Origin: Thermoleophilia bacterium
GTDB taxonomy: Bacteria > Actinomycetota > Thermoleophilia > Gaiellales > Gaiellaceae
Reading direction: 5' to 3'
Assembly (NCBI GenBank): GCA_023382435.1
Contig: JAHDVS010000007.1
Coordinates: 1 to 64,000, forward strand
DNA: 64,000 nt
Shown one piece after another: positions 1 to 64,000 of this stretch; position 1 is the first letter of the stretch, and every line of letters starts with the position of its first letter. The notes under the pieces are model-generated. The model had not been told where the DNA came from. It ran no database searches and worked only from the letters and a program-made list of their open reading frames with translations. The position numbers were made by a program, and so were the translations under genes.

Positions 1-2
1 TC

Positions 3-1022
3 CGCTGCGGCTTCTGCGCGTTCTCGAAGGGGAAGCTCGCCGCGAACCTGCGCGGGCCCGCCTACGTCGTCCCGTTCGAGGAGGTCGTCCGCCGCTGCCG
101 GGAGGCGTGGGAGCGGGGCGCCGTCGAGGTCTGCCTCCAGGGCGGCATCCACCCCGGCTTCACCGGTGACTACTACGTCGAGCTCGCCCGCGCGATCAAG
201 GCCGAGCTGCCGGATCTCCACCTGCACGCGTTCTCGGCACTCGAGGTCTGGCAGGGGGCGACGACGCTCGGCGCCCCGCTCTCCCCCTATCTCGAGCGGC
301 TGCGCGAGGCCGGCCTCGCCTCCCTGCCGGGGACGGCGGCGGAGATCCTCGACGACCCGGTCCGGGCCGTGCTCTGCCCTGACAAGATCACGACCGCCCA
401 GTGGCTCGAGGTGCACGACGCTGCCCACCGCGCCGGCCTGCGCTCGACCGCGACGATCATGTTCGGATCGGTCGAGGGGACCCGCAGCTGGGCGCGCCAT
501 CTGCTCCACGTGCGCGACCAGCAGAAGCGAAGTGGCGGCTTCACCGAGTTCGTGCCGCTCCCGTTCGTCCATCCGGAGGCGCCGATCTACCTCGAGGGTC
601 GCGCCCGCCGGGGGCCGACGTTCCGCGAGGCGCTGCTGATGCACGCCGTCCCGCGCCTCGCGCTCCACCCGCACGTGACGAACGTGCAGGCCTCCTGGGT
701 CAAGCTCGGCGTCGACGGCGCCCAGGCGGCGCTGCGCGCCGGCGCGAACGACCTCGGCGGCACGCTCATGAACGAGTCGATCTCGCGGGCGGCAGGCGCG
801 GGGCACGGCCAGGAAATGCCGCCCGAGGCGATGGACGCGGCGATCCTCTCGATCGGTCGAGCGCCGCGCCAGCGCGCCACGCTCTACGGCACGCCCGACC
901 CGGAGCGCGTCCGCGCCTCGTACGGCGCGCCGCCGCTCGCGGAAGCGGTCAACCCGAAGATCGACGACGCGGGCCTCGAACGACCCGCGAGGCTCGTCCG
1001 CTTCGGGCTCGCGGCGCGCTGA
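3..1022 (+). CDS. cofH: FO synthase subunit 2, C-terminal part (radical SAM, F420 biosynthesis)
   Basis: The reading frame is open from the window edge, so the N-terminus is missing; 339 residues remain. It begins with RCGFCAFSKGK, which carries the last two cysteines of the radical-SAM CxxxCxxC cluster. VCLQGGIHP and the strands that follow are typical of the CofH/FbiC C-terminal half. The family joins a tyrosine-derived radical to the diaminouracil made in the riboflavin pathway, giving FO, the precursor of coenzyme F420. Whether this is free-standing CofH or the C-terminal half of a fused FbiC cannot be told because the upstream part is outside the window. It implies the host makes F420, which matters for the luciferase-like protein found later. 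Confidence 0.9.
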   Translation, partial: RCGFCAFSKGKLAANLRGPAYVVPFEEVVRRCREAWERGAVEVCLQGGIHPGFTGDYYVELARAIKAELPDLHLHAFSALEVWQGATTLGAPLSPYLERLREAGLASLPGTAAEILDDPVRAVLCPDKITTAQWLEVHDAAHRAGLRSTATIMFGSVEGTRSWARHLLHVRDQQKRSGGFTEFVPLPFVHPEAPIYLEGRARRGPTFREALLMHAVPRLALHPHVTNVQASWVKLGVDGAQAALRAGANDLGGTLMNESISRAAGAGHGQEMPPEAMDAAILSIGRAPRQRATLYGTPDPERVRASYGAPPLAEAVNPKIDDAGLERPARLVRFGLAAR

Positions 1023-1092
1023 GCCGCGACTCGGGCCGGCTCGAGGCGACCGGCTCCGCGGGCCGTGGCCGTTCTCGCCATCTTCCCAGCAA

Positions 1093-1098
1093 TACGGT
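1093..1098 (+). promoter_or_regulatory. -10 box of a leaderless antitoxin promoter
   Basis: TACGGT ends 8 bases before the ATG of the antitoxin, so transcription would start at or next to the start codon. No Shine-Dalgarno sequence precedes the ATG. The same spacing recurs at several other genes in the window. Confidence 0.45.
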
Positions 1099-1106
1099 AA
1101 TCTGCC

Positions 1107-1355
1107 ATGATGGCGAAGATGAAGGTGACGTACGCGCTCGACGAGGCGGTCGTCCGGGCGGCGCGCATGCACGCGGCGCGCAAGGACCTGCGCGACTCGG
1201 AGGTGGTCGAGGTCGCGCTGCGCGAGTACCTCGGTCTCACGCTCCTCGAGGAGCTCCGCGCGGTCGCAGCCGCGCAGCCGCCGATCTCGCTCGAGGAGGT
1301 CGTCGCCGAGCAGCACGCTGCCCGCGCCGAGACCGGGCGTGCAGGTCGTCCCTGA
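1107..1355 (+). CDS. Ribbon-helix-helix antitoxin
   Basis: This 82-residue protein begins MMAKMKVTYALDEAVVRAAR, a beta strand followed by helices in the pattern of RHH antitoxins of the VapB type. The RHH fold binds DNA as a dimer to repress its own operon, and the C-terminal tail would wrap the toxin. Its end overlaps the start of the downstream PIN-domain gene by 17 bases, the usual antitoxin-toxin arrangement with translational coupling. The exact VapB subfamily is not clear. Confidence 0.75.
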   Translation: MMAKMKVTYALDEAVVRAARMHAARKDLRDSEVVEVALREYLGLTLLEELRAVAAAQPPISLEEVVAEQHAARAETGRAGRP

Positions 1356-1770
1356 CGCGAACGTCCTCGTCTCGGCCGCGGCGGCACCGGACGGCGTCTG
1401 CGGCGAACTCCTCGATCTGCTCGCCCGCGGCCCGCTCGAGATCGTCGCCAGTCCCCTGCTCGTCGCCGAGACCGGCCGCGTACTGGCGCGGCCGAAGTTC
1501 CGCGCGATCGGGGAAGCCGAGCGGGCAGCCTACCTCGAGCACGTTCGCCGGATCGCTCTGATCGAGGCCGATCCGTCCGTCGCGGGCAGCGGGCTCGTCG
1601 AGGTCGACCCCGGCGACGACTACCTCATCCGCCTGACGCTCGCCGCTCCGGAGCGGATCCTCGTCAGCGGCGACCCGCACCTGCTCGCGCTCGCCGGCAC
1701 GTACCCAGTCGTCTCGCCGCGGGTGCTGCTCGACCGCCTGCTCGCCTCCGAGCAGCGGCGTGACCGGTAG
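1339..1770 (+). CDS. PIN-domain toxin (ribonuclease, COG1569-like)
   Basis: This 143-residue protein starts with GTG inside the antitoxin gene. VPDANVLVSAAAAPDG carries the first PIN aspartate, a mid-protein ETGRVLARPKF gives the conserved acidic helix, and DPGDDYLIRLTL plus LVSGDPHLLAL supply the later aspartates. PIN toxins are Mg-dependent endoribonucleases that act on tRNA, rRNA or mRNA and are held inactive by their antitoxin. The full set of acidic residues suggests it is active. A start at the overlapping GTG is chosen because the first strand of the PIN fold begins there. Confidence 0.8.
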   Translation: MQVVPDANVLVSAAAAPDGVCGELLDLLARGPLEIVASPLLVAETGRVLARPKFRAIGEAERAAYLEHVRRIALIEADPSVAGSGLVEVDPGDDYLIRLTLAAPERILVSGDPHLLALAGTYPVVSPRVLLDRLLASEQRRDR

Positions 1771-1846
1771 ACACTGCAGGCCTTGCCGATCCCGCGGAGA
1801 CGACGACCGCGTCGTGGCCCGGTCACGGCTCGCGCAGCCGATCGTC

Positions 1847-2716
1847 TCAGGCCGCCCTGCCCAGCGCTTCCGCGAACGTGCGCCTGACCATCACCCGGAC
1901 GAGGTTCTCCTTGTACTCGACCGAGCCGTTCGCGTCCGCAACCGGACGCGCGGCCTCCGCAGCGGCGGCGCCCGCGGCCTCGAGGCTCGCCGCATCCGGC
2001 GCGGGGGCGTCGAGGCCCTCGAGCAGCCGCTCCGCTTCCGCGGCGCGCACGGGCACGACCCCGACCGAGCCGACGGCGATCCGCGCCTCCGCGACCCGGC
2101 CCCGCTCGACGCGGGCGAGACAGGTCACGGTCACGGCGGGGCGCTCGTGCAGCGCCAGCTTGCGGTGGACGATCGCCGCGCCCGCGGGCGGCTCGGGCAA
2201 CTCGATCGCGACGAGCAGCTCGCCCGGCTCGAGCGCCGTCCGGTAGGGGCCGCGCACGAAGCCGGAGGCTGGGACGCGCCGGGGCTCCGCGCCGCCGCGG
2301 CGGCACACGAACGTCGCGTCCGCGCAGAGCAGGAACGTCGCCGGGTCGGAGTGCGGATCGGAGAAGCAGACGTTGCCGCCGACCGTGCCCGCGTTGCGCA
2401 CGCGCACGTTCGCGACCATCCGCTCCATCTCGGCGAGCGCGGGCCAGCCCGCGGCCACGGCGGGAGCGCGCTCGAGCTCCCGGTGGGTCGTCGCGGCGCC
2501 GATCACGAGCGCCCCGCCCCCGGCCTGCACGCCCGAGAGCTCCGCGATCCCCTTCACGTCGACGAGGTGGGCGGGCTGCGCGAAGCCGAGCTTCATCAGG
2601 AGCAGGAGCTCGGTGCCGCCCCCGTAGATCGCCGCGTCGTCGCCGTGGCGCTCGAGCAGCGCGGTCGCCTCCTCTACCGTCGCCGGGCGGTGCAGCTCGA
2701 ATGGGGGCAGCCTCAC
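1847..2716 (-). CDS. Molybdenum hydroxylase FAD-binding (medium) subunit
   Basis: The 289-residue protein has the CoxM/XdhB layout: IYGGGTELLLLMKLG is the first FAD-binding loop, RNAGTVGGNVCFSDPHSDPA the second, and a CO-dehydrogenase flavoprotein C-terminal domain follows. This subunit takes electrons from the 2Fe-2S subunit and passes them to NAD or oxygen. The GTG start overlaps the stop of the aminotransferase gene upstream by four bases. No matching 2Fe-2S or molybdopterin gene lies on this strand; both are encoded about 11 kb away on the other arm of the locus, and I infer they form one three-subunit enzyme. The residues before this GTG in the same frame belong to another gene's shadow, which settles the start. 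Confidence 0.85.
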   Translation of the reverse strand: MRLPPFELHRPATVEEATALLERHGDDAAIYGGGTELLLLMKLGFAQPAHLVDVKGIAELSGVQAGGGALVIGAATTHRELERAPAVAAGWPALAEMERMVANVRVRNAGTVGGNVCFSDPHSDPATFLLCADATFVCRRGGAEPRRVPASGFVRGPYRTALEPGELLVAIELPEPPAGAAIVHRKLALHERPAVTVTCLARVERGRVAEARIAVGSVGVVPVRAAEAERLLEGLDAPAPDAASLEAAGAAAAEAARPVADANGSVEYKENLVRVMVRRTFAEALGRAA

Positions 2717-3903
2717 GCGACCGACCCGACCCCGGCGCCCGCGGACAAAACCTCGAGCGCCGCCTCGACCCCGTCGCCCGTTCTGACCGGCACACCGAAG
2801 TCGGCGAGCGTGCGCCCGAGCGCCGAGAGCCCGACGACGACGTTCAGGGAGCGGGAGGCGACGCCCATGTGCCCGATCCGCAGCAGCTTCGGCTTCAGCT
2901 CGCCGTAGCCGGCGGAGAGCATCACGCCGTAGCGCTCGCGCGCGTGTCGCAGGATGCCCGCGATCTCGGCCCCGTCCGGCTTCCGAACGGCCGTCACGCA
3001 GTTCGTGGCGATCTCGTCGCTCTTCGCCCACGGCTCGAGTCCCATCGCCCGGATCCCCGCACGGCACGCGGCCGCGGCGCGGTCGTGCCGCTCGATCACG
3101 GCCGGCAGCCCCTCCTCGAGCACGTCGTCGCAGGCTGCGGAGACACCGTGCACCTCCGCCACCGACGGTGTGTAGGGAAACTGCGTCCGGCCGCCCTCGA
3201 TCCACGTCTCCTTCCAGTCGAGCAGAGACAGGAACGAGCCGCGGGGCGCGGCCGGGTTCGCGCGGATCGCCGCCCAGGCGTCGTCGCTGACCGCGACCAG
3301 CGACATCCCGGGCGGCCCGGACAGGCACTTCTGCGGACCCGCGATGCAGACGTCGAGGCCCCAGTCGTCCGGCCTCACCTCGGTGCCGCCGAGCGAGGAG
3401 ACGCAATCGACGATCGTGAGCGCCCCGTGGCGCTTCGCGATCGGGCAGATCTCGTGGATCGGGTTGACGGTGCCGGACGGGGTCTCCGAGTGCACGACGG
3501 AGACGAGCTCGATCTCCGGGCGCTCCCGGAACACGCGCTCGACCGCGGCGGGGTCGACCGCCTCGTCGTAGGGGACCTCGAGCTCGACCAGGTCGGCCCC
3601 GTACTCGGCGAGCCAGCGGCCGAACCACTTGCCGTAGACGCCCGAGGCGAGATTCAGGCAGGTCATCCCGGGACGAACGAGCGAGCGGGCGGTAGCCTCG
3701 AGACCGAGCACCGCCTCCCCCTGCATCAGCACGATGTCGCTCTTCGTGCCCGCGTACAGGGCCGCCACCTTGCGCTCGAGGGCGGCGAAGCGCTCGAGGA
3801 AGACCGGGTCGTAGTCGAAGACGATCGGCGAGCCGAGAGCGGCGAGCGTCCTCGGGGAGGCGCTGATCGGGCCGGCGGTGAGAGTGAAGTCGGGCTGGTG
3901 CAT
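2713..3903 (-). CDS. Class V aminotransferase, pyridoxamine-pyruvate transaminase-like
   Basis: This 396-residue PLP enzyme has AGPQKCLSGPPG with the Schiff-base lysine at K192. Its opening LTAGPISASP, LNLASGVYGKWFG, the ELEVPYDEAVDP run and SETPSGTVNPI resemble, from memory, pyridoxamine-pyruvate aminotransferase of Mesorhizobium more than serine-glyoxylate or ureidoglycine enzymes. That enzyme moves the amino group of pyridoxamine to pyruvate, making pyridoxal and alanine. The neighbours support this: pyridoxal dehydrogenase and pyridoxolactonase are encoded in the same locus. It follows the importer genes and is coupled to the flavin subunit by a GTGA overlap. Alternative: another class V alanine/serine-glyoxylate aminotransferase. 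Confidence 0.75.
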   Translation of the reverse strand: MHQPDFTLTAGPISASPRTLAALGSPIVFDYDPVFLERFAALERKVAALYAGTKSDIVLMQGEAVLGLEATARSLVRPGMTCLNLASGVYGKWFGRWLAEYGADLVELEVPYDEAVDPAAVERVFRERPEIELVSVVHSETPSGTVNPIHEICPIAKRHGALTIVDCVSSLGGTEVRPDDWGLDVCIAGPQKCLSGPPGMSLVAVSDDAWAAIRANPAAPRGSFLSLLDWKETWIEGGRTQFPYTPSVAEVHGVSAACDDVLEEGLPAVIERHDRAAAACRAGIRAMGLEPWAKSDEIATNCVTAVRKPDGAEIAGILRHARERYGVMLSAGYGELKPKLLRIGHMGVASRSLNVVVGLSALGRTLADFGVPVRTGDGVEAALEVLSAGAGVGSVA

Positions 3904-3929
3904 CACACTGTCCTTTCGTCCCGCGCGGG

Positions 3930-4862
3930 CTAGCGCGACCCGCGCACGTACGGGAGGCCGAGCGCCGCCGGAAGGTAGGCGCGCCGGCCGAAGAGGAGGA
4001 GCACGACGATCACGGCGAGGAACGGGAGCATGTTGACGACGTCGATCGGGACGTCGATCGACGCCACCTGGAGCGCCGTCTGGAGCTGGAGGGACATCCC
4101 GATCAGAAGCGCTCCGACGACGACCCAGAACGGCCGCGCGCGGGCCAGCATCGCGATCACGATCGCGATGAAGCCGGCGCCGTTCGTCATGAACGGCTCG
4201 AACGTGCCGGCGCCGACGATCGCGAGGTAGGCGCCGCCGAGGCCGCCGAGCGCTCCGGTCGCGAGCACGGCCCAGGTGCGGGTCGCGACGACCGAGACGC
4301 CGGCCGCGTCGAGCGCGGAAGGCTTGTCCCCCGCGGCGCGGAGATTCAGCCCCGCGTTCGTCGAGCGAAACAGCCACCAGGTGAAGATGACGAGGCCGAG
4401 CGTCAGATAGACGACGAGGTGCTGGCTGAAGACGCTGCGGCCGAGCACCGGGATCCCCGACAGCCCGGGGATCGTGACCAGCTCGACGGCGCCGAGCCGC
4501 GGACGTTCGGTCAGGATCGCCCCGTGCAGGAGGCTCGTCAGGCCCTCGGCCGCGAGCGTGAGCGCGATCCCGACCACGATCTGGTCGAGGCCGAGGCGTA
4601 CGCAGAGGACGGCCATGAACACGGCCACGAACATCCCGGCTCCGATCCCGGCCGCGAACCCGACCCACGTGAAGCCGGAGTAGAGGGCACCGCTGAAGCC
4701 GACGTAGCCGCCGAGCAGCATCATCCCCTCGAGCCCGATATTCAGCACCCCGGCCCGCTCGGAGATCGACTCGCCGAGCGCCGCGAGCAGAAGCGGCACG
4801 CCCGCCAGCAGGCCGCCGGCGACGAGCGCGGTCAGGAACGTCTCGGTCAGGACCTTGCTCAC
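3930..4862 (-). CDS. ABC transporter permease, BMP/nucleoside type (second permease)
   Basis: A 310-residue integral membrane protein with about eight to nine hydrophobic helices. ERAGVLNIGLEGMMLLGG is the hallmark of the YufQ/NupQ class of branched permeases found with BMP-family binding proteins. It should form the membrane channel with the permease encoded just upstream. The GTG start overlaps that gene's stop by four bases. The class is known to carry nucleosides, and in some bacteria riboflavin. Here I infer a B6 vitamer as substrate from the degradative genes around it. Confidence 0.85.
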   Translation of the reverse strand: MSKVLTETFLTALVAGGLLAGVPLLLAALGESISERAGVLNIGLEGMMLLGGYVGFSGALYSGFTWVGFAAGIGAGMFVAVFMAVLCVRLGLDQIVVGIALTLAAEGLTSLLHGAILTERPRLGAVELVTIPGLSGIPVLGRSVFSQHLVVYLTLGLVIFTWWLFRSTNAGLNLRAAGDKPSALDAAGVSVVATRTWAVLATGALGGLGGAYLAIVGAGTFEPFMTNGAGFIAIVIAMLARARPFWVVVGALLIGMSLQLQTALQVASIDVPIDVVNMLPFLAVIVVLLLFGRRAYLPAALGLPYVRGSR

Positions 4863-5995
4863 GGCCGCTTCCTCCGGCGCAGAGCGGCGACCAGGCCCTC
4901 GGTCAGGTAGCTGGCGCCGAGGGCGCGCCGGCGCCCGAGGTACTCGGTCACCGCCATGAACAGCAGGATCAGGCCGACCAGGACGAGCAGGAAATCGTTG
5001 GGGAGATCGGCACGGCGAGCCGCCAGGTCGCCGCCGATCGAGAGCACCGCGAGCAACGCCACGAACGGGATCACCGCGATCGCGTTCAGCCGGGCGAGGA
5101 AGACGAGCGGCACCACGATCAGGCCGAAGGCGGGGTTCCAGTCCGCGCGGACGTAGCCCCAGACGCCGAGGATCTCCGCGGCGCCGGCGAGCCCGATCAC
5201 GGCGCCGCTGACCGCGAACGAGACCATGACGAGGCGCGGCACGCTGAGCCCGAAGTGGGTAGCCGCCCGCGGGTTCGCCCCCAGCACGTTCAGGCGCAGG
5301 CCGAACGCGGTACGGGTCATGACGAAGTGCACGAGGACGCAGGCGACGAGCGCCACCACGATCCCGACGTGGATGCTCGTGCCGGGGATATCCGGAAGCC
5401 GCTGCTCGACCGGCAGCACGCTCGTCTGCGGCACGTTCGTCGACTCGAAGTCGCGAAACGGCCCCTTGATGAAGAGGTTCGCGACGTTGATCCCGATGAA
5501 CGTCATCATCAGCGTCGTGATGATCTCGTTCACCTGGTAGCGGGCCTTCAGGAAGGCGGGAACGATCGTCCAGACCGCCCCGACCGCCGCCGCGAGCAGC
5601 CACAGGAGGCCGAGCGCGAGCCCGTTCGGTAGCGCGCGATCGAGGTCGCGGCCGACGCCGGCGACCATCGCCGCGGCCAGCAGGAACTGGCCGTCGATCC
5701 CGAGGTTCCAGATGTTCGCCCGGAACACGACCACGAGGGCGGCAGCGATCAAGAGCAGCGGCGCCATCCGCGTGACGCTGTCCTGGAGGCCGGTCGTGCG
5801 GGTGATGCCGCCCTCGACGATGTCGCCGTAGAACTCGATCGGGTTGCGGCCGAGCGCGAGCAGGATCGCCGCGCCCGCGACGAGCGCCAGCACGATCGGC
5901 CCGACCGAGCGGATACCGGCGTCGCCGAGTGCTGCGAAGCGGCCGGCGCGCCCTGCCGCAACGGTGTGCTCCGCGGTCGCGGCCACGTCGCTCAC
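4859..5995 (-). CDS. ABC transporter permease, BMP/nucleoside type (first permease)
   Basis: A 378-residue membrane protein of the YufP/NupP class. After a hydrophilic N-terminus of about 30 residues come roughly ten hydrophobic helices. FRANIWNLGIDGQFLLAAA and QVNEIITTLMMTFIGINVA are the conserved permease loops that contact the ATPase. It is coupled to the ATPase gene upstream by ATGA and to the second permease downstream by GTGA, so the three are certainly co-translated. Substrate is not readable from the sequence itself. Confidence 0.85.
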   Translation of the reverse strand: MSDVAATAEHTVAAGRAGRFAALGDAGIRSVGPIVLALVAGAAILLALGRNPIEFYGDIVEGGITRTTGLQDSVTRMAPLLLIAAALVVVFRANIWNLGIDGQFLLAAAMVAGVGRDLDRALPNGLALGLLWLLAAAVGAVWTIVPAFLKARYQVNEIITTLMMTFIGINVANLFIKGPFRDFESTNVPQTSVLPVEQRLPDIPGTSIHVGIVVALVACVLVHFVMTRTAFGLRLNVLGANPRAATHFGLSVPRLVMVSFAVSGAVIGLAGAAEILGVWGYVRADWNPAFGLIVVPLVFLARLNAIAVIPFVALLAVLSIGGDLAARRADLPNDFLLVLVGLILLFMAVTEYLGRRRALGASYLTEGLVAALRRRKRP

Positions 5996-7614
5996 GCCGC
6001 CTGCCCCACCATCAGCTCGCCCACCCGCTGCGCCACACCGGGGCCACTCTCGACCACGCCCGCGAGCCGGCCGCGCGAGAGAACAGCGATCCGGTCGCAG
6101 AGGTCGACGAGCTCCTCGAGGTCGGTCGAGATCACGATCGCGCTGACACCCTGCTCGGCCTGCTCGCGGATCCGGGCCCGAACGGCCTTGATCGTCCGTA
6201 CGTCGAGACCGTACGTCGGTTTGCTGTAGATCACCGCGCGCGGCTCGAAGGCGAGCTCCCGCGCCAGCATGACTTTCTGGATGTTGCCGCCCGACAGGGT
6301 CGCAACCCGTGCGTCCACCCCCGGCGTACGCACGTCGAAACGCTCGACGAGCTCCCGCGCGGTCGCCTCGATCGACCGGCGCTGCGTCACGCCCCGCCGC
6401 CAGAACGGCGGCTCGCCGATCCGCTTCAGGACGAGGTTCAGAGCGACGCTCATGCTGCCGACGGTGCCCTCGCCGAGCCGGTCGTCGGTGACGTAGCGCA
6501 GGCCGAGCCGCTCGCGACGCGACACGCCGAGGGTCGAGATCGTGCGGCCCTCGAAGCGGACCTCACCGGCCGTCAACGGCCGCTGGCCCCCGATCGCCTC
6601 GGCCAGCTCCCGCTGGCCGTTGCCGTCCACGCCCGCGATCCCCATGATCTCGCCCGGCAACAGAGACAGCGAGATGTCGTGGATCCCGACCTGGCCCCGG
6701 TCTCCGGCCGCGGAGACGTGGATCAGCTCGAGCAGCGGGGCCTCCCCACGCCCGCGACGCGGCTCGTGACCCTCGACCCGCTCCTCCAGCTCGGCGACGT
6801 CGGCGACCTCCTTCGCCTCCTCCCCGAACATCAGCCGGACGATCTCCGCCTGGAGCTGCTCGTGCGAGCGGCCGCGCAGGTCGTCCGGGCCGAGCTCCCC
6901 GACGAGCCGCCCCTGTTTCAGGATCGAGACCCGGTCTCCCATCTCGGCGGCCTCGTGCAGCTTGTGGGTGATGAAGGCGACCGCGAGGCCGTGCTGCTTC
7001 AGCCCCCCGAGCACTTTCGCGAGCTCGGCGACACCCTGCGGGGTCAGCATCGACGTCGGCTCGTCGAGGATCAGCACGGACGAGCCGCGCCAGAGCGCCT
7101 TGACGATCTCGACCTGCTGCTGCTGGCCGAGCGCGAGCGTGCCCGTGACCGCGTCGGGGTCGATCTCGACCCCGAGCGTGCCCGCGAGCTCCGCCAGGCG
7201 CGCCCGCGCACCCCGGACGTCGAGACGCAGGCCGCCTCCGGCTCCCAGCATCAGGTTCTCGAGCACGGTCAGGGTCGGGATCAGCGTCGAATGCTGGTAG
7301 ACCATCCCGATCCCGAGCTCGAGCGCGCGACGCGGCGAGTCGATCTCGACCTCGCGGCCGTCGACCACGATGCGGCCCGCGTCGGGCCGGAGCATCCCCG
7401 AGAGCACGTTCATGAGCGTCGACTTGCCCGCCCCGTTCTCGCCGAGCAGGCAGTGCACCTCGCCGCGGAGCAGCGCGAGCGTGATGTCATCGTTCGCGAC
7501 CACGCCCGGGAACGCCTTCGTGATCCCGAGCAGGAGCACGGCGGCATCGCCGGCCTCCCGCGTCGGAGCCCGGGTCGTGGTCATCGGCTGGGTGCTGCCG
7601 TCGCTCTCGGTCAT
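5992..7614 (-). CDS. ABC transporter ATPase with two nucleotide-binding domains
   Basis: A 540-residue protein with two ABC domains in tandem, as in the RbsA/NupO family. Domain one has Walker A GENGAGKST at residues 58-66, a signature-like LALGQQQQVEIVKAL and Walker B VLILDEPTSM. Domain two has a degenerate Walker A, GVDGNGQRE, without the lysine, but a good LSGGNIQKVMLAREL signature. One functional and one weakened site is normal for this family. It powers the two permeases encoded directly downstream. A strong palindrome separates it from the binding-protein gene upstream. Confidence 0.9.
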   Translation of the reverse strand: MTESDGSTQPMTTTRAPTREAGDAAVLLLGITKAFPGVVANDDITLALLRGEVHCLLGENGAGKSTLMNVLSGMLRPDAGRIVVDGREVEIDSPRRALELGIGMVYQHSTLIPTLTVLENLMLGAGGGLRLDVRGARARLAELAGTLGVEIDPDAVTGTLALGQQQQVEIVKALWRGSSVLILDEPTSMLTPQGVAELAKVLGGLKQHGLAVAFITHKLHEAAEMGDRVSILKQGRLVGELGPDDLRGRSHEQLQAEIVRLMFGEEAKEVADVAELEERVEGHEPRRGRGEAPLLELIHVSAAGDRGQVGIHDISLSLLPGEIMGIAGVDGNGQRELAEAIGGQRPLTAGEVRFEGRTISTLGVSRRERLGLRYVTDDRLGEGTVGSMSVALNLVLKRIGEPPFWRRGVTQRRSIEATARELVERFDVRTPGVDARVATLSGGNIQKVMLARELAFEPRAVIYSKPTYGLDVRTIKAVRARIREQAEQGVSAIVISTDLEELVDLCDRIAVLSRGRLAGVVESGPGVAQRVGELMVGQAA

Positions 7615-7627
7615 CCGGGTCCACCCG

Positions 7628-7659
7628 CGCGGAGGGGCGCCGGCCGGCGCCCCTCCGCG
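7628..7659 (-). terminator. Perfect 32-base palindrome between binding-protein and ATPase genes
   Basis: Two 16-base arms, almost entirely G and C, abut with no spacer; in RNA the central bases would open as a loop. No U-run follows on the minus strand, so this is more likely an intercistronic stem that slows or partly stops transcription and protects the upstream message than a full terminator. Such stems commonly keep binding-protein output above that of the membrane parts. Confidence 0.6.
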
Positions 7660-7689
7660 TTCGGGCGAGGCTGGTCGTGACGAAGCCTA

Positions 7690-8856
7690 CTAGCCTCCGA
7701 TCAGCGCGTTCACGTCGTCGAGGGCCGGCGTCAGCGGGATCTCGATCGACCCGTCCGCGATGCCCGCGGCGGCCGTCTCGATCTCCGCCCAGACGTCGGC
7801 GGGGATGTGATCCGTCTGGAGCAGCGAGAGCCCGTTCGAGACGTTCAGGTCGTAGCCCTGGTTGCCGAACGTGCCCGCGGCGATATCGGCGAGCGCCTGC
7901 TCGAAGATCTGGGTGAAGTCCCAGAGCACCGAGGAGAGCAGAACGCCCTTCTCGTCGATCGAGCTCTTGTCACCGATCACGTCGATGAACCAGACCGTGT
8001 CCGCGCCCTCGGGCGGCGTTGCGGTCTCGACCGCCTGGAGCATCCCGAACGACGACCCGTCGCCCATCCCGAAGACCACGTCGGCGCCGCCCGCGATCAC
8101 GCTCTCGGTCACGCGCTTGCCGCCCGCCGCGTCGGCGTAGCCAGCCTGACCGATCTGGGTCAGGATCACCTTGACGTCCGGGTTGACGCTGCGGGCCCCG
8201 GCGACGAAGCCGCCGGCCTGCTTGTGCCAGTTCGTGTCGTCAGCCGACTCGACGATCCCGAGCGTGCCCGTCTTCGACATCTTCGCGGCGAGGATGCCGG
8301 CGAGGTACGCACCCTGCTGGCTCGACGTCGAGATGTCGGCGACGAGACCCGGCGTCGTGTTGTCCGGCTTGTCGTAGGTGATGACCGGGATCCCCGTCGC
8401 CTGCGCGAACTCGGGCGCGGCCGTGTTGTAGCCGCTCGCCTGGGCGATGATGAACTGGACGCCGTCGTCTGCGAGCTGGTTCAGGATCGGCGTCACGTCC
8501 TCGTAGCCGGCGCCGTCCGCGACGAGCAGCTCCGCCCCGATCGAGTCGGCCGCCGTCTGTGCGCCCTCGACGCCCTGCTGGTTCCAGCCGTAGTCGTTTG
8601 CCTTCTCGGGCGCGACCACGCCCATCACCGTGATCGCGGGCGCAGCCGGCTCCTCGGTGGTGGCCGGCGCCTCTTCCGTGGTCGCGGGCGCCTCTTCCGT
8701 GGTCGCGGGCGCCTCCTCGGTGGTCGCAGCCGGCGTCTCCGTCGTCGCGGGCGCGGTCTCGTCGTCGCCGCCGCACGCGGCGGCGAGACCGAGCAGCCCC
8801 ACCAGCGCGAGCAGCGCTCCGGCCCGCGCGATCGGCCCCAACAGTGTCCGTCTCAT
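7690..8856 (-). CDS. BMP-family substrate-binding lipoprotein of the ABC importer
   Basis: A 388-residue exported lipoprotein. The signal peptide ends in LGLAAACGG with the lipid-bearing cysteine at residue 28. A Thr/Glu/Ala/Pro-rich tether of about 35 residues follows, then a periplasmic-binding domain of the Bmp/PnrA type (YGWNQQGVEGAQTA, VADGAGYEDVTPILNQL, VDVVFGMGDGSSFGM-like segments). An AAGGAGGGG ribosome site lies a few bases before the ATG. BMP proteins bind nucleosides or riboflavin. In this locus the likely ligand is pyridoxal, pyridoxamine or pyridoxine, but that is inference from context. Confidence 0.85.
   Translation of the reverse strand: MRRTLLGPIARAGALLALVGLLGLAAACGGDDETAPATTETPAATTEEAPATTEEAPATTEEAPATTEEPAAPAITVMGVVAPEKANDYGWNQQGVEGAQTAADSIGAELLVADGAGYEDVTPILNQLADDGVQFIIAQASGYNTAAPEFAQATGIPVITYDKPDNTTPGLVADISTSSQQGAYLAGILAAKMSKTGTLGIVESADDTNWHKQAGGFVAGARSVNPDVKVILTQIGQAGYADAAGGKRVTESVIAGGADVVFGMGDGSSFGMLQAVETATPPEGADTVWFIDVIGDKSSIDEKGVLLSSVLWDFTQIFEQALADIAAGTFGNQGYDLNVSNGLSLLQTDHIPADVWAEIETAAAGIADGSIEIPLTPALDDVNALIGG
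8650..8740 (-). repeat. 21-base tandem repeats encoding the lipoprotein tether
   Basis: Three to four near-copies of a 21-base unit encode EAPATTE repeats just after the lipid-anchored cysteine. Copies differ at silent third positions, which shows the peptide, not only the DNA, has been kept. It is a flexible spacer across the cell wall. Confidence 0.7.
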
Positions 8857-9023
8857 GCAACCCCTCCTTCTCTCCTCACATAGCCGCCCCACCCCGGGGC
8901 GGGACACCCGACAGGGAGCTCGCGTGGTGGCCCCCAACAGCTTTGACGCTGGCCCCGCCGCATGTGTTGGCGCTGCCAGCGTCCCCTACGTCTCGCTCGA
9001 CTCCCCGATCGTGCCCTCACCTC
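8857..9023 (-). promoter_or_regulatory. Upstream region of the importer operon with an inverted repeat
   Basis: This 167-base gap separates the binding-protein gene from the amidohydrolase gene. It holds nine-base inverted arms (GACGCTGGC at 8945-8953 and its complement at 8975-8983). It also holds CCAACAG near 8934 and TGTTGG near 8965, half-sites that partly resemble the operator before the GntR gene. A promoter for the importer is likely here, but no convincing -35/-10 pair could be assigned. Confidence 0.35.
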
Positions 9024-9776
9024 CTAGCCTCGAACCGGCCCGACCGGCGCGCTCGCGCGCTCGTCGCCGAAGAAGAGCAGGCGCCCGTTCAAACTCAGCA
9101 CGCGCTCGACGAGATCGGGCTCGAGGCCCGATAGCTCGACTTTTCGGATCTCCACCTCCGGGTGGTGAAAAGGAGCGTCCGACCCGTAGAGCACCCGGTT
9201 CGGCCCCGCGCGGCGCACCGCCTCCCGGATCTTCGTGTGCATCGGCATCCCGGACGTCTCCAGGTACACGTGCGGGTTGCGCTCCGCGACGTCGATCGAC
9301 GCGTTGATGTAGACGACGTTCCCGTGGCCCATGTGACCGAGCACGACGCGCAGCGTCGGGAACGAGCGGGCGAGCTCCTCGATCGACCAGGGCAGCGTGA
9401 AGATCGGATGCCCGCAGTGGACGAGCACGGGCAGTCCCCGCCCCGCGAGCAGCGCGGCAAGCGGGTGCACGATCGGGTCGTTCGGGTGGTAGCCGTCGAG
9501 GAGCGGGTGCAGCTTCACGCCCAGGAAGCGTGGGTGATCGAGCAGCTCCTCGGCCTGTCCGAGGAAGCCCGGGAGCCGCGGGTTCGCCCAGACGAGCCCG
9601 TACGCGCCGGGGACGTCCTCGACGACGCCCCGCACGTACTCGTTGTCGGGATGGAAGACGAGGCACGAGTCGATGCGGTTCGCCGCCATCAGCTCAACCA
9701 GGCCGTCGCGGTCGAGCCGCACGTCGAACAGCGGGAACTCGCCGACGTGCATGTGGGCGTCGAAGATCGCGCTCAC
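9024..9776 (-). CDS. Amidohydrolase-2 family metal-dependent hydrolase
   Basis: A 250-residue TIM-barrel protein. The opening FDAHMHVG gives the metal-binding H8 and H10, GVKLHPLLDGYHP and VLVHCGHP the middle ligands, and LYGSDAPFHHPE the late aspartate. The family (COG2159) contains hydrolases and non-oxidative decarboxylases such as the ACMSD group. It is transcribed away from the GntR gene from a shared 97-base intergenic region, so it probably belongs to the same regulon. A role on a ring-opened or carboxylated pyridine intermediate would fit, but the substrate is unknown. Confidence 0.75.
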   Translation of the reverse strand: MSAIFDAHMHVGEFPLFDVRLDRDGLVELMAANRIDSCLVFHPDNEYVRGVVEDVPGAYGLVWANPRLPGFLGQAEELLDHPRFLGVKLHPLLDGYHPNDPIVHPLAALLAGRGLPVLVHCGHPIFTLPWSIEELARSFPTLRVVLGHMGHGNVVYINASIDVAERNPHVYLETSGMPMHTKIREAVRRAGPNRVLYGSDAPFHHPEVEIRKVELSGLEPDLVERVLSLNGRLLFFGDERASAPVGPVRG

Positions 9777-9831
9777 CGCAGCGCCGATCCGCCGGCCTTC
9801 ACGGCCTGCCGGACAAACGTCGGCTCCAAAC

Positions 9832-9846
9832 TGTTGACACTCAACA
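9832..9846. promoter_or_regulatory. Palindromic operator, probably for the GntR regulator
   Basis: TGTTGA-CAC-TCAACA is a perfect six-base inverted repeat with a three-base centre. It overlaps the -35 box of the GntR promoter and sits between two divergent genes. Short palindromes of this size are normal targets of FCD-type GntR dimers, so it is a strong candidate for autoregulation and control of both arms. Confidence 0.6.
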
Positions 9847-9863
9847 CAATCGGGGGCGATACT
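9834..9863 (+). promoter_or_regulatory. Sigma-70-like promoter of the GntR gene
   Basis: A perfect TTGACA (-35) is followed after 18 bases by GATACT (-10). The predicted start site is around 9870, only a few bases before the GTG at 9874. The operator palindrome covers the -35 box. Confidence 0.6.
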
Positions 9864-9873
9864 CTACTCCGTC

Positions 9874-10629
9874 GTGAGGCGAGATGCAATGGCCGCAGGA
9901 GCCGCCGCCGAGATCGCTGCCGGTGACGGCTCGCGCTCGGGAAAGCTCGAGAACCTGACCCTCTGGGAGCGGGTTCACGGGTTCCTCCGCCAGGAGATCC
10001 TCTCGAACCGCCTGCCCCCGGGGACGGAGCTCGCCGAGGTCGCGCTCGCGGAGTCCCTCGGAGTCAGCCGCGGCCCGGTCCGGGAAGCGCTCGGGCGCCT
10101 CGCCACCGAGGGGCTCGTGACCGTGCGACCCCGGCGCGGGGCGGTCGTCTCCTCGCTGTCGAAGCAGGAGTTCCTGGAGGCCTACCAGGTGCGGGAGGCG
10201 CTCGAGATGCTCGCGATCCGCCTCGCGGTGCCGCGGACGACACCCGAGCTGCTCGAGCGGCTCCAGGGTCTGATCGCGAAGATGCAGGACTGCGCCGGCC
10301 GCGATGATGTCGACGGGTTCTTCGAGCTGAACGCGCAGTTCCACCGGGCGTTCGTGGACGCATCCGGCAACGGTCGGCTGATGGAGCTCTACCGCCAACT
10401 CGTCGAGCAGCTCGGCCGCTACCGGGGCAGCTCGCTCGCGCTGCGCGGCAGCCTGAAGCGCTCGATCGCCGAGCACCGAACGATTCTGCGGGCGGTCGCG
10501 TCCGGGGACCCCGACCGGGCCGCTCATCTGCTCTCCGAGCACATCCGGGTGCCGCAGCGCCGCCTCGAGGCCGGTGACGACGAGCTGTTCGCCCTGCGCA
10601 CGATTCCGCCGAAGGGAGAGGTTCGATGA
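9874..10629 (+). CDS. GntR-family regulator, FCD type
   Basis: A 251-residue regulator. Residues about 29-92 form the winged helix (LPPGTELAEVALAESLGVSRGP, then REALGRLATEGLV). The all-helical FCD effector domain follows (QVREALEMLAIRLA, NAQFHRAFVDASGN, EHRTILRAVASGD), with the usual Asp/His metal-binding positions. The GTG start fits the promoter, which would give a nearly leaderless message; an ATG at 9889 behind a weak GAGG is the alternative. It lies at the centre of the divergent locus and probably responds to a B6 catabolite. It is not of the PdxR/MocR type that controls B6 synthesis. Confidence 0.85.
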   Translation: MRRDAMAAGAAAEIAAGDGSRSGKLENLTLWERVHGFLRQEILSNRLPPGTELAEVALAESLGVSRGPVREALGRLATEGLVTVRPRRGAVVSSLSKQEFLEAYQVREALEMLAIRLAVPRTTPELLERLQGLIAKMQDCAGRDDVDGFFELNAQFHRAFVDASGNGRLMELYRQLVEQLGRYRGSSLALRGSLKRSIAEHRTILRAVASGDPDRAAHLLSEHIRVPQRRLEAGDDELFALRTIPPKGEVR

Positions 10630-10648
10630 GGACGACGAAGGCCGGCCG

Positions 10649-11692
10649 ATGAGCGGCAGCGACCGCCCGCTCGAGTTCGGCGTCAACCTGAACAATCGGG
10701 AGCCGCTGATCGCCCCCGACTACAGCCTGGGCATGCTGCTCGAGCTGTCCGGTCGCGTCGAGGAGCTGGGCTTCGACTCGGTCTGGGTCGGCGACAGCCT
10801 CTTCTCGAAGCCGCGCTACGAGCCGATCGCGCTGCTCGCGGCGATCTCTCAGCGCACGTCGCGCGTGCGGCTCGGGACCGCCTGCATGGTCTCCTCGACG
10901 CGCAACCCGCTCTACCTCGCGCTCGAATGGGCAACGCTCGACCATCTCTGCGACGGGCGCACGATCCTCGGCACAGGAATCGGCAACCCCGAGCAGGGGG
11001 TGGAGCGCGAGTTCGCCGCGCTCGGCCTCGAGTTCAAGCGCCGCGCGAAGATCTTCGAGGAGGGCCTGCGGGCGATCCGCGCGCTCTGGACGGAGGGAAA
11101 GGTCACGCTCGACGGCGAGTTCTTCCAGTACGACAACGTCTCGTTCTACTCGGGGACGGAGATGGCGCCGCTCGGGCCGGTGCAGAAGCCGCCGCCGATC
11201 TGGGTCGTCTCCAACCCCCGCCTCGTGCGCGAGCTGCCGCCCGACGAGGCCCGCCGGCGCATGGAGCCGGCCTGCCGGCGGATCGTCGAGCTCGGCGACG
11301 GCTGGATGACCTGCTGCCGCGCCCAGCATCCGGGCGAGCTCGGCGAGCAGCTCGCCGTGCTTGCCGAGGTCGCCGCCGCCCACGGCCGCGACTGGAGCGA
11401 CTACACGGTCTCCTACCAGGTGACGATGAACATCGGCGACTCCGAGGAGGAGGCGCGGCGCGCGTTCGACCGGTACATCTCGATGTACTACCCGGAGCTC
11501 TCCCGGGCGATGGATCTCTCGAACTGGGGCCCGGTCGGGACGCCCGAGCAGATCGCGGAGTGGCTGAGGACGTTCGCCGGCGCGGGCGTCCACCATTTCA
11601 TCTGCCGCTTCGGCGCAATCGACCAGTTCGAGCAGGTCGAACGCTTCGCCAAAGAGATCCTGCCCCTGTTCAACGCCGAGCGAGTGAGGTGA
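10649..11692 (+). CDS. Luciferase-like (LLM class) flavin-dependent oxidoreductase
   Basis: A 347-residue TIM-barrel protein: FDSVWVGDSLFSKPRYEP, RLGTACMVSSTRNPLYLA and LDHLCDGRTILGTGIGNPEQ are standard LLM-family segments, and a TP-E-IAEWLRTFAGAG helix closes the fold. The family uses FMN or F420 for monooxygenation, including ring-opening chemistry in RutA. It starts 19 bases after the GntR gene in the same direction, so it belongs to the operon. It is one candidate for the ring-cleaving or decarboxylating hydroxylation step that the missing MHPCO would otherwise do. Cofactor choice cannot be read with certainty. Confidence 0.8.
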   Translation: MSGSDRPLEFGVNLNNREPLIAPDYSLGMLLELSGRVEELGFDSVWVGDSLFSKPRYEPIALLAAISQRTSRVRLGTACMVSSTRNPLYLALEWATLDHLCDGRTILGTGIGNPEQGVEREFAALGLEFKRRAKIFEEGLRAIRALWTEGKVTLDGEFFQYDNVSFYSGTEMAPLGPVQKPPPIWVVSNPRLVRELPPDEARRRMEPACRRIVELGDGWMTCCRAQHPGELGEQLAVLAEVAAAHGRDWSDYTVSYQVTMNIGDSEEEARRAFDRYISMYYPELSRAMDLSNWGPVGTPEQIAEWLRTFAGAGVHHFICRFGAIDQFEQVERFAKEILPLFNAERVR

Positions 11693-11697
11693 GCACG

Positions 11698-12705
11698 ATG
11701 GGATCCACAGCGGAGAAGCTGCTCGAGGACGCGGCGCTCGTCGTCGACGTCTGCATGTCGGTCGAGCAGGACGACGTTGTCACGATCATCACCGACGACG
11801 CGCACGCGGAGCACGCAGCCGCGGTCGCCCGGGTGGTGGTCGAGCGGGGCGGCTGGCCCGTGATCATGAACAACGAGACCCAGGTCGCCCGCGGCCTCGC
11901 GGACGTCCGCTTCCCGATGGCGCCGCCGTCGAATCTCCACCGCGCCATGGTCGGCTCCGACGAGGTGATCATCATCACGAACCTCGAGTGGGCAAACCGC
12001 TTCGCGCACGTGTCAGCGGTCAAGGAGACCTGCGCCGCCAACGGCAAGATCGCCTCCGTCGAGGAGGGGATGGGCGGCTGGAACCTGACGGTCGAGCACA
12101 TCAGGGAGGCGACACGGCGCGCCAAGGACGCGATCGCCGCGCTCGAGGGCAAGCGGCACGTGCGCGTCACGACCGCTCGCGGCACCGACTTCACCGTCTC
12201 GATCGAGGGGCGGCCCGCGCTCGAGGTGACGCCGGTCAAGGAGCGCGGCCAGATGATGGGCCCCGTACCGCTCTGGGCGGAGGTGGCGTTCGCGGCCGTC
12301 GAGGACTTCACGCACGGCACCGCGGTCGTGGACGGCGTGATGCTCGGCATCGGCCTGCCCGGACAGGTGCAGGAGCCGATCCGCTGGACGCTCGAGGGCG
12401 GTCGCTGCGTCGCGATCGAGGGCGGCGAGGAGGCGAAGCGCCTGCGCGAGGCGATCGCCGGAGTCGAGAACGCCGACGTCGTCGGCGAGTTCGCGTTCGG
12501 AACGAGCGAGAAGGCCCCCTTCGGCTCCCCGTCCGAGAAGGGGAGGATCGGCACCGTCCACCTCGCGCTCGGCGACAACCACAACGCCTACCCGGGCGGC
12601 CTCAACTCGAGCTCGCTCCACCTCGACGGGGTGTTCCTCGACGCGACCATGCAGATCGTCGACGACGGCACCTACATCCTCAGGGACGGCGCGTGGGTCC
12701 TGTGA
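11698..12705 (+). CDS. M29-family metalloprotein, NicX (2,5-dihydroxypyridine dioxygenase)-like
   Basis: A 335-residue protein of the aminopeptidase-T/M29 fold. The C-terminal block VHLALGDNHNAYPGGLNSSS followed by LHLDG carries an H-x-D metal pair (H308 and D310). The peptidase family and the ring-opening dioxygenase NicX share this fold and a late H-x-D pair. In NicX the iron cleaves 2,5-dihydroxypyridine next to the ring nitrogen. Given the pyridine-degrading neighbours, a dioxygenase role is more likely than peptide cleavage, but the sequence alone does not decide it. The start lies just after the LLM gene, and its stop overlaps the cupin gene by GTGA. Confidence 0.65.
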   Translation: MGSTAEKLLEDAALVVDVCMSVEQDDVVTIITDDAHAEHAAAVARVVVERGGWPVIMNNETQVARGLADVRFPMAPPSNLHRAMVGSDEVIIITNLEWANRFAHVSAVKETCAANGKIASVEEGMGGWNLTVEHIREATRRAKDAIAALEGKRHVRVTTARGTDFTVSIEGRPALEVTPVKERGQMMGPVPLWAEVAFAAVEDFTHGTAVVDGVMLGIGLPGQVQEPIRWTLEGGRCVAIEGGEEAKRLREAIAGVENADVVGEFAFGTSEKAPFGSPSEKGRIGTVHLALGDNHNAYPGGLNSSSLHLDGVFLDATMQIVDDGTYILRDGAWVL

Positions 12706-13067
12706 GCCCGGTCACGGTCGTCAACGCCGGCGATGTCGACCCGCTCGAGCTTCCCGGTGGGAGCTGGAGCCGGATGCTCGTCACGACGGGGCGAGTCGAA
12801 GGCAACACCGCATCGCTCGGCACCTCGGTGTTCACGCCCGGCACCGTGCTCGGCGACGTGCGGCACGAGGCGGAGGAGGTCGCATACGTCGTCTCGGGCA
12901 GCGGCGAGCTGCGGCTCGACGACGGGAACAGCGTGCGATTCGCCGCGGGCGACGCGCTCTTCATCCCGCCCGGGGTCTGGCACGCCGTGGCCAACACCGG
13001 CTCCGACGACGTGGTGATGGTGTTCGGCTTCGCCCACCCCGAGTACCCGCCGACCGAGCGGCGCTAG
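12702..13067 (+). CDS. Single-domain cupin protein
   Basis: A 121-residue beta-barrel protein. RHEAEEVAYVVSGSGELRL is the first cupin motif with one His and a Glu, and GDALFIPPGVWHAVANTG the second with its His. The first motif lacks the usual second histidine, so the metal site may be incomplete or may use other ligands. Small cupins act as isomerases, dioxygenases or binding proteins. The GTG start overlaps the stop of the M29 gene, which ties it to that step, perhaps acting on the ring-opened product. Function is not assigned. Confidence 0.7.
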   Translation: MSPVTVVNAGDVDPLELPGGSWSRMLVTTGRVEGNTASLGTSVFTPGTVLGDVRHEAEEVAYVVSGSGELRLDDGNSVRFAAGDALFIPPGVWHAVANTGSDDVVMVFGFAHPEYPPTERR

Positions 13068-13068
13068 C

Positions 13069-13779
13069 GTGCTCGCCATGCAGTCCCTGCAGGAGCAGGT
13101 CGCCTGGGCCTGCCGGATCCTCGCTCTCGAGGGCTACACCGACCTCACGCTCGGCCACGTCAGCGCCCGGGCGCGCGGAAGCGCGTCCGTCCAGATCAAG
13201 CGGCGCGGCGTCGCGCTCGACGAGGTCGAGCTGGAAGACGTGATCTCGCTCGACCTCGAGAGCGGCGAGGGCTTCGACTCGCCCGAGATGCATCTCGAGG
13301 CCGTCCTGCACACCGAGGTCTACCGCGCCCGCCCGGACGTCGGCGCCGTCGTGCACGGCCACCCGCCCTACGCGACCGCTCTCTCGGCGAGCCGGGAGCC
13401 GCTCGAGCTCTTGACGCACGACGCCGTGCTGTTCGCCGACGGGCTCGGTGTGTTCGAGGAGACGCCCGAGCTGATCACGGGCCGGGAGATGGGCCAGGCC
13501 GTGGCCAGGGCGCTCGGCTCCGGCCGCGCGGTGCTCTTGCGAAACCACGGGGTGCTCGTCGTCGGCCAGGACGTCGCCTGGGCAGTGCTGACGGCCGTGA
13601 CGCTCGAGCGGGCGGTGCGCCTCCAGGCGATCGCGGCCTCGCTCGGCCCGCTCGCGCCGATTCACCGGGAGACCGCCGCGCGGATGCTCCCGGAGAAGTA
13701 CAACAACGGCCTGGTCGATGAGTACTGGGCGGCCTGGATCCGCCGGCTGCAACGCGGCGGGGCGGGGCTCGCGAGCTGA
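13069..13779 (+). CDS. Class II aldolase family, probable HMPDC 4-decarboxylase
   Basis: A 236-residue class II aldolase/adducin-fold protein. E73 in SPEMHLEAVLH and the metal ligands H96, H98 (VVHGHPPY) and H160 (LLRNHGVLVV) are all present. In Mesorhizobium B6 degradation the 3-hydroxy-2-methylpyridine-4,5-dicarboxylate decarboxylase belongs to exactly this family. With FHMPC dehydrogenase, pyridoxolactonase and pyridoxal dehydrogenase encoded just downstream, this is the best reading. Fuculose- or ribulose-phosphate aldolase is the alternative. Start is GTG, or ATG three codons later. The stop overlaps the next gene as TGATG. Confidence 0.75.
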   Translation: MLAMQSLQEQVAWACRILALEGYTDLTLGHVSARARGSASVQIKRRGVALDEVELEDVISLDLESGEGFDSPEMHLEAVLHTEVYRARPDVGAVVHGHPPYATALSASREPLELLTHDAVLFADGLGVFEETPELITGREMGQAVARALGSGRAVLLRNHGVLVVGQDVAWAVLTAVTLERAVRLQAIAASLGPLAPIHRETAARMLPEKYNNGLVDEYWAAWIRRLQRGGAGLAS

Positions 13780-14243
13780 TGGAGATCGAGCTGATCGTCA
13801 ACGGGAGGCCGGTCGCGGCACGTCTCGAGCCGCAGCAGCTCCTGCTCGACTTCCTGCGCGACGATCTCGGGCTGACCGGCACGAAGCGCTCCTGCGACGT
13901 CCAGGTCTGCGGCGCCTGCACCGTCCTCCTCGACGGGCTGCCCGTCAGTTCCTGCTGCACGCTTGCCGTCGAGGCGCACGGCCGCGACGTGCTCACGATC
14001 GAGGGCCTCGCGGAGCGGGACGAGTTCGCCGCGATCGAGCGGGCGTTCGCCCGGCACGCCGCGGTCCAGTGCGGCTACTGCACGCCCGGGCTCGTGCTGA
14101 CGATCCACGCCCTGCTCGCCGAGGGCGCGCTCGCCACCGAGGACGGGATCCGGCGCAACCTGGCAGGGAACCTCTGCCGCTGCACCGGCTACAAGGCGAT
14201 CGTCGAGGCCGTCCGCGAGCTGGCGGGGACGGGCAACCCGTGA
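13779..14243 (+). CDS. Molybdenum hydroxylase 2Fe-2S (small) subunit
   Basis: A 154-residue two-cluster protein. C39, C44, C47 and C59 form the plant-ferredoxin-type cluster (SCDVQVCGACTVLLDG). C98, C101, C133 and C135 form the second helical cluster (QCGYCTPG and CRCTGY). It carries electrons from the molybdenum site to the flavin subunit. It overlaps both neighbours by one and four bases, so it is made with the large subunit. Length is normal for the family. Confidence 0.92.
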   Translation: MEIELIVNGRPVAARLEPQQLLLDFLRDDLGLTGTKRSCDVQVCGACTVLLDGLPVSSCCTLAVEAHGRDVLTIEGLAERDEFAAIERAFARHAAVQCGYCTPGLVLTIHALLAEGALATEDGIRRNLAGNLCRCTGYKAIVEAVRELAGTGNP

Positions 14244-16489
14244 GCACCAAGGTCGAGACCGCAACGCGGGCAGGTACCGCCGTCGGGCTGCCGCTCGAGC
14301 GGGTCGACGCCGGCGAGAAGCTGCGGGGCCAGGCCCGCTTCACCGGCGACCTCGACGTCGGGCGGATGCTCCACGGCAAGGTCATGCGCTCGCCCCTCCC
14401 CCACGCCCGCATCGTCTCCCTCGACGCCTCGCGGGCCGAGCGGCTTGCCGGCGTCGTCTGCGTCCTCACGGGACGCGACCTGCTCGACTTGCCGAGCCCC
14501 CTCTACGGCCATGCGCTGAAGGACCGCCCGATCGTCGCGATCGACCGCGTCCGCTTCGCGGGCGAGCCGGTGGCGGTCGTGGCGGCGGAGGACGAGGCGA
14601 CCGCCGAGGCCGCACTCGCGCTCATCGACGTCGAGTACGAGGAGCTGCCCGCGGCGGTGACGATCGAGGAGGCGCTTGCGCCGGACGCCCCGCTGCTCCA
14701 CGAGGGCCCGCAGCGCGCCGGCCTCTTCCACGGCCTCGGCGAGCTCGGCGAGCGCGAGGGGAACGTCTGCTACCGCTACCACATCGACCGCGGCGAGATC
14801 GAGGCCGCGTTCGCGCACGCGGACGTCGTGGTCGAGGGCGAGTACACGTTCCCGGCCGTCTACCAGTACGCCCTCGAGACGCACACGGTGATCGCGGAGC
14901 ACCGTCCCGACGAGATCACCGTCTGGGCCTCCTGCCAGCACCCGTTTCTCGTGCGGGCGGAGCTCGCCGACCTGTTCGGGCTGCCGCTGCACCGGGTGCG
15001 GCTGATCGTGCCCTACCTCGGCGGCGGCTTCGGCTCGAAGTCGTACACGAAGATGGAGCCGATCACGGTCGCCGTCGCCCGCAAGGCCGGCCGCCCGGTG
15101 CGGATCCGAAACCGCGTCGACGAGGCGATGCTGACGACGCGCCGCCACGGCCTGCGCTGTCGCATGCGCACGTCTGCGACCGCCGAGGGGCGCCTGCTCG
15201 GCCGCGAGGTCGAGCTCTGGCTCGACACGGGCGCGTACGCGGACAACGGCCCGCGCGTGACGGCGACCGGCGGCGACGCCGCGCCCGGGCCCTACCGCTG
15301 GGCCGCCTACCGCGTCGACGCCGCCTGCGTCTACACGAACACCTCCCCTTCCGGGTCGTACCGGGCGTTCGGCGCCACCCACGTGCAGTGGATCGGCGAG
15401 TCGCAGGTCGACGAGGTGGCGCGCCGCTGCGGCCTCGACCCGCTCGAGCTGCGCCGGCAGAACCTCTGCGTGACAGGCGAGGAGCTGCGCGCCGGCGGCA
15501 AGCCACTCGACGCCGACCTCATCGGCGACGTGGAGAAGGTCGCCGAGGCGATCGGCTGGGGCAGGCCGAGACAGCGCTGGCGCGGCCGCGGCCTCTCGGT
15601 CGGGCTGCTCGCGGCCGGCGCCCACCCGGTGTCGAACGCGACCGTGCGGCTCGAGTCGGACGGGATCGCCGTCGTCCTCGTCGGCACGACCGAGAAAGGG
15701 CAGGGGGCGCGGACCGTGATGGCGCAGATCGCGGCCGAGGAGCTCGGGCTGCCGCTCGAGCGCGTCCGCGTGCAGGGCGCCGACACCCGCTACACCCCGT
15801 ACGACCGCTCGACCGGCGCGAGCCGCTCGACCACGCTCGCGGGCCTCGCCGTCCAGAGGGCCGCCCGCGACGTGCGCGACCAACTCGCCCGGATCGCCGG
15901 CAGCGACCCCGACCCCGACGAGTACGTCGCGCTGATGCGCCGCCACTTCGGCTTCGCGGGCGGGGAGCTGATCGGCGTCGGCGAGGTCCGCCCCCGGGGG
16001 ACGGGGTCGTACGCGGAAGGGCCCGTGTTCTGGGAGGTCTGCGTCGGCGCGGCGGAGGTCGAGATCGACCCCGAGACGGGCGTCGTGACCGTGCTGCGCA
16101 CGGCGACCGTGGCCGACGTCGGCCGCGCGATCAACCCGAAGCTGGTCGAGCGCCAGGACGAGGGCGCAACGCTCCAGGGGATCGGCAACGCGCTGTTCGA
16201 GGAGATGCTCTGGATCGACGGGCAGCTCGCGAACGGCGACCTGCTCGAGTACCGCATCCCGACCCTCCGGGACATGCCCGCCGAGATGACGTGCATCGTC
16301 GTCGAGAACGGCGACGGCCCCGGCCCCTACGGGGCCAAGGGATGCGGCGAGGGCGCCCTGGCCGCGATCCCGGCGGCGATCGTGAACGCCCTGGCCGACG
16401 CCGGGGTGCCGATGACCGAGCTGCCGCTGACGCCGGAGCGCGTCTGGCGGCGCATCAGAGAACTCGAGAAGGAGGCGACAGGTGGCTGA
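14240..16489 (+). CDS. Molybdenum hydroxylase molybdopterin-binding (large) subunit
   Basis: A 749-residue protein of the xanthine dehydrogenase/CO dehydrogenase large-subunit family. GGGFGSKSYTKMEP and SYRAFGATHVQW are cofactor-binding segments, and GAKGCGEGAL holds the catalytic glutamate (about E704). The enzyme would bind molybdopterin cytosine dinucleotide and insert a water-derived hydroxyl next to a ring nitrogen. Enzymes of this family start nicotinate, quinoline and purine breakdown. The motif around residues 255-265 is not the AYRGAGR form of CO dehydrogenase, so it is not a CO oxidiser. I infer a methyl-hydroxypyridine carboxylate as substrate; xanthine or an aldehyde remain possible. 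Confidence 0.85.
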   Translation: MSTKVETATRAGTAVGLPLERVDAGEKLRGQARFTGDLDVGRMLHGKVMRSPLPHARIVSLDASRAERLAGVVCVLTGRDLLDLPSPLYGHALKDRPIVAIDRVRFAGEPVAVVAAEDEATAEAALALIDVEYEELPAAVTIEEALAPDAPLLHEGPQRAGLFHGLGELGEREGNVCYRYHIDRGEIEAAFAHADVVVEGEYTFPAVYQYALETHTVIAEHRPDEITVWASCQHPFLVRAELADLFGLPLHRVRLIVPYLGGGFGSKSYTKMEPITVAVARKAGRPVRIRNRVDEAMLTTRRHGLRCRMRTSATAEGRLLGREVELWLDTGAYADNGPRVTATGGDAAPGPYRWAAYRVDAACVYTNTSPSGSYRAFGATHVQWIGESQVDEVARRCGLDPLELRRQNLCVTGEELRAGGKPLDADLIGDVEKVAEAIGWGRPRQRWRGRGLSVGLLAAGAHPVSNATVRLESDGIAVVLVGTTEKGQGARTVMAQIAAEELGLPLERVRVQGADTRYTPYDRSTGASRSTTLAGLAVQRAARDVRDQLARIAGSDPDPDEYVALMRRHFGFAGGELIGVGEVRPRGTGSYAEGPVFWEVCVGAAEVEIDPETGVVTVLRTATVADVGRAINPKLVERQDEGATLQGIGNALFEEMLWIDGQLANGDLLEYRIPTLRDMPAEMTCIVVENGDGPGPYGAKGCGEGALAAIPAAIVNALADAGVPMTELPLTPERVWRRIRELEKEATGG

Positions 16490-17402
16490 GCTGAAGCGTG
16501 CAGCCGTGATCGGCACCGGCACGATGGGCCCCGGCATGGGGGCGGTGCTCGCCCGGGCCGGACTCGTGACGGCGCTCTACGACGTGAGCGCCGAGCAGCT
16601 CGAGCGGGCCAAGGAAGGCGCCAAGCTCGCGCAGGGGGTGCTCGACCGGCTCGAGACGCCCTCCGTCGCCGGCGGCTCGCTGCGCTTCGAGACCGACCTC
16701 GCGGCCGCGCTCGCCGGCGCCGGGATCGTGATCGAGGCCGTCCCCGAGCGGCTCGAGCTGAAGCACGAGGTGTTCCGGGCATTCGAGCAACACGTCGCGG
16801 CCGACGCGATCCTCGCGTCGAACACATCGGGGATCCCGATCACGAAGATCGCCGAGGCCTGCTCGAGCCCGGAGCGCGTCGTCGGCATGCACTGGTCGAA
16901 CCCGCCGCACCTGATCCCGATGATCGAGGTGATCCCGGGGGAGCGCACCGCGCAGAGCATCGTCGACGCGACCTGCGAGCTCGTGCGGGGGGTCGGCTAC
17001 CACCCGGTCGTCGAGCGCGAGGTGCCCGGCTTCGTCGAGAACCGGATCCTCTACGCGATCATGCGCGAGTGCCTCGACCTCGTCGACCGCGGCATCATCG
17101 ACCCCGAGGGGCTCGACCTCAACGTCAGGTGGGGGATCGGCTACAAGCTCGCCGTGATCGGCCCGATGGAGCTGCTCGACATGGCCGGCCTCGACATCTA
17201 CAACGCGGTCGGCTCGTACCTGAACGGGGATCTCTCCACCTCGGGCGAGGTCTCCTCGACGATCCGCGAGCTGATCGACCAGGGCCGCCTCGGCATGAAG
17301 ACCGGCGGCGGCATCTACGACTACACGCCGGAGCAGGTCACCGAGCTGCGCGCGCGGCGGGCTGCGAAGCTCGTCGCCGTGCGCAAGGCGCTCGAGACCT
17401 AG
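16482..17402 (+). CDS. 3-hydroxyacyl-CoA dehydrogenase family, probable FHMPC dehydrogenase
   Basis: A 306-residue protein: Rossmann motif GTGTMG at residues 11-16, catalytic-type H137 in GMHWSNPPHLIPMIEV, and a C-terminal helical domain (VPGFVENRILYAIMREC, GPMELLDMAGLDIY). The WSNPPH form replaces the FFNP of true hydroxyacyl-CoA enzymes, and it matches what I recall of the Mesorhizobium 5-formyl-3-hydroxy-2-methylpyridine-4-carboxylate dehydrogenase. That enzyme oxidises the aldehyde to the dicarboxylate used by the decarboxylase. AAGGAGG precedes the GTG start, which lies inside the end of the molybdenum subunit gene. Confidence 0.78.
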   Translation: MAELKRAAVIGTGTMGPGMGAVLARAGLVTALYDVSAEQLERAKEGAKLAQGVLDRLETPSVAGGSLRFETDLAAALAGAGIVIEAVPERLELKHEVFRAFEQHVAADAILASNTSGIPITKIAEACSSPERVVGMHWSNPPHLIPMIEVIPGERTAQSIVDATCELVRGVGYHPVVEREVPGFVENRILYAIMRECLDLVDRGIIDPEGLDLNVRWGIGYKLAVIGPMELLDMAGLDIYNAVGSYLNGDLSTSGEVSSTIRELIDQGRLGMKTGGGIYDYTPEQVTELRARRAAKLVAVRKALET

Positions 17403-17419
17403 ACGGGAGGGGGTTCGCT

Positions 17420-18175
17420 GTGAAGATCTGGTTCCTCGACAACGGCTCGATCGTGATCGACCACGCCCAACTCCAGTGGAACATCGGCGGCGGCACGGCC
17501 GTTCGGATCCCCTCCTACGGGCTCCTGATCGAGCACGACGAGGGCCTGTTCCTGTTCGATACCGGCTTCGATCTCGAGCACACGAACCGCGTGCTCCCCT
17601 TCGAGCTGCCCGAGCAGACGCCGGAGCAGACGATCCCGGCCCAGCTCGAGCTGTGCGGCTTCCGCCCGGCGGACGTGACGGCGCTCGTCAACTCGCACCT
17701 GCACTTCGACCACGTCGGCGGCAACAAGCACTTCGCCGGCACCGGGATCAGGAACCTCGTCCACGCACGCGAGATCGCGCAGGCGCGCAACTGCGAGCCG
17801 TTCGAGCACCTCGGTTACTCCGACCGCACCTGGGACCACGAGGGCGCGAGCCTCGTTCCCGTCAGCGGGGATTTCGAGCTCGCGACGGGCCTCACGCTGT
17901 ACGAGACGCCGGGGCACACCGTCGGCCATTACTCGCTGCTCGCCGAGCCGGCCTCGGGGGCGAAGCCGATGCTGTTCGCGTTCGACGTCGTCTACAACCA
18001 GGAGGCCTACGGCAAAGGCATCCAGCCGGGCTTCCACATCGATCCGGTGGCCGGGGTGCGCTCGATCCGTCGGATCAAGGCGCTTGCCGAGGGGCACGGC
18101 GCCGACGTGTACTTCTCCCACGACATGGACGCGTGGCACACCTACCGCCACGCTCCCGACTGCTACGACGTGTAA
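17420..18175 (+). CDS. 4-pyridoxolactonase (metallo-beta-lactamase fold)
   Basis: A 251-residue MBL-fold hydrolase with NSHLHFDHVGGNKHF (H93, H95, D97, H98), a TPGHTVGHYS second histidine block and a late SHDMDAWHTYR. The segments VLPFELPEQ, NCEPFEHLGYSDRTW, FHIDPVAGVRSIRR and SHDMD agree closely with what I recall of Mesorhizobium 4-pyridoxolactonase, well beyond general lactonase similarity. The reaction opens 4-pyridoxolactone to 4-pyridoxic acid with zinc. A GGGAGGGGG ribosome site lies a few bases before the GTG start. It is preceded by the FHMPC dehydrogenase gene and followed by pyridoxal dehydrogenase. Confidence 0.85.
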   Translation: MKIWFLDNGSIVIDHAQLQWNIGGGTAVRIPSYGLLIEHDEGLFLFDTGFDLEHTNRVLPFELPEQTPEQTIPAQLELCGFRPADVTALVNSHLHFDHVGGNKHFAGTGIRNLVHAREIAQARNCEPFEHLGYSDRTWDHEGASLVPVSGDFELATGLTLYETPGHTVGHYSLLAEPASGAKPMLFAFDVVYNQEAYGKGIQPGFHIDPVAGVRSIRRIKALAEGHGADVYFSHDMDAWHTYRHAPDCYDV

Positions 18176-18185
18176 CGACCCCATC

Positions 18186-18213
18186 CACGTAGGGGCGAGG
18201 CCTGCCTCGCCCG
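18186..18213 (+). repeat. REP-like palindromic repeat, copy 1
   Basis: A 28-base element beginning CACGTAGGGGCG forms a nine-base stem with a two-base centre. A second copy lies in the opposite orientation 3.5 kb downstream. The four differences between copies fall in two stem pairs and preserve pairing. It sits in the gap between the lactonase and dehydrogenase genes. Confidence 0.7.
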
Positions 18214-18234
18214 GCTATCAGCGAGGAGGCGACG

Positions 18235-18972
18235 ATGGGCAAGATGGAAGGAAGGGTCGCGATCGTCACGGGCGCCGCGCAGGGCATCGGGCGCGCGGTC
18301 GCGCGGAAGCTGGCCGCGGAGGGCGCGACGGTCGTCTGCGCCGACCAGAACGGCGACGGTGCCGGGCAGGCCGCGGCGGAGCTCCCGGGCGCGACCGCGA
18401 CCCGGGCGGACGTCTCGCGGCCCGACGACGTGCAGCGTCTCGTCGACGAGACGCTGACCGCGCACGGCAAGGTGGACGCGCTTGCGCACGTCGCGGCGGT
18501 CGTCCCGTTCACGGCGTGGGACGACATCGACTTCGAGGAGTGGCGGCGGATCATGTCCGTCAACCTCGACGGGACGTATCTCGTGAACCGCGCCGTCTAC
18601 GGGCCCATGCGGGAGGCCGGGTACGGGCGGATCGTCAACATCTGCTCGAACGTCGTCCTCGCCGGCACGCCGAACCTCGCCCACTATGTCGCCTCGAAGG
18701 GCGGTGTGCTCGCGTTCACGCGGGCGCTCGCACGCGAGATCGGCAAGCACGGCATCACCGTCAACTCGGTCGCGCCCGGCCTGACGGCGTCGGAGGGTGC
18801 GCTCGCGAGCCCGCACAAGGAGGCGTTCGAGTTCGTGCAGATGCTCCAGTGCATCCCGCGCCGCGGCGAGCCCTCCGACATCGCGCCGTCGGTCGCGTTC
18901 CTGCTCTCCGAGGAGGCCGGCTGGGTCACCGGGCAGATGCTCGTGGCCGACGCCGGGATGACCCATAACTGA
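18235..18972 (+). CDS. Pyridoxal 4-dehydrogenase (SDR family)
   Basis: A 245-residue short-chain dehydrogenase with TGAAQGIG at residues 12-19 and the catalytic S138, Y151 and K155. VPFTAWDDIDFEEWRRIM, LAGTPNLAHYVASKGGV and SPHKEAFEFVQMLQ agree with my recollection of the NAD-dependent pyridoxal 4-dehydrogenase of Mesorhizobium, not only with generic SDRs. It oxidises the hemiacetal form of pyridoxal to 4-pyridoxolactone, the substrate of the lactonase encoded just upstream. GAGGAGG precedes the ATG. The stop overlaps the following gene as TGATG. Confidence 0.85.
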   Translation: MGKMEGRVAIVTGAAQGIGRAVARKLAAEGATVVCADQNGDGAGQAAAELPGATATRADVSRPDDVQRLVDETLTAHGKVDALAHVAAVVPFTAWDDIDFEEWRRIMSVNLDGTYLVNRAVYGPMREAGYGRIVNICSNVVLAGTPNLAHYVASKGGVLAFTRALAREIGKHGITVNSVAPGLTASEGALASPHKEAFEFVQMLQCIPRRGEPSDIAPSVAFLLSEEAGWVTGQMLVADAGMTHN

Positions 18973-19370
18973 TGGCCGCGATCGACGTCACCCGCGCGGG
19001 CGCGATCCTCGCCGTCGCCGACGCCGAGCGCTCGCTCGCGTTCTACCGCGATCTGCTCGGCTTCCGGGTCGACGCGACGTTCGACGACCCGCCGTACGCG
19101 ATCCTCTCGCTCGCTGGCACACGGCTGTCGCTCGCCGAGCAGGGCCACAGGTCGCCGGACCACGACGTGGTGCTGGCAGCGCCCGCCGACCCGACCCGGC
19201 CGGCCGCCATGCTCGTGCTCGAGGTGGCCGACGCCCGCGCCGCCCACGCGGCTCTCGAGGCCGCCGGCGCCGACTTCGTCGCTCCGCTCTTCTCGCCGCC
19301 CTGGGGCGGCCACCGGTTCTTCGTCCGCGACCCGGATGGCTTCCTGGTCGAGCTCGAGGAGCTCGCGTGA
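18972..19370 (+). CDS. VOC-superfamily (glyoxalase/dioxygenase-fold) protein
   Basis: A 132-residue single vicinal-oxygen-chelate unit: ILAVADAERSLAFYRDLLGF opens it and FFVRDPDGFLVELEELA closes it with the metal-site glutamate. The family includes glyoxalases, extradiol dioxygenases and epimerases. It is coupled to the pyridoxal dehydrogenase gene by TGATG and to the alcohol dehydrogenase gene by a four-base overlap. It could handle a later step of B6 breakdown or a reactive aldehyde. No specific substrate can be given. Confidence 0.75.
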   Translation: MAAIDVTRAGAILAVADAERSLAFYRDLLGFRVDATFDDPPYAILSLAGTRLSLAEQGHRSPDHDVVLAAPADPTRPAAMLVLEVADARAAHAALEAAGADFVAPLFSPPWGGHRFFVRDPDGFLVELEELA

Positions 19371-20398
19371 GAGCCGTCGTTCTGCACGGGCCCGGCGACG
19401 TCCGCGTTGACGAGGTCGACGGTCCCACCCTGCTCGAGCCGGGGGACGCGATCGTCGAGGTGACCGCGACCGCGATCTGCGGCGCCGACCTGTTCCCCTA
19501 CCACGGGCTAACGCCCGGATTCGAGCCCGGCACCGTGCTCGGGCACGAGTTCGTCGGGATCGTCCGCGAGGTCGGGCCCGCGGTCGAGCGGATCCTGCCC
19601 GGCCAGCGCGTCGTCAACGGGTCGATGACCCGGGACGGGACGTGCGCGTACTGCCGGCTCGGCCTCCCGACCCAGTGCGAGGGCCGCTCGCTGTTCGGTT
19701 ACTCGGGCGTCTATCCGAGGCTCGACGGCGGGCAGGCCGAGCTGGTGCGGATCCCGCGCGCCGACCTCGTGCTCGAGCCGCTCCCCGACTCCGTCTCCGA
19801 CGAGGCCGGGGTCTTCGTCGCGGACATCCTCCCCACCGGCTGGGGCGCCGTCGTGCGTGGCGGTGTCGAGGCGGGCGACACGGTCTGCGTCGTCGGCTGC
19901 GGGCCGGTCGGGCTGATGGCGATCCTCGCCGCCGTCCACCACGGCGCCCGCGTGCTCGCGGTGGACGGGATCGAGACCCGGCGCGCGCTCGCCGCCTCGC
20001 TCGGCGCGGAGGCGCTCGACCCGGAGCAGGCGGCGGACGGGGTCGCGCAGGCAACGGGCGGGCTCGGCGCCGATGTCGTCATCGAGGCGGCCGGCTCGCA
20101 GGAAGCGCTCGACGCGGCGCTCCGCCTCGCCCGCGGCCGCGGCACCGTCTCGGTCGTGGGCGCGCACTTCGAGCCCGACTACCCGCTCGACAACCTGCAC
20201 ATGTTCGAGCACGAGCTCACGCTCAGGTTCACGATCGGCGACCCGACGAACGACCGGGTGCGGCTGCTCGAACTGCTCGCCGCCGGCGCGATCGACCCGG
20301 CGGCGATCGTCACGCACCGGCTCCCGCTCGCCGACGCGGCCGAGGCCTACCGCCTGTTCGACGCCCGCGAGGCGACGAAAGTTGTCCTCACCCCCTGA
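19367..20398 (+). CDS. Zinc-type medium-chain alcohol dehydrogenase
   Basis: A 343-residue MDR protein. ICGADLF has the catalytic-zinc cysteine, GHEFVG the His-Glu pair, and VVGCGPVGLMA the NAD loop. The structural-zinc loop CAYCRLGLPTQC has three of the usual four cysteines. In the B6 pathway an alcohol at C5 of 4-pyridoxate must be oxidised to the aldehyde. Mesorhizobium uses a membrane flavoprotein for that, and no such gene is in this cluster, so this enzyme is the best candidate. That is inference; pyridoxine oxidation is another possibility. Confidence 0.8.
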   Translation: MRAVVLHGPGDVRVDEVDGPTLLEPGDAIVEVTATAICGADLFPYHGLTPGFEPGTVLGHEFVGIVREVGPAVERILPGQRVVNGSMTRDGTCAYCRLGLPTQCEGRSLFGYSGVYPRLDGGQAELVRIPRADLVLEPLPDSVSDEAGVFVADILPTGWGAVVRGGVEAGDTVCVVGCGPVGLMAILAAVHHGARVLAVDGIETRRALAASLGAEALDPEQAADGVAQATGGLGADVVIEAAGSQEALDAALRLARGRGTVSVVGAHFEPDYPLDNLHMFEHELTLRFTIGDPTNDRVRLLELLAAGAIDPAAIVTHRLPLADAAEAYRLFDAREATKVVLTP

Positions 20399-20414
20399 GG
20401 CCGCCGACCGGTGG

Positions 20415-21299
20415 ATGGGCGCGGGCACGGCCGCGCTCGTCGCGACGCCGATCCTGCTCTGGGGGACCGCCTACGTCGCCACGGACGTCGGCGCCCGGCA
20501 CTCGAGCGACCTCGTCTTCTCGGCGGTGAGGACGGCGCCGGCGGGGCTCCTGCTCCTGGCGGTGGCGGCGCTCGCCGGCTCACGGCTGCCCCGGGGGCGC
20601 GAGCTCTGGTGGGCGTTCTCGTCGGGGCTCCTGATCGTCGTCGTCTTCGTCGCGACGCTGACGGCCGGAGTCAGCCTCGCCGGCGCCGGCAACGCCGCCG
20701 TGCTGACGAACACGGCTCCGTTCTTCGTCCTCGTCTTCGCCCGGATCGTGCTCGGCGAGCGGGTCTCGCCGCTCGCAGCGGCGGGAGTCGCCGTGGGCTT
20801 CGCGGGCGTGGTGCTGATGGTCTGGCCCCAGCTCGGCGTCGGGGACGGCCGGGGCGACCTCGCGCTCGGGGTCGCGCTCAGCCTCGTCTCGGCAGCGGGC
20901 TGGGCCGCGGGAACGCTCGTCGTCAAGTGGCTGCTCGAGCGCCGGCCCGGGCTCGAGATGATCGGCTTTGCCGCGGCGCAGTACCTGACGGGGGCAGTGG
21001 TGCTGGCCGCGCTCGGCCTCGGGCTCGAGGGGGCGGGCGCCACCGAGTGGTCATCGGGCGAGCTGTGGGCCTCGGTCGCCTGGCTCGCGGCAGGCGTCTC
21101 GGCGGTCGCGATGATCGCCTTCTACGCGGCGCTCAGGCGCCTGTCCGCGACGCGGATCACGGCGACGCTGTTTCTCGTTCCCGCGGTCGCCGTGCTCGTC
21201 GAGCTCGCCCGGGGCAATGTCCCCGAAAGCGTCGTCCTCGCCGGAATGGCGCTGGCCGTGGTCGGCGTCGCGGCCGTCAACCGCGGCGGGGTCGCATGA
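20415..21299 (+). CDS. EamA/DMT-family transporter
   Basis: A 294-residue membrane protein with about ten hydrophobic helices in two EamA repeats; PFFVLVFARIVLGERVSPLAAAGVAVGFAGV marks the end of the first. The family exports or imports small metabolites by proton coupling. It follows the alcohol dehydrogenase gene by 16 bases and its stop overlaps the lipoprotein gene, so it is in the same transcript. It may move a B6 vitamer or export a pathway intermediate. The ATG is the first good start after the preceding stop. Confidence 0.8.
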   Translation: MGAGTAALVATPILLWGTAYVATDVGARHSSDLVFSAVRTAPAGLLLLAVAALAGSRLPRGRELWWAFSSGLLIVVVFVATLTAGVSLAGAGNAAVLTNTAPFFVLVFARIVLGERVSPLAAAGVAVGFAGVVLMVWPQLGVGDGRGDLALGVALSLVSAAGWAAGTLVVKWLLERRPGLEMIGFAAAQYLTGAVVLAALGLGLEGAGATEWSSGELWASVAWLAAGVSAVAMIAFYAALRRLSATRITATLFLVPAVAVLVELARGNVPESVVLAGMALAVVGVAAVNRGGVA

Positions 21300-21637
21300 G
21301 CTGCCGGGCCGCTCTCCTCGCGGCCGCGCTGCTCGCCGTGGTCGCCGCCTGCGGCGGGCACGCTGACACGCCCGGGGCGGCCGCGGCCGCGCTGCGCGAG
21401 CGCCTCGAGGCCCGCGACCTGTCGATCAGATCGATCGCCTGCCTCGACAGCGGCCTCGAGCTCGAGGGCGCGACCTCGTACCGCTGCACGGTCAACTTCG
21501 GCGACCCGCACCTCGTCCCCTACTGCATCGCGCTGCTCGACAGCGGCGCCGCCACCGACCGCGAGCGGCCCGGCCTTCGCTGCTACCCGCCCGAGGAGGA
21601 GCAGCGCTACCGTGAGAACGCCTGGCTCGAGCCGTAG
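21296..21637 (+). CDS. Small lipoprotein of unknown function
   Basis: A 113-residue protein with a clear export signal ending LAVVAACGG, where C19 would carry the lipid. The mature part has four more cysteines (IACLDS, YRCTVNF, PYCIALL, RCYPPE), suggesting two disulfides in an extracytoplasmic domain. It starts by ATGA overlap with the transporter gene and is the last gene of the plus-strand run. I do not recognise the family. Confidence 0.6.
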   Translation: MSCRAALLAAALLAVVAACGGHADTPGAAAAALRERLEARDLSIRSIACLDSGLELEGATSYRCTVNFGDPHLVPYCIALLDSGAATDRERPGLRCYPPEEEQRYRENAWLEP

Positions 21638-21692
21638 GAGCCGGACCGGTCCGGCCCGCAACCCGTCTCGTTGCCCGGTGCTCGCGCCGTTT

Positions 21693-21720
21693 CGGGCGGG
21701 ACAGGTCCCGCCCCTACGTG
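21693..21720 (-). repeat. REP-like palindromic repeat, copy 2 (inverted)
   Basis: Read on the minus strand it begins CACGTAGGGGCG, as does copy 1, and forms the same nine-base stem. It lies between two convergent genes and could also end transcription there. Differences from copy 1 are compensatory. Confidence 0.7.
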
Positions 21721-22238
21721 CCGAGGCCGTGCGCCTCCTCGAACCCGGGGCCGCCCGTGTCCTCGACCCAGTAGCGGCGCGCCCAGCCGACACCCTGCCA
21801 CGTCCTCATCGTCTCGGGCTCGATCGAGAACAGCCAGCGCGGCTGGTCGAGCGTGGACTCGAGGTAGGAGGGGCCGTTCGGCCCCAGGTAGCGCACCGAC
21901 ATCCGGGTCGCGATCTCGACCCAGCGCCCGCCCGTGTTCGGGCGCTCGACGAGCTCCGCCCGGCCGCGGCCGATCACCTTCTCGAGCGTGTCGAGCAGGT
22001 CGATCACGAATCCGACCCGACCGTCCCGCTCGAGGTGGAAGGCCCACTCGGAGCGCGCGCGGGGGATCACCCAGAAGCGGCCACCCGACCACTCGTGCCA
22101 GACCGGCACCACGTAGGGGAAACCGTCGGCGTCGAGGCAGCCGAGCCGCATCACGAGCCCGCGCTCGAGGAACGCGTCGAGATCCTCGGGGCTCATCTGC
22201 CCGAGCTTGCCGCGCCACTCCTGCCCGGACTCGCTCAC
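21714..22238 (-). CDS. PNPOx-like split-barrel flavoprotein
   Basis: A 174-residue pyridoxamine-phosphate-oxidase-fold protein. RLGCLDADGFPYVVPVWHEW and the GRFWVIPRARSEWA strand are typical of the FMN/F420-binding split barrel, and VGFVIDLLDTLEKVIGRGRAEL follows. Members include F420-dependent reductases and general-stress flavoproteins; true PdxH motifs are not evident, so the name should not be read as B6 synthesis. It starts by a GTGA overlap with the metallohydrolase gene and ends the minus-strand operon. Confidence 0.7.
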   Translation of the reverse strand: MSESGQEWRGKLGQMSPEDLDAFLERGLVMRLGCLDADGFPYVVPVWHEWSGGRFWVIPRARSEWAFHLERDGRVGFVIDLLDTLEKVIGRGRAELVERPNTGGRWVEIATRMSVRYLGPNGPSYLESTLDQPRWLFSIEPETMRTWQGVGWARRYWVEDTGGPGFEEAHGLGT

Positions 22239-22990
22239 CACGCCCCAACCATCTGCTCGGGGACGAGCAGCCGATCGAGCACCTCGTTGGCACGCTCGAT
22301 GTGGCGCTGTCCACCGGCGAGGCACACGTTCATGTGGCCGGGGAGTAGCGCGTCGACCCCGAGGCCGCGCAGCGAGCGCAGCGACGCGATCAGGCGGTCG
22401 AGGCGGCAGTCGTGGATCGCCTGGAGCATGACCTTGCCCCCGAAGAAGACGACGTCGCCGGCGAACAGGGCGCGTCGCCCGTCGTGCTCCAGGAGCAGCG
22501 ACACGTGCCCGTCGCAGTGGCCCGGCGTGTCGAGCACGGACAGCTCGAGCTCCCCCACGCGCACGCGGGCGCCCGCGACGAGCTCGACGTCGACCGGGCA
22601 GGACTCGTAGCGGTAGTCGGGTGGGTAGATCCCGGCCGTCTTCGCGACCGTGATCGACGTGCCCTCCTCGTCCCCCTCGCGCAGGTAGCGGGCCGTCTCC
22701 GCCGAGATGTAGACGGCGGGCCGCTCGCCGAGCAGGCGGCGCATCCGGGCCGCCCCGCCCGCGTGGTCGCCGTGGGCGTGGGTCAGGATCAGGTGGCGGA
22801 TCCGCGCCGGATCGAAGCCGTCCTCGCGGACGCGCTCGAGGATCGCCTCCGCGCCCATCCCCGAGCCGACGTCGACGAGCGCGAGCTCCTCTCCCCCGTC
22901 GAGGAGGTAGACGTGACAATCGAAGGGATCGGTCAGGTCGAAGCCGAGGCTGCCCGAGCCGACGATGTGGATCCTCTCCGCCAGCCGCAC
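22235..22990 (-). CDS. MBL-fold metallohydrolase
   Basis: A 251-residue metallo-beta-lactamase-fold protein: LILTHAHGDHAGGAARM has the zinc ligands, DTPGHCDGHVSLL the third histidine, FAGDVVFFGG the bridging aspartate, and LLPGHMN the last. Glyoxalase-II, lactonase and thioesterase activities all occur in this family. It begins with GTG 47 bases after the LeuB-like gene and is coupled to the flavoprotein gene. It may hydrolyse a CoA thioester or lactone in the pathway of this operon. Confidence 0.75.
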   Translation of the reverse strand: MRLAERIHIVGSGSLGFDLTDPFDCHVYLLDGGEELALVDVGSGMGAEAILERVREDGFDPARIRHLILTHAHGDHAGGAARMRRLLGERPAVYISAETARYLREGDEEGTSITVAKTAGIYPPDYRYESCPVDVELVAGARVRVGELELSVLDTPGHCDGHVSLLLEHDGRRALFAGDVVFFGGKVMLQAIHDCRLDRLIASLRSLRGLGVDALLPGHMNVCLAGGQRHIERANEVLDRLLVPEQMVGAW

Positions 22991-23037
22991 CGAAGAATCA
23001 TCCCACAGGCGGGGGGTCGGCGGCCAGCCGCCGGCCG

Positions 23038-24012
23038 TCAGAGGGCGGCGAGCACGGCGTCGCCGACCTCGCGCGTCGTCGCGCTGCCGCCCTGGTCGAC
23101 GGGCGGGGCCGCGGCGAGCGCCCGGTCGAGCGCCGAGTCGAGACGCCGCGCCTGCTCCCCGAGCCCGAGCCCGTGCTCGAGCAGGAGCGCCGCCGAGCGC
23201 AGCATCCCGGCCGGGTTCGCGATGCCCCGGCCGGCGATGTCGGGGGCGGAGCCGTGCACCGGCTCGAACAGCCCGGGGCCGGCGTCGCCGAGGCTCGCGG
23301 AGCCGGCGAGGCCGAGCCCGCCGGTGACGGCCGAGGCCTCGTCCGAGAGGATGTCCCCGAACATGTTCTCGGTCAGGATCACGTCGAAGCGCGCGGGCGC
23401 CTGGACGAGCTGCATCGCGCAGTTGTCGACGAGCATGTGGTCGAGCGCGATGTCCGGGTAGCCGGCCGCGACCTCGCCGACGACGCGCCGCCACAGCCGC
23501 GACGTCTCGAGCACGTTTGCCTTGTCGACCGAGGTGACGCGGCCCCGGCGCCGCCGCGCCAGCTCGAACGCGCGCCGGGCGATCCGCTCGACCTGGGCCG
23601 GGTGGTACTCGCACGTGTCGAACGCGGTCCCGTCCGCCCGCACGCCCTTCGCGCCGAAGTAGAGGCCGCCCACGAGCTCCCGCACGATCAGGAGGTCGAT
23701 CTCTCCCCGCCGGGCCGGACGCAGGTTCGCGTAGACGTCGAGGGCGCTGCGCAGGCGCAGCAGCCCCTGTTCGGGGCGGACGCCCGCGGCGTCGAGCGCC
23801 GGGTCGCCGATCGGCCCCTTCAGCACGGCGTCGGCCCCGCGGCAGGCCTCGAGCGTGGCGGCGGGAAGCGGGTTGCCGCCCGCGCGGATCGCCGCGGCAC
23901 CGAACGGGCGCTCGTCGAGCTCGAGCCCGGGCACGAGCGCGAGCAGCACGCGCGTCGCCTCCGCTGTGATCTCCGGGCCGATGCAGTCGCCCGGCAGGAC
24001 GACGACTATCAC
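23038..24012 (-). CDS. leuB: 3-isopropylmalate dehydrogenase-like (beta-decarboxylating)
   Basis: A 324-residue protein of the isocitrate/isopropylmalate dehydrogenase family. LPGDCIGPEI opens it, SVDKANVLETSRLW and DNCAMQLVQ carry substrate and catalytic residues, and LTENMFGDILSDEAS followed by GLFEPVHGSAPDIAG is the LeuB signature. It is somewhat shorter than typical LeuB (about 350). No leuA, leuC or leuD is nearby; the gene lies in a catabolic operon, so tartrate/malate-type activity is possible. The GTG start overlaps the tiny upstream gene by four bases. Confidence 0.75.
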   Translation of the reverse strand: MIVVVLPGDCIGPEITAEATRVLLALVPGLELDERPFGAAAIRAGGNPLPAATLEACRGADAVLKGPIGDPALDAAGVRPEQGLLRLRSALDVYANLRPARRGEIDLLIVRELVGGLYFGAKGVRADGTAFDTCEYHPAQVERIARRAFELARRRRGRVTSVDKANVLETSRLWRRVVGEVAAGYPDIALDHMLVDNCAMQLVQAPARFDVILTENMFGDILSDEASAVTGGLGLAGSASLGDAGPGLFEPVHGSAPDIAGRGIANPAGMLRSAALLLEHGLGLGEQARRLDSALDRALAAAPPVDQGGSATTREVGDAVLAAL

Positions 24013-24137
24013 GCGCCCGCCGCCGGCCGGCGGGAAACGCTCGCCACGTAGGCGAGCGCGTCCTCGAGCGGGACGGCGTCCGCGTACTGCGCCCGGATCG
24101 GACGCACGCGAAGATCGTGCGCCCGCGCGCAGCTCAT
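24009..24137 (-). CDS. 42-residue small protein, ATGA/GTGA coupled
   Basis: A very short frame beginning MSCARAHDLRVRP and ending YVASVSRRPAAGA. Its ATG overlaps the stop of the remnant upstream as ATGA and its stop overlaps the LeuB-like gene as GTGA. Such coupling on both sides suggests it is, or was, translated. It may be the tail of a larger gene lost in the decay seen next to it. No family recognised. Confidence 0.35.
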   Translation of the reverse strand: MSCARAHDLRVRPIRAQYADAVPLEDALAYVASVSRRPAAGA

Positions 24138-24420
24138 CGCTCCCGGCTCGTGGCCGCCTCCCCGACCCGGGCGCAGCTCACGAGCCGCTCCGCGCCCGTC
24201 CTTGTGACGAGCGTGTTCCCGTCGGCGCTCTCGCCGCTGACCCACTCTCCCGGTCGCCGCCGTCGCCACCGCACGCGGCGAACAGCGCACCGAGGCCCAG
24301 CAGGGTGGCCATCCCCATGCCGCCCTTGATCAGGTCGCGCCGGGTGAGGCCCCGCGTCTTCAGCTCGTCGTCCAGCTCGCGCTCGAGCCGATCGCGGTCC
24401 TGCTCCGTCCAATTCCTCAT
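24134..24420 (-). pseudogene. Remnant: Tat/lipoprotein signal of a binding protein fused to a foreign tail
   Basis: The start encodes an N-terminus like those of polyamine-type solute-binding proteins: TRRDLIKGGMGMATLLG is a twin-arginine signal, and GALFAACGG a lipobox. The frame then meets a stop after about 80 residues without any binding domain. In another frame the sequence ends GEWVSGESADGNTLV ... GAERLVSCARVG, a more protein-like tail that finishes at the ATGA junction. I read this as a deletion or frameshift that fused two broken genes. A strong GGAGGGG lies upstream of the ATG. Confidence 0.5.
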
Positions 24421-24494
24421 CGCCTGTAGTCCCCTCCTCCCCTCCGCGCGAACCGCGTCACGCCGAGCGGCCTGGCATCGACTGCGTACCGCCC

Positions 24495-24507
24495 TGTATA
24501 CAAAACG
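24495..24507. promoter_or_regulatory. Candidate GntR operator in front of the decayed gene
   Basis: TGTATACA is a perfect eight-base palindrome extended to GTATACAAAACG. A matching GTATGCAAAACG occurs just upstream of the GntR gene of this operon. The 147 bases between the remnant and DUF3891 hold no gene; besides this site only the remnant's ribosome site is seen. Confidence 0.45.
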
Positions 24508-24567
24508 GCGGAATCCACGTCAACAGCCTTTCGCACAGCACTCCGGCGTCACACGATCCCGCCCCGG

Positions 24568-25353
24568 TCATTCGGCCCTGATCTCGACGAGCTCCGCTCT
24601 CGTGCCGAAGTAGGCGGCCCGGAAGTCCTCGTTACCGGAAAACGGCGCGCACAGAAGCAGCTTGCGCACGAGCGTGAAGCGGGCCGGGCGGTCGCTGAAC
24701 GGATACGGGTCGATCCGCACGCGCCACGGCCCGAGCGGCTCGATCCGCAGCTCCGTCCCGCCGCCGCCCTCCCCCGGCAGCGGCCCGAGCGGCTCGGGCT
24801 GCGCATCGGATGACTCCCACTCGCGCAGGCAGAACGCCAGCGAGAGCCGATCGTAGGCCTGGAGGAGTACGTAATCGTGCCAGCGCGCCGCGGCGGCGAT
24901 ACCGAGCCGCGCGCAGGCGGCGCGAGAGGCGGCCTCCTGCTCGGCGACGAACGCGTCGATCTCGACCCGGGCGGCGTCCGCGAACGTGAGCGGGAGCCCG
25001 GGCTGCGTGCCGTAGCGCCCGTTGTAGATCCCGGCTCCGTGCATCGCGACGAGCGCGCCGGCGTAGGGATCCTCGTCCGAGACGACCCTGATGCACGCGC
25101 GGTAGAAGGCGAGGTGGGCGAGTACCGGCACGTCGAGGAAGTTGCGCGGCCGGCCCTTCTCGGCGTCCCAGCAGGGCCGGCGGTCGTAGACCGCCCAGCC
25201 GTCGTCGTGGCGGGTCGCGGCGAGCGCAAGCGGACCGGGACGCGGCGGCGGCGACAGGTCGCCGCCCCACGCGCGCGCGAACTGCCCCGACAGATCGGCG
25301 TGGTCGGGCTGCCGAACGAGCTGCCAGAAATCTCCGCGGTCACGAACCAGCAT
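24568..25353 (-). CDS. DUF3891 family protein
   Basis: A 261-residue protein beginning MLVRDRGDFWQLVRQPDHAD, the opening typical of DUF3891. GWAVYDRRPCWD, HGAGIYNGRYG and RWHDYVLLQAYDRLSLAFC follow and contain several conserved His/Asp residues resembling a metal-hydrolase site. Biochemical function is unknown. It overlaps the HyuA remnant upstream by 14 bases and belongs to the CoA-transferase/lyase operon. Confidence 0.75.
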   Translation of the reverse strand: MLVRDRGDFWQLVRQPDHADLSGQFARAWGGDLSPPPRPGPLALAATRHDDGWAVYDRRPCWDAEKGRPRNFLDVPVLAHLAFYRACIRVVSDEDPYAGALVAMHGAGIYNGRYGTQPGLPLTFADAARVEIDAFVAEQEAASRAACARLGIAAAARWHDYVLLQAYDRLSLAFCLREWESSDAQPEPLGPLPGEGGGGTELRIEPLGPWRVRIDPYPFSDRPARFTLVRKLLLCAPFSGNEDFRAAYFGTRAELVEIRAE

Positions 25354-25438
25354 GAGCGGCGAGCTCCAGCACCCCGTCGAGCCGGACGGCGCCCCCGTCG
25401 AACGTGCCCCCGACGTCCACGCCGAGTCCGTACGCCAT
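25340..25438 (-). pseudogene. N-terminal remnant of a hydantoinase/oxoprolinase A-type gene
   Basis: The 32-residue frame starts MAYGLGVDVGGTFDGGAV. GVDVGGTFTD is the ATP-binding opening of HyuA-type proteins, but here similarity stops after about a dozen residues and the frame ends. A good GGGAGGG ribosome site precedes the ATG, so the start of a real gene survives while about 650 residues are gone. Confidence 0.55.
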
Positions 25439-25452
25439 TCGCCCTCCCTTTC

Positions 25453-26349
25453 TCAGCCGGCGACCGGCGCGAACGAGCCGGCGCGATAGACCTGCCCTTC
25501 GAGCTGCCGCCCGAGCACTCCCTCGAGCCAGCGGGCGACGTCGATCAGCTCGTCGAGGTCGATCCCCGTCTCGACGCCCTCTCCGTGGAGAAGATAGACG
25601 AGATCCTCGGTGCAGATGTTCCCGGTCGCGCGGGGAGCGAACGGGCAGCCGCCGACGCCCCCGACGGAGGCGTCGAGCAGGGACGCGCCCGCCTCGACGC
25701 CGGCGAGCGCGTTCGCGAGCCCGGTGTTGCGCGTGTTGTGCAGGTGCAGCCCGATCGGCCGGCCGAGCTCGACGCCGCCGCGGACGAGCTCGCGTACCTG
25801 GCGGGGCACGCCGACGCCGATCGTGTCGGCGAAGACGACCTCGTCCGCGCCGGCGTCCACGGCCGCGCCGGCAAGCTCGAGCACGCGTCCGGGTTCGACC
25901 CGGCCCTCGAACGGGCAGCCGAATGCGACCCCGATCGTGACGGTCGCTCGCCGCCCGTCGGCGTGGGCGCGCCCGACGATCCGTGCCGCCGCCTCGACCG
26001 ACTCGGCCACGGTCGCGCCCTGGTTCTTCCCGTTGAAGCTGTCCGTGGCCGCGTACGCGAAGTGCGCCTCGTCGAGCGCGGTCGCCCGGAAGCGCTCGTA
26101 GCCGCGGTCGTTGAGGACGAGCCCGGCGTAGACGACTCCGCCGCGACGCTCGATCGCCGCCACGACCTCCTCGGCGCCCGCCATCTGCGGGACGCGGGCC
26201 GGGTTGACGAAGCTGACCGCCTCGACGCGTGGCAGCCCCGCACCGGCGAGCCGGTTCACGAGCTCCGCACGTACCGCCGGCGCGAGCGCTTTCGGGTCGT
26301 TCTGGAGCCCGTCCCGGGGCCCGACGTCGCAGATCGTGATCGCGCTCAC
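25453..26349 (-). CDS. Hydroxymethylglutaryl-CoA lyase-like aldolase
   Basis: A 298-residue TIM-barrel of the HMGL/DRE family. CDVGPRDGLQND is the metal-binding opening, LHLHNTRNTG supplies the two histidines, and GGVGGCPFAPRATGNICTED is the lyase signature with its catalytic cysteine loop. The family splits 3-hydroxy-3-methylglutaryl-CoA to acetyl-CoA and acetoacetate, or cleaves similar tertiary hydroxyacyl-CoAs. The GTG start overlaps the CoA-transferase stop by four bases, so the transferase probably makes its substrate. Confidence 0.8.
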   Translation of the reverse strand: MSAITICDVGPRDGLQNDPKALAPAVRAELVNRLAGAGLPRVEAVSFVNPARVPQMAGAEEVVAAIERRGGVVYAGLVLNDRGYERFRATALDEAHFAYAATDSFNGKNQGATVAESVEAAARIVGRAHADGRRATVTIGVAFGCPFEGRVEPGRVLELAGAAVDAGADEVVFADTIGVGVPRQVRELVRGGVELGRPIGLHLHNTRNTGLANALAGVEAGASLLDASVGGVGGCPFAPRATGNICTEDLVYLLHGEGVETGIDLDELIDVARWLEGVLGRQLEGQVYRAGSFAPVAG

Positions 26350-27572
26350 ACCACACCCTCCCCTTTCAGCGCGGCCAACTCCTGGTCGGAGAGCCCGAGC
26401 AGATCGCCGTAGACCTCGCCGTTGTGGCTCCCCTCCTCCCACGTCGCGGACCAGCGGACGGCGCCGGGTGTCTCCGACAGCTTCGGGACGATCCCCGGAC
26501 CGAGGTACTCGCCGAACTCGGGATCCTCGTGCTCGACGAGCATCTCGCGGGCGCGGAAGTGCTCGTCGGCGAAGATGTCCGCGATCGTGTAGACGGGCCC
26601 GCAGATCACCCCCGCCTCGTTGAGGACGCTGTCGATCTCGCCGGCGTCCCGCTCGGCCGCCCAGGCGGCGACGATCCCCTCGATCTCGTCCTGGTGCTCC
26701 CCGCGGGCGAGGTGGGTCGCGAAGCGCGGGTCGTCGGCCAGCTCCGGGCGCCCGATTGCCACGCAGAGGCGCCGAAACACGTTCTCGCCGTTCGCGGCGA
26801 TCACGATCCACTTGCCGTCCCGCGAGCGGAAGATATTCGACGGGGCGATCCCCTTCAGGTTCGTACCCTGCGGCCCCCGTACGATGCCGAGACGGTCGTA
26901 CTCGGGCACGATGCTCTCGAGCAGCGCGAAGCTCGACTCGAGCAGCGACACGTCCACCACCTGGCCCCGGCCGCCGCCGAGCGCGTCCCGCCAGTAGAGG
27001 GCCGCGAGGATGCCCTGCGCCGCGAACATGGCCGCCAGGGAATCGCCGAGCGAGATGTGCATGCGCGGCGGCGGCTGATCCGGAAACCCGTTGATGTGGC
27101 GGATCCCGCCCATCGCCTCGGCGACCGAGGCGAAGCCGGCACGCTTCGCGTACGGGCCCGTCTGCCCGTAGCCGGAGACCCGGCACAAGACGAGGCGCGG
27201 GTTCGCCTCGCTCAGGCGCTCCCAGCCGAGGTTCCACTTCTCGAGCGTCCCCGGCCGGAAGTTCTCGGTCAGCACGTCGGCGTGCTTGACCAGCTCGACC
27301 AGGAGCTCCTGCCCCCGCTCGGTGCGGAGGTTCAGCGTCACGCACTTCTTGTTGCGCGACTGCACCGGCCACCACAGCGACCGCCCCCGATACCGCGCCT
27401 TCCCCCACTCCCGGATCGGGTCGGGCTGCCCCGGCGGCTCCACCTTGATCACTTCGGCGCCCAGGTCGCCGAGCAGCCGTCCCGTGAACGGGCCGGCGAG
27501 AAGCTGACCGAGCTCGACAATCCGAACACCCGCGAGCGGACCGGGCCCGGCGCCGGCAGCAGCCCCGCTCAC
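26346..27572 (-). CDS. Class III (CaiB/BaiF) CoA transferase
   Basis: A 408-residue protein. RIVELGQLLAGPFTGRLLGDLGAEVIKVEPP is the classic N-terminus, and RNKKCVTLNLRTERG, ENFRPGTLEKWNLG and DVSLLESSFALLES follow; the catalytic aspartate lies in the HISLGDSLAAM segment. The family moves CoA from succinyl- or acetyl-CoA to a carboxylic acid. It is coupled on one side to the GntR gene and on the other to the HMG-CoA lyase-like gene. A hydroxylated dicarboxylate such as 3-hydroxy-3-methylglutarate or citramalate would fit the pair. Confidence 0.88.
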   Translation of the reverse strand: MSGAAAGAGPGPLAGVRIVELGQLLAGPFTGRLLGDLGAEVIKVEPPGQPDPIREWGKARYRGRSLWWPVQSRNKKCVTLNLRTERGQELLVELVKHADVLTENFRPGTLEKWNLGWERLSEANPRLVLCRVSGYGQTGPYAKRAGFASVAEAMGGIRHINGFPDQPPPRMHISLGDSLAAMFAAQGILAALYWRDALGGGRGQVVDVSLLESSFALLESIVPEYDRLGIVRGPQGTNLKGIAPSNIFRSRDGKWIVIAANGENVFRRLCVAIGRPELADDPRFATHLARGEHQDEIEGIVAAWAAERDAGEIDSVLNEAGVICGPVYTIADIFADEHFRAREMLVEHEDPEFGEYLGPGIVPKLSETPGAVRWSATWEEGSHNGEVYGDLLGLSDQELAALKGEGVV

Positions 27573-28264
27573 GTCGCCCCGGCCCCCTGCTCGCCACCGC
27601 GCAGCCGCGCGACCAGGAAATCCCGGGCCTCGAGCACGTGCTCCTTCATCACGAGCTCGGCGCGCTCGGCGTCACGGACGGCGAGTGCCGCGGTCAGCTG
27701 GCGGTGGTAGTGCTCCGAGATCAGCTTCTGCTCGGGCGAGTACCAGAAGTAGGAGCGGTAGACGAGCGGGAGCTGGATCACGCCCCGCACGAGCTGGGTC
27801 AGTCGCTCGCTTCCGGCCGCTGCCAGGATCGCGTCGTGGAAGCGGACGTTCTCCCGGACGAGGTCGGCGATCTCGTCCGCGTCGCGGAGCCGGACGAACC
27901 GCTCGTTGCTTTCCGAGAGCAGCGCCAGCTCGGCATCGGTGATTCGCGCGGCCGCGCGACGCGCCGCGAACCCTTCCAGGACGGCGCGCAGCTGGTAGAG
28001 GTCGTCGAGGTCGTCGGCCTCGAACGTGCGCACGGTCGCGCCGCGATTCGGAGCGGACTCGAGCAGCCCCTCCGTCTGGAGCACGAGCAGCGCCTCCCGC
28101 ACGGGAGTCCTGCTGATCCCGAGCTCCCGCGCGAGCTCCTCCTCCTTGAGCCGCTGCCCCGGCTCGAGCCGCCCGTCGATCACGGCGGCCCGGATGAGCT
28201 CGGTCGCAACGGCGCTCGCGCTCCTCGTGAGAGGGCCGCTCCCGTCCCCGACGATCCCCGCCAC
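27569..28264 (-). CDS. GntR-family regulator (FCD type) of the CoA-transferase operon
   Basis: A 231-residue regulator: winged helix LEPGQRLKEEELARELGISR followed by TPVREALLVLQTEGLLE, then an FCD domain (QLRAVLEGFAARRAA, NVRFHDAILAAAGSERL, EHYHRQLTAALAVRD) with the metal-binding His/Asp residues. It is the first gene of the minus-strand operon and is joined to the CoA-transferase gene by GTGA. GTG at 28264 is the first plausible start; there is no Shine-Dalgarno, and an AT-rich -10-like CATACT lies shortly upstream. Confidence 0.85.
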   Translation of the reverse strand: MAGIVGDGSGPLTRSASAVATELIRAAVIDGRLEPGQRLKEEELARELGISRTPVREALLVLQTEGLLESAPNRGATVRTFEADDLDDLYQLRAVLEGFAARRAAARITDAELALLSESNERFVRLRDADEIADLVRENVRFHDAILAAAGSERLTQLVRGVIQLPLVYRSYFWYSPEQKLISEHYHRQLTAALAVRDAERAELVMKEHVLEARDFLVARLRGGEQGAGAT

Positions 28265-28278
28265 GCGATCACCGTACA

Positions 28279-28290
28279 GTATGCAAAACG
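28279..28290. promoter_or_regulatory. Candidate autoregulatory GntR site
   Basis: GTATGCAAAACG lies immediately in front of the GntR gene and overlaps its likely -10. It matches eleven of twelve bases of GTATACAAAACG near 24.5 kb, in the same orientation. Confidence 0.45.
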
Positions 28291-28500
28291 CGGGCGCGGG
28301 TTCGCGATCGCCGCGGGGATCGTGGCGGCGACGCCGGCGTGCGCCCAGGGTCGTCGAAGTGAGCCCATCTGGCACGCAGGAGCTCGAGTCGCGGCCCGAG
28401 GTGGGGGAACGCGCTCGTGCCGAGCCGCCAGCCGAGCGCCGGCACGTCGTCCACGTGCAGGCGGTTCCCCGCCAGGACCTGCCAAGGTGTCGGGGACTAG
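28291..28500. other. Intergenic region between GntR and MFS genes
   Basis: No gene is supported. A minus-strand stretch can be read as GNRLHVDDVPALGWRLG, which looks protein-like, but it has no proper start and runs into poor sequence; it may be a remnant. No clear promoter for the MFS gene was found. Confidence 0.4.
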
Positions 28501-29736
28501 ATGCCCCCACCCGCCGCCGACCTCCACATTCGCCGCAACACGGTCCTCCTCGCCCTCTGCATGACGGCGCAGTCGGGCATGTTCCAGCTCGTCGCGGCGA
28601 TCTCCGCGCTCACGTTCGTGCTCGTGACCGGCGTCGAGGGGCTGCTCGGGCTCGGGCCGGCCATCTTCCTCGTCTCGGCGGCGCTGGCGGCCGGGCCGGC
28701 CGGGCGCGCGATGGACCGCTTCGGCCGGGTGCCGGTGATCGCCGCAGGGTTCGCGATCGGCGCGTCCGGCGCGATCGTGACCGGGCTCGGCGCCCGGACC
28801 GTCTCGGTGGCGCTGGTGCTGATCGGCTTCGTCGCCCTCGGCGCGGCGCAGGGCACGGTCGGCCTCGTCCGCGCCGCCGGCGGTGACCTCGTCGAGCCGT
28901 CGCGCCGGGCCCGCGGCATCGCCTACGTCCTCGTCGGGGCCGTGTTCGGGGCGATCCTCGGCCCCGCCGTCTTCAGCCCGATCTTCGCGGGACGCCACCT
29001 TGCGCCGGGGGAGCTCGCGGTCCCCTGGTTCGCCTCGTCGGGTTTCATGCTCGCGGGCCTCGCGCTCGTCCTCTGCGTCCGGCCCGACCCGCGCCGGATC
29101 GCGGAGCTGATCACGCCGCCAGCGCGCGCCGCCGCACCCGCGTCCGCGACCCCGCTGCGCGTGCTCGTGCGCCGGCCGGGCGTCGCCCCGGCGCTCGTCG
29201 CCGCGCTCGCGAGCTTCTCGGTGATGGTGGCGGTGATGAACCTCTCCGGGTACGTGATCGTCGACCACCATCAGCATCACCAGTCGGACGTGTTCCCGGT
29301 GATCGGGGCGCACGTGCTCGGCATGTACGGGCTCGTTCTCGTCGTCGGCACGCTGATCGACCGCATCGGGCGCAAGCCGGCGCTCGTCGCCGGCCTCGCC
29401 GTCATGTCCGCCTCCTGTCTCGGGCTGCTCGTCTCCGAGAACGTCTGGGCAACAGCGGCGTTCCTGTTCGGGCTCGGGCTCGGCTGGAACTTCTCGTACG
29501 TGGCCGCGAGCGCCGAGCTCGTCGACCGGACCGAGCCGCGGGAGCGCGGCAAGCTGCTCGGGTTCTCCGACCAGCTGGGCGCGTTCGCCGGCGCCGCGCT
29601 CGCGCTGATCGGAGGCGTGGCGCTGAACGAGCTCGGAGTGGCGGCGCTCGCGATCGGCTCCGCCGCCCTGGCCATCGTCCCGGCGCTCTGGATCTTCCAG
29701 CGCCGCGCGGCCCAGCCGGCGCCGGCGCTCGACTGA
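28501..29736 (+). CDS. Major facilitator superfamily transporter
   Basis: A 411-residue membrane protein with about twelve hydrophobic helices. AMDRFGRVPVIAAGF between helices two and three and DRIGRKPALVAGL in the second half are the two MFS loop motifs. A histidine-rich VDHHQHHQSD loop in the middle is unusual and might bind a metal. It is transcribed alone, away from the GntR operon. Substrate unknown; drug-efflux-like members are common in this group. Confidence 0.85.
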   Translation: MPPPAADLHIRRNTVLLALCMTAQSGMFQLVAAISALTFVLVTGVEGLLGLGPAIFLVSAALAAGPAGRAMDRFGRVPVIAAGFAIGASGAIVTGLGARTVSVALVLIGFVALGAAQGTVGLVRAAGGDLVEPSRRARGIAYVLVGAVFGAILGPAVFSPIFAGRHLAPGELAVPWFASSGFMLAGLALVLCVRPDPRRIAELITPPARAAAPASATPLRVLVRRPGVAPALVAALASFSVMVAVMNLSGYVIVDHHQHHQSDVFPVIGAHVLGMYGLVLVVGTLIDRIGRKPALVAGLAVMSASCLGLLVSENVWATAAFLFGLGLGWNFSYVAASAELVDRTEPRERGKLLGFSDQLGAFAGAALALIGGVALNELGVAALAIGSAALAIVPALWIFQRRAAQPAPALD

Positions 29737-29750
29737 GCCTGGCTGCCGGC

Positions 29751-30389
29751 TCAGCCGACCGGGCCCGCCGCGAAAAAGGACGGCCGCGCCGCCACCGCGT
29801 CGCGCACGGCTGCGGTCTTCGGCCAGCGGGAGAAGTCGAGCGGCAGGCGGAGCGAGCGCCACAGCACGGGTCCGGCGGCGCAGTCGGCGATCGTGAAGGC
29901 GCCGGTGACGGTGCCGCCGTCCGCGACGAACCGCTCCCAGCGGTCGAGCGCGTCCCCGGCCGATCCGACGGCGGCGTCGATCGCCTCCGGGTCTCCTTCC
30001 TGCCACGTGCCGCCGCCGCCCTCGTGGTCGCGGTGGAAGAGCGCGACCCGCTCGAGCTGGTAGAGAGGTGGGCGCACCTGCGTCGACCACGCGTCGAGGG
30101 CCCAGTCGACCCGGGCCCGAGCGCGCGGGTCGCGCGGGTAGAGGTCGTGGCGACCCTCACGGTCTGCGAGGTAGCGCAGGATCGCGTTCGACTCGGCCAG
30201 CACGAGCTCGCCGTCAACGAGCGTGGGGATGCGGCCGAACGGGTTGAGGGCGACGTACCCGGCGGGCCGGGGCGAGGCGAAGGGCACGTGCCGGGTCTCG
30301 TACTCGAGCCCGAGCTCGGCAAGCAGGAAACGCACCTTGAGCGCGTTCGACGACACGGGATGGTCGTGGACGAGGAGCTTCGCGGACAT
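29751..30389 (-). CDS. Glutathione S-transferase family protein
   Basis: A 212-residue protein with a thioredoxin-fold N-terminal half (LLVHDHPVSSNALKVRFLL, NPFGRIPTLVDG, LAESNAILRYLADR) and an all-helical C-terminal half. The ESNAI segment is the glutathione-contact loop. Classical actinobacteria use mycothiol and not glutathione, so either this lineage makes glutathione or the protein uses another thiol. It stands alone, convergent with the MFS gene. Confidence 0.82.
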   Translation of the reverse strand: MSAKLLVHDHPVSSNALKVRFLLAELGLEYETRHVPFASPRPAGYVALNPFGRIPTLVDGELVLAESNAILRYLADREGRHDLYPRDPRARARVDWALDAWSTQVRPPLYQLERVALFHRDHEGGGGTWQEGDPEAIDAAVGSAGDALDRWERFVADGGTVTGAFTIADCAAGPVLWRSLRLPLDFSRWPKTAAVRDAVAARPSFFAAGPVG

Positions 30390-30478
30390 GGGCGTTCCTT
30401 TCCCCGGAGGCGGCGAGCGGCCGCGGCTGTCGCTCGTAGCCTGCCACGAGCGGCGCGAGCGCGGCTATCGTCACGGCC

Positions 30479-30649
30479 GTGACGCCCGACCGGGAGCAGG
30501 TCGCGAGGATCAGCTTCGTCCTGACCGAGCCGCCGGAGGACGCCCGCGTCCGCTTCGAGGCGCGGATCGACGGGCTCGAAGCTCGGATCGAGGACTCACG
30601 GCGATGCCAGAAGGCGTCTGCTGCGCCCGCGAAGGCAGTCGAAGCGTGA
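30479..30649 (+). CDS. Small 56-residue protein coupled to the cyclodeaminase-like gene
   Basis: A GTG-started frame beginning MTPDREQVARISFVLTEPP and containing RFEARIDGLEARIEDSR, a short charged helix that could be coiled. Its stop overlaps the next start as GTGA, which argues for real translation. No family was recognised. It may be a small partner or a translational coupler of the following enzyme. Confidence 0.45.
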   Translation: MTPDREQVARISFVLTEPPEDARVRFEARIDGLEARIEDSRRCQKASAAPAKAVEA

Positions 30650-31614
30650 GCGTCCCCGTCTTCGCCGCTCGCCACGTCCTGGCCGCGGTCGAGCCGGCCG
30701 CGGCGGTCGAGGCGGTGCGCGAGGCGTTTCTCGAGCACGCGCGGGGGGCCTGGACGATGCCTCCGAAGGTCTACGTGGACGCCCCGCCGGACGGGGACTT
30801 CCGCGCGATGCCCGCCGCCGGCTCGAACCACGCGGTGCTGAAGTGGGTGACGTCGTTCCCCGGCAACCCGGCGCGCGGCCTGCCGACCGTGAGCGGCGTC
30901 GTGCTCCTCTCCGACACCCGCACCGGCGCGCTGCGCGCACTCGTCGACGCGGGCGCGGTGACCGCGGTCAGGACGGGCGCGGCCGCCGTGCTCGCCGCGG
31001 CGACGCTCGCCCGCGCCGGCGCCGGCGCCGCCGGCGTCGTCGGCTGCGGCGTCAACGGCCGCGCCACCGCCAGGACGTTCCTCGCTCGCGGCCGGGAGGT
31101 CGTCCTCTACGACGCGAGCGCGGGGCGCGCACGGGAGGTTGCGGCCGAGCTCGGCGAAGGGGCGGCCGTCGCAACCGACCTCGGACAGGCGCTCGCCTGC
31201 GACATCGTCGCCACGATCACGCCGGGCCGCGAGCCGGTGCTACGCGCCGGCTCGCTGCGCCCTGGGCAGCACGCGAGCCTGATGGGTGCCGACGGGCCGG
31301 GGAAGACGGAGATCGAGCTGGACGAGCTCCTGTCGGCACGGATCGTCTGCGACGAGTGGACGCAGGCAAGCCACAACGGGGAGATCGCGCGGGCCGTCGA
31401 GGCGGGCCTGCTCGCGCGCAGCGACGTCGCCGAGCTCGGTCGGGTGCTCACCGGCGAGGAAGAGGGTCGACGCAGCGACACCGAGCGAACCGCGTTCGAC
31501 TCGACCGGCCTGGCGGTCCAGGACCTCGCGGTCGCGCTCGCGGTTGCCGGACGCTACGCGGCCGACCCCGCCCACCCCGCGTTCGCCGGGGTCGGCGAGG
31601 TCGACCTCGACTGA
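30646..31614 (+). CDS. Ornithine cyclodeaminase / mu-crystallin family protein
   Basis: A 322-residue NAD(P)-dependent enzyme. FRAMPAA, LKWVTSFPGNPARGLPTVSG and DAGAVTAVRTGAAAVLAA form the substrate half, and GVVGCGVNGRATARTFL is the nucleotide-binding loop. Members include ornithine cyclodeaminase, alanine dehydrogenase and ketimine reductases. Nothing nearby fixes the substrate. The GTG start is chosen because it makes a four-base overlap with the small gene upstream. Confidence 0.8.
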   Translation: MSVPVFAARHVLAAVEPAAAVEAVREAFLEHARGAWTMPPKVYVDAPPDGDFRAMPAAGSNHAVLKWVTSFPGNPARGLPTVSGVVLLSDTRTGALRALVDAGAVTAVRTGAAAVLAAATLARAGAGAAGVVGCGVNGRATARTFLARGREVVLYDASAGRAREVAAELGEGAAVATDLGQALACDIVATITPGREPVLRAGSLRPGQHASLMGADGPGKTEIELDELLSARIVCDEWTQASHNGEIARAVEAGLLARSDVAELGRVLTGEEEGRRSDTERTAFDSTGLAVQDLAVALAVAGRYAADPAHPAFAGVGEVDLD

Positions 31615-31617
31615 GCG

Positions 31618-32571
31618 TCAGCGAAGCGGCACGGCGACGCAGCGCATCGGCGCGCCTGTGGCGCCGGCGAGCTTGAGCGGCAGCCCGACGAACGCGAACT
31701 CGTAGATCTTCTCCGCCGCGAGCTCCTGGAGCCACGCGACCTCGATGATCTGCGCTCCCGCGGTCGCGAACATGTAGCAGTGCACCGGCAGGAACACGTC
31801 GGGCTCCTCAGACGGGAGTGCCTCGAGCGAGATCGTGTCCCCGCCGATGCACATGGCGCCCGCCTCCTCGCAGAGGTAGCGGGCCCCGGGGACGCCGATC
31901 CCCGGCGGGTTGAGGAGGTAGCCGTTCGTGTCCGGCCAGTGCTTCATCCGCCCGAAGCGGACGAGCACGACGTCGCCCTTGCGCAGCTCGACGCCCTGCG
32001 TGCGGGCGCAGGACGCGAGCTCGTCGGGACCGACCGCGTGGCTGTCAGGTAGGCAGTCGACGCCGTGCATCCCGGCGACGTCGAGCAGGACGCCGCGGGC
32101 GATCAGCGGCGGGTAGCGGTCGGCGCCGCCCTTTGTCCAGACGCGGCTGCCGAGATCGCGGTCGGGCGTCCAGCCGTTCCAGAACATGCCGTAGTAGCCG
32201 AGGTGGTTGAGTGTGTCGATGTGCGTGCCGCAGTGCGTGTACATGGCGCACGAGTCGCCGCAGTAGCTGAACTTCTCGTGCAGCGCGGGCCCGGCACCCG
32301 AGAGGTTGTCGTTGATCGCGCCCTGGGGGGTGTGCGTCATCCAGATGTCGTACTTGGGATCGCCGGCGGCCGACCAGGACGGCATCCCGATGAAGTAGTC
32401 GACCGAGAGGTCGAACACGTGCCGTCCGTCCAGCCGCTCGAGGATCGCCGCAACCGAGTCCTTCGTGATCCAGTTCAGGCGCCCGATCTCGTCGTCGGCC
32501 CCCCAGGGGCTCTTCGAGACCCTGACGCCGTCGCGGTCGAGCAGCGCCTCCGGCCTGAGCTCGTCGGTCAT
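31618..32571 (-). CDS. Cyclase family protein (kynurenine-formamidase-like)
   Basis: A 317-residue metal hydrolase. THCGTHIDTLNHLGYYG is the HxGTHxDxxxH motif of the family, and RGVLLDVAG and GDVVLVRFG are the other conserved blocks. Members hydrolyse amides or lactones of small acids with Zn or Mn. The length exceeds that of KynB (about 210) and fits the larger cyclase subgroup. It is transcribed alone, divergent from the DsbA-like gene. Confidence 0.82.
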   Translation of the reverse strand: MTDELRPEALLDRDGVRVSKSPWGADDEIGRLNWITKDSVAAILERLDGRHVFDLSVDYFIGMPSWSAAGDPKYDIWMTHTPQGAINDNLSGAGPALHEKFSYCGDSCAMYTHCGTHIDTLNHLGYYGMFWNGWTPDRDLGSRVWTKGGADRYPPLIARGVLLDVAGMHGVDCLPDSHAVGPDELASCARTQGVELRKGDVVLVRFGRMKHWPDTNGYLLNPPGIGVPGARYLCEEAGAMCIGGDTISLEALPSEEPDVFLPVHCYMFATAGAQIIEVAWLQELAAEKIYEFAFVGLPLKLAGATGAPMRCVAVPLR

Positions 32572-32638
32572 GTTGACCTCCCCGTCGGTCGCCTGCGATG
32601 CCGCCCCCCGCGACGCGGCGAGCGCGAGGCGGCGAGTC

Positions 32639-32644
32639 TATAAC
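32639..32644 (+). promoter_or_regulatory. -10 box of a leaderless promoter
   Basis: TATAAC ends eight bases before the GTG of the DsbA-like gene; no Shine-Dalgarno lies between them. Confidence 0.5.
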
Positions 32645-32652
32645 CTGAGCGC

Positions 32653-33249
32653 GTGGCCAGGCCGGTGCGTTTCTACTTCGACCTGGTTTGCCCCTACTCG
32701 TACCTCGAGTCCCACGCCGTCGAGGCCGCGGAGGACTCCCGCGCGATCGTCGTCGACTGGCTCCCGCTCGAGCTGCGCCCCACGCCCAGGCCCCTGCTCG
32801 AGCCGCGCGACGACCACCTGCGCACCGACTGGACGCGGAACGTCTACCGGCGGGCGGTCGAGCTCGGCGTCGAGATCCACCTGCCCCGCCACCAGCCGCG
32901 CTCGACGCTGCCGCTGGCCACGTGCCTGCTGGCGAAGGAGCTGGGGCGGCTACGGGAGCTCCGTCACGCGTTCTTCGAGGCATTCTTCGGGCAGGGCGAG
33001 GACATCGCAACCGACGGCGAGATCCGCCGCGCCGCCGAGCGGGCCGACATCGACGCCGACGAGGCGCTCCAGGCCGCGTACTCGCCCGCGAGGCTCGCGC
33101 GGCTTGCCCAGATCCGCCATGCCGCGGCGGCTGCCGGCGTTCGCGGCGTGCCCTCGCTCGTCACCCGCGACGGGGCGTGCCACTGGGGCCTCGGCGGCGT
33201 CGAGCGGCTTCTCTCCGGCCGGCCGCTCGTGCCCCGGGGCGCCGCCTGA
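32653..33249 (+). CDS. DsbA-family thioredoxin-like oxidoreductase/isomerase
   Basis: A 198-residue protein: FYFDLVCPYSYLES is the active-site segment with a single cysteine or serine-type CPYS, and VRGVPSLVTRDG holds the cis-proline. The single cysteine and long helical insert resemble 2-hydroxychromene-2-carboxylate isomerases and FrnE more than dithiol DsbA. There is no signal peptide, so it is cytoplasmic. Context gives no substrate. Confidence 0.75.
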   Translation: MARPVRFYFDLVCPYSYLESHAVEAAEDSRAIVVDWLPLELRPTPRPLLEPRDDHLRTDWTRNVYRRAVELGVEIHLPRHQPRSTLPLATCLLAKELGRLRELRHAFFEAFFGQGEDIATDGEIRRAAERADIDADEALQAAYSPARLARLAQIRHAAAAAGVRGVPSLVTRDGACHWGLGGVERLLSGRPLVPRGAA

Positions 33250-33252
33250 CGC

Positions 33253-34170
33253 TCAGCTCGCGGTCGCGGCCCGCACGGCCCCGGCGATCGCCCGCACGTG
33301 GTCGGGCGACGACCCGCAACAGCCGCCGACGATCCGCGCGCCGGCTTCGACGAGGCGGATCGCGATCGCGCCCGTCTGCTCCGGCGCGAGCTCGTACTCG
33401 GGCGGATGCGTGAGCGGCTTCGGCAACCCCGCGTTCGGCTTCGCCCAGAGGGGCAGACCGGGCGCGAGCGAGGCGAGCTCGACGATCGCGGCCTCCGTCA
33501 CCTCCGGCGTGCTGCCGCAGTTGGCGCCAAGCGCGGCCACGCCGAGCGGCACGAAAGCGTCCACGAGCTCGGGTGCTCCGACCCCCATCATCGTTCGCGC
33601 GCCGCGCTTCCCGACCGAGTCGAAGCTGAAGCTGACGACGAGCGGCAGCCCGCTCGCCGAGCGGGCCCCCTCGACGGCGGCGAGCGCCTCGTCGAGCGCG
33701 AACTGGGTCTCGACGAGGAGCAGATCAACCCCGCCCTCCGCCAGGGCTGCGGCCTGCTCGGCGTAGGCCCACCTCGCCTCCTCCGGCTCGAGCGTGCCGA
33801 ACGGCAGCGAGGTCAGGAGCGCCCCGGTGGGCCCGATCGAGCCGGCAACGAACGCGCCGGTCGAGGCCACCGCCTCCCGCGCGAGCTCGGCTCCGCGACG
33901 ATTCAGCTCCGCGGCGCGATCAGGGTAGGCGGAATCGCGCAGCCTGACCGGGGTACCGCCGAACGTGTTCGTGAGGATCACCTCGGCCCCGGCCGCGACG
34001 AAGCGCCGATGCAGCTCGAGCACCGCATCCGGAGCGTCGATGATCAGCTCCTCGGGCGGCTGGCCCGCCTTCAGGCCGAGCTCCTGGAGGCCGGTGCCGA
34101 TGCCGCCGTCCGCGACGAGGATGCGGCCGCTCTCGAGCGCGTCCAGAAACGTCGCCGCCATGGCGCTCAC
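33253..34170 (-). CDS. Homocysteine S-methyltransferase
   Basis: A 305-residue TIM barrel. DGGIGTGLQELGL opens it; GANCGSTPEV and GGCCGSSPDHV carry the three zinc-binding cysteines that activate homocysteine. It corresponds to the N-terminal domain of MetH or to MmuM/BHMT. The start overlaps the stop of the threonine-synthase-like gene by four bases, so both are made under the SAM riboswitch upstream. That places it in methionine synthesis, with a methyl donor such as S-methylmethionine, betaine or a partner methyl-corrinoid. Confidence 0.88.
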   Translation of the reverse strand: MSAMAATFLDALESGRILVADGGIGTGLQELGLKAGQPPEELIIDAPDAVLELHRRFVAAGAEVILTNTFGGTPVRLRDSAYPDRAAELNRRGAELAREAVASTGAFVAGSIGPTGALLTSLPFGTLEPEEARWAYAEQAAALAEGGVDLLLVETQFALDEALAAVEGARSASGLPLVVSFSFDSVGKRGARTMMGVGAPELVDAFVPLGVAALGANCGSTPEVTEAAIVELASLAPGLPLWAKPNAGLPKPLTHPPEYELAPEQTGAIAIRLVEAGARIVGGCCGSSPDHVRAIAGAVRAATAS

Positions 34171-35384
34171 ACCGCCCCGAGCGAGCAGAGCAGGGCGTCC
34201 GCGTCCGCCTCGATCTCGACGGGGCGGAACAGGTCGGCGACCGGGTCTGGCGTCTTGAGGCCGTCGCCGGTGACGAGCAGGACGACGCGGTCTCGTTCCC
34301 CGACCTGGCCGCGGAGGATCGCCTCGCGCAGGCCACCGAGCGTGACCCCGGCCGCGGTCTCACCGAACACGCCTGCGGTCTCGGCCAGCAGCCGCATATT
34401 GGGTCCGATCTCGTCCTCGGCGACCGCGTGGATGTCGCCGCCGGTCGAGCGCGCCGTACCGATCGCCAGCTCCCCGTCCGCGGGGCTGCCGATCGCGAGG
34501 GAGCGGGCGAGCGAGCGCGGCCGCACCGGCGTGACGCGCCGCCCCTCGGCGAGAGCGGTCGCGACCGGGGCGCAGCCCTCCGCCTGCGCACCGATCAGGC
34601 GGGGCACGGGGCCGTCGACGAGGCCAAGACGGACCACCTCGCCGAAGCCCTGCGCGACCTTCGAGTAGAGAGCGCCGGACGCGATCGGAGCCACGACCAC
34701 GTCGGGCAGCTCCCAGCCGAGCTGCTCGGCGATCTCGTAGCCGAGCGTCTTCGAGCCCTCGGCGTAATAGGCGCGCAGGCCGACGTTGACGAAGCCCCAC
34801 GGCAGCTCGAACGAGAGCTCGACGGTGAGGCGGCTGCAGTCGTCGTACGTGCCCTGGACGGCGTAGACCGTCGCGCCGTAGACGGCGGTCGCGATCAGCT
34901 TCTCGGGCTCGAGATCGGCGGGGCAGAACACAGCGGCCTCGAGCCCCTCGGCGGCGGCACGCGCCGCCACCGCGTTGGCGAGGTTCCCGGTCGACGAGCA
35001 GGCCAGGGTGCCGAGGCCGAGCTCCCGCGCCTTCGCGCAGGCGACCGCGACGACGCGATCCTTGAACGAGTGCGTCGGATTGGCCGTGTCGAGCTTCAGG
35101 TGGAGCTCGCCGATGCCGAGCGCGGCGGCGAGCCGCGGCGCGGGCACGAGCGGGGTCAGACCGGGCGCGAGGCGCGGCTCAGCGGGCGCGGCGACCGGCA
35201 GGAGCGGCGCGTAGCGCCAGATCGAGGCCGGGCCGGCCTCGATCGACTCGCGGGTGACGGTCCGGCGCAGCTCGTCCCAGTCGTAGACCGGGTCGAGGGG
35301 GCCGAAGTCGCGGGGGCAGACAGCCGTCGGGCCGAGCTCGTGCTCGGCCTCGCAGACGCGACAGCGTAGGGCGCTAGCGGGCAT
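34167..35384 (-). CDS. Threonine synthase paralogue under SAM-riboswitch control
   Basis: A 405-residue fold-type II PLP enzyme. C8, C11 and C23 suggest an N-terminal zinc ribbon. NPTHSFKDRVVAVACAKA has the PLP lysine, CSSTGNLANAVAARAA the phosphate loop. It looks like long threonine synthase, but the window has another thrC beside thrB, and this one is controlled by SAM and paired with homocysteine methyltransferase. I infer it uses O-phosphohomoserine for a methionine-pathway reaction (gamma-replacement with sulfide or cysteine). A plain threonine synthase is the alternative. AAGGAG lies eight bases before the ATG. Confidence 0.8.
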   Translation of the reverse strand: MPASALRCRVCEAEHELGPTAVCPRDFGPLDPVYDWDELRRTVTRESIEAGPASIWRYAPLLPVAAPAEPRLAPGLTPLVPAPRLAAALGIGELHLKLDTANPTHSFKDRVVAVACAKARELGLGTLACSSTGNLANAVAARAAAEGLEAAVFCPADLEPEKLIATAVYGATVYAVQGTYDDCSRLTVELSFELPWGFVNVGLRAYYAEGSKTLGYEIAEQLGWELPDVVVAPIASGALYSKVAQGFGEVVRLGLVDGPVPRLIGAQAEGCAPVATALAEGRRVTPVRPRSLARSLAIGSPADGELAIGTARSTGGDIHAVAEDEIGPNMRLLAETAGVFGETAAGVTLGGLREAILRGQVGERDRVVLLVTGDGLKTPDPVADLFRPVEIEADADALLCSLGAV

Positions 35385-35400
35385 CCGATCACTCCTTTGT

Positions 35401-35515
35401 CTCGCTCGACATCCTTCCGAGCCATGTGGCCCGGCCGGGGTTGGCACCTTGCCGTCGGGGCAGGTTGCCGAGGCTTCACAGGGCCGGTTCCCTCAGCCTC
35501 TCTCGATGTGAGCGG
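35401..35515 (-). ncRNA. SAM-I (S-box) riboswitch
   Basis: Read on the minus strand, the conserved blocks come in order: ATCGAGAGAGGCTGAGGGA, CGGCCC, TGAAGCC, CGGCAACC, AAGGTGCCAA, and a closing GGATGTCGAG that pairs with the opening CTCACATC to form P1. This is the full SAM-I core, kink-turn and pseudoknot segments included. The ribosome site of the downstream gene follows P1 within about ten bases, and no terminator is seen between, so control of translation is likely. SAM binding would shut off the two methionine-related genes. Confidence 0.95.
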
Positions 35516-35539
35516 GACGTCGGCCCGCTCGCAGGAACG

Positions 35540-35547
35540 AGTATAAA
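35540..35547. promoter_or_regulatory. Overlapping divergent -10 boxes
   Basis: The same AT-rich octamer reads TATACT on the minus strand (for the riboswitch transcript) and TATAAA on the plus strand (for proA). The plus-strand box ends eight bases before the proA GTG, a leaderless arrangement. Confidence 0.55.
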
Positions 35548-35555
35548 CAGACTCC

Positions 35556-36821
35556 GTGGGACTTCGCGAGCTCGTACGCCACGAGGCGCTCGAGGCCGGC
35601 CGCGCCTCCGGCCAGCTCACCGACGACGCCGTCACGGCCGCTCTGGCAGCCGCCGCCGCGCTCGTACGAGAGAGGCGGGCCGCGGTGCTGGCCGCTAACG
35701 AGGCCGACCGGGAGGCGGCGGCGGGGCGCCTCGACGAGGGCACGATCGACCGGCTGAGACTCGACGCGACCCGGGTCGAGGCGCTCGCGGAGCAGGTCGA
35801 GACGATGGCCCGGATTCCGCCGCTCGAGCGGGAGATCGCTTCGTGGACGCTCCCGAACGGGCTCGCGGTCAGCGAACGGAGGATCCCGATCGGGACGGTC
35901 GGGGCGAACTTCGAGGCGCGACCGAACGTCGCCCTCGACGTAGCCGGGCAGCTCCTGAAGAGCCTGAACACGGCCGTCCTGCGAACCGGCGGGGCGGCGC
36001 TGCGCACGGTTACCGTGCTCGTCGACGAGGTGCTGCGCCCGGCGCTGGAGCGGGCCGGCCTGCCGCCCGGGGCGGTAGGTCTCGTCCGCTCGGAGGATCG
36101 CGAGGGCGCCCGCGCGCTCGTGACGCTGCCAGCCGAGATCCCGCTCGTGATCCTGCGCGGCAGCGGCGAGACGACCGCGGCCCTCGCCAGGCTGGCAGCC
36201 GAGCACGGCGTGCGCACGCTCGCCCACGCCGAGGGTGGCGGGGTGCTCTACGCGCACGAGAGCGCCGACCGCGATCGCCTCCTCGCGATCGCCGGGGCGA
36301 GCCTCGACCGGCTCGGCGTCTGCAACCGCCTCAATCTGTGTCTCGTCGATCGGGGCGCGACGGGGCTGCTCCCCGACCTGCTCGCCCTGTTCTCGCGTCT
36401 CGGGCTCGAGGTGCGGGCGACGGAGCGGGCGCTGGCCGTCACTGGCGGCGCGGCGCTCCCGCTCGACGTGCGTCTCGGCCACGAGTGGGCAAACGACGCC
36501 GAGCGGGTGGCGACCGTTACCGTCGACGTGGTCGACGACCTCGACGACGCGGTGCGGATCGCGAACGCCAAGACCTCCGGTCTCGCCGCCACGATCGTGG
36601 CCGAAGACGGGCAGGCCGCCGCGCGCTTCCTCGACACCTACCGGGGCACGGCCGCTTTCTGGCAGGCGCCGACCCGCTTCACCGACGGCTTCGCCCTGAC
36701 CGGAGCGCCCGAGACCGGCATCAATGTCGACTGGACACCCGGGCCGCGCGGCCCGGTCACCTACAGAGACCTCTGGCTGCGCCAGTACCGGGTCGTCGGG
36801 GACGGGACCCAGCACCGGTGA
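35556..36821 (+). CDS. proA: Glutamate-5-semialdehyde dehydrogenase
   Basis: A 421-residue aldehyde-dehydrogenase-fold enzyme of proline synthesis. PIGTVGANFEARPNVALDVAG, LKSLNTAVLRTGG, RGSGETTAALA and the catalytic C256 in RLGVCNRLN match ProA. It reduces gamma-glutamyl phosphate with NADPH. The proB gene, which supplies that substrate, overlaps the stop by four bases, the reverse of the usual proB-proA order. GTG is the start because the promoter's -10 lies eight bases upstream. Confidence 0.93.
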   Translation: MGLRELVRHEALEAGRASGQLTDDAVTAALAAAAALVRERRAAVLAANEADREAAAGRLDEGTIDRLRLDATRVEALAEQVETMARIPPLEREIASWTLPNGLAVSERRIPIGTVGANFEARPNVALDVAGQLLKSLNTAVLRTGGAALRTVTVLVDEVLRPALERAGLPPGAVGLVRSEDREGARALVTLPAEIPLVILRGSGETTAALARLAAEHGVRTLAHAEGGGVLYAHESADRDRLLAIAGASLDRLGVCNRLNLCLVDRGATGLLPDLLALFSRLGLEVRATERALAVTGGAALPLDVRLGHEWANDAERVATVTVDVVDDLDDAVRIANAKTSGLAATIVAEDGQAAARFLDTYRGTAAFWQAPTRFTDGFALTGAPETGINVDWTPGPRGPVTYRDLWLRQYRVVGDGTQHR

Positions 36822-37861
36822 AGCGGCCTCTCGTCGTGAAGCTCGGGACGTCCCTGATCGTCGGGCCTCGCTCGCAGGTGCGGCGGAGCGTTCTGCGCGA
36901 CCGCGCACGCGAGATCGCCTCGGTCGTTCGCGACGGCACGCCGGTGTGCGTCGTCTCCTCCGGCGCGATCGCGCTCGGCCTGCCGCGTCTCGGCCTGACC
37001 CGCCGGCCGCGCAGCATGCCGAAGCTCCAGGCGGCCTCCGCGCTCGGCCAGGCCCGCCTCCAGGCGGCGTGGGACGACGCGCTCGGCGCGGAGGGGATCG
37101 CGGCCGCCCAGATCCTCCTGACCGCGACCGACGTTTCCGAGCGCGCGACCTACCTGCACGCCCGCAACGCGCTGAACGCCCTGTTCGAGCTCGGGGCCGT
37201 CCCGATCGTGAACGAGAACGATGCGACCGCGACGGACGAGATCACGTTCGGCGACAACGACGCGCTCGCGGCGCAGATCGCGGTGCTTGCCCGGGCCAGG
37301 CTCCTCGTGTTGCTGACCGAGGTGGAGGGCGTGCTCTCGCGGGCGCCCGGGACGCCGGGAGCCCGGCTGATCGCCGACGGCTCGATCGCGCGCAACGCGG
37401 TGCTGGGCGGCGCCTCGCCGCTCGGCAAGGGCGGGATGCGCAGCAAGGTGCTCGCTGCCGAGGTGGCGGCCGCCGCGGGGATCCCGACCGTGATCGCAGC
37501 CGGCGCCACGAAGGAGGTGCTCGAGCCGATCCTTGCCGGCGAGCCACGTGGCACTCGCTTCGCCCCGGGCGAGCGCACCCCGTCCGCGTTCAAGCTGTGG
37601 CTGCGCTTCGGCAAGCCCGTGTCGGGGCGCCTGCGCGTCGACGAGGGCGCGGCACGGGCGCTGACGGGAGATGGCGCGAGCCTGCTCGCGGTCGGGATCG
37701 TCCGCTGCGAGGGCCGCTTCGTCGCAGGCGACGGCGTCGAGCTCGTCGGACCGGACGGCGTCGCGTTCGCGAAGGGGATCGCGAGCGTGGGCGCGGCCGA
37801 GCTACGCCGCCGCCCGCGCGGGCTCGAAGCCGTGCACAGAGACCGGCTCGTGCTCTACTGA
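36818..37861 (+). CDS. proB: Glutamate 5-kinase with PUA domain
   Basis: A 347-residue protein: amino-acid kinase domain (VVKLGTSLIVG, VSSGAIALGLPRLGL, VNENDATATDEITFGDNDALA, GKGGMRSKVLAAEVA) and a C-terminal PUA domain from about residue 265 (SGRLRVDEGAARALTGDGAS). It phosphorylates glutamate, the first step to proline, and is normally inhibited by proline. GTG start overlaps proA. Confidence 0.94.
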   Translation: MKRPLVVKLGTSLIVGPRSQVRRSVLRDRAREIASVVRDGTPVCVVSSGAIALGLPRLGLTRRPRSMPKLQAASALGQARLQAAWDDALGAEGIAAAQILLTATDVSERATYLHARNALNALFELGAVPIVNENDATATDEITFGDNDALAAQIAVLARARLLVLLTEVEGVLSRAPGTPGARLIADGSIARNAVLGGASPLGKGGMRSKVLAAEVAAAAGIPTVIAAGATKEVLEPILAGEPRGTRFAPGERTPSAFKLWLRFGKPVSGRLRVDEGAARALTGDGASLLAVGIVRCEGRFVAGDGVELVGPDGVAFAKGIASVGAAELRRRPRGLEAVHRDRLVLY

Positions 37862-37870
37862 GCGCACGTC

Positions 37871-37898
37871 CCGGTGTCTGGCACGTGCCAGGCACCGG
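37871..37898. terminator. Bidirectional stem-loop between proB and ilvD
   Basis: Two 14-base arms around a CACGTG centre pair with one G-T mismatch. The stem sits between two converging genes, a few bases past the proB stop, and can serve both strands. There is no U-run. Confidence 0.65.
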
Positions 37899-37915
37899 CG
37901 CATGTCCCATTCGGG

Positions 37916-39619
37916 TCAGACGGGTCGGGTGATCGCGCCCTCGCTGGCAGGCTGCACGAGCGAGGCGTATTTCGCGAGCACGCCCGCCGTCACCCGCGGC
38001 GGGGGCGGCAACCAGTCGCGCAGTCGCGCCTCGATCTCGGTTCCGGGCACGTCCATGTCGATGCGACGGGCCCCGACGTCGATCGTGACGCGATCGCCGG
38101 TGCGCAGCGCCGCGATCGGACCGCCCGTGTAGGCCTCCGGGCAGACGTGCCCGACCATGAAGCCGTAGGTGGCGCCCGAGAAGCGCCCGTCGGTGACGAG
38201 CGCGACCGAGTCCGACAGCCCCTCGCCGACGATCGCGGCGGTGATCTGGAGCATCTCCGGCATCCCGGGCGCCCCGACCGGGCCCTCGTAGCGGATCACG
38301 ACGACGTCGCCCGGCTCGACCTCGCCGGCCTTGACGGCCGCGAAGCAATCCGGCTCCGAGTCGTAGACCTTCGCCGGGCCCTCGTGGTGCATGCGGCCGT
38401 GACCGGCGAGCTTGATCACGCAACCCTCGGGCGCGAGGTTGCCGTGCAGGATCGCGAGCCCGCCGCGCGGCTTCACCGGCTTCTCGATCGTCGCCACCAC
38501 CTGCTGGCCGGGCGTCTCCCGCACGTCCTCGGCGAGCTCGGCGAGCGTCCGGCCGTCGACGGTCAGCGTGTCACCGTCGACCAGGCCCTTACGGAGCAGC
38601 TCGCGCGTGACGAGCGAGAGGCCACCCGCCTCGTAGACGTCCGTGGCGACGAAGCGCCCCCAGGGCTTCATGTCGGCGATCACGGGGGTGCGCTCGAGAA
38701 TCGCGTCGAACTCGTCGATCTCGAGCGGGACACCGAGCTCGCGAGCGAGCGCGAGCAGGTGGAGAACGCCGTTCGTCGACCCGCCCATCGCCGCGACCGA
38801 GGCAATCGCGTTCTCGAACGCGGCGCGCGTGAGGATTCGCGAGGGACGGATGTCCTTGCGGACGAGATCCATCACGATCCGGCCCGCCTGCTCGGCGGCC
38901 TGCTCCTTGGCCGGGTGCAGGGCGGGGATGGCGTTCAGCCCGCCAGGTGAGAGCCCGATGAATTCGAGGATCGCCGACATCGTGTTGGCCGTGAACTGGC
39001 CTCCGCAGGCGCCGGCGCCGGGGCAGGCGACCGACTCGAGCCGGTGCAGCTCGGCCGGGGTGATCTTGCCGACCGCGCAGGCACCGATCTGCTCGTAGAC
39101 GTCCTGAATCGTCACGTCGCGGCCGTCCAGCTTCCCCGGAGCGATCGTGCCGTTGTAGAGGCACAGGCCGGGGATGTCGAGCCGGGCGAGCGCCATCATC
39201 GCCCCCGGCATCGTCTTGTCGCAGCCCACCAGGCAGACGAGCCCGTCGAACAGGTGGCCGCGGGTAACGAGCTCGATCGAGTCGGCGATCAACTCCCGCG
39301 AGACGAGCGAGCAGCGCATCCCGGTCGTCCCCATCGAGACGCCGTCCGAGACGGAGACGGTGTTGAACTCGATCGGGGTGCCACCCGCCGCCCGGATCCC
39401 CTTCTTCACGTGCTGGGCGAGCTCGCGCTGGTTCAGGTTGCACGGCATCGTCTCGATCCACTCGGTGGCGACGCCGACGAGTGGCCTGGCGAGGTCGTCG
39501 TCGGTGAAGCCGACCGCTTTCAGCATCGCGCGGGCGCCGGCCCGCTCGTAGCCGTCGGTGAGCGCGGCGCTGTAGCGCTTCGCTGGGTCGGAAGTCCTGG
39601 CGTACGGGTTCTCGGTCAT
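37916..39619 (-). CDS. ilvD: Dihydroxy-acid dehydratase
   Basis: A 567-residue Fe-S dehydratase of valine and isoleucine synthesis. C60 (ETMPCNLNQ), C133 (VGCDKTMPG) and C205 ([14 protein letters not shown]) are the cluster cysteines; [19 protein letters not shown] is the C-terminal signature. It converts dihydroxy-isovalerate and -methylvalerate to 2-keto acids. It stands alone, about 8 kb from ilvB-ilvN-ilvC. The ATG lies eight bases after a -10 box. Confidence 0.95.
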
Positions 39620-39627
39620 GGGGACAT

Positions 39628-39635
39628 CGTATAAA
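39628..39635. promoter_or_regulatory. -10 region serving ilvD (leaderless) and possibly the glycosyltransferase
   Basis: On the minus strand TATACG ends eight bases before the ilvD ATG. On the plus strand the same bases read TATAAA, about 31 bases before the glycosyltransferase GTG. Confidence 0.45.
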
Positions 39636-39666
39636 GGCCCGGCCCGGAACGGTCGATGCAGCCGAG

Positions 39667-41562
39667 GTGACCGCAGACACCCCCGAGCTGGCGCCCGTCG
39701 CCCGCACCCGCCAGCTGCTCGCCCTCGCTGCGCTGCTCACCGGAGGCGTGTACCTGGGCTGGCGCTTCGGCTTCACGCTGCGGCCCGACACGCTCTGGCT
39801 CGGGCTGCCCCTCCTCGCCGCCGAGACCTGGGCGCTGCTCGCGGTCGGGCTGTTCGTGTTCTCCACGTGGCGCCTCACGATCCGGGAGCCCGGCATCGCG
39901 CCCTCGGGAGCCACGGTCGCGATCCTCATCCCGACCTACAACGAGCCGGCGGACATCGTGCGCTCGACCGTGCTCGGGGCCCTCGCTGTCCGCCACGACC
40001 CCCGCCCGGAGGTGTGGGTGCTCGACGACGGCGAGCGCGACTGGGTGCGGACGCTGTGTGACGAGTTCGGCGTCCACTACCTGTGCCGCCCGGCACCGCG
40101 TGCCGGTGCCAAGGCCGGCAACCTCAATCACGCGCTCGGCCACGTCGAGGCGGAGTACCTGCTGATCCTCGACGCCGATCACGTCCCGCTGCCGCACTTC
40201 CTCGAGCGGACGCTCGGCTACTGCGCCGACCCGCGAGTCGCGTTCGTCCAGTCACCCCAGGCGTTCTTCAACCGCAGCTTCCAGCATCCGCGCCGCTCGG
40301 ACGACCCGATCGTGAACGAGCAGAGCCTCTTTTACGACGTCGTCTGCCGGGGCAAGGATCGCCACAACGCGGCGTTCTGGTGCGGAAGCTCGGCGGTCGT
40401 GCGCCGCTCCGCACTGCTCGAGATCGGCGGCGTCAACACGCGGACGGTGGTAGAAGACACGCACACGGCGATGAAGCTCCACCAGGCCGGCTGGAAGAGC
40501 GTCTACCACCACGAGATCCTCGCGGTCGGTCTCGCCCCGGAAGAGGTCAACGCCTTCCTGACGCAGCGCGGGCGCTGGGCGCGCGGGTGCTTCCAGCTCC
40601 TGCGCCTCGACTTCCCGCTCCGCGCCCGCGGCCTCGACTGGCGCCAGCGCCTCCACTATTTCTCGTCGGTCTCGCACTATCTCGAGGGCCCGCAGCGCCT
40701 CGTCGGGCTGCTGGTGCCCCCGCTCGTCCTGCTGACGGGAACCGTTCCGCTCAGAGCGGACACCCTGACCTACCTGGCGCTGTTCCTGCCGCAGCTCGTG
40801 CTGGTCCCGCTCGCCACCTGGGCGATGTCCCGCGGCCGCTACTCGTTCTCGCAGGGCGAGCGGTTCGCGCTGGTGCGGATCGCCGCCTACACGGGCGCCG
40901 CATCCTCGTTCTTCCGCCGTGGTCACGTGGCGTTCAAGGTCACCCCGAAGGGCGCGGACAGCGTCGGCTCCGCGTCCCTCCGGGCGGTCGGCCTCCAGGT
41001 GGCGCTCGCGGCGCTGGCGCTTCTTGCCGCCGCCTACCAGACTGCGGCGCAGATCCACGATCTCCCGGGCAAGCTGACGCCGTTCGCGTTCGCGGTCACC
41101 GTGGTCTGGGCGCTTTTGAGCGCCGGCCTCCTCGGCGCGGTCGCGGTCTGGGCGAGCAGCGTACGCCACCGCCGCCGGGCCCACCGCTTCCCCGTGCGGC
41201 TACGCGTGTCGTACGCGCTCGCCGGTGCGGAGCAGCGGGAGGGCGTCGCACGCGACCTCAACCCGTTCGGAATGGCGCTCGACGTCACCGGAGCGGTCGA
41301 GGAAGGCCAGCATCTGCGCGCGACGCTCCACCTCGACGGGCAACTGGTGAACGTCGAGGGCGCAGTCGCCCGCATGCTCGGGCGCGAAGACGGCACGTGC
41401 AGAGTCGGAATCCGCTTCGACCGGCTCGACCAGGCGGCCCAGGATGCGATCACGCGCTGGTGCTTCGCTAGCCCGTTCGGGCCCCACCACAGTCGCCCGA
41501 TGCTCGCGGATGCGCCCGGGCCGCTCGCGCGGGTGGCGGAGCCGACAGAGGCCGCCGCCTGA
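39667..41562 (+). CDS. Cellulose-synthase-like family 2 glycosyltransferase with PilZ domain
   Basis: A 631-residue inner-membrane protein. Two N-terminal helices precede a GT2 catalytic domain: [41 protein letters not shown] and [10 protein letters not shown] are the D, DxD, TED and QxxRW motifs of BcsA. Several helices follow, then a cytoplasmic PilZ-like domain ([15 protein letters not shown] ... [10 protein letters not shown]) from about residue 505, which normally senses cyclic di-GMP. No bcsB or other synthase partner is nearby. The polymer made is unknown; cellulose or another beta-glucan is possible. Confidence 0.88.
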
Positions 41563-41563
41563 G

Positions 41564-42316
41564 CTACGCGCCATGCTCGGCCGGCAGGCCAAGGCGCGAC
41601 CACTCGCTCCAGGAGCCGGCATAGAGCCGTGCGTCGGGACGCCCGGCTCCGGCAAGGCGAAGCAGGGTCACGCAGGCCGTCACACCAGAGCCACAATAGA
41701 CGGCGATCTCCTCGGCGTCGAGAACGGCCGCCGGGATCGGCGTCGCGTCCGCGTGGTGGAGGCTTCGCGCACCGGGCAGGTGGCCGGAGACCGGGTCGAG
41801 CGCGGCGATCGGGTCGCTCGAGGCCTCGCCCCGGTAGCGCTCCGGGGCGCGGGCGTCGAGTACGACGAGACGCGGGTCGCCGACGCGGTCGAGCAGCTCA
41901 TCGGCCTCGATCAGGTCGCCGGCGCGCTCGCGCGGCAGGAAGGCCGCCGGCTCGATCCGCTCCGGGCCGGGCCGCAGCGGGCCGCGCCAGGCGGCGACGC
42001 CGCCGTCGAGGGCGGCCACGTCGTCGTGGCCGAAATGCCGCAAGAGCCACCAGAGTCGGGCGGAACCGCCGGTCATTCCCTGGTCGTAGGCGATGACCAG
42101 GACGCCGGGGCCGATGCCGGCGCGCGACGCCGCGACCGCGAAGCGCTCGGCCGAGGGCAGCGGATGCCGCCCCCGGCCCGGGGCGAGCGAGAGGTCGGAG
42201 AGGTCGCGGTCGAGGTCGAGGAACGCCGCGCCCGGGATGTGGCCCTCGCGGTAGAAGCGCTCGCCGGCGGCGGGATCGAGCAGCTCGAAGCGGCAGTCGA
42301 CGAACCGGTACGTCAC
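41564..42316 (-). CDS. Two-domain rhodanese (sulfurtransferase)
   Basis: A 250-residue protein with two rhodanese modules. The first is inactive (VIAYDQGMTGGSARLWWLL, no cysteine). The second has VYCGSGVTACVTLL with the active-site cysteine. The CGSGVTA loop is of the thiosulfate/mercaptopyruvate sulfurtransferase type. The GTG start overlaps the thrB stop, so it is co-translated in the threonine operon. A sulfur-transfer role linked to homoserine-derived amino acids is an attractive guess. Confidence 0.85.
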   Translation of the reverse strand: MTYRFVDCRFELLDPAAGERFYREGHIPGAAFLDLDRDLSDLSLAPGRGRHPLPSAERFAVAASRAGIGPGVLVIAYDQGMTGGSARLWWLLRHFGHDDVAALDGGVAAWRGPLRPGPERIEPAAFLPRERAGDLIEADELLDRVGDPRLVVLDARAPERYRGEASSDPIAALDPVSGHLPGARSLHHADATPIPAAVLDAEEIAVYCGSGVTACVTLLRLAGAGRPDARLYAGSWSEWSRLGLPAEHGA

Positions 42317-43182
42317 GGGAGCGGCCCGGCGCCCATCGGCACCACGGCGAGCTGGAGCACGCGGGCGTCGGGGAAGCGCTCGGCGAGCTCGCCGGCGCAC
42401 GCGGTCCCTTCGCCCTCGCGCGCCCAGACGATCACGGTCGGGCCGGAGCCGGAGATCGTGGCCGCCACGGCGCCGCCGGGAAGCTGCTCGCGCAGCGCCC
42501 GGAACGGCGGCGATAGCGGGCCGCGATAGGGCTCGTGCAGCCGGTCGTCGAACGCCTCGCGCAGGAGCTCGACCGAGCCGGTGACCAGCCCCCCCCCGCG
42601 CGGGGCGCCCCCCCCCACCGTGTCGGCGGCGTCGTCTGGCGGAACGCGCCCGGCCCGGCGGGCGGGGGCCGCGGGGGTGCCGCCCCGGGCGCCCGGGACG
42701 ACCGCGATCGGGACGAGCGGCAGCTCCTGGGTGATGCGGGCGACGCGCTGACGCCCGTTCGAGCACCACGTGAGGCAGACGCCGCCGGCGAGCGCCGGCG
42801 CCAGGTTGTCGGCGTGGGGCTCGAGCGCGAGCCCGAGCTCGAGCAGCGACTCGACCTCCGGCCAGCGACCGAGCGCGAGCGAGGCGGCGACGAGTCCGAG
42901 CGCGATCGTCGAGGCGCTCGAGCCCAGGCCGCGGGCGAGAGGAATCCGATTCGTGAACACGAACCGCTTGCCTTCGACCGGGGCCACGCAGCCGAAGGCG
43001 CGCAGACCCAGATGCTCGGGCCCTTCGGAGATCTCGCCCGCACCCTCGCCGCGCACCTCGACGCCGTCGCCCTCGGAGACCTCGAGCTCGTTCCAGAGGT
43101 CGAGCGCCGCACCGGCGCAGTCGAAACCGGAGCCGAGGTTCGCGGTCGTGGCCGGCGCCCGGACGCGGACGGGCAGGCTCAC
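42313..43182 (-). CDS. thrB: Homoserine kinase
   Basis: A 289-residue GHMP kinase. APATTANLGSGFDCAGAAL opens it, IPLARGLGSSASTIALGL is the ATP loop, and FDDRLHEPYRG and ATISGSGPTVIVWA the C-terminal motifs. It makes O-phosphohomoserine, used by thrC and perhaps by the riboswitch-controlled paralogue. Residues about 165-200 are an odd Gly/Ala/Pro/Arg-rich stretch lacking the usual LP-x-VP-x-x-D helix sequence, and the DNA there has two runs of nine C. Either it is diverged or the read contains homopolymer errors. Confidence 0.88.
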   Translation of the reverse strand: MSLPVRVRAPATTANLGSGFDCAGAALDLWNELEVSEGDGVEVRGEGAGEISEGPEHLGLRAFGCVAPVEGKRFVFTNRIPLARGLGSSASTIALGLVAASLALGRWPEVESLLELGLALEPHADNLAPALAGGVCLTWCSNGRQRVARITQELPLVPIAVVPGARGGTPAAPARRAGRVPPDDAADTVGGGAPRGGGLVTGSVELLREAFDDRLHEPYRGPLSPPFRALREQLPGGAVAATISGSGPTVIVWAREGEGTACAGELAERFPDARVLQLAVVPMGAGPLP

Positions 43183-43189
43183 CAGCGGC

Positions 43190-44170
43190 TCAGCCGGCCG
43201 CCGCCGCGATGGCGTCCGGGTCGGGGTCGACCTGGAGCGGGGCGACCGTGGCGCGCTCGACCGCGGCGGGATCCTTGAGCCCGTGACCGGTGATCACGCA
43301 CACGACGCGGGAGCCGGGCTCGAGCTCGACCCTGGCGAGCGCCGCCACCCCTGCCGCGGACGAGGGCTCGCAGAACACGCCCTCGCGCTCCGCCAGCTCT
43401 CGCCACGCGGCGAGCAACTCGTCGTCCGTGAGCGAGACGACGCTGCCGCCGGAGGCAGTGATCGCGGCCTCTGCCTCGGCGCGGTGCACGGGCTCGGCGA
43501 TGCGGATCGCGCTCGCCAGCGTGGTTGCGCGCTCGGCGGCCTCACCGGCGATGATCCGCGGCATCGCCTCCCCCCACTCCTCGAACCCGAGCGCGTAGGC
43601 ACGGGTGTTGCCGCCGCCGCCGTAGGGAAGCGCGAGCACGTCGGGCGGCCCCCCGAGCGCCTCGGCGAGCTCGAACGCGGCCGTCTTCTGCCCCTGGATC
43701 CGGTACGGGTTGACGGAGTTGACGAGCACGTGCGTGCCCCGCTCCCCGAGCTCGCGAGCGGCGGCGAGCGCCTGGTCGAACGTGCCCCGTACCTCGAGCA
43801 CCCGGGCACCGACGGCGCGCGCCTGCATCAGCTTGCCGAGCGCGACCGCCCCCTCGGGCTGGAGGATCACCGCGGGAATACCGGCCCGCGCCGCGTACGC
43901 CGCGGCGGACGCTGCCGTGTTCCCGGTCGAGGCGCAGATCACGGCACGGGCGCCGTCCGCGAGCGCCTGCGACACGGCGATCGTCATGCCCCGGTCCTTG
44001 AAGCTCCCGGTCGGGTTCGCGCTCTCGAGCTTCAGGTGCACATCGACGCCGAGCCGCGCGGAGATCCGCGGCGCGGGGATGAGGGGGGTCGAGCCCTCGC
44101 CGAGGGAAACGACGGGCCACCCGGAGTCGAGTGGCAGTCGGTCACGGTAGCGCTCCGCAGGGGTCGTCAC
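43190..44170 (-). CDS. thrC: Threonine synthase
   Basis: A 326-residue fold-type II PLP enzyme, short form without the zinc ribbon. NPTGSFKDRGMTIAVSQAL has the PLP lysine, CASTGNTAASAAAYAARAG the phosphate loop, and ITGHGLKDPAAVE the C-terminal signature. It turns O-phosphohomoserine into threonine, and thrB follows directly. A -10 box TAGGCT lies eight bases before the GTG start, so the operon thrC-thrB-rhodanese seems to have its own leaderless promoter. Confidence 0.93.
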   Translation of the reverse strand: MTTPAERYRDRLPLDSGWPVVSLGEGSTPLIPAPRISARLGVDVHLKLESANPTGSFKDRGMTIAVSQALADGARAVICASTGNTAASAAAYAARAGIPAVILQPEGAVALGKLMQARAVGARVLEVRGTFDQALAAARELGERGTHVLVNSVNPYRIQGQKTAAFELAEALGGPPDVLALPYGGGGNTRAYALGFEEWGEAMPRIIAGEAAERATTLASAIRIAEPVHRAEAEAAITASGGSVVSLTDDELLAAWRELAEREGVFCEPSSAAGVAALARVELEPGSRVVCVITGHGLKDPAAVERATVAPLQVDPDPDAIAAAAG

Positions 44171-44178
44171 GGGGCAAA

Positions 44179-44184
44179 AGCCTA
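44179..44184 (-). promoter_or_regulatory. -10 box of the leaderless thrC promoter
   Basis: TAGGCT on the minus strand is separated from the thrC GTG by eight bases. Confidence 0.45.
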
Positions 44185-44518
44185 GTGGGTTCGTCGCCGT
44201 CGGGTCTGCCCGTCGGTCGGTCGCGCCGCGCCGGCGAAGGGGCGGGAGGATCAGCCTCCCCGGCCCGGTCCGCCGGGGCCACTCGGACCTCGTAGACGAG
44301 GCCGGCGCCGATCGTGACGACGGGTTGCGAGAACGGTCAACTCCTCGACTTCGCCGCCGACACCGTGCCGAGGCGCCACTCGATCTCGTTCTGACGCCTG
44401 GGATCCAAGAGCTCCCTCACGAATCCCCCTCCGATCGTCTCGCCCGCCAGCTCGCGCCACCCAGCCGGGACGCTCGGGCGAGCCTCGTCAGCAGCGCGGA
44501 GCGCGGCCAGAGCGATTC
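44185..44518. other. Intergenic region between hom and thrC
   Basis: No confident gene. Small hairpins occur (GGGAGG/CCTCCC near 44244-44260) and could end hom transcription. On the minus strand a frame without a proper start reads GGGFVRELLDPRRQNEIEWR and stops at about 44.34 kb; it looks like a gene tail, so a small or broken gene cannot be excluded. Confidence 0.4.
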
Positions 44519-45820
44519 TCAGCCGGCGGCCGCGACGCCCCGGTCGGAGATGACCGCGAGTCGGGTCGGGGTTCCGTGCGTCTCGGGCAGGAGCGCGATG
44601 TCGCCGAGCGCCGCCTCGACTGCACCGGCCGGAGCCTCGTGGGTGACGACGTGCAGCGACGCGCCGCCCGCGAGCCCGTGCTGGATCAGCCGCGCCACGG
44701 AGACACCGTGCGCGGCGAGCCGCTCCGCCACGTGAGCGAGCACCCCGGCGCGGTCGTCGACCTCGATCCGCAGGTAGTAGGGCGACTCGAGCTCCCCCGG
44801 CGGCAGCTTCCGGAGCGTGCGCCAGACCGCGTCGTTCTGGAGGAAGCCGGTGCCCTGCGTGCCGACGATCGAGACCATGTCGGCCACGACCGCCGACGCC
44901 GTCTCGATGCCCCCGGCGCCCGGCCCCTCCAGCATGATCTCGCGGATCGAGTCACCCTGGAGCATGACCGCGTTGAACGCCCCCTCGACTCCGGCAAGCG
45001 GATGGTGGCGATCGACGAGCGCCGGCGCAACCCGGGCGTCGACGGCGCCGCCGGCGAGCGTCGCCTGGCCGACGAGCTTCACGGCCATCCCGAGCTCCCG
45101 CGCCGCCACGATGTGTCCGGGAACGATTCGCTCGATCCCCTCGAAATCCACGTCCGCGAGCGTGACGCGCGACCCGAACGCGATCGTGGCGAGGATCGCC
45201 ATCTTCGCGGCCGCGTCCGCACCCGACACGTCCTCCGTCGGGTCGGCCTCGGCGAAGCCCAGCCGCTGCGCCTCGCTCAGCGCGCCCTCGTAGGTGTCGC
45301 CGGCCTCCATCCGCGTCAGGATGTAGTTGGTCGTCCCGTTGACGATCCCGAGCACCCGGTGCACGCTCGAGACGACGAGCGCCTCACGCAGCACCTTGAT
45401 CACCGGAATCGCCGCACACACGGACGCCTCGAAGCGAAGCTGGACGCCCGCCGCGGAAGCGGCGGGGAACAGCTCGTCGGAGCGCTGGGCGATCAGCTGC
45501 TTGTTCGCGGTCACGACCGGCTTGCCGGCCCGGAGCAGATCGAGGACGTGGCCGCGCGCCGGCTCGATCCCGCCCATCACCTCGGCGACGAGCGCGATCG
45601 ACGGATCGTCGCGGACGTCCGCGAAGTCGGTGGTCAGGACGCCCGGGGCAGGCGCGAAACCACGCTCCTTGCGCGCGTCGCGTACGAGCGCCCTGACGAC
45701 ACGCAGGCGGTGCCCGGTCGCGCGCTCGATGTCGTCCGCGTTCTCCGACAGGAGCCGGTCGACCGCGGCGCCGACCGTGCCATACCCGAGCAGCGCGACG
45801 GGGACGTCAACGCTCGCCAT
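44519..45820 (-). CDS. hom: Homoserine dehydrogenase with ACT domain
   Basis: A 433-residue enzyme. [15 protein letters not shown] binds NAD(P), [10 protein letters not shown] and [14 protein letters not shown] are catalytic segments, and [21 protein letters not shown] is the family signature. An ACT domain from about residue 350 ([22 protein letters not shown]) should mediate threonine feedback. Its start lies within the last 14 bases of ilvC, so it is translated with the branched-chain genes. Confidence 0.94.
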
Positions 45821-46802
45821 GCGCCTCCGGCTTCGCCATCAGCGCCCGCAGCTCTTCCCCGACCCGCTCGATTCGACCCGCCCGCTCCTCGGCGCGGACG
45901 CGCTTCAGGTTCGCCTCGCCCTCATCCATCTCCGCGATCCATTCCTTGGCGAACTGGCCGTTCTGGATGTTCGCGAGCACCTTCTTCATCGACTCGCGCA
46001 CGTGCTTGTCGATCACGACCGGGCCACGCATGTAGTCGCCGTACTCGGCCGTGTCGGAGATCGAGTAGCGCATGTAGGAGAGCCCGCCCTCCCAGATCAG
46101 GTCGACGATCAGCTTCAGCTCGTGCAGCACCTCGTAGTAGGCGATCTCCGGCTGGTAGCCGGCGTCGACGAGCGTGTCGAAGCCCGCCTTGATCAGCTCG
46201 CTGACGCCCCCGCAGAGCACCGCCTGCTCGCCGAACAGGTCGGTCTCGGTCTCTTCCTGGAACGTCGTCTCGAGCATCCCGGCCCGGCCGGCGCCGATCG
46301 CGACCCCGTAGGCGAGCGCGAGATCGCGAGCGCGCCCGCTGGCGTCCTGCGCGACGGCGATCAGCGCGGGCGTGCCGAGCCCCTGCGTGTACAGGCGCCG
46401 CACGATATGGCCGGGGCCCTTCGGCGCGACCATGATCACGTCGTGACCCGCGGGCGCCTCGATGCGGCCGTAGAGGACGTTGAAGCCGTGCGCGAACAGA
46501 AGCGCCGCGCCCGGCTCCAGGCTCGGAGCGATCTCCTCGGCGTAGACCCGGGGCTGCACCTGGTCGGGCAGGAGGATCGCGACGAGCTGCGCGCCTCGAA
46601 CGGCCTCGGCGACGGTGCCCACGCTCAGCCCGGCCTCCTCGGCCGCCTGGCGGGACTGGCTGCCCTCGCGCAGCCCGACCTGGACGGTCACGCCCGAGTC
46701 GTGGAGGTTGAGCGCGTGCGCGTGGCCCTGGCTGCCGTAGCCGACGACGGCGACCTTGCCGGACAGCAGCTCGAGGTCGCCCTCGCGGAGGATGTTCGCC
46801 AT
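45807..46802 (-). CDS. ilvC: Ketol-acid reductoisomerase
   Basis: A 331-residue class I enzyme. [21 protein letters not shown] is the NADPH loop, [11 protein letters not shown] and [19 protein letters not shown] carry the Mg ligands, and the knotted C-terminal domain ends at [15 protein letters not shown]. It isomerises and reduces acetolactate. An AAAGGAC ribosome site precedes the ATG; upstream in-frame residues are non-homologous. It sits between ilvN and hom. Confidence 0.95.
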
Positions 46803-46839
46803 GACAGGGAGTCCTTTCGTTCGGGAGTTCCGGGCAGTT

Positions 46840-47358
46840 CTACCGGAGGACCTCGAGCCGCTGCGCCCGCCGCGGCGTCTCGCGCGAGGCGCGAGCGAGG
46901 CCGACACGGCCCGTGCGCGCGAGCTCCTTGATCCCGTGCGGCCGCACGAGCTCCTCGAACGAGGCGAGCTCCTCCGGCGGGCCGACGACCTCGAAGACCA
47001 GTGCGTCCGGGCCGAGATCGACGACGCGCGCGCGGAAGACCTCCCCGAGCGCCATCAGCTCGGCCCTCCGGTCGGGCGGCGCGGCCACTTTCACGAGCAG
47101 GAGTTCGCGCTCGACCGCCTCGCCGGGCTCGAGCTCGATCACGCGCAGCACGTTGACGAGCTTGTGCATCTGCTTCTGGATCTGCTCGAGCGTGTGCTGC
47201 TCGCAGTTGACCCGCAGAGTCACCCGGGAGACGTCGTGGCGCTCCGTCGGCCCGACCGCGAGACTCTCGATGTTGAAGCCGCGCCGAACGAACAGGCTCG
47301 TGATGCGCATCAGTGCGCCCGGCCGATTCTCGACGAGCACGGACAGCGTGTGCGCCAT
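46840..47358 (-). CDS. ilvN: Acetolactate synthase small (regulatory) subunit
   Basis: A 172-residue protein with an N-terminal ACT domain ([35 protein letters not shown]) and the conserved C-terminal half. It binds valine and stimulates the catalytic subunit. ATG overlaps the ilvB stop by one base (TGATG). Confidence 0.95.
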
Positions 47359-49085
47359 CAGGATCCCGCCTCCACCGTCTCCTCCTCGGGGTTCTCGATC
47401 ATGTCGAGAGCGGCCGCGCCCCCGGGGATCATCGGATAGCACTGCTCGGCCGGGTCGACGCGGGCGTCGACCACCGCCGTGCGACCCAGCGCGAGCGCCT
47501 CCTGGAGGACGCCCTCGAGCTCGTCCTCGGTCGAGACGGTGAAACCCGCGGCGCCGTACGCCTCGGCGAGCTGCGCGTAGTCGGGAACGGCATGGGTGAG
47601 ATGCACGTGGGAGTAGCGCTCGCCGTAGAACAGCTCCTGCCACTGCTGCACCATGCCGAGATAGGCGTTGTTGATCACCACGACGACGATCGGGAGCCCC
47701 TCGAGGACGGACGTTGCGAGCTCCTGGCCCGTCATCTGGAAGCAGCCGTCGCCGTCGATGCAGACGACCGTCGCGTCGGGTCGGGCCGCCTTGGCACCGA
47801 CCGCGGCGGGGATGCCGAACCCCATCGTGCCGAGACCGCCCGAGGTGATGAACGACCTGGGGCGATCGCAGTGCAGATACTGCATGGCCCACATCTGATG
47901 CTGCCCGACGCCGGTCGTCCAGATCACGTCGTCACGTCCCGCGGTCAGGGAGCGCAGGGTCTCGACGACCGTCTGCGGCTTGAGCACGTCACCGCGGCGG
48001 TAGCGCAGCGGGAACTGGTCGCGCCAGTCCGCGATCTGGAGCAGCCACGCCTCGGGCGGCCGCAGCTCCCCGACCTCCGAGAGCTTACGCAGCTCCGCGG
48101 CGAGGTCGTGCAGCACCTGCTTGAGCGGGCCGACCACGGGCACGTCGGCGTTTCGGAGCTTGCCGATCTCGGCCGCGTCGATGTCGAGGTGCACGACCGA
48201 GGCACCCGGCGCGAACGCCGACAGCTTCCCGGTGACGCGATCGTCGAAGCGCGCGCCGCACGCGACGATCACATCCGCCTTGTTGAGCGCGTAGTTCGAC
48301 CATTTCGGGCCGTGCATCCCGGGCCAGCCCGCGAACAGCTCGTGCGTCTCCGGGAAGGCGCCCTTGCCCATCAGGGTCGTCACGACGGGCAACCGCCCGA
48401 GCTCGGCGAGCTCGCGCAGCTCCCCGCACGCGTCGCCGTTGACCGTACCGCCGCCGACGTAGAGGATCGGCCGCTCCGCTGCCGCCAGCCGGCTCGCGGC
48501 CTCCTTGATCTGGCGCGCATGGCCGCGGCGCGGCGGCCTCCAGCCGGGCAGGTCGACCGCATCCGGGTACTCGAAGTCGATCGGCGCCTCCTGCACGTCG
48601 CGCGGCACGTCGACGAGGACGGGGCCGCAGCGGCCCGTACGCGCGATATGGAACGCCGCCTTCATCACGTGCGGCAGCTCCTCCACGTCCTGGACGAGCC
48701 ACGAGTGCTTAACGATCGGGATCGTGATCCCCGTGATGTCGCACTCCTGAAACGCATCGGTCCCGATCAGCGGACGGCGCACCTGGCCCGTCACGCACAC
48801 GAGCGGGGTCGAGTCCATCCACGCGTTCGCGATCGGCGTGACGAGGTTCGTGGCGCCCGGGCCGGAGGTCGCGAACGCCACCCCCACACGGCCCGACGCG
48901 CGCGCGTAGCCCTCCGCCATGTGCCCCGCCCCTTGCTCGTGGCGGGCGAGCACGTGGCGCACAGTCGTGCCGCGCGCGATCGCGTCGTACAGGGGCAGGA
49001 TCGCCCCTCCCGGGATGCCGAAGCAGACCTCGACTCCCTCCGCCTCCAGCGAGCGGAGGATCGCGTCCGAGCCGAGCATCTTCAT
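47358..49085 (-). CDS. ilvB: Acetolactate synthase large (catalytic) subunit
   Basis: A 575-residue ThDP enzyme: GIPGGAILPLYDAI, the catalytic glutamate in LARHEQGAGHMAEGYARA, the FAD-contact middle domain, and the ThDP/Mg motif GDGCFQMTGQELATSVLEGL ending INNAYLGM. It condenses pyruvate with itself or 2-ketobutyrate. A GGAGGG site precedes the ATG. First gene of ilvB-ilvN-ilvC-hom. Confidence 0.95.
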   Translation of the reverse strand: MKMLGSDAILRSLEAEGVEVCFGIPGGAILPLYDAIARGTTVRHVLARHEQGAGHMAEGYARASGRVGVAFATSGPGATNLVTPIANAWMDSTPLVCVTGQVRRPLIGTDAFQECDITGITIPIVKHSWLVQDVEELPHVMKAAFHIARTGRCGPVLVDVPRDVQEAPIDFEYPDAVDLPGWRPPRRGHARQIKEAASRLAAAERPILYVGGGTVNGDACGELRELAELGRLPVVTTLMGKGAFPETHELFAGWPGMHGPKWSNYALNKADVIVACGARFDDRVTGKLSAFAPGASVVHLDIDAAEIGKLRNADVPVVGPLKQVLHDLAAELRKLSEVGELRPPEAWLLQIADWRDQFPLRYRRGDVLKPQTVVETLRSLTAGRDDVIWTTGVGQHQMWAMQYLHCDRPRSFITSGGLGTMGFGIPAAVGAKAARPDATVVCIDGDGCFQMTGQELATSVLEGLPIVVVVINNAYLGMVQQWQELFYGERYSHVHLTHAVPDYAQLAEAYGAAGFTVSTEDELEGVLQEALALGRTAVVDARVDPAEQCYPMIPGGAAALDMIENPEEETVEAGS

Positions 49086-49272
49086 CGGGTCACCCTCCCT
49101 TCCTGAACTCGAGTCCCCGCGCCGCCCGGCGTCGAGGCCTGCGACAACTGTACCGCCTTCTCGATCACGTTCGATCCACCTCCTCGGCCGCTTCCCGGAG
49201 CTCCCGGGGGCGCACCTGTCCCGTCTTCGGTCGCCGTGTGCGCCGCGAGGGCGCGTGTGCGTCGTCCTCCCC
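49086..49272. other. Leader region before ilvB
   Basis: About 190 bases lie between a tiny membrane-protein gene and ilvB. Only the ilvB ribosome site and a stem TCCCCC/GGGGGA across the tiny gene's stop (about 49268-49283) are seen. No classical attenuator terminator with a U-run was found. Confidence 0.35.
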
Positions 49273-49395
49273 CTAGCGGGGGATGACGACGGCGACGAGG
49301 AGAATGAGGAGGCCGGTGACGAGCGCGAGATTGACGAGCAGCGGCACCGTCGCCTGCTCGAGCGCGCGCACACGGGTGACGGGCCTCCGCTGCAT
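49273..49395 (-). CDS. 40-residue Leu/Val/Ile-rich membrane peptide upstream of ilvB
   Basis: The frame starts MQRRPVTRVRALEQ and continues into one hydrophobic helix (VPLLVNLALVTGLLILLVAV) ending VIPR. Nearly half its residues are Leu, Val or Ile, the products of the pathway encoded 190 bases downstream. It could be a small membrane protein of the tail-anchored kind, or a leader peptide whose translation senses branched-chain tRNA. Both readings are inference. Confidence 0.45.
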   Translation of the reverse strand: MQRRPVTRVRALEQATVPLLVNLALVTGLLILLVAVVIPR

Positions 49396-49493
49396 CTGCG
49401 ACCCAGTGTCGCGGACAGCGGGCAGGGTGTCAAGCAGCCGCGCGCGGCTGCGACTTGCCCGCTGGCCTCACCGTCCGTATTCTTATCCTCGAG

Positions 49494-49553
49494 ATGGCCG
49501 ACGCGGACAAGAGCACGACGTTCAAGACCGCCGCGCGGGTCGTCGAGCGCTAA
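49494..49553 (+). other. Short 19-codon frame upstream of gltB
   Basis: MADADKSTTFKTAARVVER followed by TAA lies downstream of TATTCT (ten bases before the ATG). It is in the same frame as gltB, which opens immediately after the TAA. It may be an upstream peptide, or the true gltB start separated by a stop. Confidence 0.3.
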
Positions 49554-49655
49554 CCGGCGTCCGCAGCCCCGCCTCCGCCGGTTGAAGACCTGAAGAGGCA
49601 GGGCGAATCGTACACCCGCAAACGGCGCGCGCCGCCGTCCAGGGAAGGGAGACCG

Positions 49656-52600
49656 ATCCGACCGCAGCTTCACGACCCGAGCATCGAGCGCGACGCCTGC
49701 GGGATCGGCTTCGCGGCGGATGCACGCGGGCGCGCCTCCCGGACGATCATCGACCTGCTGGTCGAGGGTCTCTGCAGGGTTCGCCACCGGGGCGCCACCG
49801 CCGCCGACCGCAAGACCGGAGACGGTGCCGGCGTCCTGCTGCCGCTGCCGCCGGCGCTCCTGCCCGAGCCCGGCGCCGGCCTCGCGATGGTGTTTCTACG
49901 CGACGAGGAGGCGCGGGAGCGGATCGAAGCGGCGTGCCGGGAGGAGGGCCTCGAGCCGCGCGGCTGGCGCGACGTCCCGACCGATCCTGAGCGCCTCGGC
50001 GCCGAGGGCAGGGAGAGCATGCCCCGGATCGTCCAGCTCCTGCTCGGCCCACCGAGGGGGCTGTCCGACGACGAGGCCGAGTGGCGCGCGTACCGGGCCC
50101 GGCGCAAGGCCGAGCGCACCGGCGGCGCCTACATCGCATCGCTCTCGTTCCGCACCGTCACCTACAAGGCGCTGTGCGCGGCCCACGAGCTCGGCGAGTT
50201 CTACCTCGATCTGAAACGGCCCGAGCTCGAGGTGCCGTTCGGGATCTTCCACCAGCGCTTCTCGACCAACACGATGCCCTCGTGGGAGCGCGCGCAGCCG
50301 TTCCGCTTCCTCTGCCACAACGGCGAGATCAACGCGATCCAGGGCAACGTCAACTGGATGCGCGCCCGGGAGGGCAACTTCGGCACCGCCGACGACGAGC
50401 TGTACCACCCCGTCCTCGACGAGGCCGGCTCGGACTCCGCGATGCTCGACAACGCGCTCGATTTCATCGTCCACGGCGGCCGCGACGTCCGACACGCGAT
50501 CGCGATGCTGATCCCGCCCGCCTGGGAGGGCAATCCCGAGCTGCCCCAGGAGGTGCGCGACTTCTACCGCTACCACTCGGGCCTGATCGAGCCCTGGGAC
50601 GGCCCGGCCGGCGTCGTCTTCACCGACGGCCGCGCCGTCGGCGCGACGCTCGATCGCAACGGCCTGCGCCCGCTGCGCTACGCGATCTGCGAGGACGGGC
50701 TCGTCGTCTGCTCGTCGGAGGCCGGGGCGGTGCCGCTCGAGGGGCACGGATCGGTCAAGCGCGGCAAGCTCGGCCCCGGGCAGATGATCGCCGTCGACCC
50801 GCGACGCGGGTTCGAGGACGATCCGCGGATCAAGTCCTGGCTGGCCGCGAAAGACCCCTACGGCACCTGGCTCGAGGAAGGACTGATCCGTGGCGCGGCG
50901 GGGGGGCCGATCGCGGCACCCGAGGGCGAGTTGACGCCGCGTCAGGCGCGTTTCGGGTACACCCGGGAGGAGCTGACGTTCTTCCTGCGCACGATCGCCT
51001 CGCACGGGCACGACCCGACGTACTCGATGGGCGATGACACGGCGCTCGCCCCGCTCGCCGGTCGCCCCCGGCCGCTCTACCACTACTTCCGCCAGCGGTT
51101 CGCCCAGGTCACGAACCCGCCGATCGACCACTTGCGGGAGCGCTTCGTGATGTCGCTGCGCACCGTGCTCGGCAGCCGCGCCCCCCTGCTCTCGAACGGT
51201 CCCGAGGTCGCCGGCGGAATCGAGCTCGACAGCTTCTTCCTCTTCCCCGATGCGCTCGACCAGTTCGCGGCCATCCGCCTGGACGCGACGTTCGACCCCG
51301 GCGAGGGGCTGTTTGCCGCGTGCGAGCGCCTGGCCGGGGAGGCCGAGACCGCCGTCCGCGCCGGCGCCGGCATGCTGCTGATCTCGGACACGACTCCCGG
51401 CCGCGCTCCGATTCCGGTGCTGCTCGCGACCGGCGTCGTCCATCACCGGCTCGTGCGCAGCCAGCTGCGAACGAAGGCGACGCTCGTCGTGGAAACCGAC
51501 GAGGCCCGCGAGGTGCACCACTTCGCCTGCCTGCTCGGCTACGGCGCCGAGGCGATCTGCCCGCGGCTCGCCCTCGAGACCCTTGCCCAGATGGCAGCTG
51601 CGGACAAGATCGGCGGCGACCGGCCCTCGCCGGAGGAGGCGCAGCTGCGCCTGAAGCGGGTCGTCGAGGACGGCGTGCTCAAGGTGATGTCGAAGATGGG
51701 GATCTCGGACATCGCAAGCTACAGCGGCGCCCAGGTGTTCGAGGCGATCGGGCTGGCGGAGGAGGTGGTCGAGCTCGCGTTCACCGGCACGCCCTGCCCG
51801 GTCGGCGGCATCGGCTTCGCCGAGCTCGAGCGGGAGATCGTCGAGCGCGTCGCGGCCGCGGCGGAGGGGCCGAAGCTCGAGAGCCCCGGCTACTACAAGT
51901 GGCGCAAGGGCGGGGAGCCCCACGAGACGAACGGGGACGTCGTGGACGCGCTGCACGAGCTGGTGGCCGCCCACAAGCTCCGCAAGGCAGTCGGGTCGGG
52001 CGCCGGCGGCTTCGGGCTCGACGGCTATCACCTGTACGCGCGCTACGCGGAGCTCGTCACCGGGCGCTCGCCCATGGAGCCGCGCGATCTGCTCGAAGTC
52101 GTGCCGGCCGGGCCACCCGTGCCGCTCGACGAGGTCGAGGGCGTCGACGCGATCGTCCGTCGCTTCTCGAGCGGCGCGATGTCGCACGGAGCGCTGTCCG
52201 CGGAGGCGCACGAGACGATCGCGATCGCCCTGAACCGCCTCGGCGGAATGGCCAACTCGGGAGAGGGCGGCGAAGACTCCGCGCGCTTCCGCAACGAGCG
52301 CAACTGCCGGATCAAGCAAGTCGCGTCAGGCCGCTTCGGGGTCACGGCCGAGTACGCGGCCTACGCCGACGAGCTGCAGATCAAGGTCGCTCAGGGCTCG
52401 AAGCCCGGCGAGGGCGGCCAGCTCCCCGGTCACAAGGTCTCCGAGGAGGTCGCACGCCTGCGCCATACGGTGGCGGGCGTCGCCCTGATCTCCCCCCCGC
52501 CGCACCACGACATCTACTCGATCGAGGACCTCGCGCAGCTGATCTTCGACCTGAAGCAGGTGAACCCGCGTGCGGCGGTCTCCGTGAAGCTCGTCGCCGA

Positions 52601-54014
52601 AAGCGGGGTCGGCCTCGTAGCGGCGGGCGTGGTGAAGGCGCTCGCCGATGTCGTCCACGTCTCGGGCGCTGACGGGGGCACGGGCGCGAGCCCGCTGACG
52701 TCGATCAAGAACGCGGGCGCCCCGTGGGAGCTGGGCCTGGCCGAGACGCAGCAGGCGCTCGTCGCCAACGGCCTTCGCGGCCGGGTGCGCGTCCGCACCG
52801 ACGGCGGCTTCAAGACCGGCCGCGACGTACTCCTGGCCGCGCTGCTCGGAGCGGACGAGATGAGCTTCGGTACGGCTCTCCTGCTCGCGGAGGGCTGCCT
52901 GATGGTGCGCTCCTGCCACGTCGACACCTGCCCGGTCGGGATCGCGACGCAGCGGCCCGAGCTGCGCGAGAAGTTCGCCGGCACCCCGGAGCAGGTGATG
53001 GCGTTCCTCGTCTTCGTCGCCGAGGACGTGCGGCGGCGCCTCGCCGTGCTAGGCCTGCGTAGCCTCGGCGAGGCCGTCGGACGGGTCGACCTGCTGCGTC
53101 AGGCCGAGACCGGCGACGGGCGGGCGGACTCGCTCGACCTCGCGCCGCTGATCGCGCGGGCCGGCGACGGCCCGACCGGCTTCGTGGGGGACGCCCACAT
53201 CGAGCCCGACGGGTGGGAGCTCGGAGACCTGCTAGCCCGGGATGCGGCGCCCGCGCACGAGCGGGCCGGCCTCGTCGAGCTCGAGTACGCGATCGCGAAC
53301 ACGGATCGCACGGTCGGCGCCCGCCTTGGCGGCGAGATCGGCAAGCGGTTCGGGTCCGCCCCGCCCCCTGGCCGGGTCGTGGCGCGCTTCACGGGCGTGG
53401 CCGGCCAGAGCTTCGCCGCGTTCCTCACGGAGGGCGTCGAACTCCACCTGACGGGCGAGGCGAACGACTACGTGGGCAAGAGCATGAGCGGCGGCCTGGT
53501 CGTCGTCAGCCCGCCCGCAAACGACGCGGGCGACCCGGTGCTGCTCGGCAACACCGTCCTCTACGGCGCGACCGGCGGCGAGCTCTACTGCGCGGGCGCG
53601 GCCGGCGAGCGTTTCTGCGTTCGCAACTCCGGCGCGACCGCGGTCGTCGAGGGGGCGGGCGACCACCCCTGCGAGTACATGACCGGCGGCACCGTCGTGA
53701 TCCTCGGCTCCTACGGCCTCAACGTCGGCGCCGGCATGACCGGCGGCGAGCTGTTCCTCCACGACCCCGAGGAGCGCCTCGAGCGCCACCTGAACACCCA
53801 GCTCGTCGCCGCCTACCGCCCCGGCACCGACGAGCTCGCGCGCCTGCGCGCCCTGCTCGAGCGCCACGCGGAACTGACCGGCTCGAAGCGCGCGACCGAC
53901 CTACTCGCGCGCTTCGAGGAAGCGGCGGGCGCGTTCTGGCGGGTCGCCCCCAAGGCCGAGGTCGCCCGCATCGAATCCGAGGCCGAGAGCACGGTCGCGG
54001 GCAAGCACGCGTAG
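49656..54014 (+). CDS. gltB: Glutamate synthase large subunit
   Basis: A protein of about 1,450 residues. ERDACGIGFAADARGR holds the glutaminase cysteine that becomes the mature N-terminus. The central and FMN domains follow (MSHGALSAEAHETIA, VHVSGADGGTGASPLTSIKNAG), then CLMVRSCHVDTC with the three 3Fe-4S cysteines and the GXGXG helix domain. There is no ATG, GTG or TTG in frame before that cysteine. AGGGAAGGGAG at 49641-49651 points to ATC at 49656, so I place the start there. An internal ATG at 49887 would lose the active site. No gltD follows, so the small subunit must be elsewhere or ferredoxin is used. Confidence 0.9.
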   Translation: MRPQLHDPSIERDACGIGFAADARGRASRTIIDLLVEGLCRVRHRGATAADRKTGDGAGVLLPLPPALLPEPGAGLAMVFLRDEEARERIEAACREEGLEPRGWRDVPTDPERLGAEGRESMPRIVQLLLGPPRGLSDDEAEWRAYRARRKAERTGGAYIASLSFRTVTYKALCAAHELGEFYLDLKRPELEVPFGIFHQRFSTNTMPSWERAQPFRFLCHNGEINAIQGNVNWMRAREGNFGTADDELYHPVLDEAGSDSAMLDNALDFIVHGGRDVRHAIAMLIPPAWEGNPELPQEVRDFYRYHSGLIEPWDGPAGVVFTDGRAVGATLDRNGLRPLRYAICEDGLVVCSSEAGAVPLEGHGSVKRGKLGPGQMIAVDPRRGFEDDPRIKSWLAAKDPYGTWLEEGLIRGAAGGPIAAPEGELTPRQARFGYTREELTFFLRTIASHGHDPTYSMGDDTALAPLAGRPRPLYHYFRQRFAQVTNPPIDHLRERFVMSLRTVLGSRAPLLSNGPEVAGGIELDSFFLFPDALDQFAAIRLDATFDPGEGLFAACERLAGEAETAVRAGAGMLLISDTTPGRAPIPVLLATGVVHHRLVRSQLRTKATLVVETDEAREVHHFACLLGYGAEAICPRLALETLAQMAAADKIGGDRPSPEEAQLRLKRVVEDGVLKVMSKMGISDIASYSGAQVFEAIGLAEEVVELAFTGTPCPVGGIGFAELEREIVERVAAAAEGPKLESPGYYKWRKGGEPHETNGDVVDALHELVAAHKLRKAVGSGAGGFGLDGYHLYARYAELVTGRSPMEPRDLLEVVPAGPPVPLDEVEGVDAIVRRFSSGAMSHGALSAEAHETIAIALNRLGGMANSGEGGEDSARFRNERNCRIKQVASGRFGVTAEYAAYADELQIKVAQGSKPGEGGQLPGHKVSEEVARLRHTVAGVALISPPPHHDIYSIEDLAQLIFDLKQVNPRAAVSVKLVAESGVGLVAAGVVKALADVVHVSGADGGTGASPLTSIKNAGAPWELGLAETQQALVANGLRGRVRVRTDGGFKTGRDVLLAALLGADEMSFGTALLLAEGCLMVRSCHVDTCPVGIATQRPELREKFAGTPEQVMAFLVFVAEDVRRRLAVLGLRSLGEAVGRVDLLRQAETGDGRADSLDLAPLIARAGDGPTGFVGDAHIEPDGWELGDLLARDAAPAHERAGLVELEYAIANTDRTVGARLGGEIGKRFGSAPPPGRVVARFTGVAGQSFAAFLTEGVELHLTGEANDYVGKSMSGGLVVVSPPANDAGDPVLLGNTVLYGATGGELYCAGAAGERFCVRNSGATAVVEGAGDHPCEYMTGGTVVILGSYGLNVGAGMTGGELFLHDPEERLERHLNTQLVAAYRPGTDELARLRALLERHAELTGSKRATDLLARFEEAAGAFWRVAPKAEVARIESEAESTVAGKHA

Positions 54015-54022
54015 GAGCCGGC

Positions 54023-54457
54023 TCAGCCGCGCTCGAGCGGGTGCCGCCAGCGCAGGCCGGGAAAGCGGGCGAAGTCGCGGTCGGTCGTCGCGAGCTCGCT
54101 TCCCGACTCGATCGCGAGCGCGGCCAGGAAGGCATCCGGGACGAGGTTGCCCCTCGCGCTCACGTCGCGGCACAAACGGGCGAAGATATCCCAGTGGCGA
54201 GGCCCGGCCGCGACGGGAACCGCGTTCGGCTGCTCGCGCAGCACAGAGGCGAACTCGAGCGCCCGGTCGGGCCTCGAGGGATACGCGAACGCTCGCGGAT
54301 GCGTGACGACACGTACGAAGCCACTCAGAACGAGATCGCAGACCCCGTAGGCCACATCGGACCCGACCTGCTCGCTCAGCCACTCGCGGTAGGCGGCGTG
54401 GCCCGGAGCGTCCTTACGAAAGGCGTAGACGAGGACGTTGACGTCAGCGAGGACGAT
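54023..54457 (-). CDS. PIN-domain toxin (VapC-like) without a normal start codon
   Basis: The open frame reads IVLADVNVLVYAFRKDAPGH, the exact opening of VapC toxins with the first catalytic Asp, and runs to NLVPDAFLAALAIESG, TTDRDFARFPGLRWRHP with the later acids. A TGA lies only four codons before the ATC at 54457, and no ATG, GTG or TTG lies between. GTG at 54355 would drop the catalytic Asp. Either a rare start is used by coupling to the antitoxin gene it overlaps, or the toxin has lost its start. Confidence 0.7.
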   Translation of the reverse strand: MVLADVNVLVYAFRKDAPGHAAYREWLSEQVGSDVAYGVCDLVLSGFVRVVTHPRAFAYPSRPDRALEFASVLREQPNAVPVAAGPRHWDIFARLCRDVSARGNLVPDAFLAALAIESGSELATTDRDFARFPGLRWRHPLERG

Positions 54458-54695
54458 CGTCCTGCTCCATCAGGTCGAGCAGGGCGGCGCTGTCGTCCAG
54501 GTCGACACCGGGCTGGAGTCCGCCGCGGCCATCGACCGGGAGCTCCACCCGTGCTCGGCGGGGAAGCCCGCGGCGCCGCGCGAGCGACTCGCGCAACGCG
54601 TCTTCGACGACCTCGCTCATGCTTGTTCCGCGCTCGGCCGCGAGGCGCTTCACGTCCGCCAGTAGGGCATCGTCCAGCGTGACCGTCGTTCGCAT
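54444..54695 (-). CDS. Ribbon-helix-helix antitoxin (VapB-like)
   Basis: An 83-residue protein beginning MRTTVTLDDALLADVKRLAA, the RHH DNA-binding strand and helix, with ERGTSMSEVVEDALRESLA as second helix. The C-terminal 45 residues would bind the toxin. Its gene overlaps the toxin frame by 14 bases. A -10-like TATGCT lies seven bases before the ATG. Confidence 0.82.
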   Translation of the reverse strand: MRTTVTLDDALLADVKRLAAERGTSMSEVVEDALRESLARRRGLPRRARVELPVDGRGGLQPGVDLDDSAALLDLMEQDDRPR

Positions 54696-54702
54696 GCATC
54701 AA

Positions 54703-54729
54703 AGCATATCACTCCCGCATCATGATGCG
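54703..54729. promoter_or_regulatory. VapB promoter and palindromic operator
   Basis: CGCATCATGATGCG (54716-54729) is a perfect 14-base palindrome just upstream of TATGCT (54703-54708, minus strand). CGCATGCATC nearer the gene repeats the CGCAT half-site. The layout suits autoregulation by the RHH antitoxin. Confidence 0.55.
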
Positions 54730-55448
54730 TCGCCCGCGGACTTACCGCTCGGGACAGGAACGAGCGCTCGCCCCCGCGAGCGACGCAGCCACCACCACGT
54801 CCCGCCGGCAAGCGCCGCGGCCTGCGCGACGGTGAGGATTGCGAGCGCGGCACCGAAGTCGCTCCAGAACGCATCCGGGTAGAGGCGAAGCAGGGTGTCG
54901 GTGGAGCGGAAGCGCCAGCTGTCGCCGGCGAAGAGCGCCTCGTGGAACTGGACGAAGAAGCGGTCGAAGCTCGCGAGCATCAGCACCCCGAGGGCGGCCG
55001 CGAGCACGAGCGTCAGCCCGCCGCCGAGAACGAGCCCCCTGGCGAAGGCCGCGCGGACGCGCAGCGCCCGCAGGCCGGCGAAGGCCGCGGCGATCGCGCC
55101 GAGCGCGATCGCGTGCGCGAGCAGGATCCGCCCGACGAGGCCCCGGACGTCCGCCATGTGGGCGATCTCACGCTCGCCGAACGCCGGGCTCCCGTCGGGC
55201 AGGCTGGCCTCGCGCAGGACGTCGACTCCGTCACGGTTGACGGACTGGATCGAGCGGAGCCCGACGATCGCGAGCTCGGTTCGCTCGCTCTTCGTGAGCC
55301 CGTAGCGGTCGTCGGGAAACCCCGGCCTCGCGTACGCGACGTGGACGTACCAGCCGTTCGCGAGCAGCCAGAGCCCGTTTCCGAGCAAGAGCGCGGGGAT
55401 CGCGAGAGCGACGAGGGCCGTGAGGGAAGCGGGAAGCCACCGGCGCAC
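54720..55448 (-). CDS. DUF1461 (TIGR01906) integral membrane protein
   Basis: A 242-residue membrane protein with four hydrophobic helices. An N-terminal helix is followed by an outside loop with FPDDRYGLTKSERTELA and EREIAHMADVRGLV, then two central helices, a loop with FHEALFAGDSWRF and DTLLRLYPDAFW, and the last helix. This pattern defines the DUF1461 family, whose function is unknown. Confidence 0.8.
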   Translation of the reverse strand: MRRWLPASLTALVALAIPALLLGNGLWLLANGWYVHVAYARPGFPDDRYGLTKSERTELAIVGLRSIQSVNRDGVDVLREASLPDGSPAFGEREIAHMADVRGLVGRILLAHAIALGAIAAAFAGLRALRVRAAFARGLVLGGGLTLVLAAALGVLMLASFDRFFVQFHEALFAGDSWRFRSTDTLLRLYPDAFWSDFGAALAILTVAQAAALAGGTWWWLRRSRGRALVPVPSGKSAGDAS

Positions 55449-55527
55449 GCCGGTTCAGACTAGCGCGGCACCCCGGCCCGGACGTGGCCGACGCCGACGG
55501 CGAGCGCGCCGCCGACGAGATCCGCCT

Positions 55528-56556
55528 CTACGGGCCGCCCGCCCACGAGAAGCCGAGCGGAAGTTGCGGCGGAGCGAGTGGGCTTGCAGGGAGCCCGGGT
55601 CGCGGCTCCGGCTCGTTGTACTCGCCGGGCGCTACGTCGTTCGCGGACTCCGGGTAGAACAGGCTCGCCAGCGCCTGGATCTGCCCCCTCCCCACGCCCA
55701 GCTCGAACTGGCCGCCGCCGTACATGACGATCCCGCGCTCCTCGCAGGCCTCGATCGTCTCGAGCAGCCGGGCGAGCGACCCGAACCGCGAGGGCTTGAC
55801 GTTCAGGTAGCGCGCGGCCACCGGCAGCGCGTCGACATCGGCGAGCGAGTGGACGGGCGCGTCGAACGAGAGGCGCTGCTCGGCGCCGCGCAGCGCCTCC
55901 CGCGTCTCGTCTGTCCAGGCCGGGTCCTCGAGGACGGCGTCCGGGAACAGCTCCGCGCAGGCGCGGTAGAGATCCGGGTCGGGGGCCTGATCGACCGACG
56001 TGCCGGTGTAGTAGGCCTTGAAGTCGAGCAGGTGGACGCTGCCGGTGGCGGCGATCGCCTCCATGTAGGGGCGCTCCCAGTCGCTCGTCGGGTCGAGCTT
56101 GAAGCCGAGCTGCGGGGCGACCGCGAGCCACGCGCGCGGATCGAGACGGGTCGAGACGACGAACCGGACCGGCCGGTACTCGCGGCCGAGCGCCTCGCCC
56201 AGCGAGAGACCCCGCTGGCGAAGAGCGAGGTCGAGCGCAGCGCTCTCGAGCGCCCAGCGGCGGTAGTCGCCCGACGCCGCCCACCGCGGCGGCCCCTCGG
56301 GAAACAGCTCGAACCCGTCGAGGCGGCGCGAGAGCCCGTCGATCGTGTGGCGACCGACGAGATCGAGCCGCGGGAAGACGTCGTGATCCTCCGCGTCGTA
56401 GCTGACGTCCTCGCCGCGCCCCTCGATACCGCCGCCCTCGAGGACGACCGTCGTCGTCACCCGCGTGAAGCCGCTCGACACGTCGGTCTCCCGGCGCTCG
56501 AGACGGTAGCTCTCGAGCTCGAGCTCGAGCCCGGCGACGAGGTCGTACAGGCTCAC
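55528..56556 (-). CDS. Enolase-superfamily protein (mandelate-racemase/muconate-lactonizing fold)
   Basis: A 342-residue protein. The capping domain opens with LELESYRLERRETDVSSGF. The barrel strands end at GFKLDPT, LLDFKAYYTG, VLEDPAW, LSFDAPVHS and YLNVKPSRFG, and contain Asp, Glu and Lys residues where superfamily members place metal and general bases, but KxK and D-E-N motifs are not canonical. The reaction is unknown. It is coupled by GTGA to the sugar-dehydrogenase gene. The last ten residues are Pro/Gly-rich and the real end may be earlier. Confidence 0.7.
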   Translation of the reverse strand: MSLYDLVAGLELELESYRLERRETDVSSGFTRVTTTVVLEGGGIEGRGEDVSYDAEDHDVFPRLDLVGRHTIDGLSRRLDGFELFPEGPPRWAASGDYRRWALESAALDLALRQRGLSLGEALGREYRPVRFVVSTRLDPRAWLAVAPQLGFKLDPTSDWERPYMEAIAATGSVHLLDFKAYYTGTSVDQAPDPDLYRACAELFPDAVLEDPAWTDETREALRGAEQRLSFDAPVHSLADVDALPVAARYLNVKPSRFGSLARLLETIEACEERGIVMYGGGQFELGVGRGQIQALASLFYPESANDVAPGEYNEPEPRPGLPASPLAPPQLPLGFSWAGGP

Positions 56557-57641
56557 GAGCCGGCCAGACGGTAGATCGTTCCCTCATGGGAGACGAGCAG
56601 CATCCCGCCTCGCCACGTCTCCCCGAAGGAGACGAGCCCGGGCACGTCGAACGGCTCGCGCCGCACGCCCGCCGCCTTCCCGTTCGGTCCGGGCCTGAGG
56701 CTCCAAACGACGCCGCTGCAGTAGTCCCCGTAGAAGTAGCGCCCTCGCGCAGACGCCGCGGCCCGCCCGTGGTAGACGTACCCACCCGTGACCGAGCAGT
56801 GCCCGCCCGGGTGCCCGTACACGTGCAGCGGCGCGACGAGGGAGCCCGCCGGGTTCGGGGCCTTCGGCTCCCAGACCGCCTTGCCCTCGTAGACGTCCCA
56901 GCCGAAGTTCGCGAGCCCGGAGAAGCCGGCGGGGAGCACGTCGATCTCCTCCCACCTGCGCTGGCCGACGTCGGCGATCCAGAGGTCCCCGGTCTGCGTG
57001 TCGAACGCGTAGCGCCACGGGTTGCGCAGCCCGTAGGCGACGAGCTCGGCCTCCGGTTCGGCCGTGGCCGGGTCGAGCCGGAAGAGCTTTCCGAGCGGGC
57101 TCGCGAGGTCCTGCGCCCGGTTTCCCGGGTCGCCGCCGCCACCGCCGTCGCCGGTGCCGACGTAGAGAAGCCCGTCCGGGCCGAACGCGAGCCCGCCGCC
57201 GTTGTGATTGTCGTACGGCTGCGACACGGACATGAGCAGCCGGCGGGTCGCAGGCAGGGCCCGCTCACCGTCCGAGCGGAACTCGACGATCTCCGTATCG
57301 CCGTCGGTGTTGGTGTAGTTGACATAGAGAAGACGGTTCGTCGCGTAGTCGGGGTGGAATGCGACCGAGAGGAGCCCCTGCTCCCACCCCTCGCTGCCGA
57401 CGAGACGGCGGATGTCGAGGAAGGGCTCGGCGCGCACTATCCCGCGCACGCGCACCCGGATCACGCCGTCCTGCTCGACCACGTAGATCCGGCGCGCATC
57501 GCCCGGGGCCGCGGTGGCATGCACCGGGTGATCGAAGCCCGACGCGACGCGGACGAGACGAAGCGACGACCCTGCCGCCCCGGCCTCGGAGGCCAGCGCG
57601 AGCGCGGCTGCGGCCACGGCGATCACGAGCACGCTGCGCAC
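56553..57641 (-). CDS. PQQ-dependent sugar dehydrogenase (GSDH family), secreted
   Basis: A 362-residue beta-propeller protein with a signal peptide of about 22 residues. SGFDHPVHATAAPGD, EQGLLSVAFHPDY, NHNGGGLAFGPDGLLYVGTGDGG and GLRNPWRYAFDTQTG are the family blocks, and the NHNGG histidine lies where soluble glucose dehydrogenase has its catalytic base. Family members oxidise aldose sugars outside the cell with PQQ. The C-terminal CSVTGGYVYHG and GDYCSG cysteines could pair. Confidence 0.85.
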   Translation of the reverse strand: MRSVLVIAVAAAALALASEAGAAGSSLRLVRVASGFDHPVHATAAPGDARRIYVVEQDGVIRVRVRGIVRAEPFLDIRRLVGSEGWEQGLLSVAFHPDYATNRLLYVNYTNTDGDTEIVEFRSDGERALPATRRLLMSVSQPYDNHNGGGLAFGPDGLLYVGTGDGGGGGDPGNRAQDLASPLGKLFRLDPATAEPEAELVAYGLRNPWRYAFDTQTGDLWIADVGQRRWEEIDVLPAGFSGLANFGWDVYEGKAVWEPKAPNPAGSLVAPLHVYGHPGGHCSVTGGYVYHGRAAASARGRYFYGDYCSGVVWSLRPGPNGKAAGVRREPFDVPGLVSFGETWRGGMLLVSHEGTIYRLAGS

Positions 57642-57651
57642 GGAACCGATG

Positions 57652-58011
57652 CTAGCCGCTGTCCGTCACCTCGGAAAGGGCCTGGCGGTACTCGCGCCGG
57701 CCCGGTCTCAGCGAGACTGCCAGCTTCAGGTGGCTCGTCGCCTCGCCGGCACGGCCCTGCTTCACGAGACAGCGCCCCAGCGCGAAATGCGCGTAGTCGT
57801 TGACCGGCGAGAGCTCGAGCGCGGCCCGGAACTCCCGCTCGGCCTCCGCGAAGCGCCGGATGCGAAAGTACGCGATCCCGAGCGCCTCCCGGATCGAGGC
57901 CTTCGCGGGCTCGCGTCGCTTCGCCTTCTCGAGCGCGACGGTTGCCTGGGCGGCATCGCCCGCAGCGAGGTGGCGCCGACCCTGCTGGTAGAGCAGGTAC
58001 GTCTCGCTCAT
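57652..58011 (-). CDS. TPR-repeat protein
   Basis: A 119-residue protein made of about three tetratricopeptide repeats (YLLYQQGRRHLAAGDAAQA, ALGIAYFRIRRFAEAEREF, HFALGRCLVKQGRAGEA). It should be a protein-protein scaffold. ATGA overlap with the transglutaminase gene links it to the MoxR/DUF58 system. Confidence 0.82.
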   Translation of the reverse strand: MSETYLLYQQGRRHLAAGDAAQATVALEKAKRREPAKASIREALGIAYFRIRRFAEAEREFRAALELSPVNDYAHFALGRCLVKQGRAGEATSHLKLAVSLRPGRREYRQALSEVTDSG

Positions 58012-60302
58012 CGAACCACGAGCGAGCGCACGCTGAGCGCGCCGCGCGCGCGACTCCGGACGCCGAGGCTGCGCGCAAGCTCGCGCTCGAGAGAGGAAAG
58101 CTCCCGGCGCGCGCGTCTCGCCGACTCCCCGGCCGCCTGCGGGGGGCCGAAGCGGGCCGCGGCCGCGGCGCGCACGAAGGGGCCGGAATCGATGCCGAAG
58201 CGCCGCTCGAGCGCCACCCCGACCTCGTGCAGGGTGGCACTCCGGGAGACGTCGAGCCGCTGGTCGGCCAGGAAACCGACCAGGTCGCGCCGGCAGGCGG
58301 CAGCGGTGCGCCTCGGGTCGCGGCTCGCAAAGCGCACGAGGCTCGCGGCACGCTTGACGAGCGGCGGCAGGGCCGCAGCACCCGCGACGGCGAGGAGCAC
58401 GATCAGCGCCAGTCCGAGCCCACCGCCGGTCGAAGCTGCCTCCCCGTCGCCGCCGCCGTCGCCGATGGCCTCCGGCTCGGCGGCGCCCCGGGCCGCCCGG
58501 AGCAGCTGCTCGCGCAGGAGCGGCGAGAGGGCGCCCGACGCCACGCCGAGAGCGTTCAGGTCGCTCACCTCGAAGTCGACCGAGGACGGGGCGTACGCGG
58601 CCTCCAGCTGGCCGCGCCCCGCGGTCGGGTCGAACGCGAGCCAGCCGTACTCCGGGAACCACACCTCGACCCAGGTGTGCGCGTTGTGATCGGTGACGAC
58701 CCACTCGCCCCGGCTCTCGTCGTAGGTGCCGCTCGTGAACCCGGCCGCGACGCGCGCAGGGATCCCGATCAGCCGCAGCATCAGCGCCATCGCACCCGCG
58801 TAGTGCTGACAGTAGCCCTCCCGCGTGCGCAGGATGAAGTCGACGAGCGGCGGCACCTGCCCCAGTGGCTGTTCCGGGTGCTCGTCGTAGACGAAGCCGC
58901 CCTGCTGACGAAACCAGCTCTCGAGCGTGACCGCCGCCAGGTACGGGCTCTCGACGGCTCCGACGAGCTCCCGCGTCTGGGCGTAAACCGGCTCGTAGGC
59001 CGCGAGCAGCCCGTCCCCGGCGCGCTCGTCGAAGAGAGCGCTCACCGCACGGTGGCGCGCGGCGGTGCCAAACGCCGGGAACGCCACGCCCGGGACGACC
59101 TCGAGGAACGGACCGAGCCCCTCCGGATACTCGGCCGGCAACGCCGCCAGCTCCTTCGGCTCGATGCGAGGGGCGTAGCTCCAGACCGTGTAGCGCTGCC
59201 CTCGCTCGAGGCCGGACGGCTGGAAGACGACACCGCCGGAGGCAAGCTGCACCTCGGCGGCGCCGGGCAGGGAGAAGCGGACGGGCTGGGAGGCCGCGAG
59301 CAGATGGGTGTCGGACAGCGCAGCGATCTCGACCTGCTGGCGGATCAGGCTCTTGTCGTCGTCGGGGACGTCGGGCACGAGCGGGTCGCCGGCCGCAACC
59401 TCGAGCTCGCGCACGCGCGCGGGCGCACCGGGCCGCAGGCGCTCGCGCCAGGCGATACCCGTGTACTCGTCGAGCGTGGTCGCGCGCCAGTAGAGCGGCC
59501 GCCTGGACGACTGCACCCGCAGCACCACCGTCGGCTTCTCCGGGAACGTGATCCCGGCGTAGTTCGACGCCCACACGTAGCGGACGCCGACCGGGTCGTC
59601 GGGCCGGTCGTACAGATCCCAGCGCTGCCACGCGACGAACGCGGGCTTGGCCACCGCCTCCGAGGTCGACACCGCGATCGCCGCCACGACCAGCACGACA
59701 CCCAGGCCCGCGGCCCCCAGCCCCGCGCGAACGGTGCGACCGCCGGCCCGGGTGGCGAAGAACGTGAGCAGGAGCGCGGCGAGCACGAGCGCTCCGGTTC
59801 GGAGCGGCTGCCCGACGCCGCTCTTGGCCGCAACGGTTGCGGGAACACCGACGGCCACCACGAGCGCGAACGCAAGCGGGATCACCCTGCCGCGCATCGC
59901 GAGCAGCGAGCAGACCGCAACGCCGAGGAAGATCGCGAGGAGCACGAGCCCCGCGAGCTCGGGGAAGCCGTCCCGGCCGAAGGGCGCCCGCGCCTCGTAC
60001 ACGTCGCGGAAGCCGTCCGCCATCGCCGCGCCCACCGGCCCGAAGAACCCCTGCTCGCCTCCGGGCCCCATGTCGGTCAGGGGTACGCCGAACGCGAGGC
60101 TGGCGGCACCGATGCCGGCGAGGACGAGCGCCGGCAGAGCCGCGAGCAGGCGCCGCGTGAGCACGAGCACGAGCGCGGGCGCGAGCGCGAGCGCGAGCGC
60201 TCCGGCCACGCGCCCGGCCGACTCGCTCCCCGCCTCGAGCTCGAGCCAGACGACGGGGATGAGCGCCGCGCAGACGGCCAGCGGCACGAGCGCCCTAGCC
60301 AC
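58008..60302 (-). CDS. Transglutaminase-like membrane protein (DUF3488/transglut_core)
   Basis: A 764-residue protein. About seven N-terminal helices (residues 1-220) precede an outside transglutaminase core: REGYCQHYAGAMALMLR has the catalytic Cys, TDHNAHTWVEVWFPEYG the His and AFDPTAGRG the Asp. One more helix near residue 620 leads to a cytoplasmic tail (DUF4129-like). The GTG start overlaps the DUF58 gene. With MoxR and DUF58 it makes the classic three-gene set thought to act on cell-surface proteins. Confidence 0.88.
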   Translation of the reverse strand: MARALVPLAVCAALIPVVWLELEAGSESAGRVAGALALALAPALVLVLTRRLLAALPALVLAGIGAASLAFGVPLTDMGPGGEQGFFGPVGAAMADGFRDVYEARAPFGRDGFPELAGLVLLAIFLGVAVCSLLAMRGRVIPLAFALVVAVGVPATVAAKSGVGQPLRTGALVLAALLLTFFATRAGGRTVRAGLGAAGLGVVLVVAAIAVSTSEAVAKPAFVAWQRWDLYDRPDDPVGVRYVWASNYAGITFPEKPTVVLRVQSSRRPLYWRATTLDEYTGIAWRERLRPGAPARVRELEVAAGDPLVPDVPDDDKSLIRQQVEIAALSDTHLLAASQPVRFSLPGAAEVQLASGGVVFQPSGLERGQRYTVWSYAPRIEPKELAALPAEYPEGLGPFLEVVPGVAFPAFGTAARHRAVSALFDERAGDGLLAAYEPVYAQTRELVGAVESPYLAAVTLESWFRQQGGFVYDEHPEQPLGQVPPLVDFILRTREGYCQHYAGAMALMLRLIGIPARVAAGFTSGTYDESRGEWVVTDHNAHTWVEVWFPEYGWLAFDPTAGRGQLEAAYAPSSVDFEVSDLNALGVASGALSPLLREQLLRAARGAAEPEAIGDGGGDGEAASTGGGLGLALIVLLAVAGAAALPPLVKRAASLVRFASRDPRRTAAACRRDLVGFLADQRLDVSRSATLHEVGVALERRFGIDSGPFVRAAAAARFGPPQAAGESARRARRELSSLERELARSLGVRSRARGALSVRSLVVR

Positions 60303-61524
60303 CGGCGGCCTCCCGAGCTCGCGCGAGCGCCGGCCCGAGGCTGCGCTCCAGATCGTCGCCGCGCCGCAGAACGCACACGGGGATCCCCACGTGGTTGAGC
60401 CTCGCGATCTGCGCGCGAGCCTCGACCGGCAGCGACGCACTTCCGCTCGCGAAGCTGGTGGGGTCGACATACACGACGGATGTCCCACGGCGGGCAAACG
60501 CCCGCTGGAGCAGACGGTCGGAGAGCCGGGACGAAAGCGCGGAGGTCACGAGGCAGAGCTCGACCGCGGCCGCCGCCGCTCCGGCGCCCCCGGCGAGCAC
60601 GCCGGCGACCGGCGCTCGCCCGTCGGGCGTGACCGTCGCGAGCAGCTCGAGCGCGGCATCCCAGCCGGCGTCGAGCGACTCGACCGGCTGGTAGCGGGCG
60701 ATCGCTCCGTTCACGAGCATCCCGGCGCGGCGTCTGCGCGCCGCGTGCGCACGGAGCACCGATCCGGCTGCGCTCACGGCCAGCTCGAAGCTGGTGTCGG
60801 GTGGGGCACCGACGACGTGGCCGGCGTCGGCGTCGAGCACGACGAGCGCCTCGTCCCGCGGCGAGTCCTCGAGGTCCTTCACCATCAGCTGGCCGCGCCG
60901 TGCCGTCGTCGGCCAGTGAACGCGCCGGAGCGACTCCCCCTGCTCGTACTCGCGGACGCTGTGGAGGTCGAAGCCGCTCGGCCGGCGCACGAGCAGATGG
61001 CGCCCTTCACGAACGCGCCGGCCGGACTCGGAGAACAGCACCTCGAGCTCGGCGAGGCGCGGATAGACGAGCAACGCGTCACGGGCCGCGAGGTCGAGCT
61101 CGCGGCGCACGAGCGCGAACGGGTCATCGAGCGCGACCCGGGCCTGCGCGAAGAGGTAACGGCCACGTGGCACCTGCTCGAGCACGTACTCCCCGGCCAG
61201 GCCCCCGGCAACCCGGGAGAGTTTCACCGTGCGCTCTTCGAGCCCATCGATCCTCTCGATCAGATTCATCGACGCGGGCACGATCCGGCCGTCGACGTCG
61301 AGCTCGAGCCGGACGGCGACGTCGTCGCCCGCCACGTGGGTGGCAGCCACGTGCCGGCGCAGCCCGACGGGCCGGGCCAGAATCCGCACCCAGGCCACGC
61401 CTGCGGCCACGGCGAGCACGAGGCCGAGGGCGACAGGGTAGAGGGCCCGCGATCCGAAGGCCCAGCCGGCCGCGTAGCCTGCCGCGCCGAGGGCGAGCGC
61501 GAAACGGCCACGGTCGGTCAGCAC
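60295..61524 (-). CDS. DUF58 domain protein
   Basis: A 409-residue protein with two N-terminal helices, a beta-rich domain, and the DUF58 motif RRPSGFDLHSVREYEQGESLRRVHWPTTARRG at about residues 180-212, whose core RxYxxGDxxRxIxW form is conserved. A VWA-like domain with VVLDADAGH follows. DUF58 proteins work with MoxR ATPases. Confidence 0.88.
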   Translation of the reverse strand: MLTDRGRFALALGAAGYAAGWAFGSRALYPVALGLVLAVAAGVAWVRILARPVGLRRHVAATHVAGDDVAVRLELDVDGRIVPASMNLIERIDGLEERTVKLSRVAGGLAGEYVLEQVPRGRYLFAQARVALDDPFALVRRELDLAARDALLVYPRLAELEVLFSESGRRVREGRHLLVRRPSGFDLHSVREYEQGESLRRVHWPTTARRGQLMVKDLEDSPRDEALVVLDADAGHVVGAPPDTSFELAVSAAGSVLRAHAARRRRAGMLVNGAIARYQPVESLDAGWDAALELLATVTPDGRAPVAGVLAGGAGAAAAAVELCLVTSALSSRLSDRLLQRAFARRGTSVVYVDPTSFASGSASLPVEARAQIARLNHVGIPVCVLRRGDDLERSLGPALARAREAAGG

Positions 61525-61567
61525 GGGATGCTTCCCGCCGGGAGGGCGCCCCGCGAGCGCCCCCGGC

Positions 61568-62554
61568 TCACACCGGAACCGGCGTTCGCTCGACGACGTC
61601 CCCGACGACCGCCGCGGCGTCCAGCCCCGCCGAGCGGGCCTCCGGAGCCAGGATCAGCCGGTGGGCGAGAACGGCGGGAGCGATCTCCTTGACATCGTCC
61701 GGGACGACGTAGTCGCGGCCCTCGGAGAGCGCGCGGGCCTTGGCGACCCGCAGAAGCGCGATCCCGGCGCGGGGGCTGGCGCCCAGGTAGAGGCGGCTCT
61801 CCGTGCGCGTGTGGCGCAGCAGAGCCACGACGTAGCGGCTCAGGCTGTCCTCGACGTAGACGTGGCGGGCGGCCTCGATCGCGCCGAGCACGTCCTCCCC
61901 GCTCGCGACCGGACGGAGCGCCTCGAGCGGGTCGGCGCCCGTCTGCTCGGTCAGCATCCGCGCCTCCTCGGCGAGCGGCGGGTAGCCAATGGAGACCCGC
62001 ATGCTGAAGCGGTCGAGCTCGGCCTCGGGCAGCGCGTACGTGCCCTCGTACTCGATCGGGTTCTGGGTCGCGAGCACCATGAAGGGGCGCTCGAGCCGGT
62101 AGGAGACTCCGTCAGCGGTGACCTGGTGCTCCTGCATGCACTCGAGCAGCGCCGCCTGCGTTTTCGGAGAGGCCCGGTTGATCTCGTCGACGAGCAGGAG
62201 GTTCGCGAACACGGGCCCCGGGCGGAACTCGAACTCGTTCGTGCGCTGGTCGTAGACGCTCACGCCCGTGACGTCCGACGGCAGCAGATCGGGGGTGAAC
62301 TGCAACCTCGAGAACGAGCAGCTGACAGAGCGTGCGAGCGCCTTCGCGAGCGTCGTCTTGCCCACCCCCGGGAAGTCCTCGATGATCAGATGTCCCTCTG
62401 CGAGGAGGCAGAGGACGACGAGCCGGAGTGTCTCCTCGGGCGCGTGAACGACGAGCCGCAGGTTCTCGAACACGCGGCGGGCGAGAGCTTCCGGCGTCCC
62501 CGACTGCGCAACCACCGGGCGCTCGGGCGCCCTGGCGAGCTCTCCGTCCATCAT
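61568..62554 (-). CDS. MoxR-family AAA+ ATPase
   Basis: A 328-residue ATPase: Walker A EDFPGVGKTTLAKALA, Walker B LLLVDEINRASPKTQAALLE, sensor 1 LATQNPIEYEGTY and a C-terminal lid. MoxR proteins are chaperones that insert metals or assemble complexes, here for the DUF58/transglutaminase set. ATG overlaps the coaBC stop (ATGA). Confidence 0.9.
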   Translation of the reverse strand: MMDGELARAPERPVVAQSGTPEALARRVFENLRLVVHAPEETLRLVVLCLLAEGHLIIEDFPGVGKTTLAKALARSVSCSFSRLQFTPDLLPSDVTGVSVYDQRTNEFEFRPGPVFANLLLVDEINRASPKTQAALLECMQEHQVTADGVSYRLERPFMVLATQNPIEYEGTYALPEAELDRFSMRVSIGYPPLAEEARMLTEQTGADPLEALRPVASGEDVLGAIEAARHVYVEDSLSRYVVALLRHTRTESRLYLGASPRAGIALLRVAKARALSEGRDYVVPDDVKEIAPAVLAHRLILAPEARSAGLDAAAVVGDVVERTPVPV

Positions 62555-63708
62555 CCTCCTTCCAGGAGCGCCTCGATCTGATCGAGGATAGCCACGGCGC
62601 ACAGGGACTTGCTCGCCTTCGCGATCCGGAGCTCGCCGTCCGGCCGGATCAGCGTCACCTCGTTGTCCTCCGCGTCGAAGCCGATGTCGGGGCGCGACAC
62701 GTCGTTGAAGACGAGGAGGTCGACACGCTTTCGCCGACGCTTCTCCCGGGCCGAGGCGAGACCGGCCTCGCCCTCGTCCGCCGCAAAACCGACGAGCACC
62801 TGCCCGTCGCGGCGGCGGCGCCCGAGCTCGGCCAGGATGTCGACCGTCGGCTCGAGCTCGACCGCCCACGCGCTGGCATCCTTCTTGCGCTTGGCAGCGA
62901 GCGGGCGTGCGGGCCGGTAGTCGGCGACCGCGGCCGCCATCACGATCACGTCGGCGGACGCGCGAGCGAGCGCCTCCCGCTCGAGCTCGGCCGCGGTCGG
63001 CGTCGCGACGACGTCGAGGCCTGCCGGGACGGCGACGCCCAGGTTCGCCGCGAGCAGGGTCACGTCGGCGCCGCGCCGTCTCGCCTCGACGGCGACCGCG
63101 ACGCCCATCCGGCCGCTCGAGCGGTTACCGAGATAGCGGACAGTGTCGAGCGGCTCCCGCGTCCCACCGGCCGTCACGACGACGCTGCGTCCGCGCAGGG
63201 CAGCGCTCCCGCCGAGCAGGGCGGCGCAGCGGACGGCGATCGCGGCCGGCTCGCTCATGCGGCCCGCGCCCCATTCGCCCTCGGCCAGCTCGCCTTCCTC
63301 GGGGCCGATCAGCTCGACGCCGCGCTCGCGCAGCACAGCGGCATTCGCCCGGGTGGCGGGGTGCTCCCACATCCGTGCGTTCATCGCCGGCGCCACGAGC
63401 GCGGGGCCGCGGTAGGCGAGCGCGAGCTGGGTCAGGAGGTTGTCCGCGAGCCCGTGCGCGAGCTTCGCGAGCGTGTTCGCCGACAACGGCGCGATCACGA
63501 GCAGGTCGGCGGCGACGAGGTGCGGGTAGAGATCGCGAGGCTGCGGACGTCGCGCGAGCGCCTCGAACGTCTGCGCGGCGACGAACCGCTCCGCCCCCGG
63601 GGACAGGACCGGCGTGACCTCGTGACCCGCCCGGACGAGCAGCCGCGCTAGCTCGCACGCCTTGTAGGCCGCGATGCCGCCGGTGACGCCGAGAAGGACG
63701 CTGGCCAT
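62551..63708 (-). CDS. coaBC: Bifunctional phosphopantothenoylcysteine decarboxylase/synthetase
   Basis: A 385-residue CoA-synthesis protein. The CoaC half has GVTGGIAAYKACELARLL, the flavin-contact APLSANTLAKLAHGLADNLL and PAMNARMWEHPATRANA. The CoaB half has TAGGTREPLDTVRYLGNRSSG, AAAVADYRPA and KRKKD. The loop before the flavin site (LYPHLVAADLL) is shorter than in E. coli but keeps the active-site histidine. It follows rpoZ by 36 bases. Confidence 0.93.
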   Translation of the reverse strand: MASVLLGVTGGIAAYKACELARLLVRAGHEVTPVLSPGAERFVAAQTFEALARRPQPRDLYPHLVAADLLVIAPLSANTLAKLAHGLADNLLTQLALAYRGPALVAPAMNARMWEHPATRANAAVLRERGVELIGPEEGELAEGEWGAGRMSEPAAIAVRCAALLGGSAALRGRSVVVTAGGTREPLDTVRYLGNRSSGRMGVAVAVEARRRGADVTLLAANLGVAVPAGLDVVATPTAAELEREALARASADVIVMAAAVADYRPARPLAAKRKKDASAWAVELEPTVDILAELGRRRRDGQVLVGFAADEGEAGLASAREKRRRKRVDLLVFNDVSRPDIGFDAEDNEVTLIRPDGELRIAKASKSLCAVAILDQIEALLEGG

Positions 63709-63744
63709 GATCGCACCGTTCGGCAGGCCTCGCCGGACGAGTGC

Positions 63745-63975
63745 TCAGCTCGGGTTGACGACCTTGATCTTCCCGCTCTCGATCTCCTCGAGGGCGATCG
63801 TCAGGTAGTTCTTCGACCGCGACTCGACGAGCGGCGGCGGGAACTCATCGAACGTTCCCTCGCCGAGCTGGTGGTGGTAGTTGTTGATCTGACGGGCCCG
63901 CTTGGCGGCCGCGATCACGAGCGCGTAGCGGGAGTCGACGTTCTGGAGCAGGGAGTCGAGCCTCTGGTTGATCAT
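63745..63975 (-). CDS. rpoZ: RNA polymerase omega subunit
   Basis: A 76-residue protein. NVDSRYALVIAAAKRARQIN is the conserved omega helix that clamps the beta-prime tail, and NYLTIALEEIESGKI the C-terminal helix. Omega assists polymerase assembly. rpoZ before coaBC is the usual actinobacterial order. Confidence 0.93.
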   Translation of the reverse strand: MINQRLDSLLQNVDSRYALVIAAAKRARQINNYHHQLGEGTFDEFPPPLVESRSKNYLTIALEEIESGKIKVVNPS

Positions 63976-63984
63976 CAGGGTCGC

Positions 63985-63990
63985 ATTGTA
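63985..63990 (-). promoter_or_regulatory. -10 box of the rpoZ promoter
   Basis: TACAAT on the minus strand ends nine bases before the rpoZ ATG, again a nearly leaderless layout. Any -35 lies at the window edge. Confidence 0.5.
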
Positions 63991-64000
63991 CCCGCCGCCG

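Follow-up and report, generated by a model that had tools for sequence, protein, structure and literature searches.

A vitamin B6 degradation locus of a Thermoleophilia bacterium suggests a possible new route of pyridine ring opening

The catabolism of cofactors is said to be well characterised only for vitamin B6, NAD and riboflavin (PMC12746152). The locus described here, from a Thermoleophilia bacterium, raises the question of how the B6 ring is opened when the enzyme of the known pathway, MHPCO, is missing. It lies in a window of 64,000 nucleotides (positions 1 to 64,000 of contig JAHDVS010000007.1, assembly GCA_023382435.1), and an earlier note on this DNA had proposed that a molybdenum hydroxylase together with a NicX-like dioxygenase stands in for MHPCO. 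The span at issue, 10649-16489, runs from the start of an LLM (luciferase-like/F420 family) oxidoreductase to the end of a molybdopterin subunit, and between these encodes an M29-family protein, a cupin, a class II aldolase and a 2Fe-2S subunit (Table 1). The genes that the note had named, two molybdenum hydroxylase subunits, an M29 protein with a late H-x-D pair (H308/D310) and the LLM enzyme, are all present, with Pfam matches backing the LLM, M29 and MoCo-binding domains. The cupin and the aldolase were absent from its list, as was the hydroxylase FAD subunit, which is encoded outside the span.

Table 1. Features of the locus, with positions in the window, strand and the matches or remarks on which each assignment draws.
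Feature	Position	Strand	Matches and remarks
FAD subunit of the molybdenum hydroxylase	1847..2713	-	PF00941 match at 2192-2704; divergent arm; start uncertain
Pyridoxamine-pyruvate aminotransferase-like	2713..3903	-	NF046070 452.7 bits, below cut-off 600
BMP-type ABC importer, putative B6 transporter	3930..8937	-	Two permeases, ATPase, binding protein
GntR-family regulator	9874..10629	+	First gene of arm; assigned from translation; position conserved in related loci
LLM (luciferase-like/F420 family) oxidoreductase, 347 aa	10649..11692	+	PF00296 5.5e-49
M29-family metallohydrolase-like protein, 335 aa	11698..12705	+	PF02073 8.8e-11, 41.7 bits (cut-off 27)
Small cupin	12702..13067	+	PF07883 (cupin_2) 5.8e-18
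Class II aldolase/decarboxylase-type protein	13069..13779	+	PF00596 1.2e-41
2Fe-2S subunit of the molybdenum hydroxylase	13779..14243	+	XdhC/glyceraldehyde DH gamma-type NCBIfam matches, best 1.4e-53; Cys motifs visible
Molybdopterin subunit, xanthine oxidase family	14240..16489	+	PF02738, PF20256, PF01315
5-Formyl-3-hydroxy-2-methylpyridine-4-carboxylate (FHMPC) 5-dehydrogenase-like	16482..17402	+	NF042925 435 bits, cut-off 500
4-Pyridoxolactonase	17420..18175	+	NF047925 330 bits, cut-off 325; 3aj3 at 1.3e-74
Pyridoxal 4-dehydrogenase, SDR type	18235..18972	+	NF047923 367 bits, cut-off 325
Glyoxalase/VOC-family protein	18972..19370	+	PF00903 5.1e-19; in a subset of loci
Zn-type MDR alcohol dehydrogenase	19367..20398	+	No NCBIfam MDR match reaches its cut-off; in some loci only

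The locus serves the uptake and degradation of vitamin B6 (pyridoxamine/pyridoxal). The same tightly coupled operon carries pyridoxal 4-dehydrogenase, 4-pyridoxolactonase and an FHMPC dehydrogenase-like gene. From LLM to the MDR dehydrogenase the plus-strand arm counts ten genes that overlap their neighbours or lie no more than 60 bases from them; the divergent arm holds the B6-type importer, the aminotransferase and the FAD subunit. Curated cut-offs are passed by the lactonase (NF047925), the pyridoxal dehydrogenase (NF047923) and the importer (NF047927, 423.5 bits against 400; NF047930, 742.3 bits against 670). The aminotransferase and the FHMPC dehydrogenase are best matches to their families yet score below cut-off, NF042925 being by far the best for the latter, whose top PDB match is 4om8 (1.1e-102). 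In its upper half the locus follows the known pathway I, with pyridoxal 4-dehydrogenase and 4-pyridoxolactonase, the aminotransferase-like and FHMPC dehydrogenase-like genes, and a class II aldolase of the decarboxylase type. The aldolase retains three conserved histidines (H96/H98/H160) and matches the Mlr6791 structure 2z7b at 1.4e-19, as its fourth rather than its best match; by context it is a candidate 3-hydroxy-2-methylpyridine-4,5-dicarboxylate (HMPDC) decarboxylase. No gene for the step from 4-pyridoxate to the aldehyde was identified in all loci compared, and in this clade the MDR alcohol dehydrogenase could possibly act as the 4-pyridoxate (CH2OH) dehydrogenase.

The lower half is another matter. 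A profile search with PF01494 found no MHPCO at the locus or anywhere in the 96.3% complete genome, which bears out the observation of the earlier note for the locus and extends it to the genome, where an MHPCO gene linked to AAMS hydrolase would have spoken against its proposal. All PF01494 matches are partial and none falls in a full-length PF01494 protein; the best (57 bits) lies inside a geranylgeranyl-reductase-like protein and one further inspected match is L-aspartate oxidase-like, both named by eye. AAMS hydrolase was likewise not found when the locus was compared with pathway I, and the genes of the operon showed no maleamate amidase and no maleate isomerase; that the products are of the N-acetylmaleamate type would be pure conjecture.

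What the locus has instead is a module of a three-subunit molybdenum hydroxylase, the LLM oxidoreductase, the M29 protein and the cupin. The survey suggested by the earlier note, of these genes alongside pyridoxolactonase, recovered the module in 23 further pyridoxolactonase loci, mostly in the same gene order, and the gene set is therefore not a product of chance. These loci belong to Thermoleophilia, Acidimicrobiia-like bacteria, Dormiibacterota and Thermomicrobiales, and in nearly every complete one the module sits inside the B6 operon. Orthologues also stand apart from other relatives: M29 proteins within the order are 78-84% identical (next best 35%), molybdopterin subunits 65-71% (others 41% or less), and the LLM enzymes behave likewise, at 63-74% over 16 aligned loci. 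With no MHPCO found in a 96%-complete genome and 23 more pyridoxolactonase loci carrying the module, there is good support for the view that this conserved set replaces MHPCO and AAMS hydrolase, the canonical ring-opening half, and the idea that a molybdenum hydroxylase set stands in for it holds across phyla once LLM, M29 and cupin are included. A second pathway type, marked by a gentisate-dioxygenase-like bicupin, was found in 13 loci and never in one locus with the module. Plasmid records gave no pyridoxolactonase match at 1e-40, so the comparison contains no positive-control MHPCO locus. In the open-access literature, no paper was found that describes such a module.

The molybdenum hydroxylase has the molybdenum, 2Fe-2S and FAD subunits of the xanthine oxidase family and a catalytic glutamate, E704, that is invariant in an alignment of 10 sequences; its FAD subunit shares mostly 42-53% identity with those encoded within or close to the operon of other loci. 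Conversion of 3-hydroxypyridine to 2,5-dihydroxypyridine in Agrobacterium DW-1 offers a precedent for molybdenum hydroxylation adjoining the ring nitrogen (PMC6525221), and from family chemistry and context the enzyme likely hydroxylates C6 of the pyridine ring.

The M29 protein requires more care, as the earlier note had taken it for the ring-cleaving dioxygenase. NicX binds its iron through H265, S302, H318 and D320 (PMC7910607). In the M29 protein the first two are replaced by E264 and A290, and only the H-x-D pair, which is common to the M29 clan, is kept. The complete M29 hydrolase motif EEHYHD (PMC7023490), by contrast, is present as E195, E264, H288, Y298, H308 and D310, and all 20 orthologues compared keep the six residues unchanged, including the E195/E264/H288 portion of the dinuclear site that NicX has lost. 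A full aminopeptidase T metal site had been named, along with peptidase activity, as evidence that would tell against a dioxygenase, and the structural part of this is what the residues display. The fold tells a different story: an AF2 model (pLDDT 93.7) finds NicX first in Foldseek (7cn3, TM 0.78/0.75, E 2e-22), ahead of AmpT/PepS/AmpS (TM 0.63-0.71), a profile search also retrieves NicX (0.0012), and length as well as overall fold is nearer NicX than the aminopeptidases. The proposed comparison with NicX thus supports the likeness of fold and not that of the site, by whose residues the protein is predicted to be a metallohydrolase rather than a dioxygenase of the NicX type. Relatives that share this site (29-39% identical) occur in loci without recognisable N-heterocycle genes, for example adjoining tricarballylate genes, and the neighbourhoods of distant relatives, with tricarboxylate and other catabolic genes, share no common theme that would fix the reaction.

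For the LLM enzyme the closest families are F420 enzymes, the best NCBIfam match being TIGR03619 F420_Rv2161c at 135 bits (cut-off 167); RutA is among its distant relatives (22 bits; TM 0.73), and Foldseek returns flavin and F420 relatives mixed and not separated. An F420 ligase is encoded in 15 of 20 module genomes, this one included, and two module carriers, possibly incomplete or mis-binned, lack both F420 markers. The ligase was used in place of CofD (PF01933), which proved unspecific and also matches E. coli. CofH, at 6-1022 of the window, was set aside as a functional link, its adjacency not being conserved in other loci. No homologue of one flavin reductase probe sequence was detected in the module loci. 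The cupin conserves a 2-His-1-Glu set (H55, E59, H94), invariant in an alignment of 12 orthologues.

Taken together, the gene set suggests that the B6 ring is opened in a manner not described before, as a variant of the known pathway. The molybdenum hydroxylase would place oxygen on C6 of 3-hydroxy-2-methylpyridine-5-carboxylate to give a 2-pyridone-type lactam; the LLM enzyme would dearomatise the lactam, probably by F420H2-type reduction and otherwise by flavin oxygenation; the M29 protein, as a metallohydrolase, would hydrolyse the ring amide so formed, or an N-acyl bond; and the cupin would work on the ring-opened product. We infer all of these reactions and their order, and consider the route as a whole slightly better than an even bet. 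Its oxygenase-free form, in which the hydroxylase takes the lactam oxygen from water, the LLM enzyme depends on F420 to reduce the ring and the NicX-fold M29 protein opens the lactam, is less likely than not; the opening itself may fall to the LLM enzyme, the M29 protein or the cupin.

It might instead be supposed that, after C6 hydroxylation, O2 opens the ring through a RutA-like flavin monooxygenase (LLM) or a 2-His-1-Glu dioxygenase (the cupin), with the M29 protein then hydrolysing an N-acyl product as AAMS hydrolase does. The invariant cupin triad, the distant kinship of LLM with RutA, the hydrolase site kept in M29 and the para-dihydroxy, gentisate-like pattern of the hydroxylated product all agree with this; however, the three-His motif of gentisate-type dioxygenases is missing from the cupin, whose match to that family is weak (8.8e-6), the probed flavin reductase partner did not appear, and the nearest LLM families use F420, making such an opening somewhat unlikely. 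Cleavage of 3,6-dihydroxy-2-methylpyridine-5-carboxylate by the M29 protein as an Fe(II) dioxygenase would suit the 2,5-dihydroxypyridine pattern, and since fold and length are nearer NicX an altered dioxygenase is conceivable. Yet a NicX-type dioxygenase is unsupported because H265 and S302 are absent and every EEHYHD residue is invariant, and with same-site relatives placed apart from N-heterocycle genes we regard this as very improbable. Little more credit is given to the supposition that the module handles a side chain or another substrate while an unrecognised enzyme opens the ring elsewhere. The module's reactions are, after all, inferred, and its membership varies: one genome carries it without the molybdopterin subunit, and a Chloroflexi genome keeps M29 and cupin with two AOR-family oxidoreductases only and no LLM or molybdopterin-subunit orthologue, so that these enzymes are either not indispensable or replaced. 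Against it stand the embedding of the module in B6 operons of several phyla and the failure of any other ring-opening candidate to be common to the loci.

If the module does constitute a second B6 ring-opening route, the textbook route would be one of several, unassigned M29, LLM and cupin families would gain functions, and, with uncultured bacteria from soil and water in several phyla carrying the module, the result would bear on how soils and sediments lose B6. The M29 finding is relevant, too, to where NicX came from, a protein with no obvious full-length homologue by DALI (PMC7910607). Were the oxygenase-free route true, NicX would be an oxygenase offshoot of a family of small catabolic metallohydrolases.

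Among known systems, B6 degradation pathway I of Mesorhizobium loti and Pseudomonas MA-1 shares pyridoxal 4-dehydrogenase and 4-pyridoxolactonase with the locus, which also has the FHMPC dehydrogenase-like, aminotransferase-like and decarboxylase-type aldolase genes, and differs in having MHPCO and AAMS hydrolase where the molybdenum hydroxylase, LLM, M29 and cupin are found here, and in its 4-pyridoxate dehydrogenase, which was not identified here. The reductive nicotinate route of Eubacterium barkeri would share the logic of that proposed here, molybdenum hydroxylation to a lactam, reduction and hydrolytic opening, with enzyme families that differ from those of the B6 module. The 3-hydroxypyridine route of Agrobacterium DW-1 likewise begins with alpha-hydroxylation, generally attributed to molybdenum enzymes, whereas the ring is there cut by an Fe(II) dioxygenase (PMC6525221), none of which was recognised here. 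NicX itself (7cn3, 7cup), a 2,5-dihydroxypyridine 5,6-dioxygenase, resembles the M29 protein in fold, length and H-x-D pair at 18% identity, and is set apart from it by its other two iron ligands and by lacking the complete hydrolase motif. The M29 aminopeptidases (AmpT, AmpS, PepS), in contrast, share every EEHYHD residue with the M29 protein, which is about 70-80 residues shorter than those solved, matches their fold less well than that of NicX and is placed in a catabolic operon.

By sequence homology the window locus is one for breaking down vitamin B6. Its products score above the curated cut-offs of four NCBIfam models, namely those for pyridoxal 4-dehydrogenase, 4-pyridoxolactonase (PDB match 3aj3 at 1e-74) and two components of a putative B6 transporter, its binding protein and its ATPase. 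Two further products have best matches below cut-off, to 5-formyl-3-hydroxy-2-methylpyridine-4-carboxylate 5-dehydrogenase (FHMPC dehydrogenase; 435 of 500 bits; top PDB match the FHMPC dehydrogenase structure 4om8, 1e-102) and to the aminotransferase (453 of 600 bits). The genes from LLM to MDR dehydrogenase overlap or are separated by gaps of at most 60 bases, and therefore probably constitute one transcription unit. Next to the B6 importer lies the gene of an Amidohydro_2 protein, a possible decarboxylase or hydrolase for a later step, which a few related loci retain.

Features of the window locus and of the bicupin loci (L numbers, loci in other genomes)
Feature	Coordinates	Strand	Arm
CofH-type protein	6-1022	+	
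FAD subunit of a Mo hydroxylase	1847-2713	-	- arm
Pyridoxamine-pyruvate aminotransferase-like protein	2713-3903	-	- arm
BMP-type ABC importer		-	- arm
Amidohydro_2 protein	9024-9776	-	
GntR	9874-10629	+	+ arm
LLM	10649-11692	+	+ arm
M29	11698-12705	+	+ arm
Cupin	12702-13067	+	+ arm
Class II aldolase	13069-13779	+	+ arm
2Fe-2S subunit, Mo hydroxylase	13779-14243	+	+ arm
Mo subunit, Mo hydroxylase	14240-16489	+	+ arm
FHMPC dehydrogenase	16482-17402	+	+ arm
4-Pyridoxolactonase	17420-18175	+	+ arm
Pyridoxal 4-dehydrogenase	18235-18972	+	+ arm
Glyoxalase-like	18972-19370	+	+ arm
MDR dehydrogenase	19367-20398	+	+ arm
Bicupin set	L068:667-5062; equivalents L067, L072, L077, L084, L086, L090, L094, L156, L157		
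Bicupin set, partial	L079, L081, L087		

The earlier note saw no gene in this locus for MHPCO, the ring-opening flavin monooxygenase of the canonical pathway, and this holds genome-wide: PF01494, the family of MHPCO, gave partial matches only across the 96.3%-complete genome. The best sits in a geranylgeranyl-reductase-like protein and another in an L-aspartate oxidase-like protein (both named by eye). The enzyme is likely absent, though not absolutely so in an assembly of 79 contigs; the sampled loci include no positive-control MHPCO locus.

The named scan with pyridoxolactonase returned 79 loci, and 23 of them besides the window carry the M29 or Mo subunit gene (24 in the raw count, L038 and L053 being the same contig). 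Barring contig ends, the cupin, M29, aldolase, 2Fe-2S, Mo subunit and LLM genes co-occur with two exceptions: L062, from a genome that lacks the Mo subunit, and L100, from a Chloroflexi genome without LLM and Mo-subunit orthologues and with no aldolase nearby. At L062:8298-9973 the 2Fe-2S and Mo subunits are cleanly gone between aldolase and FHMPC dehydrogenase; the genome of its relative L063 has a Mo-subunit orthologue. At L100:241-8283 two AOR-family oxidoreductases flank M29 and cupin, alanine dehydrogenase adjoins pyridoxolactonase, and no pyridoxal dehydrogenase orthologue lies within the locus. FAD subunits occur inside the operon or adjoining it in about ten loci, and for this reason the minus-arm FAD subunit would be the natural third subunit of the Mo hydroxylase.

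Hosts as labelled include Thermoleophilia, Solirubrobacterales, Nitriliruptoraceae, Ilumatobacteraceae, Dormiibacterota and Thermomicrobiales, many sampled records being metagenome-assembled genomes (MAGs) with possible mis-binning. Two loci labelled Rhodospirillales (L055) and Bifidobacterium breve (L071), whose module genes resemble actinobacterial relatives, are probably mislabelled or mis-binned MAGs. Among M29 orthologues in the window's order, identity drops from 78% to 35% with none between.

Thirteen other pyridoxolactonase loci, mostly Rhodospirillales, encode a gentisate-1,2-dioxygenase-like bicupin (2d40 at 4e-46), accompanied by an LVIVD protein and in most cases by RidA and a GST, and the two variants share no locus. 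The gene lists inspected for these loci contained no MHPCO and lacked the module. Genes for FHMPC dehydrogenase and pyridoxolactonase adjoin the Rhodospirillales-type set, and such loci mostly lack an aldolase and a Mo hydroxylase. Cleaved between C3 and C4 in the manner of a salicylate dioxygenase, the 4,5-dicarboxylate would yield a pyruvate imine, a substrate of the RidA type, and these loci possibly represent a third route.

The nearest families of the LLM protein are F420-dependent, and 15 of 20 module genomes, the window's among them, have an F420 ligase; structure comparison leaves flavin and F420 relatives undecided, and dependence on F420 is only a tentative preference. The FAD subunit gene has as its neighbour a gene for F420 biosynthesis of the CofH type (TIGR03551, 409 bits, cut-off 374), an adjacency not conserved in other loci.

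As argued earlier, C6 would be the likely site of the Mo hydroxylase because of its family chemistry and the block at C2, and alpha-hydroxylation of 3-hydroxypyridine is a precedent (PMC6525221). This step would yield a lactam of the 2-pyridone type that bears another hydroxyl group in the para position. Given the apparently hydrolytic M29 site and the F420-dependent families nearest to LLM, we favour a course in which LLM would dearomatise the lactam and M29 would then hydrolyse the amide; the main rival has LLM or the cupin oxygenate, with M29 as amidase. We infer every reaction of the module.

For an AlphaFold2 model of M29 built on 20 orthologues (pLDDT 93.7), Foldseek ranks NicX (2,5-dihydroxypyridine 5,6-dioxygenase) top (TM 0.78/0.75), ahead of PepS, AmpS and AmpT (TM 0.63-0.71); the metal residues are M29-type. 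The NicX iron ligands H265, S302, H318 and D320 (PMC7910607) align with E264, A290, H308 and D310. All six residues of EEHYHD, the motif known from M29 aminopeptidases (PMC7023490), have counterparts in E195, E264, H288, Y298, H308 and D310, invariant in 20 of 20 orthologues; the metal ligands also occur in the genome's own aminopeptidase paralogues and nearly all distant relatives, and the E195, E264 and H288 positions are lost in NicX proteins. The earlier proposal of a NicX-like dioxygenase is not supported: judged by its defining ligands the protein is outside the NicX family, and model and alignment together make it most likely a metallohydrolase on a NicX-like scaffold, while it could be an unusual oxygenase.

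Proteins of ~330 aa annotated as aminopeptidases in L132, L133, L134, L135 and L137 (29-39% identity to the window M29) mostly retain its metal residues and lie in catabolic surroundings (tricarballylate, TRAP/TTT transporters), which suggests a broad unassigned family of catabolic metallohydrolases; the Salipiger protein (L135) has R-x-E in place of H-x-D. Among known systems, the window protein is nearest to NicX in fold yet departs from it at H265 and S302, whereas it keeps every EEHYHD residue of the M29 aminopeptidases despite lower TM scores to them.

Follow-up and report, generated by a model that had tools for sequence, protein, structure and literature searches.

A probable SAM-repressed metM operon without a neighbouring metO gene in a Thermoleophilia bacterium

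In a Thermoleophilia bacterium of the family Gaiellaceae (GenBank assembly GCA_023382435.1), a complete SAM-I riboswitch stands before a gene for a threonine synthase-like protein of 405 residues, and behind this gene follows a coupled gene for a homocysteine methyltransferase. Within the stretch of DNA analysed, positions 1 to 64,000 of contig JAHDVS010000007.1 (hereafter the window), we read this locus, with a probability of about 0.85, as a SAM-repressed methionine operon, metM-hmt, in which MetM would make homocysteine and the methyltransferase would make methionine from it. The RNA, the layout of the operon, the orthologous relation to MetM of Streptomyces and the changes at the active site are seen in the sequences themselves, and the reaction of the window MetM would be that of MetM as reported by others. 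The coordinates of the features are collected in Table 1.

Table 1. Features of the metM-hmt locus, the threonine genes and two carrier fusions of the same genome (G000)
Feature	Position	Strand	Basis
SAM-I (S-box) riboswitch aptamer, complete	35405..35512	-	RF00162, model 1-108 of 108
Linker from aptamer to start codon, 20 nt, contains AAAGGAG	35385..35404	-	sequence
metM-like gene, 405 aa, PLP fold-type II, threonine synthase superfamily	34167..35384	-	PALP/thrC models
Homocysteine S-methyltransferase, 305 aa	33253..34170	-	PF02574, E 2.7e-67, 228.1 bits (gathering score 22)
Homoserine kinase thrB	42313..43182	-	TIGR00191, 133.3 bits, below the cut-off of 168.25; GHMP kinase domains
Canonical threonine synthase thrC, 326 aa	43190..44170	-	TIGR00260, 237.8 bits, over the cut-off of 167.1; groups with solved ThrC
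hom	44519-45820		profile matches
Carrier-CysM fusion, 409 aa, PAMAGG inside, JAB peptidase gene next	L126:4991-6220 (G000 contig 34)		PF02597
MoaD-MoaE fusion protein, 213 aa	L125:4990-5631 (G000 contig 17)		PF02597

SAM-I riboswitch and predicted control

In a covariance-model search against RF00162, the leader of the metM-like gene scored 82 bits (gathering score 44.4, E 8.4e-18) over 108 of the 108 model positions, 20 nt upstream of the start codon, which bears out the original prediction of a full SAM-I riboswitch before a ThrC-like gene. The match is the only one to SAM-I in the genome. Considering that only 20 nt separate the aptamer from the gene, a transcription terminator between them was ruled out, and control is predicted to be most likely translational. 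AAAGGAG stands upstream of the ATG and, in a fold of the window leader, the aptamer flanks CGCUC and GAGCG can extend P1 to a few nt from the ribosome-binding site. The folded window leader has this lengthened P1, but the minimum-energy folds of several relatives' leaders do not contain the aptamer; as such, single-sequence folds are no proof about the switch. At low SAM the riboswitch would keep the ribosome-binding site free for translation of the two proteins of the operon, a direction of control and a coupling that we infer.

The riboswitch was present at all 33 MetM loci that were checked. Seventeen of these belong to the order of the window (17/17, the window counted), and the 16 further loci were taken from Streptomyces and two other families (7/7) and from elsewhere in the class and phylum (9/9).

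Methyltransferase gene

The metM-like gene and the methyltransferase gene overlap by 4 nt, with the stop and start codons joined in GTGA, so that the coupling of the two genes stood as predicted. We predict that the 305-residue product methylates homocysteine to methionine. Its best NCBIfam match was PRK07534 (247.7 bits, below the cut-off of 338), and no NCBIfam equivalog cut-off was passed. Cys218, Cys284 and Cys285 are present, which we take to be the three zinc cysteines of homocysteine S-methyltransferases. No other S-methyl_trans match was found in the genome, and neither a MetE domain nor MetH was detected there; since the assembly is 96% complete, this absence is not proof. Many relatives carry a longer, MetH-sized S-methyl_trans frame, and a methyltransferase gene adjoined metM at none of the 16 other MetM loci of the order.

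In relatives, SAM-I riboswitches are often found in front of other methyltransferase genes, and homocysteine methyltransferase genes were seen there with a SAM-I riboswitch of their own directly on the 5' side (G029:C3:228901, G042:C81:4049, G020:C151:1041, G005:C152:3080, G027:C81:23060 and G035:C77:46959). Several riboswitch-preceded methyltransferase frames in relatives are 600-690 residues long and may be methyltransferase-MTHFR fusions.

Relation of the 405-residue protein to ThrC and MetM

The superfamily of the 405-residue protein is plain from its matches to solved structures, the best of which is a ThrC (E 2.7e-52). Like the solved ThrC proteins (1uim, 2zsj, 6cgq and 2d1f), it belongs to the PLP superfamily and keeps the PLP lysine (K108) and the STGN loop, together with Lys116, and its score against the thrC model TIGR00260 was 219.8 bits, over the cut-off of 167.1. 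It differs from them in an extra N-terminal zinc-ribbon-like part with C8, C11, C23 and D26. Asp26 (35305-35308 region) replaces the fourth cysteine of the ribbon, a position that is Cys in 48 of 50 MetM-group rows and Asp in the window protein alone. The zinc-ribbon ThrC-like gene of the original prediction thus stands as to the likeness to ThrC and the N-terminal part, but not as to the fourth cysteine. Cysteate synthase (TIGR03844), another member of the superfamily, matches the N-terminal part too, although the window protein reached only 54 bits against a cut-off of 324.9.

A tree built from 75 rows placed the window protein and Streptomyces MetM in one group apart from true ThrC, with support of 98/98. 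This side of the tree holds 53 rows, namely 50 MetM rows, among them four from Streptomyces, and three diverged second copies. The ThrC side holds 21 rows, including the four solved ThrC proteins and the window's own ThrC (100/99), and one long and unsure row (L028) was placed beside the MetM side. The end branch of the window MetM is short, at 0.16.

Eight sites separate the two groups, T88L, N157R, R160Y, Q164S, A194K, A240S, P288T and D323T, written from ThrC to MetM in 1uim numbering. For the residue counts, we left out the three second copies and kept 9 canonical ThrC rows apart from 13 other ThrC-like rows. The complete signature was found in 50 of 50 MetM-group rows, including the window protein, and other residues were found in all nine canonical rows. 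Arg160 is kept in 9/9 canonical and 13/13 ThrC-like rows and Asn157 in 9/9 and 12/13, and both are replaced in 50/50 MetM rows. Based on its clade and these eight active-site residues, the window protein belongs to the MetM group and very probably is a MetM orthologue. By the same clade and conserved residues it falls outside ThrC, from which it differs at T88, N157, R160, Q164, P288 and D323, although the TIGR00260 cut-off is passed; judged from these sequence features, it would not be the ordinary threonine synthase of the cell.

The window protein shares 49.5-52.3% identity with each of the 80 named Streptomyces-type loci. These were kept from a search with one protein of Streptomyces, a genus of the phylum sample described next; 79 carry the title Streptomyces and the remaining one is 'Actinobacteria bacterium OV320', and S. 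albulus is not among them. A metM orthologue of at least 55% identity occurs in 17 of the 61 nearest genomes, the window's own (G000) counted. In a sample of 296 genomes of the phylum, 113 matched with an E-value of 1e-60 or lower; five of them, with a best match of only 34-40% identity, were dropped, and the other 108 were counted as MetM.

The three second copies (L057, L058 and L059, from G032, G028 and G005) are long-branched within the MetM clade. None of the three has a SAM-I riboswitch, and they are altered at Lys116 (to P or D), Asn154 (to G or E), 157 (to H) and 160 (to A); from these changes, they probably use another substrate. In two relatives (L044:9224-11327 and L047:9680-10966, the latter by look only), metM is followed by genes of the chorismate mutase and isopropylmalate dehydrogenase types.

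Proposed reaction and the threonine branch

MetM of Streptomyces albulus is reported to make homocysteine directly from O-phosphohomoserine (Hasebe et al. 2024, AEM 90:e01247-24, as cited in excerpts of PMC12172450), and its gene has an upstream SAM riboswitch (PMC12172450, excerpts). In the same excerpts, a Microcystis gene neighbour annotated as a sulfur carrier protein resembles S. albulus metO, and the cyanobacterial (Microcystis) relative, at 51.6% to S. albulus MetM, is described as having threonine synthase/deaminase activity, without a clear product of homocysteine type. In S. lividans, RF00162 precedes SLIV_16930-SLIV_16925, a pair labelled threonine biosynthesis (PMC8079986). The original prediction that the paralogue converts O-phosphohomoserine to homocysteine is probably right, by orthology to MetM as excerpted in PMC12172450, but it is not new. 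Its further claim, that such a route was not expected in bacteria, does not hold because MetM is already in print (Hasebe et al. 2024, cited in the same excerpts), and the route was accordingly dismissed as a novelty of the window.

The distance from the metM-like gene to the canonical threonine genes thrC, thrB and hom is about 8 kb and, as had been stated, the true thrC adjoins thrB; this thrC served as the paralogue for comparison and stands outside the switch. ThrB would supply O-phosphohomoserine, a substrate common to MetM and ThrC, and MetM would take it from the threonine pathway. With PLP on Lys108, the phosphate would be removed and sulfur added at the gamma carbon to give homocysteine, which the coupled methyltransferase would then convert to methionine. 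The sulfur donor is the least certain part of this explanation.

The protein might instead be an additional threonine synthase, or one that is also a deaminase, controlled by SAM so that the branches to threonine and to methionine stay in balance. Such an enzyme would suit the score over the cut-off of the thrC equivalog model, the retained PLP lysine and Lys116, and the threonine synthase and deaminase activity reported for the Microcystis relative (PMC12172450, excerpts). We consider it improbable, since the genome already has a canonical thrC, the gene forms a coupled pair with one for a homocysteine methyltransferase, and R160 and N157 are replaced in all 50 MetM rows. Moreover, a SAM off-switch would raise threonine synthesis when methionine is short and so drain the common precursor.

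Absence of metO and candidate sulfur carriers

We searched the loci around metM with an HMM built from six carrier sequences. A MetO-type gene was found downstream of metM, at most 1.5 kb away, in all 80 named Streptomyces-type loci, and beside metM in 32 of 34 other loci outside the order (25/26 in L099-L124, 6/7 in L128-L134, and L143), most of which were the best-scoring matches of the phylum search and not a random draw. These proteins have PAVAGG at the C-terminus, followed in a few cases by one or two residues. The same search detected no metO in the window, and none next to metM at 10 other loci of its family or at 6 loci of two sister families (0/16 in the order). Since metO is missing here and at all 16 other loci examined in the order, the published MetM/MetO pair is not reproduced, and the donor would be either free sulfide or a CysO-type carrier. 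The thiocarboxylate of MetO is reportedly the sulfur donor of that pair. Among the papers listed in our literature searches, none was on MetM without MetO.

PF02597 gave three matches in the window's genome, a MoaD-MoaE fusion, an in-frame carrier-CysM fusion and ThiS, and among these matches from a 96% complete assembly there was no stand-alone carrier of the MetO type. The MoaD-MoaE fusion is a further example, in the same genome, of a carrier that is held within a longer chain. Of 15 further MetM genomes from the order that were surveyed, 14 have a CysO-type carrier beside or fused to CysM (G038 was left out, and G013 gave none in the stretch examined). The fusion recurs in G004, G021, G033 and G043 and in G006, which has no MetM; in other genomes of the order the genes are separate, and some of the separate carriers have one to five residues after GG. 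A JAB gene follows in 14 of 15 carrier-bearing genomes, G000 counted. In G019, a stand-alone carrier with PAVAGG plus two residues lies on a stretch away from metM, so metO may be unlinked there.

We tentatively suggest, as a possibility that we regard as doubtful, that MetM of this order dropped MetO and draws its sulfur from the CysO-type carrier, and that the SAM riboswitch would control a module of two genes, metM and one for a stand-alone methyltransferase, for the two final steps to methionine in a cell without MetH or MetE. The carrier, which is encoded with CysM and here fused to it, could be freed by the adjoining JAB peptidase. Since it would sit in one chain with CysM until cut at GG by that peptidase, a single carrier would in this case feed both cysteine and homocysteine synthesis.

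Parallel metX-metY route

The genome search proposed with the original prediction was for metA/metX, metB and metY. On contig 32, metX (PRK00175, 500 bits over a cut-off of 331) adjoins metY (TIGR01326, 659 over 495). Another gene of the metY type lies on contig 23 (612 over 495) and one of the cystathionine gamma-synthase type on contig 8 (554 over 513); a related PLP enzyme on contig 3 was below all cut-offs shown. MetA was not found in the genome. A complete metX/metY or metB pathway had been named, next to threonine as the only product, as what would speak against the prediction, and metX with metY is that half of it. Contamination was rejected as the source of contig 32, whose GC content is 0.716 and whose tetranucleotide correlation with the window (r 0.997) is as close as that between the window's own pieces.

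Given metX, two metY-type genes and a gene of the cystathionine gamma-synthase type, MetM need not be the main route to homocysteine; metX-metY does not exclude a parallel MetM route. No SAM-I match was found on the metYX stretch of contig 32, so that the riboswitch-controlled supply of homocysteine would be MetM. In G029, two SAM-I matches lie near metX. MetM and MetX co-occur in 23 of the 296 phylum genomes against 38 expected (Fisher p 1.4e-4, a value that ignores relatedness), and in 3 of the 61 nearest genomes, where the avoidance is not significant (p 0.35); a simple mutual exclusion was rejected on the latter result. One genome assembled as a single contig, G018, carries MetM and gave no full-length match to metX.

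With metX and metY adjacent on contig 32, metO gone and the zinc-ribbon cysteine turned into Asp26 in the window protein only, one might ask whether metX-metY took over homocysteine synthesis and left MetM as a remnant with little or no role. We give this little credence, because the frame is full-length with the eight signature residues intact, the riboswitch scores highly and the end branch is only 0.16; it is also the metM gene, and not metYX, that has the SAM-I riboswitch and with it the controlled supply.

It is very improbable that O-phosphohomoserine and cysteine are joined to cystathionine for cleavage by another enzyme, as by a fold-type II counterpart of plant cystathionine gamma-synthase: this was the original prediction's own alternative, and contigs 8 and 3 hold cystathionine-type PLP enzyme candidates, but MetM as reported yields homocysteine directly (PMC12172450, excerpts) and the usual pairing with a sulfur-carrier gene (80/80 and 32/34 loci) speaks for a donor at the sulfide level in this family.

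Discussion

The metM-hmt operon, as we read it, shares with S. albulus MetM/MetO a ThrC-like enzyme of one clade, an upstream SAM riboswitch and active-site residues as in the Streptomyces rows examined, whereas it has a methyltransferase gene instead of an adjoining metO, in a genome that also has metX-metY (compared with the excerpts of PMC12172450). What is new here is a lineage that has MetM without a neighbouring carrier gene and, in the window's genome, the pairing of MetM with the only methionine-synthase-type gene found.

Two known systems resemble the proposed use of carrier-bound sulfur. In the CysO-CysM-Mec+ system of Mycobacterium, a fold-type II enzyme is fed by a carrier ending in GG, and cysteine is made from O-phosphoserine. 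A GG carrier, CysM and a JAB peptidase are all present in the window's genome, with the differences that the carrier is fused to CysM and that it lies on a contig other than that of metM. Thiocarboxylate-dependent homocysteine synthesis, with sulfur from a carrier protein, has been described in Wolinella (Krishnamoorthy and Begley 2011, cited in excerpts of PMC5764234). The transfer of sulfur from a carrier protein into homocysteine is what that system and the present proposal have in common. They differ in the enzyme and substrate: that of Wolinella is said to be MetY, an unrelated fold-type I enzyme that acts on O-acetylhomoserine.

The loss of metO beside metM across one order raises the question of what feeds sulfur to MetM. 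Since standard models name MetM genes threonine synthase, the methionine pathways of Actinomycetota, where MetM was counted in 108 of 296 sampled genomes, are easily misread. Taken together, the riboswitch, the residue signature and the clade provide a simple rule by which this misnaming of MetM can be corrected.
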